A stretch of DNA of 34,608 bases from an uncultured Bacteroidales bacterium (GTDB lineage: Bacteria; Bacteroidota; Bacteroidia; Bacteroidales; UBA932), in the NCBI GenBank assembly GCA_947367315.1, contig CANBDX010000024.1:1-34608 (forward strand), written 5' to 3'. Positions 1-34,608 of the stretch are shown here, piece after piece. Numbering within the stretch: position 1 is the first letter of the stretch; every line of letters begins with the position of its first letter. The position numbers and the translations under genes were made by a program. The notes beneath the pieces were generated by a model that did not search any database, was not told the DNA's origin, and saw nothing but the letters and a program-made list of their open reading frames with translations.

Positions 1-270
1 ATACTTCTGGACAACAATCTTATTGAAAATGTCATTAGACCCTTAGCCCTCGGGCGTAAAAACTGGCTCTTCTGCGGCAATGACGCATCTGCATATAGAG
101 CCGCCATCGTCTACTCTTTGATAAGCTCATGTCAGAGCGCCGGAGTGGATCCTCGAGTATGGATGGAAGACGTCCTCTGCAAACTCCCTTACTACAATCG
201 CGACGGTCGCGATCTTACAGAGCTCCTCCCCAAGGACTGGGCGGCATCTCGCCAACACGTTACCGAATAG
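1..270 (+). mobile_element. IS66-family transposase (TnpC-like), C-terminal fragment running off the window's left edge
   Basis: Frame 1 reads ...ILLDNNLIENVIRPLALGRKNWLFCGNDASAYRAAIVYSLISSCQSAGVDPRVWMEDVLCKLPYYNRDGRDLTELLPKDWAASRQHVTE* to a stop at 268-270; D-N-N-x-I-E-x-x-I-R-P-L-x-x-G-R-K-N-W-L-F is typical of the IS66 transposase C-terminus. Confidence 0.9.
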
Positions 271-309
271 CGCCAACTTGTTCCAACTCGGAACAACTTG
301 ATACAAATC

Positions 310-354
310 GGCTCCGAATCGTACAAAATCGTACAGACTCGGAGCCTTCTTTTT
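310..354 (+). terminator. Hairpin GGCTCCGA...TCGGAGCC followed by T-rich run, downstream of IS66 transposase
   Basis: ggctccgaatcgtacaaaatcgtacagactcggagccttcttttt; 8-bp perfect stem plus T-rich tail. Confidence 0.6.
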
Positions 355-391
355 CAAATTGTCAATACGTGCTTCACCGGTAGGTTACTAT

Positions 392-2713
392 TTATCTGCG
401 GAGCTCGTATGAGCCTGGAGCGGCTTCGAAGTAGAGAGCGCCGTCCTCAGAATTTGCAGGAAGCAGAGGAATGAGCATCCTGCCATCCTTCCATATCTGC
501 CATGTGCCAGGGATAAGGTCCGTCACGAGGACCTTGACCTTCTCAGGAGATGAAGCCGGAATCTCAAACTTCACGCCACCCTTGAGAGGCTGTCCGTCAC
601 GGCTGAAGAGGACCACTCTGTCGGCGATGGCGGCACCGACCATCTTTTCGGCGTCTATCCTCGCTACAGGAAGTTCCTTCTGTGAGTTATCGGTCATCTG
701 CATCACATTAAGGAATACATTTTCCTTTGCAGGAGTCTTAGGAGTTACCTCCACCCTCCATTCTCCCCTCTCGTTGCATGGGTCAGGACGGGTTGTGGCC
801 GCATTAGGATAATTCTCTCCGAACACCCAGAAATCCTTGCCAGGGCCTCCGATCTTCTCCACATTCACGTCATCGGCCTCTGGAAGAAGCACGCTGCAGT
901 GGAGCTTTCCTGTATCGCCGTCCTTTGTGCGTGATACGGTGAATTCAGCCGCACCGGTCTGAGGCTCCTCGATGCTATGGAGCAGCCAGTACTTCCTGAA
1001 GGACGGGTCAGCCGAAACGATGTGGTCGAATACTATCAGGGCAGCCGGATGAGTCTCATTATCCAGATTGAGGAACACGAAAGACCTACGCACATCCTCT
1101 ACCTTGGCGGTATAAGCCTTGGTGATGTCACCCTTAAGGTAAGAGTACTCCGGAGCAAAGGCATCCGGACCGAAGCCGTGGGCCAGCGTCTTTCCTACTG
1201 TGTAGCTTTCGCTGAGGAGGTCCTTGAAGCTGCGGCATGTGTCCCAACGGTCACCAGGCATCCTCTGTCCGCCGTCGTTAGTCGCGAACTCGGTCTTGCC
1301 AGCGCCACCGTAGTTCCAGCAAGCGAACTTCTCCGACGGGTCATATACAAGGAGTGAGTTATGAGCGATGGTACGCTTGAAATAGTTCTTGTTATGAGGG
1401 CTGTTGTAGCCGCCTGAAGCACCCTGATACGAGCCTGAATCAATGGCAAGAGGGCCCTTGTAGTAGATCTGGAACGAGCCTCCGTCGAGGTGCTGATGGT
1501 TGCCGTAGAACTGTTCGTTCACCTTCATCTCGGCCACCACGCTGTTCTCTCCCCAGCCTGTCCTTGCAATCATCCATCCGAAAGGAGTGCCGCTGTAGCG
1601 TGTCAGAGGCAGGTCGTCAGGAGTCTTTCCCTTGAGATCGAAATCCCTCCACAGAAGCTCAAGCATGAGCATATGGGCTTCCGTGCTCGGCTTGCGCTCA
1701 TATTCGTAGGCGATATAAGGGTCACCGTAGTAGCTTGATGCAAGCATGGCAGGCTGCGAGAAAGACTGAGGACGGTTCCTCGGAGCTGGATTGCAGTCTC
1801 CGGAAGCCATGATCTGTCCGTCCGGACGGCGGCGGTATATCATATCATACAGGACAAACTGCTGGGAAGCATCATATATAGGTCCTGCACCCATCTTGTC
1901 GAATATCCACAGCGAGTTCATGTCGTTGGTGAAACGCACATTCACATAGCTGCTGCCCTGATGATAGTTCTGTCCTGCATAAGTGTAGTTGCGCACCCCG
2001 ATATAGTCCTCGAATATCATCTTCGCCACATAGTTATACATATCCGGATACTCGTCATATATCGCTATGCCGCACGAAAGCATGTCGCGGAGGACCATCC
2101 ACTCCGATGAATGTCCAGCGATAGGCTCGTTCCTTTTCGGAGGATAATGACACTCCATGGTATGGGCGATCCTCACGAACTCCTTCACATATTCTTCCCT
2201 TTCCTTAGGCTTCATCTGGTCGTAGCACCAGTCATAGACCATACCGCCGACCATGAGCATCGATCCGCTTGCGCGGGAAAGGTCGTTCTTGGTGCCGAAA
2301 TTGGTCCTGCGGAGAGTGTCGAGCATCGAGGTGATGGCTCTGCGGGCCTGCTTCTTATCGCCTTTGGTCAGATAATCGAGGGCCTGAAGCTGGACCTCGG
2401 AAGTGATTCCGCGCATCTGAGCATAATAGCGGAAACCCCAGTCTGTAACCTTGGCTTCCTCCTCAGGAGTACGAGGAACGGCCGCCTTGCGGAGTTTCTT
2501 GAGTATGGCCTGACCTTCCGGACGGGTCATCTTCACCTTGAGAGCAGGTATCTCCTCCGTCCTTATGAACACCCTCGGATGCTCCTTCGGAGGCAGCGGA
2601 ACGGTCACTCCGTCCATATCAGCCCATACGACCTTCTTTTCATCGCGCTCCTGCGCCGAAGCCGCCATGCATATCGCAACGGCTGCCACTGACATTAGAT
2701 ATCTTCTTATCAT
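392..2713 (-). CDS. Heparinase II-like polysaccharide lyase (PL21 type), secreted
   Basis: Signal peptide MIRRYLMSVAAVAICMAASAQ; VVWADMDGVTVPLPPKEHPRVFIR, HSSEWMVLRDMLSCGIAIYDE, NYHQGSSYVNVRFTND, SGTPFGWMIARTGWG, NHQHLDGGSFQIYYKGPLAIDSGSYQG match recalled Pedobacter heparinase II closely. The ORF track start at 2734 is TTG; the first ATG is at 2713. Confidence 0.9.
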   Translation of the reverse strand: MIRRYLMSVAAVAICMAASAQERDEKKVVWADMDGVTVPLPPKEHPRVFIRTEEIPALKVKMTRPEGQAILKKLRKAAVPRTPEEEAKVTDWGFRYYAQMRGITSEVQLQALDYLTKGDKKQARRAITSMLDTLRRTNFGTKNDLSRASGSMLMVGGMVYDWCYDQMKPKEREEYVKEFVRIAHTMECHYPPKRNEPIAGHSSEWMVLRDMLSCGIAIYDEYPDMYNYVAKMIFEDYIGVRNYTYAGQNYHQGSSYVNVRFTNDMNSLWIFDKMGAGPIYDASQQFVLYDMIYRRRPDGQIMASGDCNPAPRNRPQSFSQPAMLASSYYGDPYIAYEYERKPSTEAHMLMLELLWRDFDLKGKTPDDLPLTRYSGTPFGWMIARTGWGENSVVAEMKVNEQFYGNHQHLDGGSFQIYYKGPLAIDSGSYQGASGGYNSPHNKNYFKRTIAHNSLLVYDPSEKFACWNYGGAGKTEFATNDGGQRMPGDRWDTCRSFKDLLSESYTVGKTLAHGFGPDAFAPEYSYLKGDITKAYTAKVEDVRRSFVFLNLDNETHPAALIVFDHIVSADPSFRKYWLLHSIEEPQTGAAEFTVSRTKDGDTGKLHCSVLLPEADDVNVEKIGGPGKDFWVFGENYPNAATTRPDPCNERGEWRVEVTPKTPAKENVFLNVMQMTDNSQKELPVARIDAEKMVGAAIADRVVLFSRDGQPLKGGVKFEIPASSPEKVKVLVTDLIPGTWQIWKDGRMLIPLLPANSEDGALYFEAAPGSYELRR

Positions 2714-2753
2714 AAATATCCGATATTTTTCCAAGCACGAAGATAGTCATAAG

Positions 2754-2787
2754 ATATCCTGCACAGCCACCGACTTGTGCAGGATAT
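2754..2787. promoter_or_regulatory. Perfect 12-bp inverted repeat (ATATCCTGCACA-N10-TGTGCAGGATAT) in the divergent PL21/ftcD intergenic region; candidate operator
   Basis: Read directly: atatcctgcaca gccaccgact tgtgcaggatat; no T tract follows. Confidence 0.6.
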
Positions 2788-2878
2788 TGTCAAATTTGTT
2801 CAAGAAGCACATCGCATCTGAATAAAAACCACTATCTTTATGGGATTAATTGAAAGTATCTGAAAATTTAACCCATAT

Positions 2879-4582
2879 ATGGAAAGAATCATTGAATGCG
2901 TGCCTAATTTCAGCGAAGGCCGCAACATGGAAGTAATCAATGCGATCGTTGCATCTATCGAAAAGGCAGGAGGAGTGAAGGTCCTTGACGTGGACCCGGG
3001 CGAGGCGACAAACCGTACGGTAGTGACATTCGTAGGCAGTCCGGAGGCTGTCGTGGAGGCTGCATTCCAGGGAGTCAGGACAGCAGGCGAACTCATCGAC
3101 ATGCGCAACCACCATGGAGCTCATCCTCGTTCGGGAGCTACAGATGTGCTTCCGCTCATCCCTATTTCAGGAATTACCCTTCAGGAGTGTGCTGAACTGG
3201 CAAGAAAGCTGGCTGAGCGCATTTATAATGAACTGGAAATCCCATGCTACTGTTATGAGGCCGCAGCCCAGAAGCCGGAACGCAAGAATCTTGCAGTATG
3301 CCGCGCAGGAGAGTACGAGGCTCTTCCGGAGAAGATGGGAGACCCTCAGCGCCAGCCGGACTTCGGCCCGGGATGCTATACCGAGCGTGCAGCTCAGGCA
3401 GGTGCCACCAACGTAGGCGCACGCGACTTCCTTATCGCAGTGAATTATAATCTCAATACGACTTCAACCCGTCGTGCAAACGCAATCGCTTTCGATGTGC
3501 GTGAGAAGGGCCGTCCGAAGAGAGAAGGCAATCCTATCACCGGAAAGATCGTTAAGGACGAGAACGGAAAGACCGTTATGATTCCTGGCACATTGAAGGG
3601 CTGCAAGGCCATCGGCTGGTTCATAGACGAATACGGCATCGCTCAGGTTTCCATGAACATAACAGACATCAACACCACTCCTCTACATGTAGCCTTCGAT
3701 GAGGTCTGCCGGGCTGCACAGGCCCGCGGCATCCGCGTGACAGGTACCGAGATCGTCGGTCTTGTACCAAAGCGCACCCTCATCGAGGCAGGCCGCTACT
3801 TCCTCGAGAAGCAGCAGCGCTCGACCGGTATCTCTGAGGAGGAAATCATGAAGATCGCCGTGAAGTCGATGGGACTTGACGACCTCAAGCCGTTCGACCC
3901 GCGCGAGAAGGTGGTGGAATTCCTGATTGAGGATCCCGCTGAAGCTGCAGCGCGCGAAAGACTGGTACGCATGACCTGCAAGGGCTTCGCTCACGAGACA
4001 GCATCAGAGTCCCCTGCTCCGGGCGGCGGATCGATCTCAGCTTATATGGGTGCTCTCGGAGCTGCTCTCGGAACCATGGTTGCCAACCTTTCTTCCCACA
4101 AGGCAGGCTGGGACGAGCGCTGGAAGGAGTTCTCAGACTGGGCCGACAAGGGCCAGGCCGTGCTCGGCAAACTGCTCGCCCTGGTAGATGAAGACACCGC
4201 CGCATTCGACAAGATCATGGCCGCCATCGGAATGCCTAAGGGCTCCGACGAGGAGAAGGCAGCACGCGCCGCCGCTCTCGAGGCAGCAACGCTCTATGCG
4301 ACTGAGGTTCCGCTCAAGACCATGAAGGCTGCCCTCGAAGTATTCCCTATAGTGAAGGCTATGGCATCTGAAGGCAACCCTGCATCGGTTTCAGACGCAG
4401 GCGTAGGCGCACTGGCAGCACGCAGCGCCGTACTCGGAGCTCAGATGAACGTACGCATCAACGCCGCCAGCCTTGCAGACCGCGAAGCAGCAGATAAGCT
4501 CTGCGCCGAAGCTGCCGAGATCGCTGCAGCCGCCATCGCCGCCGAAGCCGAGGTCCTTGAAATCGTAAATGCAAAACTATAA
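2879..4582 (+). CDS. ftcD: Bifunctional glutamate formimidoyltransferase / formimidoyltetrahydrofolate cyclodeaminase
   Basis: N-terminal MERIIECVPNFSEGRNMEVINAI...LDVDPGEATNRTVVTFVG is typical of formiminotransferase; C-terminal half ...GFAHETASESPAPGGGSISAYMGALGAALGTMVANLS is a cyclodeaminase (FTCD_C) domain. Confidence 0.93.
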   Translation: MERIIECVPNFSEGRNMEVINAIVASIEKAGGVKVLDVDPGEATNRTVVTFVGSPEAVVEAAFQGVRTAGELIDMRNHHGAHPRSGATDVLPLIPISGITLQECAELARKLAERIYNELEIPCYCYEAAAQKPERKNLAVCRAGEYEALPEKMGDPQRQPDFGPGCYTERAAQAGATNVGARDFLIAVNYNLNTTSTRRANAIAFDVREKGRPKREGNPITGKIVKDENGKTVMIPGTLKGCKAIGWFIDEYGIAQVSMNITDINTTPLHVAFDEVCRAAQARGIRVTGTEIVGLVPKRTLIEAGRYFLEKQQRSTGISEEEIMKIAVKSMGLDDLKPFDPREKVVEFLIEDPAEAAARERLVRMTCKGFAHETASESPAPGGGSISAYMGALGAALGTMVANLSSHKAGWDERWKEFSDWADKGQAVLGKLLALVDEDTAAFDKIMAAIGMPKGSDEEKAARAAALEAATLYATEVPLKTMKAALEVFPIVKAMASEGNPASVSDAGVGALAARSAVLGAQMNVRINAASLADREAADKLCAEAAEIAAAAIAAEAEVLEIVNAKL

Positions 4583-4726
4583 AGATTTCTCCACTCGTTT
4601 CACTCGGTCGTAATCGACGAAGTCGCTTGAGCGACAGCGAAAGAAATGACAATTTAAACGTTTCACTGTCATTTCGAGCAACATATTAATTGTCATTTCG
4701 AGCGACCGAAGGGAGTCGAGAAATCT
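4583..4726. repeat. Palindromic intergenic repeat copy 1 (agatttctccactcgtttcactcggtcg ... cgaccgaagggagtcgagaaatct)
   Basis: Imperfect terminal inverted repeats; near-identical to 6762-6904 and partly similar to 34164-34269. Confidence 0.85.
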
Positions 4727-4741
4727 ATAAAACTAATATTT

Positions 4742-6760
4742 ATGACATTCCACGAAGATATTCTTGCAGGCATTCCGGCGGTACTTCCGGAGCCTAAGCC
4801 TTATGACACTACAGTGAGCCATGCCCCTAAGCGCAAGGAGATTCTCAGCGCTGAGGAAAAGGTGCTGGCGATCAAGAACGCCCTCCGCTACTTCCCTGCC
4901 GAGAACCACGAGGTGCTCGCAGCTGAGTTTGCCCAGGAGCTCAAGGAGTACGGCCGCATTTATATGTACCGTCTCCGTCCTGACTACGAGATGTATGCAC
5001 GCCCGATCGACGAGTACCCTGCGAAGTCGAAGCAGGCAGCTGCTATCATGGCCATGATCCAGAACAACCTGGACTACCGCGTGGCCCAGCATCCGCATGA
5101 GCTCATCACATACGGAGGAAACGGCGCCGTATTCCAGAACTGGGCACAGTACCGCCTCGTGATGCAGTACCTCGCCACAATGACCGACGAGCAGACTCTC
5201 GTGATGTACTCGGGCCATCCTCTCGGACTCTTCCCAAGCCACAAGGACGCCCCACGCGTGATCGTGACCAACGGAATGGTGATTCCGAACTATTCGAAGC
5301 CTGACCATTGGGAGAAGTTCAACGCCCTCGGAGTATCGCAGTATGGCCAGATGACTGCAGGTTCATATATGTATATAGGTCCTCAGGGCATCGTGCACGG
5401 TACGACAATCACAGTGATGAACGCTGCGCGCAAGCAGCTCAAGGCACGTGGTTTCGCCGGCACCGAGGAGAACATGAAGGGTATGCTCTTCGTGACCGCA
5501 GGTCTGGGAGGAATGTCGGGCGCACAGCCTAAGGCTGGCGTCATTTCGGGAGTCGTGAGCGTATGCGCAGAGGTAAATCCTCATGCAGCACACAAGAGAC
5601 ACAGTCAGGGCTGGGTAGACGAAATCCATACAGACCTCGACGAGCTCATACCACGCATCCGCAAGGCAGTGGCCGACAAGGAAGTCGTTTCAATAGCATA
5701 TCAGGGCAACGTCGTAGACCTCTGGGAGAGACTTGCCGAGGAGAATGTCCATGTAGACCTCGGATCAGACCAGACATCCCTCCACAACCCATGGGCCGGC
5801 GGATACTACCCTGCAGGATACTCATATGAGGAGTCCAACCGCATGATGGCCGAGGAGCCTGAGAAGTTCAGGGAGTGCGTGCAGGAATCTCTCCGCAGAC
5901 ATGCCGCAGCCGTGAACAAGCTGGCTGACAGAGGAATGTACTTCTTCGACTATGGCAACGCCTTCCTCCTCGAGGCATCACGCGCCGGTGCCGATGTGGT
6001 CCGTGAGGACGGCCGATTCAAGTATCCTTCATACGTACAGGACATCATGGGACCTCTCTTCTTCGACTACGGATTCGGACCTTTCAGATGGGTATGCATG
6101 TCAGAGAAGCCTGAGGACCTCGCCAAGTCTGATGCAATCGCAGCCCGCGTTCTCCGCGAGATTATGGCCCAGGCACCGGAAGAAATCCAGGGTCAGATGA
6201 TGGACAACATACGCTGGATCGAGGAGGCAGGCCGCAATAACCTTGTGGTAGGCTCACAGGCACGTATCCTCTACGCAGACTGCGAAGGCCGTACGAAGAT
6301 CGCACTCGCATTCAACGAGGCGATACGCAACGGCGAGATATCGGCTCCGATCGTTCTCGGACGTGACCACCACGATGTATCCGGAACAGACTCACCTTTC
6401 CGCGAGACTTCCAACATCTACGACGGTTCGCAGTTCTGTGCCGACATGGCAGTGCACAATGTCATCGGTGACGGATTCCGCGGTGCGACATGGGTATCTA
6501 TCCACAATGGCGGCGGAGTCGGCTGGGGAGAGGTTATGAACGGAGGATTCGGAATGGTCATCGACGGCTCTGCCGATTCGGACCGCCATATCCGGGAGAT
6601 GCTCCTTTGGGACGTGAACAACGGTATCGCACGCCGCAGCTGGGCTCGCAACGAGGGCGCGATGAACGCCATACGCCGCGAGATGGAGCGTACTCCAGGT
6701 CTGAAGGTAACCCTTCCTAACATCGCAGACGAAGAACTGATCAGAAATATTTTAGCATAA
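4742..6760 (+). CDS. hutU: Urocanate hydratase
   Basis: 672 aa; ...TYGGNGAVFQNWAQYRLVMQYLATMTDEQTLVMYSGHPLGLFPS..., YIGPQGIVHGTTITVMNA, LFVTAGLGGMSGAQPKA, GRDHHDVSGTDSPFRETSNIYDGS. Confidence 0.96.
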   Translation: MTFHEDILAGIPAVLPEPKPYDTTVSHAPKRKEILSAEEKVLAIKNALRYFPAENHEVLAAEFAQELKEYGRIYMYRLRPDYEMYARPIDEYPAKSKQAAAIMAMIQNNLDYRVAQHPHELITYGGNGAVFQNWAQYRLVMQYLATMTDEQTLVMYSGHPLGLFPSHKDAPRVIVTNGMVIPNYSKPDHWEKFNALGVSQYGQMTAGSYMYIGPQGIVHGTTITVMNAARKQLKARGFAGTEENMKGMLFVTAGLGGMSGAQPKAGVISGVVSVCAEVNPHAAHKRHSQGWVDEIHTDLDELIPRIRKAVADKEVVSIAYQGNVVDLWERLAEENVHVDLGSDQTSLHNPWAGGYYPAGYSYEESNRMMAEEPEKFRECVQESLRRHAAAVNKLADRGMYFFDYGNAFLLEASRAGADVVREDGRFKYPSYVQDIMGPLFFDYGFGPFRWVCMSEKPEDLAKSDAIAARVLREIMAQAPEEIQGQMMDNIRWIEEAGRNNLVVGSQARILYADCEGRTKIALAFNEAIRNGEISAPIVLGRDHHDVSGTDSPFRETSNIYDGSQFCADMAVHNVIGDGFRGATWVSIHNGGGVGWGEVMNGGFGMVIDGSADSDRHIREMLLWDVNNGIARRSWARNEGAMNAIRREMERTPGLKVTLPNIADEELIRNILA

Positions 6761-6761
6761 C

Positions 6762-6904
6762 GATTTCTCCACTCGTTTCACTCGGTCGTAATCGACGAAG
6801 TCGCTTGAGCGACAGCGGAAGAAATGACAATTGAATCGTATAACTGTCTTTTCGAGCGACATGTTAATTGTCATTTCGAGCGACCGAAGGGAGTCGAGAA
6901 TTCT
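6762..6904. repeat. Palindromic intergenic repeat copy 2, near-identical to copy 1
   Basis: gatttctccactcgtttcactcggtcgtaatcgacgaagtcgcttgagcgacagcggaagaaatgacaatt...tgtcatttcgagcgaccgaagggagtcgagaattct. Confidence 0.85.
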
Positions 6905-6915
6905 ACAAAACAACT

Positions 6916-8388
6916 ATGACACATACAATTTCCAACAAGCATCTGACCATTGAAAAGGTCAATGAAATCGTTTCAAAGGGCCTCAAGATCGAGCTCAGCA
7001 AGGAGTCCGAGGCAGCCATTGTCAAATGCCGCAAATTCCTCGACAGCAAGATGGAGGACATCGGCAGACCTGTTTACGGAGTGACTACCGGATTCGGCTC
7101 ACTCTGCAACATCACCATACCGGCAGCAGACCTCTCAAGGCTTCAGCACAACCTAGTGATGTCACACGCATGCGGTACAGGCGAGACAGTCCGTCCTGAG
7201 ATAGTGAAGCTCATGCTCCTTCTCAAGGTTCAGTCTCTTTCATACGGATACTCGGGTGTACAACTCATTACCGTGCAGCGCCTGATGGACATGTTCAACA
7301 ACGATGTCCTTCCTGTGGTTTACCAGCAGGGCTCTCTCGGAGCATCCGGAGACCTCGCTCCGCTTGCCCACATGTGCCTTCCGCTCATCGGGCTTGGTGA
7401 AGTGCTTTACAAAGGTGAAGTGCGCCAGAGCGCCGATGTATGGAAAGAGCTTGGTTGGGAGCCGATAACTCTTCAGTCGAAGGAAGGACTGGCCCTTCTG
7501 AACGGCACCCAGTTCATGAGCGCACATGCAGTGTGGTCGCTCATCCAGGCAGAGCGTCTGTCCGACTGGGCCGACAAGATCGGAGCCATGTCGCTCGAGG
7601 CATATGACGGCCGCATAGAGCCATTCTACCCTCAGGTACATGAGGTACGCGCCCATAAGGGTCAGATAGAGACTGCGGCACATATCCGCGAGCTTCTTGA
7701 AGGCAGCGAGATCATACGCCAGAAGAAGGTACACGTGCAGGACCCGTATTCGTTCCGCTGCATCCCGCAGGTACACGGAGCCTCAAAGGACACCATCCGC
7801 TATGTGAAGTCAGTCATCGAGACAGAGATCAACAGCGCCACAGACAACCCTACGGTCTTCCCTGACGAGGACCTGATCATATCCGCAGGCAACTTCCACG
7901 GCCAGCCTATCGCCATCCCGATGGACATGCTGACTATCGCACTGTCTGAGCTGTCGAACATCTCCGAGCGCCGTATCTACAAGCTGATTTCCGGCCAGAG
8001 AGGTCTTCCGAACTTCCTCGTGGCAAAGCCAGGTCTGAACAGCGGCTTCATGATTCCTCAGTACACTGCGGCTTCCATCGTGAGCCAGAGCAAGGGGCTC
8101 TGCATGCCGGCATCTGCCGATTCCATCCCTTCGTCACAGGGGCAGGAAGACCATGTCAGCATGGGGGCAAACGCAGCCACCAAGCTCGTACGCGTAGTTG
8201 AGAACACCGAGAGAGTCCTCGCAATCGAGCTCTTCAATGCAGCCCAGGCACTTGAGTTCCGTCGTCCGCTGAAATCCTCATGGGCCATCGAGAAGATATT
8301 CGCCAAGTACCGCAAGACAGTACCGTTCATCGACGACGACCGATACATGCACCCACTCATCGAGAAATCGGTGGAGTTCCTGAAATAA
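6916..8388 (+). CDS. hutH: Histidine ammonia-lyase
   Basis: VYGVTTGFGSLCN, QGSLGASGDLAPLAHM (MIO-forming A-S-G), FHGQPIAIPMDML, QEDHVSMGANAATK. The track ORF starts at 6868 inside repeat copy 2; ATG at 6916 (MTHTISNKHLTIEKV) is preferred. Confidence 0.96.
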   Translation: MTHTISNKHLTIEKVNEIVSKGLKIELSKESEAAIVKCRKFLDSKMEDIGRPVYGVTTGFGSLCNITIPAADLSRLQHNLVMSHACGTGETVRPEIVKLMLLLKVQSLSYGYSGVQLITVQRLMDMFNNDVLPVVYQQGSLGASGDLAPLAHMCLPLIGLGEVLYKGEVRQSADVWKELGWEPITLQSKEGLALLNGTQFMSAHAVWSLIQAERLSDWADKIGAMSLEAYDGRIEPFYPQVHEVRAHKGQIETAAHIRELLEGSEIIRQKKVHVQDPYSFRCIPQVHGASKDTIRYVKSVIETEINSATDNPTVFPDEDLIISAGNFHGQPIAIPMDMLTIALSELSNISERRIYKLISGQRGLPNFLVAKPGLNSGFMIPQYTAASIVSQSKGLCMPASADSIPSSQGQEDHVSMGANAATKLVRVVENTERVLAIELFNAAQALEFRRPLKSSWAIEKIFAKYRKTVPFIDDDRYMHPLIEKSVEFLK

Positions 8389-8397
8389 GAAAATCAG

Positions 8398-8442
8398 ACC
8401 GTCAGTCATCAATAAGTGCAAAAGATGACTGACGGTTCTTTT
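8398..8442 (+). terminator. Rho-independent terminator downstream of hutH
   Basis: ACCGTCAGTCATC...GATGACTGACGGT 13-bp stem followed by tctttt. Confidence 0.85.
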
Positions 8443-8480
8443 ATAAGGAAGTTATCAACGGGCCGCTACCATTCCGATGC

Positions 8481-8520
8481 CACGACGCAGGGAAATCAGC
8501 CCAAAACTTTGCGTCGCGGA
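8481..8520. repeat. Interspersed palindromic repeat, copy A (degenerate)
   Basis: cacgacgcagggaaatcagcccaaaactttgcgtcgcgga; similar to copy B. Confidence 0.7.
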
Positions 8521-8552
8521 CGGAAAGGAGCGCAGGAGGAAGAAAACAAGGA

Positions 8553-8592
8553 CACGACGCAGGGAAAACGAGGCAAAACCCTGCGTCGTGGA
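8553..8592. repeat. Interspersed palindromic repeat, copy B (perfect 12-bp IR)
   Basis: CACGACGCAGGG aaaacgaggcaaaa CCCTGCGTCGTG. Confidence 0.8.
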
Positions 8593-8638
8593 CTAAGAAC
8601 GGCTTTACAGAGAAGTTCCTACCATATTACGACGACAT

Positions 8639-8710
8639 GCTGCAAGTCCCGGAAGTGCTGCAAGTCCCGGAAGTGCTGCAAGTCCCGGAAGTGCAGCAGG
8701 TCCCGGAAGT
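8639..8710. repeat. 18-bp tandem repeat, 4 units (gctgcaagtcccggaagt x3 + one variant)
   Basis: Three identical units at 8639, 8657 and 8675, then gcagcaggtcccggaagt at 8693. Confidence 0.95.
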
Positions 8711-8792
8711 GCTTATAGATTCCGGATATACTGTCGGTTTCGGATGTACTGATTTCAACGGACAGACAAAGGGGTTTGCAAGTTAGAACTGA

Positions 8793-9053
8793 TCACACCT
8801 TCCTTCGGGCAGAGAGCCATGCTGCGGCGTAAGAGCATGTGGCCTGACATATAAGGTCCTGCTCATGGGCGTAGTCGTAGGCGGTTTTGACGAGTTCTGC
8901 AGCCACGCCGCGCCCCTTCAGCGGCTTGGGCACGAAAGTATGGTCTATGATTAGGGAATTGCCGCTGAGGATGTATGACAGGAAGGCTTCATGGCCTTCA
9001 ACGGTGACAGCAAAACGGTGTCTGTCAGCAAGATGTCTGATACGGAGATTCAT
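8793..9053 (-). CDS. GNAT-family N-acetyltransferase (small YjdJ-like type)
   Basis: MNLRIRHLADRHRFAVTVEGHEAFLSYILSGNSLIIDHTFVPKPLKGRGVAAELVKTAYDYAHEQDLICQATCSYAAAWL; RGxA acetyl-CoA loop. The track start at 9104 is upstream of the likely Met. Confidence 0.85.
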   Translation of the reverse strand: MNLRIRHLADRHRFAVTVEGHEAFLSYILSGNSLIIDHTFVPKPLKGRGVAAELVKTAYDYAHEQDLICQATCSYAAAWLSARRKV

Positions 9054-9176
9054 AACTCTTTCATTTGTACATTGAATCTGCACGCTTTTCAAAACGGGTG
9101 CCAACCTATACCCAAGCCGTGATTAGAATCCACCCGTATCAGCAAAAGTGAAAGAAGGCACATCAATTCAGGTCTC

Positions 9177-9872
9177 TCAAAGTGCCAAAAGGAGATTGAA
9201 TAAAGGAACGACAATAGCTGTCATCAGTCCCATCAAAGCAATGGCCAGACCGCTGGCTGCACCTTCGACAGCACCCATTTCGATGGCACGAGCCGTACCT
9301 AACCCATGAGCGGAGGTCCCCATTGCAATTCCGCGGGCAACAGGAGATTTCAGGCGGATTATCCGAAGTATAAAAGGGCCGATAACAGCTCCAATGAATC
9401 CGCAAAAGATTACTGAAACTGCTGTCAGAGAAGGGTTTCCACCGGCAGACTCGGCCACATCCATAGCTATCGGTGTTGTTACCGACTTAGGCTCCAGAGA
9501 ATACATGAATATGTCATCAAGTCCGAAAACACGGCACAGAACCCAGACACTCACCACGCCCACGACACTGCCAATAGTGATTGAAGAAAGGATTCCTGCC
9601 AGGTTTTTCCTTATAGTCTCACGATGGTCATAAAGCAGAAGTGCCAGAGACACAACGCTTGGCCCAAGAAGAAAGTCTATAAAAGCTGTCGAATCCTGAT
9701 AGTACACGCATGGGATATCAGCCATTTCAAGGACTGCAATGACAACAGGGATGCTTATTATGAATGGATGAAGAAGAGCCATGCCGGTCTTCCTCCTTGC
9801 ATAGACTCCCATAAGATATGCGCCAATAGTCAAGGCAAGCATAAACGGGACATTCATCATTAACTCCTGCAT
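9177..9872 (-). CDS. lrgB: LrgB/CidB-family membrane protein
   Basis: 231 aa, multi-TM; PKSVTTPIAMDVAESAGGNPSLTAVSVIFCGFIGAVIGP and RGIAMGTSAHGLGTARAIEMGAVEGAASGLAIALMG. Confidence 0.92.
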   Translation of the reverse strand: MQELMMNVPFMLALTIGAYLMGVYARRKTGMALLHPFIISIPVVIAVLEMADIPCVYYQDSTAFIDFLLGPSVVSLALLLYDHRETIRKNLAGILSSITIGSVVGVVSVWVLCRVFGLDDIFMYSLEPKSVTTPIAMDVAESAGGNPSLTAVSVIFCGFIGAVIGPFILRIIRLKSPVARGIAMGTSAHGLGTARAIEMGAVEGAASGLAIALMGLMTAIVVPLFNLLLAL

Positions 9873-10243
9873 GACCTGCCTCCTTGTGAACTTTTCTTCT
9901 GCAACAGCCTCTCGACTATGTCATGTACATAGCCGGAAGATATCATCACCACTATGGTGGACAGCACCAGAACAGCTATCCACGCCCAGAAATTCATACT
10001 TATAATTCCCCAGAGGTCCATTATCCCTATGAAGGCAGGCATAAAGAACATAGTCATATTGTCAGTCAGGAAAACCGCCACGACACGTATCCAATGCTCC
10101 TTGACGATGCCTGTGCGCAAGGTAATGTATAGCAAGACCATTCCTATCACACTACCAGGCATGAATCCCCCGATAAGCCAGGAAAGCAGATTCCCTGCGA
10201 CAAGATGGGCCAGAATAACGAATATACCTGTAATTACTCTCAT
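9860..10243 (-). CDS. lrgA: LrgA/CidA-family holin-like protein
   Basis: 127 aa; PGSVIGMVLLYITLRTGIVKEHWIRVVAVFLTDNMTMFFMPAFIGIMD; overlaps lrgB by 13 bp. Confidence 0.88.
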   Translation of the reverse strand: MRVITGIFVILAHLVAGNLLSWLIGGFMPGSVIGMVLLYITLRTGIVKEHWIRVVAVFLTDNMTMFFMPAFIGIMDLWGIISMNFWAWIAVLVLSTIVVMISSGYVHDIVERLLQKKSSQGGRSCRS

Positions 10244-11217
10244 TTCTTCAAGGATTCATATGCATATGAGCCGATGCCGAAGAAGATCTGGGTTACGGCC
10301 TGAGAGGTGTGGGAAATGGTCGCATAAAGCACACCCATCTCCGGAGGGATGCCATAAATGACTGACAGAGCAAGACTTATGACAAAATGGAACGCCCCAA
10401 TGCCTCCTGGAACAGGGACAGCGAATCCGAGACCGCCCACAAGCGAAAGGAAGAGGGCGTCAAGCAGGTCGAGCCCCTCGATGAAAGGCACTGCCCACAT
10501 TGTGGATGCGGCCATCAGCCAGTAAGTCGCCCAGATGGCCGCAGTATAAGCAAAAAAGAGCCATTTCTTCTCCATGCGCAGACAGCTCGAGAAGCCCTGA
10601 AGAAGCCCGCGGACAACGCCGGTGACCTTAGCACAGAAAGGGCTGGTCTCCCGAAAGCGCCACAAGGCATAGCCGGCACCACACGTCAGCACTATAGCCG
10701 CTGCGGCAACTGGCCACATCCCGAGACTGAAACGCGAAGCTATCGGAGTCCATATTTCATCCATGAAGAAGGTCCCGAACCGCTCTGCACCACCGACGAG
10801 CACGGCAGCAAGCAGAAGAAGCATTACCAGAAGTTCCCAGCTTCGCTCAAGCACCACGGTTCCGAGCACCTTGTCATAAGTGGCCGTACTGCGGCGAGTT
10901 ATGACTCCGCAACGCACGAACTCGCCGATACGGGGAAAGACAAAGTTGGATATATTGCCGATATTTATGCCGTTGAAGACCGTTGTACGGGATATCTCCG
11001 GAGCTATGGGCAACAGAAGCCGGCGCCAGCGCAGGGCACGGAGCCAGAATGCAAAGGAACCTGCCGCCATGGACAGGAGCACGAACTCCCAGCGGCACGA
11101 CCTTAACGACTCCATGAATGAAGCCCATTCCACATCGCGGAAAGAGAACCACAGGAGCACTGCCGCAAGGGAGGCCGACACGGCATACTTGATTATGTTC
11201 TTAAGTCGCTTCTTCAT
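10240..11217 (-). CDS. Flippase-like / lysylphosphatidylglycerol synthase TM-region (UPF0104) protein
   Basis: 325 aa multi-TM; ALRWRRLLLPI, GINIGNISNFVFPRIGEFVRCGVITRRS, VPVPGGIGAFHFVIS, YATISHTSQAVTQIFFGIGSY; ATGA overlap with lrgA. Confidence 0.85.
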   Translation of the reverse strand: MKKRLKNIIKYAVSASLAAVLLWFSFRDVEWASFMESLRSCRWEFVLLSMAAGSFAFWLRALRWRRLLLPIAPEISRTTVFNGINIGNISNFVFPRIGEFVRCGVITRRSTATYDKVLGTVVLERSWELLVMLLLLAAVLVGGAERFGTFFMDEIWTPIASRFSLGMWPVAAAAIVLTCGAGYALWRFRETSPFCAKVTGVVRGLLQGFSSCLRMEKKWLFFAYTAAIWATYWLMAASTMWAVPFIEGLDLLDALFLSLVGGLGFAVPVPGGIGAFHFVISLALSVIYGIPPEMGVLYATISHTSQAVTQIFFGIGSYAYESLKK

Positions 11218-11230
11218 ATTATTAAAGACG

Positions 11231-11259
11231 CAAAGTTATCCAAAAGTTTTATAACTTTG
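11231..11259. promoter_or_regulatory. Candidate back-to-back divergent promoter -7 elements within a 9-bp inverted repeat
   Basis: CAAAGTTAT-N11-ATAACTTTG: TAnnTTTG-type -7 boxes on both strands, between the divergent flippase and pfkB genes; no clear -33 TTG at 19-nt spacing. Confidence 0.5.
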
Positions 11260-11306
11260 TAGGTTCAAATGACTTTTCGCAAAAATCTGACAAAAAACCA
11301 AATGAT

Positions 11307-12299
11307 ATGGCTTCGATATTAGGCATCGGAAACGCTCTTACCGACATTCTGGCCGTCCTTCCGGACGACAGGTTCCTCACGGAATTCCATCTTCCCAAAG
11401 GCAGCATGCAGCATGTGGACATGGAGACCGGAGACAAGATCTGGCAGACCCTCAAGCCTATGGGCGTACAGCTCGTGGCAGGAGGCTCGGCAGCCAACAC
11501 CATCACCGGCACAGCCATCTTCGGCATGGAATCAGGATTCATAGGCAAGGTGGGAGATGATGACCTCGGACACCTGTTCAAAAGCGATCAGGCCCAGTAC
11601 GGCATCAAGTCCAATCTCTTGAAGGGAGTCCATTCTTCGGGCAGGTCGATGGTATTCATTACTGCCCCGAATGCAGAAAGGACTTTTGCCGTATATCTCG
11701 GAGCAGCCCTCGAACTAGTACCGGAAGACCTGAAGCCCGAGTATTTCGAAGGATATGAATATTTCCATATCGAAGGTTATCTGGTGCAGAACCAGGCGCT
11801 TATGCGCAGAGCGGTGGAGCTGGCCAAGGAGGCAGGCTGCAAGATTTCAATCGACATGGCATCATACAACGTAGTGGAATCCAACCGTGCATTCCTTCAT
11901 GACATCGTAGAGAATTATGTAGACATCATATTCGCAAACGAGACCGAGGCCAAGGCTTTCACCGGCAAGGAACCGCGAGAGGCTCTGGACGAGATTGCTC
12001 AGCACTGCGAGATTGCGGTAGTCAAGGTTGGCAAGGACGGCTCTATGGTGAAGAAGGGAGAAGAATACCATTTCATCCAGGCTTGGCCCGCAAAACCTAT
12101 CGACGCGACAGGAGCAGGAGATACATACGCAGCCGGATTCCTGTATGCACATTCCCTCGGAATGCCGCTTAAGGTTTGCGGAGAGATAGGCTCCATCATA
12201 GCTGCAAAGGTGGTGGAAGTAATCGGAACAAAGATAGACATTCCACGCTGGAAGGCGGCAAAGACAGAAATTCGCGAGCTCATCGCGGCAAACAGCTGA
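11307..12299 (+). CDS. PfkB-family carbohydrate/nucleoside kinase (adenosine kinase-like)
   Basis: MASILGIGNALTDILAVLPDD, GGSAANTITGTAIFG, DATGAGDTYAAGFLYAHSLG. Confidence 0.92.
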   Translation: MASILGIGNALTDILAVLPDDRFLTEFHLPKGSMQHVDMETGDKIWQTLKPMGVQLVAGGSAANTITGTAIFGMESGFIGKVGDDDLGHLFKSDQAQYGIKSNLLKGVHSSGRSMVFITAPNAERTFAVYLGAALELVPEDLKPEYFEGYEYFHIEGYLVQNQALMRRAVELAKEAGCKISIDMASYNVVESNRAFLHDIVENYVDIIFANETEAKAFTGKEPREALDEIAQHCEIAVVKVGKDGSMVKKGEEYHFIQAWPAKPIDATGAGDTYAAGFLYAHSLGMPLKVCGEIGSIIAAKVVEVIGTKIDIPRWKAAKTEIRELIAANS

Positions 12300-12303
12300 T
12301 ACC

Positions 12304-12843
12304 ATGTTCGAATCCATTAAAGACATATTCCGCAGAAGAAGGATACACAGAATGGCCAGTGACATCCCGACGACCTTTGTTCCACTGGCTGAAATTTCAT
12401 CCGTAAATGTAGTCGTGGACGTTGAGGAGCCCGGTTTTGACCTGCTGAAGGAGGATATCCTCGCATGGGGACGCCAGACAGGAATCAAGATAAACATCTT
12501 CTTTTTCGATTTCAGAAAGCTCGGCAAGGAAGAGCTGCTCCTGACAAGCATACAGACCACTCTTCTGCGCCGAGAACTGGACTGGATCGGAACCCCTGAC
12601 CTCGCCAAAGTGGCTCCGCTGATAGAGGACAAGAGCGACCTTTTCATCTCACTTGTGGAAAACGGGGACTTCCCTATCGATTTTCTCAGCAAATGTGCAA
12701 AGGCAAGGTTCAAGATCGGAAGATATGCCTATGAGGGTAATATCTTCAACATTGTCATCTCAGGAAGCCCTACAGCCGACCTGCGTTCTGACGCACGCGA
12801 AATATTTTCCAAAATCACGGAATTCCTAGGCAAGATCCAATAA
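12304..12843 (+). CDS. Conserved hypothetical, DUF6913-like
   Basis: 179 aa; ...FFFDFRKLGKEELLLTSIQTTLLRRELDWIGTPD...EDKSDLFISLVENGDFPIDFLSKCAKARFKIGRY; TAATG overlap with the next gene. Confidence 0.65.
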   Translation: MFESIKDIFRRRRIHRMASDIPTTFVPLAEISSVNVVVDVEEPGFDLLKEDILAWGRQTGIKINIFFFDFRKLGKEELLLTSIQTTLLRRELDWIGTPDLAKVAPLIEDKSDLFISLVENGDFPIDFLSKCAKARFKIGRYAYEGNIFNIVISGSPTADLRSDAREIFSKITEFLGKIQ

Positions 12844-13748
12844 TGAAACTACTCAAGTATCTGAAGACGGCCATAAAAGGCGCATGCATGGGGGCAGCTG
12901 ATGTCATTCCCGGTGTGTCCGGAGGGACAATAGCATTCATCATGGGAATCTACGATGAATTTGTAGGGTCCATCGCACGCATAGACTCTCAGGCTGTACG
13001 TATGTTTATCAAAGGCAGATTCGGAGAATTCTGGAGGCACATCAACGGGGCGTTCCTGCTTTCCATAGCGGTCGGTATCGGATTCAGCGTCGTGGCCCTT
13101 GCCGGTCTTATGCAAACACTTCTGAGCGACTACCCCATCCAGACATGGGCATTCTTCTTCGGACTCATTGTGGCTTCTTCGATATTCATCCTGCGAGGCA
13201 TTTCGGGATGGCGGACACGCGAGGGACTTTTCCTGATTCTTGGAGCGGTGCTGGGTGTCGTTGTCTGCACCCTATCGCCCACACAGACCCCTGACGCACT
13301 CTGGTTCATATTCCTCAGCGGAGCCATTGCAATCTGCGCCATGGTCCTGCCAGGTATATCGGGAAGTTTCATACTGCTTATCCTAGGGAAGTACCAGTAT
13401 ATAATGGGATGTATATCCGACCTTGTCTCAGGAGTAAATTTCTGGGGCAATCTTGCAATTCTGGCTGTATTCCTCGCGGGAGCCGTAACCGGCATACTCG
13501 GATTCTCAAAGTTCCTCCACTGGCTGCTGGCACGCTGGCATAAGGAGACCCTCATAGTACTGGCAGGCTTCATAATAGGATCTCTTGTAAAGGTATGGCC
13601 TTGGAGCAATGCCGAAGCCGCTGTCCAGGCAGAAGCGGCAGGAAGCATGCTCTATGGCAGCGCAGCGGCATTTGCCTTGGTAGGATTCCTTATTGTAACA
13701 GGCATCGAACTTGCCGGCAAGGCTATCAGCATGAAAAATCAGGCATAA
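12843..13748 (+). CDS. DUF368 membrane protein (PopT-like polyprenyl-phosphate transporter family)
   Basis: KTAIKGACMGAADVIPGVSGGTIAFIMGIYDEF and AICAMVLPGISGSFILLILGKYQYIM, the inverted-repeat GVSGGT/GISGSF motifs of DUF368. Confidence 0.92.
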   Translation: MKLLKYLKTAIKGACMGAADVIPGVSGGTIAFIMGIYDEFVGSIARIDSQAVRMFIKGRFGEFWRHINGAFLLSIAVGIGFSVVALAGLMQTLLSDYPIQTWAFFFGLIVASSIFILRGISGWRTREGLFLILGAVLGVVVCTLSPTQTPDALWFIFLSGAIAICAMVLPGISGSFILLILGKYQYIMGCISDLVSGVNFWGNLAILAVFLAGAVTGILGFSKFLHWLLARWHKETLIVLAGFIIGSLVKVWPWSNAEAAVQAEAAGSMLYGSAAAFALVGFLIVTGIELAGKAISMKNQA

Positions 13749-13787
13749 TCCTTGGTATGCAGCCTGTCACAGACAGATTGCACAACC

Positions 13788-14186
13788 ATGAGAAGGATTA
13801 CAAGAAGCCATTTAGCAGGAGCCATCCCTTTCTTAGCCACAGCATGCATGTTCGGCTCTTGCACCATAGATCCGTTGAGAGACGAATTCAATGAAACCAT
13901 CTGGACAGCAACAGAGGTACCCTTAGGGCCGTTGTCATTGGAGATTATCAACATCGAATTCACTGAAGACCAGGCTATATTAAGCGACGGCGAAGGGAAT
14001 GTCATTGCAGAAGGATGTTATGACAATGACGGCCGGTGCGCCATATTCAGAGGCATGAGCACCGTCATTGACGGAATAGCTGTAACCTTCGTGGAAGCTC
14101 ACCTTAGCAATGGCATCCTCTTTCTACTATGGCGTCCGGAGGACATTCTCTACCCCTTCACGACAGCTATGAAACGGAAAGGGTGA
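13788..14186 (+). CDS. Hypothetical secreted protein or lipoprotein
   Basis: MRRITRSHLAGAIPFLATACMFGSCTIDPLRDEFNETIWTATEVPLG...; hydrophobic leader followed by Cys. The track start at 13752 is longer. Confidence 0.55.
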   Translation: MRRITRSHLAGAIPFLATACMFGSCTIDPLRDEFNETIWTATEVPLGPLSLEIINIEFTEDQAILSDGEGNVIAEGCYDNDGRCAIFRGMSTVIDGIAVTFVEAHLSNGILFLLWRPEDILYPFTTAMKRKG

Positions 14187-14379
14187 CCTGCTTGTCAGCA
14201 CAAAGAATCATGGCGACCCAATGGTCACCCGGCATAAGCGAAGATTTGTTCAGAGATCATTCCACAAACATTGCAGACGACATTGCGTCAAGTCATCGCG
14301 AGACTCTGCAAAAGCAACGACAAGCATCAACGATGTGAAGACTGCAATTTTTACGGAGACACCAGGGTCCGAAAAGCTA

Positions 14380-14409
14380 TTGCAAATCCAAAAAAAAGTA
14401 TTACCTTTG
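14380..14409 (+). promoter_or_regulatory. Bacteroidota-type -33/-7 promoter upstream of tRNA-Arg
   Basis: TTG (14380-14382)-N19-TACCTTTG (14402-14409), 48 bp before the tRNA 5' end. Confidence 0.75.
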
Positions 14410-14457
14410 CATCCACTTTCGAAGTCAGCGTATTAACTGACAAGAAATGTAGGGACT

Positions 14458-14531
14458 GGTCCGGTAGCTCAGCTGGATAGAGCAACAGCCTTCTAAGCTG
14501 TGGGTCACAGGTTCGAATCCTGTCCGGATCA
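14458..14531 (+). tRNA. tRNA-Arg (anticodon TCT)
   Basis: Full cloverleaf: acceptor GGTCCGG/CCGGATC, D arm GCTC/GAGC, anticodon stem ACAGC-CTTCTAA-GCTGT, T arm ACAGG-TTCGAAT-CCTGT. Confidence 0.95.
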
Positions 14532-14534
14532 CTT

Positions 14535-14586
14535 AAAGAAAGAGACTGTAAATCAATGATTTAGATTTACAGTCTCTTTCTTTTTT
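14535..14586 (+). terminator. Strong terminator after tRNA-Arg
   Basis: AAAGAAAGAGACTGTAAATC ... GATTTACAGTCTCTTTCTTTTTT long perfect stem. Confidence 0.85.
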
Positions 14587-14677
14587 GGCACAATTCAGAG
14601 GCTTATTTCAATACAAAACCTGTCTGAATTTGGATAGTTTCGGATAAAAAGTGTGCAAAAAGTGTGCAATCAAAGTT

Positions 14678-14720
14678 ATGGCAAAAGCATCATTCTATCA
14701 CGATCTGAAAGCACATGTCA
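14678..14720 (+). pseudogene. Possible relic of a tyrosine-recombinase/integrase N-terminus next to tRNA-Arg
   Basis: ATG GCA AAA GCA TCA TTC TAT CAC GAT CTG AAA GCA = MAKASFYHDLKA, then loses coding sense; preceded by aaaaagtgtgcaaaaagtgtgcaatcaaagtt. Short, so tentative. Confidence 0.35.
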
Positions 14721-15194
14721 CTACTGAAGGACGATGTTCTCCTCAAGGAGGTCAAGAAGGTCATCTATGTCTTCGTAGGACCGAGCAGTGGTAAGGACCG
14801 TCAGGAGCTTGCAGCCTTCCCCCGAGCCTTCAGTTCCGATGGCCGTGCAGATGAAGTTGCAGGCAAGGTTATCTTCTGTCTCAAGCTCGAACCCGAATGC
14901 AGTCCTGCCGAGGAAATCATACTCGCATACAGGACTTCCCTCTGACTGGGTACCGGCTTCACCGATAAGGTCCGCATAAGTGTCTTCTGCCTCGATAAGC
15001 GCATCAGAGCCTTCCGGCATAGGGCCATAGCTGACCACTACAGACCGCGGATCTCCTGCCACTGCCGATATATCTATCATGGCGCATTCCCTGCGATCCG
15101 GTTCCGTGTACATTTCAGTTTCGACATGCCATATCTCCGGCACCTGGATCTCTACTCCACCGAAGCAGACCCTCATAAGCTTGATATCACTCAT
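14721..15194 (-). CDS. Conserved hypothetical protein (157 aa)
   Basis: MSDIKLMRVCFGGVEIQVPEIWHVETEMYTEPDRRECAMIDISAV...; uninterrupted, acidic, no recognised domain. Confidence 0.65.
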   Translation of the reverse strand: MSDIKLMRVCFGGVEIQVPEIWHVETEMYTEPDRRECAMIDISAVAGDPRSVVVSYGPMPEGSDALIEAEDTYADLIGEAGTQSEGSPVCEYDFLGRTAFGFELETEDNLACNFICTAIGTEGSGEGCKLLTVLTTARSYEDIDDLLDLLEENIVLQ

Positions 15195-15274
15195 ACTTAT
15201 CCTAATTAATGTTTATCTACGCAAAGCTACGATAAAAACACTACCTTTGCAAGCACTGACTAACGACCGGACAC

Positions 15275-16456
15275 ATGAAACAGTACGACTTCGACAAGAT
15301 AATAGAACGAAGAGGAACCGGAGCCATCAAGACAGACGCCCTGAACAAAGTCTTCGGAATGGATGACCTTATACCCCTATGGGTGGCGGATATGGATTTT
15401 GAAACGCCGGACTTCATCACAGATGCCATCCGGAAACGCCTCGACCACCCTATATTCGGTTATACCGCAGAGCCGGAGGATTTCCGTCCATCCATTACCG
15501 ACTGGATATATTCCCACCACGGATGGAAGGTTGAAAGCGAGTGGTTAAATTTCATTCCAGGCATTGTGAAAGGTATCGGCATGGCCATAAATGCCCTTCT
15601 GGAAAAGGATGACAAGGTCATCATACAGCCTCCTGTATATCATCCGTTCCGTCTGGTACCTCAGAAAAACGGCCATGAAGTGGTATTCAACCCACTGAAG
15701 GAAATGCCTGACGGCGGATACGTGATGGATTTCGAAAATCTGGAAGCCGTATGCGATGAAAACTGCCGGATGCTGATATTGTCCAACCCGCACAACCCTG
15801 CCGGAATCACATGGCCTCGCGAGACTCTTGAAAGGCTTGCAGAATTCTGCCACCACAAAGGCCTCATCGTTATTTCCGACGAGATTCACAGCGACATGGC
15901 CCTGTACGGCAACAGACACATCCCGTTTGCCAGCGTGTCGGAGGAAGCGGCTGCCTGCAGCATCACATTCGGAGCTCCTTCCAAGACATTCAACATCGCC
16001 GGGATAGTATGTTCCTATGCTGTAGTGCCTGACGACGGTCTGCGCAAAAGATTTTATGACTGGATGGAAGCCAATGAAATGGGATCCGCACCGCTTTTCT
16101 CCAGCATAGCCCTCATAGCCGCATTCAGACATGGGGAACCATGGAGAAGACAGATGATCGGGTACGTGGAAGCAAATATCGACTACGTGGTGGAGTTCTG
16201 CAGGAAAAGAATTCCTCAGATAAAGCCGCTTCGCCCTCAGGCATCGTTCCTGGTATGGCTCGACTGCCGCGGACTCAGCCTGAGCCATGAAGGACTGAAC
16301 AGTCTTTTCGCCGAGGATGCCGGCCTGGCCCTCAACGACGGGGAGATGTTCAATCCGGGAGGAGAAGGGTTCATGAGACTCAACGTAGGAACTTCAAGAC
16401 ATATTCTTGAGAAAGCGATGAAAAAACTTGAAGCGGCTATTAAACATCTGAAATAA
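15275..16456 (+). CDS. MalY/PatB-type PLP aminotransferase (cystathionine beta-lyase-like)
   Basis: PLWVADMDFETPDFITDAI, GYTAEPEDFRPSITDWIYSHHGW, SNPHNPAGITWPRETL, VISDEIHSDMALYGNRHIPFAS, FGAPSKTFNIAG. Confidence 0.93.
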   Translation: MKQYDFDKIIERRGTGAIKTDALNKVFGMDDLIPLWVADMDFETPDFITDAIRKRLDHPIFGYTAEPEDFRPSITDWIYSHHGWKVESEWLNFIPGIVKGIGMAINALLEKDDKVIIQPPVYHPFRLVPQKNGHEVVFNPLKEMPDGGYVMDFENLEAVCDENCRMLILSNPHNPAGITWPRETLERLAEFCHHKGLIVISDEIHSDMALYGNRHIPFASVSEEAAACSITFGAPSKTFNIAGIVCSYAVVPDDGLRKRFYDWMEANEMGSAPLFSSIALIAAFRHGEPWRRQMIGYVEANIDYVVEFCRKRIPQIKPLRPQASFLVWLDCRGLSLSHEGLNSLFAEDAGLALNDGEMFNPGGEGFMRLNVGTSRHILEKAMKKLEAAIKHLK

Positions 16457-16475
16457 ATAGATATATGCATAATAT

Positions 16476-16509
16476 AAAAGTGCGTTCCTGGATACTGGAG
16501 CGCACTTTT
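16476..16509 (+). terminator. Terminator downstream of patB-like gene
   Basis: AAAAGTGCG ... CGCACTTTT stem. Confidence 0.75.
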
Positions 16510-16522
16510 GTATTATTTTACC
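16507..16522 (+). promoter_or_regulatory. Candidate PUL regulator motif upstream of susC
   Basis: TTTGTATTATTTTACC, 14/16 identical to TTTGTATAATTTTACA at 23949-23964 upstream of the PL8 lyase. Confidence 0.35.
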
Positions 16523-16618
16523 CCTTTTCCGGATAATTTAGCTAACACGAAATTAAACCAGGGCGTAACTTTACATTCATGCAAAATTGCAAACCATAAT
16601 CATTAATAACACAGTTCT

Positions 16619-19600
16619 ATGAAGAAAAAATTATTTTTTATGATGATTGCACTGGTTTCGTGCTTCAGCATGACAGTGCACGCCCAAAAGGGAAGAATCA
16701 TCAATGGTAATGTTTCTGACGACGTAGCTCCGCTTATCGGCGTTGGTGTAATGATTCAAGGTACAAATACCGGTGTCGTTACAGATAATGACGGAAACTA
16801 CACAATCCAAAATGTAAAACCGACCGACGTGCTGGTTTTCTCTTACATGGGCTATGCTACCGAAGAAATTGAGGTAGGAAAAAGCGCCATAATCAACGTG
16901 GTGATGAAAGCTGACGCACGCACCATCGACGACGCTGTAGTTGTGGCAGTCGGTTACGGTGACGTACGCCGCAGAGACCTCACCGGTTCCATCGGCAAGG
17001 CCAACGTCAGCGACATTGTCAAAATACCTGTGACAAATGTTGAAGCCGCCCTCAACGGCCGTGTAGCTGGTGTGCAGGTTACATCTCAGGATGGTGGTCC
17101 CGGCGACAACTTCAACATCGTGATCCGTGGTGCCGGTTCCCTTACAGGAAGTACCGCTCCGCTTTACGTTATTGACGGCTTCCCTCAGGAGACATCCACA
17201 ATGAGCGCCCTCAACCCTAACGACATCGAATCGATCGATATCCTCAAGGACGCTTCTGCAACTGCAATCTATGGAGCACGAGGTGCAAACGGTGTAGTTA
17301 TCATCACTACCAAGAGAGGTGCATCAGGCAAGCCTACAGTAACATATAACGGTAACGTCACTTTCAGCACTGTGAAGAATGTGCCTGAAATGATGAACGC
17401 ATATGAATTCGTAGCTCTCCAGCAGGAGCTCTATGATGAGGAGAAGTTCGCTGAGCAGTATTTTGCATGGGAATACAAGTCATTGGAAGATTACTTGAAT
17501 GCTCCTTCATATGATTGGCAGCAGTATATCTTCCGCACTCCTGTAAGCCACAACCACCATGTATCCCTTAACGGATCGAACGGAGGTACCAAGTATGCAT
17601 TATCACTCTCTTACAGCGACCAGCAGGGTGTAATCATCAATTCCGGAGTAAAGCGCTACCAGGGTAGAGTGAACCTCCAGCAGAAAGTCGGAGAGAAATT
17701 CACTGTAGACTTCACAACGAACTACTCGACCAAAGTACAGGACGGTCCTACAGCTTCTACCACTGAGACAGCGATGTCATCAGCCTATATGTATAGTGTA
17801 TGGGGCTACAGACCTGTATCACCTAAGGGATCTGATCTTCTTGCTGCACCATTTGACGAATCAGTGAGCATGCAGGACGACTATCGCTTCAATCCTGTGC
17901 TTTCAGCAAGACACGAATACAGACACAAGATCACCACAGACCTCCAGGCAAATGTCGGAGTGACATACGAAATCATCAAAGGCCTCAAGCTCAAGGTGAT
18001 GGGAGGATACAGCCTGCGTGACTACACCAACAAGGAGTTCAACGGAAGAAACACAATTACCGGAAACGAGCATCCTAACAATACCAGAAGTAAGGGTATC
18101 AATGCAAAGCTCTCGAATACAAAGACACAGAACCTTATCAACGAGAACACATTGTCTTATTCCCTCAAGAAGAACAAGCATGGCTTCAACGCTCTGGTAG
18201 GTCTTTCATTCCAGAAGAGTTCTGCATATATGCATTCTATCACAGCAGAGCACATTACAAATGAGTCTTACTGGATGGCCGGACTCGGAAAGAGCGAAGG
18301 AGACACAAAGCCGACCGTAACGTCTTCATTGGGAGAGAATGCCCTTATGTCATACTTCGGTCGTGTAAACTACAACTACGACTCACGCTACTACGCTACA
18401 TTTACAATGCGTGCCGACGGATCCAGCAAGTTCGCACCAAAGAACCGTTGGGGCTACTTCCCTTCAGGATCAGTTGCATGGGCATTCGGTAGAGAAAGTT
18501 TCATCAAGGACAATCTTCCGTTCCTGACCAACGGTAAGCTCCGTGCCAGCTACGGTCTGACCGGTAACAACCGTATCGGAAACTACGACTGGATGGCTCA
18601 GCTGGTAACAGGCAACATGACATACGGCAACGCCAACTACTATCCTTGGGACAGCACCGTTACAACCGCATACATCCTCGGAAACATGGCGAACGAGTCT
18701 CTGAAATGGGAGACTACAGAGCAGATGGACCTCGGTATCGACCTCGGATTCCTCGACGACAGGATCAACCTTACAGTGGACTACTATGTAAAGAATACCC
18801 GTGACCTTCTCCTCGATGCTGACATCGCATCCAGTTCAGGATTCAGAACAGCTGTCATAAATGTAGGTCAGCTCAGAAACAGCGGATGGGAGTTCACCCT
18901 TGAGACCGTAAACATCAAGACCAAGAACTTCGAGTGGACCAGCAACTTCAACATCGCCTTCAATGAGAATAAGATCATGGCTCTCAACTCAGGCCAGACC
19001 GAGATGCAGTCATTTGTACACTGGGACAACAACTACAACAGCATGGTGGCATACGTGAGCCGCGTAGGAGAGGCTGCAGGTAGCATGTTCGGTTACATTT
19101 ATGATGGCGTCTATACAGTTGAGGACTTCGACTACAATGCAGAAACCGGAAAATACACCCTCAAGGAGGGCATTCCAGCATATGTAGAATCAACACAGCC
19201 AGGTGACCCTAAGTACAGAAATACCAATGATGACGATGAAATCAATGAGTCCGACAGGGTTGTAATCGGTAACGGTCAGCCGCTTCACACCGGTGGTTTT
19301 ACAAACAACTTCACATGGAAGGGATTCGACCTGAACATCTTCATGCAGTGGAGCTACGGAAACGACGTCCTCAATGCAAACCGTCTGGTATTCGAGAACT
19401 GCGGAGGAAAGGCTAACCGTAACATGTTCAAGACATTCACTGACAGATGGTCATTTGACAACCAGGACACAACTATGCCAAGGGCAAAAGCTCAGGGTGC
19501 TGCAGTATATAGCTCACGCTATGTAGAGGACGGATCATTCCTGAGACTCCGCAACATCACTTTGGGATATACCTTCCCTAAGAAGGCCCTCAAGAAGATG

Positions 19601-19774
19601 AAGATAAGCAATCTTAGACTGTATCTTGCTGCTGAGAATATCGCAACCCTTACAAACTATTCAGGAATGGACCCTGAAGTATCCGTAAGACATAGCGTCC
19701 TTACTCCAGGATTCGACTGGTCGTCATATCCAAGAGCCTTCGGCGCTTCATTCGGAGTTAATGTAACATTCTAA
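16619..19774 (+). CDS. SusC/RagA-family TonB-linked outer membrane protein
   Basis: Signal peptide, carboxypeptidase-regulatory-like N-domain, AVVVAVGYGDVRRRDLTGSIGKA, plug domain RIRGAGSLTGSTAPLYVIDGFPQ-like region, IDILKDASATAIYGARGANGVVIITTKRG, C-terminal beta-barrel ending in F. Confidence 0.97.
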   Translation: MKKKLFFMMIALVSCFSMTVHAQKGRIINGNVSDDVAPLIGVGVMIQGTNTGVVTDNDGNYTIQNVKPTDVLVFSYMGYATEEIEVGKSAIINVVMKADARTIDDAVVVAVGYGDVRRRDLTGSIGKANVSDIVKIPVTNVEAALNGRVAGVQVTSQDGGPGDNFNIVIRGAGSLTGSTAPLYVIDGFPQETSTMSALNPNDIESIDILKDASATAIYGARGANGVVIITTKRGASGKPTVTYNGNVTFSTVKNVPEMMNAYEFVALQQELYDEEKFAEQYFAWEYKSLEDYLNAPSYDWQQYIFRTPVSHNHHVSLNGSNGGTKYALSLSYSDQQGVIINSGVKRYQGRVNLQQKVGEKFTVDFTTNYSTKVQDGPTASTTETAMSSAYMYSVWGYRPVSPKGSDLLAAPFDESVSMQDDYRFNPVLSARHEYRHKITTDLQANVGVTYEIIKGLKLKVMGGYSLRDYTNKEFNGRNTITGNEHPNNTRSKGINAKLSNTKTQNLINENTLSYSLKKNKHGFNALVGLSFQKSSAYMHSITAEHITNESYWMAGLGKSEGDTKPTVTSSLGENALMSYFGRVNYNYDSRYYATFTMRADGSSKFAPKNRWGYFPSGSVAWAFGRESFIKDNLPFLTNGKLRASYGLTGNNRIGNYDWMAQLVTGNMTYGNANYYPWDSTVTTAYILGNMANESLKWETTEQMDLGIDLGFLDDRINLTVDYYVKNTRDLLLDADIASSSGFRTAVINVGQLRNSGWEFTLETVNIKTKNFEWTSNFNIAFNENKIMALNSGQTEMQSFVHWDNNYNSMVAYVSRVGEAAGSMFGYIYDGVYTVEDFDYNAETGKYTLKEGIPAYVESTQPGDPKYRNTNDDDEINESDRVVIGNGQPLHTGGFTNNFTWKGFDLNIFMQWSYGNDVLNANRLVFENCGGKANRNMFKTFTDRWSFDNQDTTMPRAKAQGAAVYSSRYVEDGSFLRLRNITLGYTFPKKALKKMKISNLRLYLAAENIATLTNYSGMDPEVSVRHSVLTPGFDWSSYPRAFGASFGVNVTF

Positions 19775-19785
19775 AGAACGAGAAA

Positions 19786-21384
19786 ATGAAAAAGACAATA
19801 ATCAGCATTTCATTGGCTGTCGCGTCAGTACTCTCCATCTGCTCATGCGCGGATTTTCTAACCACGACGCCATACGATTTCGACAACCCGGAGACATTCT
19901 ATACAACAGAGAAAAACTGCAAGATGGCTCTCGCCGGAGTATATAGCGCTATCACTCAGGCAGGAACATACGGCAACCGCTATTCAGTTTACATCTCAGG
20001 CTGCGACGACATGTCATTCTGGACCCGCAAGGCTTCATCAACTGCATCGAACGTATGCGGTAATGACCACACTCCTGCAAATGCAGATATATTTGAGGCT
20101 TGGGCCGATTTCTACACCGGCATCAATAGTGCAAACATCTTTATGAAAAAGATTGATGCTTCGGATTTGAGTGACGAGCTTAAGATTAAGTATAAGGGAG
20201 AGGCAAAATTCCTCCGTGCATTCTACCACTTCCTTCTTGTCCAGGGATGGTATGAAGTTCCTATCAGGACAGAATCCATCAATGACGTGAACAGTGCATC
20301 TTTGGAAGCTACAAGCCACGCAGAAGCTCTGAAATGGATCATCCAGGAGATGGAAGACTGTGTGGATATGGTGGATGACTCTGAATACGACAAGTCTCCT
20401 TCATATGTAAAGAAGAACACTGTCATGGGTATCCTCGCCAGAGTATATCTCTGGAGCGCAGGCTATCCTAACAACGGAGGCAAGGATGACTACGAAAAGG
20501 CCGCTTATTGGGCAAATGAGGTGAAGAAGTCCGGAAAGCACCAGCTTAACCCTGATTTTGAAAGCCTTTGGAAAATGATGTGTGGAGACCAGTATGATGC
20601 AGTCTACAATGAGTCTATCTGGGAGGCTGAATTCTACGGCTCACGTGATGATGGCAATATGACCATGGGACGTATCGGTAACACTTTGGGCAATCTCGAT
20701 CAAACTCCTACCAAGGTATCCAGCGGATTCTGCGCAGGAACATTGCTCCTTTGGGATCTCTACTCTGCAGATGACCCTCGCAGAGATGTGACAATGTGTC
20801 CTTATTATTATAAATATGACAAAAAAACCGAGAAGCTTACGAAGACGACTTGGACGGCCAGCCAGATCATCAAGCGCACATGCGGTAAGTTCAGAAGAGA
20901 ATGGGAGCCGGCATATTCTGCAAACAAGAACTGGACTCCAGAGAACTTCCCTCTCCTGCGTTACTCGGATGTACTCCTTATGCTTGCTGAAGCTGAGAAC
21001 GAAGCTAATCAGGGCCCTACAGCTCTTGCTTATGAGTGTATGAACCTCGTACGCGCACGCGCCCTGCAGCCTGAGCTTACAGCCGGACTGGACTATGCGG
21101 CATTCAAGCAGGAAGTAATGGATGAAAGAGCACGTGAGCTTACCTTCGAGGCTCTCCGCAAATACGACCTGATCCGTTGGGGAATCTATTTAGACCGCAT
21201 CAAGAATGACCTTGGAGAAGCTGTCAAGGACAAGCGTTGGAAAAATGGTACAGTTGAAGAAAATAACGACGGCGGCGTATCTGCATTCATAAGCAGAACC
21301 GCAGAAAAGCATCAGTTCCTCCCTATTCCTGAAAAGGAACTCGCAGTGAATCTGCTGCTTGAACAGAACAAGTACTGGAAATAA
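19786..21384 (+). CDS. SusD/RagB-family surface glycan-binding lipoprotein
   Basis: Lipobox LSICSC; FLTTTPYDFDNPETFYTTEKNCKMALAGVYSAI; AKFLRAFYHFLLVQGWYEVPI; C-terminal RARELTFEALRKYDLIRWG and FLPIPEKEL. Confidence 0.96.
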   Translation: MKKTIISISLAVASVLSICSCADFLTTTPYDFDNPETFYTTEKNCKMALAGVYSAITQAGTYGNRYSVYISGCDDMSFWTRKASSTASNVCGNDHTPANADIFEAWADFYTGINSANIFMKKIDASDLSDELKIKYKGEAKFLRAFYHFLLVQGWYEVPIRTESINDVNSASLEATSHAEALKWIIQEMEDCVDMVDDSEYDKSPSYVKKNTVMGILARVYLWSAGYPNNGGKDDYEKAAYWANEVKKSGKHQLNPDFESLWKMMCGDQYDAVYNESIWEAEFYGSRDDGNMTMGRIGNTLGNLDQTPTKVSSGFCAGTLLLWDLYSADDPRRDVTMCPYYYKYDKKTEKLTKTTWTASQIIKRTCGKFRREWEPAYSANKNWTPENFPLLRYSDVLLMLAEAENEANQGPTALAYECMNLVRARALQPELTAGLDYAAFKQEVMDERARELTFEALRKYDLIRWGIYLDRIKNDLGEAVKDKRWKNGTVEENNDGGVSAFISRTAEKHQFLPIPEKELAVNLLLEQNKYWK

Positions 21385-21408
21385 ACTTCCCCTGATCATA
21401 AAACAAGA

Positions 21409-21440
21409 CACCCCGGAAATCAATCCGGGGTGCTTTGTTT
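21409..21440. terminator. Terminator between susD and the convergent hybrid regulator gene
   Basis: CACCCCGGA aatcaa TCCGGGGTG followed by ctttgttt. Confidence 0.8.
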
Positions 21441-21456
21441 GTATAATGCTCTATTA

Positions 21457-23877
21457 TTATTCGACCTTACCCTTTCGATAATTCAAAGGACGTACATGAT
21501 AAAGGTCATTGAAGCACTTGGAGAAATAGTTTGACGATGCAAATCCTGTTCTATCGGCAATTTCCGAGATAGACAACTCCGGATTATTCTTAAGCAAATA
21601 TGCTCCTCTCTTCAGACGGAGTGTCATAATGAATTCATTCGGGGTCTGTCCCGTTATAGCCTTTATCTTTGCAAAAAGATTCGTACGGCTCATAGCCATC
21701 TCATGGGCAAACATATTGACATTGAATTCAGGATTGTCCAGATTTTCCTCTATAACGGAAGTGGCCTTATCCATCATCACCTGATCCAGCGAGTTTGTAG
21801 CCAAAATCTTGGAAGACATATCCGGCTGACGCGAGAACTTCTCCTGTAGCATCTTTCTCGAATTGACCAGATTATTGCATCGTGAAACCAATAGACGAGT
21901 ATCAAAAGGCTTGGCAATATAGTCATCCGCACCTATCAGTATGCCCTCGATATTGTGTTCCACATCAACACGTGCTGTCAGAAGTACCACCGGGATGTGA
22001 CATGTGGCGACATCGGACTTTATTTTCCTGCATAGGTCGGTTCCATTCATCTTTGGCATCAACACATCGGTCACAACGATATCCGGCAACTTTGCAAGAC
22101 ACTCTTCCCATGCCTGGGCACCATCAGAAGCTGTTATTATATTGTAAAATGGAGAGAATATCTCCTCCAGAAGTTTTCTGACCGCCTCATTGTCATCCAC
22201 AACAAGCATCGTATACTCTTTATTTTCTGTCTCTACACCATTACCCGGCTCTTTCAATAAAGGCAAAGGGACATCAGAATCCTCTTTTAAAGCAAACTGA
22301 TTATCGGTAAAATGAGAGTATCCTAAAGGAAGGGTTACAATAAATGAAGAACCTTTCCCTTCTACGCTTTCAACCGTTACAGTGCCCTTATGGAGTTCCA
22401 CAATGCCCTTCACTATCGCCAAACCGATACCTGTACCATCCTGAGCTCTTGACTCTATGTTATCGACACGGTAGAATTGTCTGAATATATTCTCCTTCTC
22501 ATCTTCGCTCAGCCCACACCCTGTATCGCTGACAGACAGCACCATGTCCGTTCCGGACAAGCCTACAAAGATGTTTATTGCCCCCCCCGGTTCGGTATAT
22601 TTGAGCGCATTGGCCAACAGATTCCTCAAGACTTTCTGGAACTGCGACTGATCGTACCATACCTCCAGACGATCCGACTCAGTCTCCATCGTTAGAGAGA
22701 TATTACGCATTTTCGCATACTCCTCGAAGACAAGATAAAACTCCTTTACAAGTTTGATGATATCGTGTGGAGCGACCTTAATCTGCAGTTCGCCATGCTC
22801 CTGCTTACGGAACTCCAGAAGTTCTGAAATAAGCTCCTTCAAATGCACGCTGTTCTTATAAATTGAAAGGACCTTATTATAAAGCGAAGGAGTGAACTCC
22901 TTACTATACATCAGATTCTCTATCTGGGATATTACGACCGTAAGAGGCGTACGTATCTCGTGCGAGATATTGGTAAAGAATCTGAGTTTTGACTGGTTCA
23001 GGATTTCAATATCATTATTCCTGCGTTTTTCATATTCAAGAGATTGGCGGAGTTTCTGTCCTCTATTATATGTCACCATGACAACGACTATAAAGAAACC
23101 TATAATAATCGCCCATATCAGCAATGCCCACCACCTGAAGTACCACGGAGGCATAATTCGGATATTTAGAATTGCAGGAGACAATGCTTCCTCTTCATCA
23201 AACACTGAAATCCGCCCGTCCGTCCCAAACAGATACAGACCTTCATGGCACGTACCAGCCCAGATATTGTTCTCCGAGTCCATATACATTCTGTTGGAGC
23301 ACACAGATGGTACGATACACTTGCAAGACCTGTCCTCTTCATTGAACTTCCATATTCCCTTGCCTTTTGTTCCAACCCAGATCTCACTATCGCGGAAAAC
23401 CATATCTGTGATGACAGCCGGAAAACCTTTCTTTTTTATAGGTGTAAATACTTCAGTATCCGGACTCCACTTATAGAGCATGTTACCTGAGCATGTGTAC
23501 AGTATCCCATCATGACAGTTGATTGTACGGACATTTTCAATGGGAAGCATATCGGTCTTCCTTGTTACGGGATCCATGGAAAACACTCCTTCACCACAAA
23601 GCATCCATATGTGTCCGTTCTTATCCCCGACCACGCGAAGCACCTCACCATTCATGACCATTTCCATTTCATTACCGTCATATCTTCCTAGTCCTTTGCG
23701 CGTACCGACCCATATGATTCCATACTCATCAACATATAAGTCATTTATCTGCAACTGCGAAAAGCTGGTCCCGGCAGTCAGGTTGGAATAGGAAATCGGC
23801 TGACCGGCAGCATAGCTGCAGCAGAACATTAACAGAACTGTCAGAATAATCGATCCGAAAGTTTTTTTAGCACACAT
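21457..23877 (-). CDS. Hybrid two-component system regulator (HTCS) with shortened periplasmic sensor
   Basis: 806 aa: signal peptide, ~5 reg_prop-like blades (e.g. INDLYVDEYGIIWVGTRKGLGRYDG), one TM, HisKA (FFTNISHEIRTPLTVV), HATPase (GTGIGLAIVKGIVELHKG), REC (MLVVDDNEAVRKLL...DVLMPKMNGTDLC), AraC HTH (SISEIADRTGFASSNYFSKCF). Confidence 0.95.
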   Translation of the reverse strand: MCAKKTFGSIILTVLLMFCCSYAAGQPISYSNLTAGTSFSQLQINDLYVDEYGIIWVGTRKGLGRYDGNEMEMVMNGEVLRVVGDKNGHIWMLCGEGVFSMDPVTRKTDMLPIENVRTINCHDGILYTCSGNMLYKWSPDTEVFTPIKKKGFPAVITDMVFRDSEIWVGTKGKGIWKFNEEDRSCKCIVPSVCSNRMYMDSENNIWAGTCHEGLYLFGTDGRISVFDEEEALSPAILNIRIMPPWYFRWWALLIWAIIIGFFIVVVMVTYNRGQKLRQSLEYEKRRNNDIEILNQSKLRFFTNISHEIRTPLTVVISQIENLMYSKEFTPSLYNKVLSIYKNSVHLKELISELLEFRKQEHGELQIKVAPHDIIKLVKEFYLVFEEYAKMRNISLTMETESDRLEVWYDQSQFQKVLRNLLANALKYTEPGGAINIFVGLSGTDMVLSVSDTGCGLSEDEKENIFRQFYRVDNIESRAQDGTGIGLAIVKGIVELHKGTVTVESVEGKGSSFIVTLPLGYSHFTDNQFALKEDSDVPLPLLKEPGNGVETENKEYTMLVVDDNEAVRKLLEEIFSPFYNIITASDGAQAWEECLAKLPDIVVTDVLMPKMNGTDLCRKIKSDVATCHIPVVLLTARVDVEHNIEGILIGADDYIAKPFDTRLLVSRCNNLVNSRKMLQEKFSRQPDMSSKILATNSLDQVMMDKATSVIEENLDNPEFNVNMFAHEMAMSRTNLFAKIKAITGQTPNEFIMTLRLKRGAYLLKNNPELSISEIADRTGFASSNYFSKCFNDLYHVRPLNYRKGKVE

Positions 23878-23947
23878 AATAAAACGCCTATATTATAACT
23901 ACACAAAATTAGACAACCCCTTTCCTTCGCAAAACACACGACAGGAT

Positions 23948-23976
23948 GTTTGTATAATTTTACACTTAGTTTGTAT
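23948..23976 (+). promoter_or_regulatory. Direct repeat GTTTGTAT ... GTTTGTAT (21-bp period) in the HTCS/PL8 divergent intergenic region
   Basis: gtttgtat at 23948-23955 and 23969-23976; 21-bp spacing is compatible with AraC-type tandem half-sites. Confidence 0.45.
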
Positions 23977-24049
23977 TTTTTTATTCTATTTTTGCCGAAC
24001 TTAATAAGTCATATTTACTACCTTTAGCAAAGGTAAAAAAAACAGGGAT

Positions 24050-27000
24050 ATGATAAAGAAATTGACAATCATTATAGCGGCAGCCATACTGGCGGGGTCA
24101 CACGCCCACGCACAGGGAATAGAACTCGACAGATTCTATACATTCGAATGCGACGATGTCCCTGCAACGATATCAGCCGGGAACGGAAGATTGTCCATAT
24201 CCGGCAAGCATTTCCGCGAAGGGGAACATTCTCTCAGATGGGACTTCTCCGAAAAGGATGTGCTTTCACTCAGACAGGACCTGATGTTTGAACACAAGGA
24301 CACGACAGGAAAGGATACATACCTTTCTTCATTCGTGTTCTGGGTCTATAATGAAAAACCTTTCAAGGAGAAGATGACCGTGGAGTTCCTTAAGGAAGGC
24401 AAGATATGCTCATGGTTCGAAATGGGCATGGATTTCACAGGATGGAGGGGAGCGTGCATTTCATATGAACGGGACATGCAGGGCTGTCCGGCAACAGGAA
24501 TGGACGAGATCCGGATGAGCTCTCCGGCAAGCGAAGGAACCATCTATATCGACCATCTGGTGACGGCTTCGAAAATAGACTCCAGATTTCAGTCGCCGGA
24601 CGTGCATCTACCTTTCGTGAACAAAGACACGAAGAACCACTGGCTTCTGGTATACCGGCATTCGCTGATGGAGCCGGACATCGAACTCACACCCCTTACA
24701 GACATGCAGGTTGCGGACATGGAGATCATGTCAGAACGTTTCAGAAGCACTCTTTATGAACCGAAGCCGTTCACGGCAGGAAGGATGGAGAAACTGAGAA
24801 AAGGCTTCGGATACTACAGGATTAGCTATGATGGTGACGGTGCCGTAACAGGACGTCCTATATTCATGGTACGCCATTCGGAAATATATGAGAGATTCTT
24901 CCCTAACTGGAGGAAGCAGATGTTTGCTCAGGACGGGAATGAATTCGATCCTTTCTTCGAGTTGATGAAGGCAGTAGCCATCGGATATTGCGATGCCAAG
25001 GAGCATGGAGACAAGGAGGAACTGAAAAGGATGTTCCTATCCATGTATGACTACATAACAGACCTCGGAGTCGCTGCCGGAAGCAGCTGGGGTTACTGTC
25101 ACCACTACGGCTACAATATCCGAGGACTATACCCCGCATATTTCCTCATGAAGGATGTGCTGAAGGAGGCTGGAAAGCTCAAGCAGGCGGAAGAGACCAT
25201 GTGCTGGTATGCCATAACCAATGAAGTTTATCCCAAACCGGCAAAAAACGGAATCGTAATAGACCAGTTCAACACCCATATGGAAGGGCGAATAGCCAGC
25301 ATGCTCATCATGGAGGACTCTCCGGAAAAGGTGCGCTACCTGCGTTCGTTCTCACGCTGGCTGGACTACGGATCACGGCCTTCGGACGGTCTGTCCGGAT
25401 CCTTCAAGACAGACGGCACATGCTTCCATCACTGCAACCACTACCCTGCCTATGCCACCGGAGGGCTTGACGGTGCAGTAAATGCCCTCTACTGCCTCAG
25501 CGGAACCGGCTTCAGGATATCCGAATACGCACACTCCACAATCAAGAACGTGCTCCTGACAATGAGGTTCTACTGCAATACACACCAATGGCCTCTGGTC
25601 CTGTCCGGAAGACATCCTAACGGAAAGAACAGGCTGGTTCCGATTCATTACGGACTCATGGCGAAGGCAGGAACCCCTGACGGCTCGTCCGCCATAGACA
25701 CAGAGATGGCAAAGGCCTTCCTCAGACTGACTGCTCCGCTGAAGAAAAAAAGCCGTTACGAAAAGAAGCTTGAAAAAGAGCTGCTTGCATCCGGAATCAC
25801 ACCCGAAGATACTCCACAGGGCAGCAAGTCTCTCGGATATGGATGTACACTTATCCACCGTCGCGGTAATTGGATGGCTGTATTCAGGGGACACAGCAGA
25901 TATATATGGACCTCGGAGCAGTATCTTAACGCCAATTTCTACGGGCGTCATCTCGGATACGGAGCACTGGAAATCATGACTGGGCCAGAGGGTGCACCGG
26001 TAACCCTTGCCACCAGCGGATGGAAAGAAAAGGGATTCGATTGGAACCGCATACCGGGAGCCACATACATCCACCAGCCTTTCGAAAAGCTCAGGGCAAA
26101 AGTGCTCAACGTGGATACATTCTCAGGATTCGAGGAGATGCTTTACTCTGACGAGGCTTTTGCCGGAGGACTGTCATCAGAGGGATGGAACGGCAACTTC
26201 GGCATGATCCTCCACGAACATGACAAATATGACGGAAGCATGCGCGCACGCAAGTCATACCACGTCGTGGATAATGTGATAGTCTGTCTAGGCAGCGACA
26301 TCACCAACACAGAGATCGGACGCAGCACCGAGACTGCAGTTTTCCAACTGTCAGCCGACACAGACCAGGACAAGGAACACTGGAGCAAGGCTTCTTCGTC
26401 TGACGTCACTTTCATCGACAGGAACTGCACTGGCTATTATATCGGCAAGGCTTCGCGTGGAAATGCGAAATTCATTGCAGCATATCCCCAGGTAACCGTA
26501 TGGGAGCGAAAGGAAGGTCAGTCGCAGGGAGACTGGGTATCGCTCGTAATCGATCATGGAAAGGCACCGGAAGGAGCATCTTATGAATATGCCGTAATGC
26601 CGGGAACTGACAGCAGATCGTTGAAGAAATTCTCACGCAACCCTTCATACAAGGTCCTCAGGCAGGACAGGAAGGCACATATCGTGGAATTTGACGCAGG
26701 AATAAGCTCATATGTGTTCTTCGAAAGGCCTGACTTCCGGCTTGACGGGGTGGTATGCAGCGCGGACACGTCATGTCTGGTGATGACCACACAGAAGAAA
26801 GACTATATGAACCTGTCTGTCGCACAGCCTGACCTCGCACTGTACAGAGGTGGAAGCGACGAACTCTTCGATAAGGAAGGGAAAAGAGTCGAGAGAAGCA
26901 TATATTCAAGACCTTGGAAAGACAGCCCGAGTCTTGAAATTCCTGTGAGCGTGACCCTCAAGGGATCATGGGATATTATCGAGGCTTCAGAATACGTATC

Positions 27001-27088
27001 CTCACGTCAGGAAAACGGAAATACCGTCATCACGGTAAGATGCTCGGAAGCCAGGAGTTATGACATACCGCTAAAGAAACAAAGATAA
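24050..27088 (+). CDS. PL8-family chondroitin sulfate ABC lyase-like enzyme, secreted
   Basis: 1012 aa with signal peptide; GYCHHYGYNIRGLYPAYFLMKDVL, DGLSGSFKTDGTCFHHCNHYPAYATGGLDGAVNALYCLSGTGFRIS, MRFYCNTHQWPLVLSGRHPNGK; N-terminal carbohydrate-binding-like and C-terminal beta domains typical of chondroitinase ABC. Confidence 0.9.
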   Translation: MIKKLTIIIAAAILAGSHAHAQGIELDRFYTFECDDVPATISAGNGRLSISGKHFREGEHSLRWDFSEKDVLSLRQDLMFEHKDTTGKDTYLSSFVFWVYNEKPFKEKMTVEFLKEGKICSWFEMGMDFTGWRGACISYERDMQGCPATGMDEIRMSSPASEGTIYIDHLVTASKIDSRFQSPDVHLPFVNKDTKNHWLLVYRHSLMEPDIELTPLTDMQVADMEIMSERFRSTLYEPKPFTAGRMEKLRKGFGYYRISYDGDGAVTGRPIFMVRHSEIYERFFPNWRKQMFAQDGNEFDPFFELMKAVAIGYCDAKEHGDKEELKRMFLSMYDYITDLGVAAGSSWGYCHHYGYNIRGLYPAYFLMKDVLKEAGKLKQAEETMCWYAITNEVYPKPAKNGIVIDQFNTHMEGRIASMLIMEDSPEKVRYLRSFSRWLDYGSRPSDGLSGSFKTDGTCFHHCNHYPAYATGGLDGAVNALYCLSGTGFRISEYAHSTIKNVLLTMRFYCNTHQWPLVLSGRHPNGKNRLVPIHYGLMAKAGTPDGSSAIDTEMAKAFLRLTAPLKKKSRYEKKLEKELLASGITPEDTPQGSKSLGYGCTLIHRRGNWMAVFRGHSRYIWTSEQYLNANFYGRHLGYGALEIMTGPEGAPVTLATSGWKEKGFDWNRIPGATYIHQPFEKLRAKVLNVDTFSGFEEMLYSDEAFAGGLSSEGWNGNFGMILHEHDKYDGSMRARKSYHVVDNVIVCLGSDITNTEIGRSTETAVFQLSADTDQDKEHWSKASSSDVTFIDRNCTGYYIGKASRGNAKFIAAYPQVTVWERKEGQSQGDWVSLVIDHGKAPEGASYEYAVMPGTDSRSLKKFSRNPSYKVLRQDRKAHIVEFDAGISSYVFFERPDFRLDGVVCSADTSCLVMTTQKKDYMNLSVAQPDLALYRGGSDELFDKEGKRVERSIYSRPWKDSPSLEIPVSVTLKGSWDIIEASEYVSSRQENGNTVITVRCSEARSYDIPLKKQR

Positions 27089-27091
27089 AAT

Positions 27092-28693
27092 ATGAAGAAA
27101 ATGAACATCTCAGCCAAGGGAATTGCATCCTTCTCGCTTATGGCAGGAGCTACCCTAGGCCTTGGCTCATGTAAGGAAAACGAGCGCCCAAACTTCCTTA
27201 TCATCCTGGCAGATGATTTCGGAGGAATGGACACCGGAGCTTGTGGAAGCACATATTACGAGACCCCAAACATCGACCGCATCGCGGCTGAAGGCATCCA
27301 TTTCACTGACGGATATGCGGCATGCAATGTGTCCAGCCCTACCAGGGCATCTCTCATGACCGGAATGTACACTCCATGTCACGGAATTACCGACTGGATC
27401 GGCTCTCCTTCCGGGGAGGCATGGCGCAAGAAGGGATGGCACAACATGATGCTTCCTCCTGAGTACGAGCACAACCTCGACACCGAGAAGTTCCTATGCC
27501 TTCCTCAGGCACTCAAGGATGCCGGATACAGCACCTTCATGGCAGGAAAATGGCATCTCGGAGACCGCACCACCCCGGAAATGGCAGGTTTCGAAATCAA
27601 CAAGGGAGGCTATCATGCCGGACAGCCTAAGGGCGGATACTTCTCACCATATCAGAACCCTAAGCTTGAAGACGGCCCTGACGGGGAAAATCTTTCGATG
27701 CGTCTGGCTCAGGAGACCAACGCATTCATTGAGAATCATCTCAAAGAGAATGGTGACAGGAAACCATTCATGGCATATCTCTCATTCTATGCCACCCATA
27801 CCCCTGTAGAGACCACCAAAGAGAACTGGGAATATTTCCGCCAGAAAGCCATAGACAATCCGGTGACAGACCGCGAAGCGTTCAAACTGGACGGAAACTG
27901 GACAGTGGCGCAGATACAGGATAATCCTCTATACGCCGGTCTTGTAAGACAGATGGACGATGCAGTAGGCTGTGTGATGCAGAGACTCAAGGAACTCGGA
28001 GCGGATAAGAACACCATAGTCATATTCATGTCGGACAACGGAGGATTCGCATCATTGGGATGGTTCTCCACCTCAAACTACCCTTATCGGGGAGGCAAGT
28101 CATACCAGTGGGAAGGCGGCACACGAATTCCGTTCTTCATCTATGCTCCTATGGCAAAGGATAACGGGCGCAAATGCATGACCCCTGTAAACACAGTAGA
28201 TATCTACCCTACTCTCCTGGACTACGCTCAGGTGGAATGTCCTGATGTGGACGGTGTCTCTCTCAGGCCTGTCATAGAAGGCGGTGATATTGAGGAGCGT
28301 CCTATGTTCTGGCATTATCCTCACTACGGAGGCTCTGGCGGAGACCCTACTTCAATCATCAGAGACGGTGACTGGAAACTTATCTACTACCATGAAGACG
28401 GCCATTGCGAACTATACAACCTCCGGGAAGACATGATGGAACAGCACGATGTCATTGCGGACAATGCCCGGAAGGCAGAAGACATGAGGATCAGCCTCAT
28501 GCAATGGCTCAAGGACAGCGGAGCAAGAATGCCGGTACCAGACCCTGAATACAATCCTGATGAAAGGCAGAAGTTCCTGAAAAAAGAACGCAAGAAGATA
28601 CTTGACGAGCAGAACAGGAAAAGGGATGCCAGGCTCAAGGACGACTACCAGCCGGACAAGACCTGGTGGGGCAGTCAGGCAATAGACGACTAG
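27092..28693 (+). CDS. Sulfatase (family S1), Ser-type, lipoprotein-like leader
   Basis: RPNFLIILADDFGGMDTGACGSTYYETPNIDRIAAEGIHFTDGYAACNVSSPTRASLMTGMYTP; S-x-P-x-R active-site motif; GKWHLGD; MSDNGG. Confidence 0.95.
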   Translation: MKKMNISAKGIASFSLMAGATLGLGSCKENERPNFLIILADDFGGMDTGACGSTYYETPNIDRIAAEGIHFTDGYAACNVSSPTRASLMTGMYTPCHGITDWIGSPSGEAWRKKGWHNMMLPPEYEHNLDTEKFLCLPQALKDAGYSTFMAGKWHLGDRTTPEMAGFEINKGGYHAGQPKGGYFSPYQNPKLEDGPDGENLSMRLAQETNAFIENHLKENGDRKPFMAYLSFYATHTPVETTKENWEYFRQKAIDNPVTDREAFKLDGNWTVAQIQDNPLYAGLVRQMDDAVGCVMQRLKELGADKNTIVIFMSDNGGFASLGWFSTSNYPYRGGKSYQWEGGTRIPFFIYAPMAKDNGRKCMTPVNTVDIYPTLLDYAQVECPDVDGVSLRPVIEGGDIEERPMFWHYPHYGGSGGDPTSIIRDGDWKLIYYHEDGHCELYNLREDMMEQHDVIADNARKAEDMRISLMQWLKDSGARMPVPDPEYNPDERQKFLKKERKKILDEQNRKRDARLKDDYQPDKTWWGSQAIDD

Positions 28694-28715
28694 GAACTAA
28701 GACCTGACAATATAC

Positions 28716-28758
28716 AAAAACCTCCGGCATGGCTTTCAACAAGCTGCCGGAGGTTTTT
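28716..28758. terminator. Terminator after sulfatase gene (bidirectional look)
   Basis: AAAAACCTCCGGCA ... TGCCGGAGGTTTTT perfect stem with flanking A and T runs. Confidence 0.88.
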
Positions 28759-28775
28759 AATTATAGTCAAGAGCA

Positions 28776-31001
28776 TTACTCCACTACCACAACGGTGGTG
28801 TCTGCTGCTACTTCAACTTCCACGACTTCCTCTACTACTTCCGTCTTCTCAAACCAAGGAAGCGGAGAAGGGAACCCTGCCCATGCGAAGAGGTTGCCGA
28901 GCCAGAGGCCTACAAGCACCGTTGCAATGCTTGCAATGGAGATGCACCACTTCTTCCAAGGTGCAAGACCCTTTCTTGCATATGGGTCCTTCAGCTTGAG
29001 TTTCGGATACTTAGCAACATCCGTGAGGGTCTCTCCGAAAGGAATGCTGATCTTGGATGCCGCATTGACAGCCCAACCGTTGGCATTCAGGAGAGGTGCG
29101 ATGTTGCGGCGGCGGAGCTTGAGCCATGCCATCACCATTGCCGGTCCTGAGATTACAAGCAGCACACCCACGAACGCGAGGATGACCTGCCACCAGGCAA
29201 GTGCGAAGATGCCTTTTGCAAGAGCTGCAACAGCCGAGCCGATCATGCCCAGAGCCATACCTATGGCAGCGAAGATACCGGCGAATTTTCCGATGTCGAA
29301 GGCCTGAGGAGCTGCCGGAGCCGAGCCGTCTGCAGGGGCTGCCTTAGGAGCAGCATTGATCTTTGCAGTGGCGTCGCTCATGATCTTGGCATCCTTGTCA
29401 GCCGCACTCTTGCTTATGAGATTTTCGATAGCTGTGGCCATCCTGCGGTAAGGAGACCAGAACGACTGTGCAATGCTGATAGGATTGTCGATGATCTTTG
29501 TAATTACCGCATCCCATTCCACGCCTGCATTGTCATAATAGACAGCATTCTTTCCTACCATCAGGTCTCCTACATCGCCCACCGTCACAGCCGCCACGAT
29601 GGAGATCTTGCCGGCCTGAGTCTTGGTGGTGCAGTCGCAGTAAACCAGATACATTCCGCTGGAAGGAGCCATTGCATTGTGCTTGCCGGCATCGGCCACA
29701 GGCATACAGAAATGACATTCCCTCTGGTCGATGATGAGTCTTCCGGACTGGAATATAGCCTTCTCCTTCTTATTATAGAAATCCTGAAGAGTAACGAAGT
29801 TTCTGAGCAGACGGTAGAAGTCGCGGTAAACATGGAGGAACTTGGTCACAGTGTCGATATTTTCGGCCTCCTCCTTGAGTGCTGCATCCTGAGCCACGAG
29901 TGCAAGGAGAGATTCCTTGCGGTTCTGCTCGAGAAGGGTCTTCACTGCATCAAGGCCGAGACCTTCCACTGCAGCTCCTGCCTTGGCAGCCTTCCATGAT
30001 GTATATGCAGCGAATTTCGCTCCGATGGCGGCCCAGTCAGCCTCAGTGAGCACCTTGGCGCCTGGCTCTACTGCAATTGCCTTCAATGTCTCGAACTGAG
30101 CGGCCCATGCAGGGTTCACCGGCTCAGAGAGGTCGATTTCGGCTTTTCCTGTCACGCGCGCTATAGGATATGAAGCGATCTCGTCAGTCTTGCCTGTGAG
30201 GTTATCCGCGCTGATGGCCTGGATGCTTGCCGTCTGCACGTCAAGAGATGCAGTGCTGTCAGGAGAGAAGGCAGCAAGCTTCGAACGCACGAAGAAATCC
30301 TTCACCTTCGCATCAAGAGCATTATATGCAGCAATGGCGGCATCAGTCCTGTCCCCGTAAGGAGCCTCTACAGTGGCCTCGTTCCATGCCACGTAATCCG
30401 CGAGAGCCTTATAGAATGCCTCTACGAGATCGGCATTTACGCCCATTGCGCCGCTTCTGTCAGCCACGCCGCCAAGACATGTCACAGCGGCAGCCACAGC
30501 AGCCTTATCGGCAGCATCTTCAGCAGTAGCCTCGGTGATGACTCCATCTCCGTTGAAACGGGTCTTGGCAAAGATTGCAGCATTGTCAGCTGTGTCTGCT
30601 ATAGAGATTACAGTACCTTCCTTGCCGAGGTTCTCAAGAATCTGCTTTGCTGAGTTGTAGAGTTTCTTTCCGGTATCAGAGTCTGTATTGATATCCTTGA
30701 TGTCGATGCTGTCCTTGCCTTCGAGAAGAAGGTCGGCATCATTCAGAAGTCCGGTAATCCATTTTGATGTGCAGATGACATCATTGATACGAAGCTTTCC
30801 ATCTGAATCGCAGTCCATGTAGGAGAGACTCTTCTCATCGATCTCCAATCCCTTCACCGGACAAGAGAGGACAGTCCACATCTTAGGGTCAAGTTCAGAA
30901 AGATGAGCGATATCCTCGCCCTTTGTGATCTTCACGCGTGAGGTGCCCCCGATATTATCGAAGTCCCACTTGTACTTTTTGTCTTTGGTCAGTAGTGCCA
31001 T
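28776..31001 (-). CDS. Uncharacterised 741-aa membrane protein with EF-hand-like motifs
   Basis: YMDCDSDGKLRINDV fits an EF-hand loop (DxDxDGxLxxxD); further DINTDSDTGKKLY and FNGDGVITEATAED; three or so C-terminal TM segments; low-complexity V/E tail (VVEEVVEVEVAADTTVVVVE). Confidence 0.75.
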   Translation of the reverse strand: MALLTKDKKYKWDFDNIGGTSRVKITKGEDIAHLSELDPKMWTVLSCPVKGLEIDEKSLSYMDCDSDGKLRINDVICTSKWITGLLNDADLLLEGKDSIDIKDINTDSDTGKKLYNSAKQILENLGKEGTVISIADTADNAAIFAKTRFNGDGVITEATAEDAADKAAVAAAVTCLGGVADRSGAMGVNADLVEAFYKALADYVAWNEATVEAPYGDRTDAAIAAYNALDAKVKDFFVRSKLAAFSPDSTASLDVQTASIQAISADNLTGKTDEIASYPIARVTGKAEIDLSEPVNPAWAAQFETLKAIAVEPGAKVLTEADWAAIGAKFAAYTSWKAAKAGAAVEGLGLDAVKTLLEQNRKESLLALVAQDAALKEEAENIDTVTKFLHVYRDFYRLLRNFVTLQDFYNKKEKAIFQSGRLIIDQRECHFCMPVADAGKHNAMAPSSGMYLVYCDCTTKTQAGKISIVAAVTVGDVGDLMVGKNAVYYDNAGVEWDAVITKIIDNPISIAQSFWSPYRRMATAIENLISKSAADKDAKIMSDATAKINAAPKAAPADGSAPAAPQAFDIGKFAGIFAAIGMALGMIGSAVAALAKGIFALAWWQVILAFVGVLLVISGPAMVMAWLKLRRRNIAPLLNANGWAVNAASKISIPFGETLTDVAKYPKLKLKDPYARKGLAPWKKWCISIASIATVLVGLWLGNLFAWAGFPSPLPWFEKTEVVEEVVEVEVAADTTVVVVE

Positions 31002-31066
31002 ATCTTAAATGATTAATTATCCGCAAGATTTTCGAAATCATGCGAATTTAATCATTTTTTTTGATA

Positions 31067-32527
31067 CTACATCCTCCGGACGTCCTGAACTCCGTTGCGG
31101 GTCATGGTTATACGGAAGTGGTGGTATTCGACTGAGCCGTCGTGCTGAAGCTGGAAGACTATATTTACATAGTATATCTTCTGAACATCTATGCATCGGA
31201 TATCTCCGTTCTCATCGACCATATCGACCGGCACCTGAGGGTTGTCCATCTTCTGGGTGAAGCGGGTCAGGTGGAGGCGCATGATTTCATTGACTCCGCG
31301 CATAGGGTACTCGTCCACCGATTTGAGAACCACATCATCTATAGTCAGATGCTTGCGGTATAGAAGGATCTTCTCTTCGAACACGCGAGGCTCATCCTCC
31401 ACCGAGGAAGCATTGTTCCGCAAGGCCATCACCTCCTGAGGGGTGCGGGACATGGATATGAAGTCGAATCCTTCCTTCATCTGCCCCACCTTGGTCTTTC
31501 CGATGACGATGCTGGCCTTCTTGTCGTAGTATTTATTGCCGAGCCTGTGCGCGAAATAGTAGCGCAAAAGGTCCTTGATGCGGTCCTTAAGCATATAGCT
31601 GACTACGAGGACTACAAAAAGAGGCCAGGTGATGTTGCCGTATTTCATCTGGCTGTACCATCCTACCGCCGTAGCGAAAATCATCGCCACACCTGCAGCT
31701 ATGCTGTAATATATCTGCTGCACGGCCACCCCGTCCTTTTTCTTGTCCAGACGTATGTAAAGTTCGCTCTCGATGAACTTCTTCAGCATGCCGTGATGAT
31801 AGACGAGCTGGCGGTCATGTTCCGGATCATTGTGGAGAATGCCGTAATCGTTGGACACCTTGTAGCGTCTTTCGGACATGATGAGTTCCATGAATCCCTT
31901 TCGGATGTCTGCATATGCCGCCGGATTCATGGAGGAGTCTATGGCGCGGATTATCCTTGTGGTCCGGAGTTCCACAACATGGCTCATAAACTCGTCACAT
32001 AGACGGAAGTAGCTGCGGGTCTTGTCTGAGACTGTCGGAACATCTATAATCTGATACAACGCACGGAATTTCTTCAGGATTTCCGAAGATGACTTCACAT
32101 AGTCCTCCACAAGATACCCCGCCGAATCAAGGGAGCGTGCCGCACGGATATGGGCAGCCTGATCACGCAGTGCGCTTTTGAATATGGCTGCGAACATCTT
32201 GAGATGATACTCGTAGGCATCCAGATCTGTCTGCTGATGACTGCCGACGACATTTTCCAGAGCCTGACGGAGAATAGTCAACGGTTTGGAAGTGTCCTGA
32301 GCGATATCGCGAAGAAGATAGACAGGAGTAATCAGACGGACATTGGACTTGATATCGCGATAGAACTGCTTTTTTCCGTAGTTCTCCGGATTGATATCCA
32401 GACTGTTGGGCACGAATATCCATGCGTTTACGGAGAAGTCGTCACGGATTCCGTCCTCGCAGCAGTCGAATCCGAATTTGAACTCGACCGAGAAATTATC
32501 GTGTTTTTTCGCCTGTATTGAAATCAT
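31067..32527 (-). CDS. Uncharacterised 486-aa protein with two central TM helices
   Basis: Uninterrupted ORF; YYSIAAGVAMIFATAVGWYSQ and ITWPLFVVLVVSYMLKD as TM segments; ORF ends 65 bp before the 741-aa gene. Confidence 0.75.
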   Translation of the reverse strand: MISIQAKKHDNFSVEFKFGFDCCEDGIRDDFSVNAWIFVPNSLDINPENYGKKQFYRDIKSNVRLITPVYLLRDIAQDTSKPLTILRQALENVVGSHQQTDLDAYEYHLKMFAAIFKSALRDQAAHIRAARSLDSAGYLVEDYVKSSSEILKKFRALYQIIDVPTVSDKTRSYFRLCDEFMSHVVELRTTRIIRAIDSSMNPAAYADIRKGFMELIMSERRYKVSNDYGILHNDPEHDRQLVYHHGMLKKFIESELYIRLDKKKDGVAVQQIYYSIAAGVAMIFATAVGWYSQMKYGNITWPLFVVLVVSYMLKDRIKDLLRYYFAHRLGNKYYDKKASIVIGKTKVGQMKEGFDFISMSRTPQEVMALRNNASSVEDEPRVFEEKILLYRKHLTIDDVVLKSVDEYPMRGVNEIMRLHLTRFTQKMDNPQVPVDMVDENGDIRCIDVQKIYYVNIVFQLQHDGSVEYHHFRITMTRNGVQDVRRM

Positions 32528-32530
32528 ATC

Positions 32531-34141
32531 TTAAAACAATCCAGGGGTGTAACCCAGCCAATGGAGAACGGTCTCGCCCCACACGAGAATCATCACCCAC
32601 GCTATGAGCATCATGGTGATTCCGAACTTAAAGGTATCGCTCCAGCTATACTGGTTGGTTGTATATAGCAGCGCTGCCGGCTTGCTGTTGAAAGGCAGCA
32701 CGTAAACATGTTCAATAAGAAGGGACACCGGAATGGCAAGGCTCATCACCTCGAATCCGTATTTCTGTGCAATACCGATTGCTATCGGTACAAATATCAT
32801 TGTTCTGATGGTCTTGGACTGGAACAGCAGACCGCTGAACAGCATCATACCTGTCAAAAGGAGATAGAACACCCAGAACGGTGTGTCCGCAGCCACACCC
32901 ATCGCACTGAAGGCAGAGTCCACCAGAGTGTTAGGAATGCCTGTCACATTGAGTCCCACTCCGATTGCATATGCGCCGGCCGAGAAGAGCATCAGGTGCC
33001 ATGGAATATCCACATCGTTCCACTTCACGACACCTATCTTCGGAAGGAGCGCGATTACTGCACCGATGAAAGCGACAGTCGTGGCATCTATTCCATGCAG
33101 TTTGTCAGTAGCCCACAGAATAAGGACTCCGACAAAGATAAATACCGCCTTATATTCATCCAGCGTCATTTTTCCCATTGCGGCAAGTTCCTCCTTCAGA
33201 CGGTCCATACCACCTTCAATGCTTGGCTTGGACTCCTCCTTGCTGATAGGGAATATGATTTTGGTACCCACGATCCAGCCTATGAGAAGAAGGATGAGGG
33301 CAAGAGGGAAGGATATCCAGAGACGGTCAGAATATCCATATCCTGTATCTCCGGTAGCGCCTATGATCAGCGAATATGCCAGAAGGCTGGCTCCCGAGCC
33401 GGTAAGGAATGCACTTGCACCCACATTCACCTGGAAAAGGTTCTGGAGCACGAGGTTACGTCCGAAGTTGTTTCGATGTCCGTTCGATGCGCCGTAGATC
33501 GCAGCAACAGTCATGAATATAGGCAGAAGGATTGCAGCCTTGACTGTGGTCGCCGAAATGAAGGCCGAGAGAATCAGGTTGATGACTATGAAGCTCAGGA
33601 ATATACCTGTAGCACTTTTGCCAAAGCGTATTATGAACCAGAGGGCAAGACGCTTGGCCACCTTTGTCTTCACCAGCATGCTTGCAAGGATGAAGGAAAG
33701 GATATTGAGCCACATCACAGGATGGCCGAGCTGGGCAAAGGCCTCCTTCTGGGAAGTGACTCCTGTGAGCACTATGCCGAGGATGACGAACAAAGATGTG
33801 AGGTAATTCGGAATGGCTTCGGTTATCCATAGGATGATTGAAGCTACGAATATCGCCAGCATGGCATAATTGGCGCGCAGAAACTCTGCATCACCGATCT
33901 TTGCCAGGTTCTTCGCGGCTTTCTCCGGAAGACTGTCGAAATTCATATTCTCCAGGAACGGTATCTTGAAGACCCAGAAGATCAGGATGAATGACAATAT
34001 GGCAAGCGGAGCACCCAGACGGGCCATCCACTTCTCAAAATTGGTCTTCTCCATCTTCGGGAGTTTCTCCAACTTGTAATTGTTCATATCCAGCGGGTCG
34101 AATGCCTGCTCCTGTTCCAGTTCGGTATTCTTGTCAGTCAT
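32531..34141 (-). CDS. SLC13/DASS-family anion:Na+ symporter-like transporter
   Basis: 536 aa multi-TM; FVASIILWITEAIPNYLTSLFVILGIVLTGVTS, LSFILASMLVKTKVAKRLALW, SATTVKAAILLPIFMTVAA; 3 bp gap to the 486-aa gene. Confidence 0.85.
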   Translation of the reverse strand: MTDKNTELEQEQAFDPLDMNNYKLEKLPKMEKTNFEKWMARLGAPLAILSFILIFWVFKIPFLENMNFDSLPEKAAKNLAKIGDAEFLRANYAMLAIFVASIILWITEAIPNYLTSLFVILGIVLTGVTSQKEAFAQLGHPVMWLNILSFILASMLVKTKVAKRLALWFIIRFGKSATGIFLSFIVINLILSAFISATTVKAAILLPIFMTVAAIYGASNGHRNNFGRNLVLQNLFQVNVGASAFLTGSGASLLAYSLIIGATGDTGYGYSDRLWISFPLALILLLIGWIVGTKIIFPISKEESKPSIEGGMDRLKEELAAMGKMTLDEYKAVFIFVGVLILWATDKLHGIDATTVAFIGAVIALLPKIGVVKWNDVDIPWHLMLFSAGAYAIGVGLNVTGIPNTLVDSAFSAMGVAADTPFWVFYLLLTGMMLFSGLLFQSKTIRTMIFVPIAIGIAQKYGFEVMSLAIPVSLLIEHVYVLPFNSKPAALLYTTNQYSWSDTFKFGITMMLIAWVMILVWGETVLHWLGYTPGLF

Positions 34142-34163
34142 AGTGTGGTCGGTTTGGTTTTAA

Positions 34164-34269
34164 AGATTTCTCGACTCGGCCTGCAGCCTCGCTCGAAATG
34201 ACAGTCAGAACGGTCGGGATGACGGTCGGAGACTGTCATTTCGAGCGAACGAAGTGAGTCGAGAAATCT
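34164..34269. repeat. Palindromic intergenic repeat copy 3 (agatttctcgactcggcc...cgaacgaagtgagtcgagaaatct)
   Basis: Shares the tgtcatttcgagcg-a-ccgaag-gagtcgagaaatct arm with copies 1 and 2, different centre. Confidence 0.8.
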
Positions 34270-34278
34270 TCAGTATAA

Positions 34279-34608
34279 TTATTTAGCCCAATTCTTATAT
34301 GGGTTCTTCATGAGCATGGAGTTGTAGTACTTCACGTCTCCGGTAACCTCCTCTCCGAGCCACTCAGGCTTTACAAAAGTCTCGTCCTCAGAAGAAAGTT
34401 CAACTTCAGCCACGACAAGGCCTTCGTTGTCACCGTAGAATTCGTCTACCTCATAAGTATGGTCACCAGCCTCAACGAGGTAGCGTGTCTTGTCGATCAC
34501 GCCTGGCTCGCAGATCTTCAGAAGTTCCTGTACTTCTGCTACAGGGATTTCCTTCTCCCACTCGAAACGGCTTGCACCGCTCTCGGAGCCGATACCCTTG
34601 ATGGTGAT
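34279..34608 (-). CDS. CYTH-domain protein (class IV adenylate cyclase/triphosphatase superfamily), partial, runs off right edge
   Basis: Reverse strand from window edge: ITIKGIGSESGASRFEWEKEIPVAEVQELLKICEPGVIDKTRYLVEAGDHTYEVDEFYGDNEGLVVAEVELSSEDETFVKPEWLGEEVT; EWEKEIP, IdKtRY and AEVEL motifs. Confidence 0.9.
   Translation of the reverse strand: MTIKGIGSESGASRFEWEKEIPVAEVQELLKICEPGVIDKTRYLVEAGDHTYEVDEFYGDNEGLVVAEVELSSEDETFVKPEWLGEEVTGDVKYYNSMLMKNPYKNWAK

Follow-up and report, generated by a model that had tools for sequence, protein, structure and literature searches.

The window, a stretch of 34,608 nucleotides of an uncultured Bacteroidales bacterium, carries a PUL in which Pfam detected a SusC-like TonB-dependent transporter (16619..19774), a SusD-like protein (19786..21384), a polysaccharide lyase of family 8 (PL8; 24050..27088; PF09093, PF09092 and PF02278) and a sulfatase (27092..28693; PF00884), all encoded on the forward strand. 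Between the SusD-like gene and the lyase, on the reverse strand, lies the gene of a hybrid regulator (HTCS; 21457..23877), a complete reading frame of 806 aa according to the open reading frame list and Pfam. The neighbours on both sides are intact, the arrangement expected of a PUL-associated regulator, and the PL8 setting of the original prediction was recovered by Pfam.

Upstream of the HTCS start, TAATTTTG (23904-23911) and TTTG (23930-23933), both on the reverse strand, lie 18 bases apart; by eye they resemble the Bacteroides promoter consensus. Two further reverse-strand reading frames beside the PUL (28776-31001 and 31067-32527), of 741 and 486 aa, have no match in Pfam or NCBIfam. Farther away, the window encodes a heparin/heparan sulfate lyase HepB, an enzyme acting on host glycans (392-2734, reverse strand; NCBIfam equivalog NF045571, 1276.8 bits). 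Another contig of the same genome (G000:C14, L138) contains two PL8 genes, a GH88-like gene and a sulfatase-like reading frame (2064-5063, reverse strand; 5182-6486 and 6423-9560, forward strand). With this second glycosaminoglycan locus, the PUL of the window is not the only route of this genome to these glycans.

The cytoplasmic half of the HTCS

The HTCS frame comprises 806 codons without internal stops, and four domains, each above the Pfam cut-off, were found on the same chain, the combination that characterizes HTCSs. These are HisKA (residues 297-362, 22792..22989, PF00512), with the phospho-acceptor H306 in an SHE motif; HATPase_c (residues 409-518, 22324..22653, PF02518), with the N, G1 and G2 boxes; a receiver domain (Response_reg, residues 558-666, 21880..22206, PF00072), with D604, K656 and a CHIP motif at 626-629; and an AraC-type DNA-binding domain (HTH_18, residues 724-802, 21472..21708, PF12833), with K737 inside and D698 just upstream. 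All the kinase and receiver residues are kept, and so is the complete S/CHIP-DK autoinhibitory motif (CHIP 626-629, D698 and K737), in which D and K are separated by 39 residues, as in BT4124. Such a motif is present in most HTCSs and keeps the unphosphorylated protein off DNA (PMC11253607). The cytoplasmic domains are indeed intact, as had been predicted. A signal peptide, a periplasmic Reg_prop region and a TM helix are likewise present on the evidence of Pfam, AlphaFold and alignment. By its cytoplasmic half and its context, the protein is a member of the HTCS family.

Anatomy of the shortened sensor

The periplasmic part, read along the reverse strand, begins with a signal peptide or N-terminal hydrophobic helix (residues 1-26, 23800..23877; predicted helix 2-23), recognized by its hydrophobic sequence. 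It is followed by a segment comprising the N-terminal closing strand, a linker and the start of blade 1 (residues 28-47, 23737..23796), delimited by a conservation count against 32 HTCSs and by AlphaFold. Five propeller blades (residues 44-227, 23197..23748) correspond to blades 1-5 of propeller 1 according to alignments, AlphaFold strands and the Reg_prop matches that Pfam gave in this region. Piecewise alignment places a deletion junction at residues 228-238 (23164..23196), and the last strand of a Y_Y_Y domain plus the TM helix occupy residues 234-272 (23062..23178), as judged by alignment to the PP(F/W)Y..WWA of relatives and by a helix from residue 245. Pfam gave no Y_Y_Y match (PF07495) in the window HTCS even at E<=10; its full-length relatives do yield one.

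AlphaFold was run on residues 1-300 with a 15-row alignment (14 relatives and the window protein) and produced a model with a mean pLDDT of 84.9. It contains 20 strands forming five complete four-stranded blades (residues 44-226, pLDDT mostly above 90) and a long helix starting at residue 245; residues 28-43 have low pLDDT and no strand, leaving the N-terminal strand without a partner. A single-sequence run on the whole protein was poor (pLDDT 41.9) and was set aside. The original prediction of about five blades between signal peptide and TM helix, and of a direct jump from a blade to the last Y_Y_Y strand, is borne out by the alignments and by this model, a check that it had proposed. With about 200 residues of blades, the sensor lacks both defining features of the canonical double-propeller type, namely two seven-bladed propellers (alignment and AlphaFold) and a Y_Y_Y domain, of which the last strand alone aligns.

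The missing segment and the nearest known systems

Alignment to full-length homologues, also proposed in advance, located the loss. In co-linear piecewise alignments to full-length HTCSs (14 of 14), the first 228 residues correspond to the beginning of propeller 1 and residues 234-806 to the stretch from the last Y_Y_Y strand to the C-terminus; a single gap between about 228 and 234 (about 23164-23199) accounts for 484-526 absent residues. The missing part comprises blades 6-7 of propeller 1, the entire propeller 2 and almost the whole of Y_Y_Y, and the frame is open; both the junction anticipated near 23165-23200 and the in-frame loss of the second propeller and most of Y_Y_Y were recovered. 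The observation that, relative to canonical HTCSs, about 520 of roughly 750 sensing residues are missing with the frame kept is confirmed. An initial global alignment had assigned the stump to propeller 2, an end-gap effect; local and piecewise alignments give propeller 1. Between blades 1 and 2, about 10 further residues are missing in frame, a second deletion; of the 32 other aligned HTCSs, L071 alone is equally short at this place.

The closest relatives over the cytoplasmic half are a same-genus HTCS of 1358 aa (56% identity) and two others of 1368 and 1357 aa (54% each), the last of which (G464:C3) adjoins a PL8 50% identical to that of the window. These proteins (G666:C25, G357:C2 and G464:C3) resemble the window HTCS in kinase, receiver, AraC domain, TM helix and PUL context but have complete sensors in 1357-1368 aa, against 806 aa in the window.

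Among characterized systems, BT4663 (PDB 4a2l, 4a2m), BT3049 (3v9f) and BT4673 (3ott) share the order of parts and the blade type of the window HTCS. The profile of the full-length relatives matches the BT4663 sensor almost end to end (E 7.5e-166), and the sensor entries of these three proteins are the top structural matches of the stump. They possess two seven-bladed propellers and a Y_Y_Y domain (about 750-800 aa), whereas five blades and a single Y_Y_Y strand are all that is present in the window protein. HTCSs with short sensors are already known as the BT1754 type, a fructan regulator with a periplasmic-binding-protein fold of about 300 aa (PMC3243724). This type also sets a short sensor atop the same cytoplasmic machinery, but its sensor is a complete binding-protein fold and that of the window is a propeller remnant.

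Search for other short HTCSs

A family of equally short HTCSs with a single propeller would have spoken against a deletion, and it was sought in up to 400 same-genus and 393 same-order genomes, in which well over a hundred HTCS-like matches were listed. No second complete propeller-type HTCS this short was found among the matches listed from these roughly 400 same-genus and 393 same-order genomes, a strong negative but not an exhaustive one, in which part of the frames of 900-1100 aa were read individually. The other listed frames below 900 aa that were checked end at a contig edge or have no propeller sensor; L074 and L188, for example, are receiver-first proteins of 750 aa without a propeller sensor. 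L132 and L137 (915-941 aa) carry periplasmic-binding-protein sensors of the BT1754 type. Among the frames of 900-1100 aa that were read, L191 and L192 carry other N-termini and L190 and L193 start mid-propeller and look like broken genes. The short HTCS appears to be an isolated case, seen in one draft genome.

Two further observations emerged from these surveys. The propeller HTCS frames L190 (G590:C1, 947 aa) and L133 (G197:C35, 1142 aa) start mid-propeller away from contig ends and are probably broken genes, so that HTCSs with damaged sensors may be no rarity. In the genome of the window itself, two frames of 950 aa (G000:C21) and 925 aa (G000:C13) match the propeller and AraC parts and not the kinase; judging from these matches, both could be propeller regulators of the one-component kind, like BT4673.

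Deletion or assembly artefact

The source is a single draft MAG (2.39 Mb, 116 contigs, 84% complete), the window is one of its contigs, and the surveys returned no further short propeller HTCS; it could therefore be supposed that assembly or binning bridged the missing 1.5 kb by linking reads of a full-length gene or of two strains. We consider such a junction artefact unlikely in view of several features of the locus. The frame is kept across the join (1 in 3 by chance) and the join coincides with domain-like boundaries. No further copy of the junction DNA, from which a false join might have started, exists in the genome (best other match, 29 bases), and a direct repeat was looked for at the junction and none was seen. 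The missing middle is absent elsewhere in the assembly, where the best matches are paralogues at about 30%; a contig search for a second strain gave one unrelated match and found none. Codon use in the stump resembles that of the remaining gene, in favour of a real deletion, and the second small in-frame deletion within the stump and the drift of the N-terminal closing segment also speak against an artefact.

This drift was measured by a leave-one-out conservation count against 32 HTCSs, restricted to positions with a conservation of 80% or more among relatives. All five such positions in residues 28-47 are changed, whereas the blades differ at 2 of 17 (Fisher p = 0.0008), five being a small number and some of the changes conservative. 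Almost all full-length relatives depart at 0-2 of their 5-6 conserved N-terminal positions, with the exception of L067, also full-length, which departs at 4 of 6. PorZ, which has the same double-propeller plan, completes blade VII of propeller 2 with its N-terminal strand (PMC5121618), and by analogy with PorZ we infer the same closing role in HTCSs. Once propeller 2 was gone, the N-terminal segment would have been free to drift, and the drift, as read from the alignments, fits and supports a genuine deletion of some age. Altogether, a real internal deletion yielding a ligand-blind regulator with fixed output is the most likely reading.

Possible working of the short regulator

The ancestor of the window HTCS would have been an ordinary double-propeller HTCS of a glycosaminoglycan-type PUL, in which an in-frame internal deletion removed about 520 residues, beginning where blade 5 of propeller 1 ends and stopping at the last Y_Y_Y strand; the signal peptide, the TM helix and the kinase, receiver and AraC domains are preserved along with the reading frame. 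In BT4663, both propellers bind disaccharides on their entry faces, and the Y_Y_Y spacer takes part in dimerisation (PMC5121618). The window HTCS lacks propeller 2, the Y_Y_Y domain and two of the blades of propeller 1, so the known input path is broken; judging from known HTCS structures, the five-blade remnant would neither bind the inducing sugar in the manner known nor transmit a closing motion to the TM helices. The output of the kinase-receiver-DNA-binding relay would then be constant and independent of ligand, its level being given by the basal balance of kinase and phosphatase activities. With the CHIP-DK motif retained, phosphorylation should remain a requirement for DNA binding, and the motif argues against a switch that binds DNA in the unphosphorylated state. 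For the originally suggested constitutive, ligand-blind or differently gated protein, the sequence shows the absence of the known ligand-binding and dimerising parts, from which the behaviour of the kinase is extrapolated. The window HTCS thus probably works without reading its sugar signal. We favour this combined account, an in-frame sensor deletion giving a phosphorylation-dependent relay of fixed output, at slightly better than even confidence.

Alternatively, the deletion may be real and the regulator dead, with a misfolded stump that renders the protein unstable or locked off in a gene that is being lost. The known ligand-binding and dimerising parts are gone, and in a comparison of 15 sensors no other has diverged as far, relative to the identity of its cytoplasmic half, as the stump (mean residual -0.074). 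A dead gene that had drifted for long should, however, show frameshifts or stops, but the 806 codons form an open frame throughout, no catalytic or inhibitory motif has been lost, and codon use is unremarkable, that of the stump being similar to that of the cytoplasmic part. On balance, a dead regulator appears rather unlikely, though it deserves some weight.

The five complete blades of the AlphaFold model could also be taken to close into a small propeller that retains a sensing function and controls the kinase in the absence of Y_Y_Y, and sugar-binding five-fold propellers do exist (PMC5121618). The stump has cysteines at sites that are mostly cysteine-free in relatives and that could tether such a ring; its total of 7 nevertheless falls within the range of 0-10 seen in relatives, and the tether was not retained as an argument. 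Against a closed ring, the best structural matches are HTCS sensors, the stump can be fitted to the seven-bladed WDR5 at 3.0 A across about 205 columns, a result that an open 5/7 arc would give, the N-terminal strand has no partner, and the surveys found no family of such proteins. The model matches six- and seven-bladed propellers in addition to HTCS sensors and is biased by the homologue alignment of seven-blade relatives, so that structure comparison does not separate an open 5/7 arc from a closed ring. A sensing mini-propeller is in our opinion quite improbable, and its fullest form, a minimal HTCS whose closed five-bladed propeller would be a working sensor without Y_Y_Y and would drive the kinase directly, is a shade more doubtful still; if true, the large double propeller would be dispensable for gating.

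If the favoured deletion is real, the window HTCS would represent a natural sensor-deletion allele within its own PUL. With it one could test whether the kinase is restrained by the double propeller and Y_Y_Y or requires them for activation, a question usually approached with engineered mutants, and it would provide an example of a glycan-degradation locus freed from sugar control.
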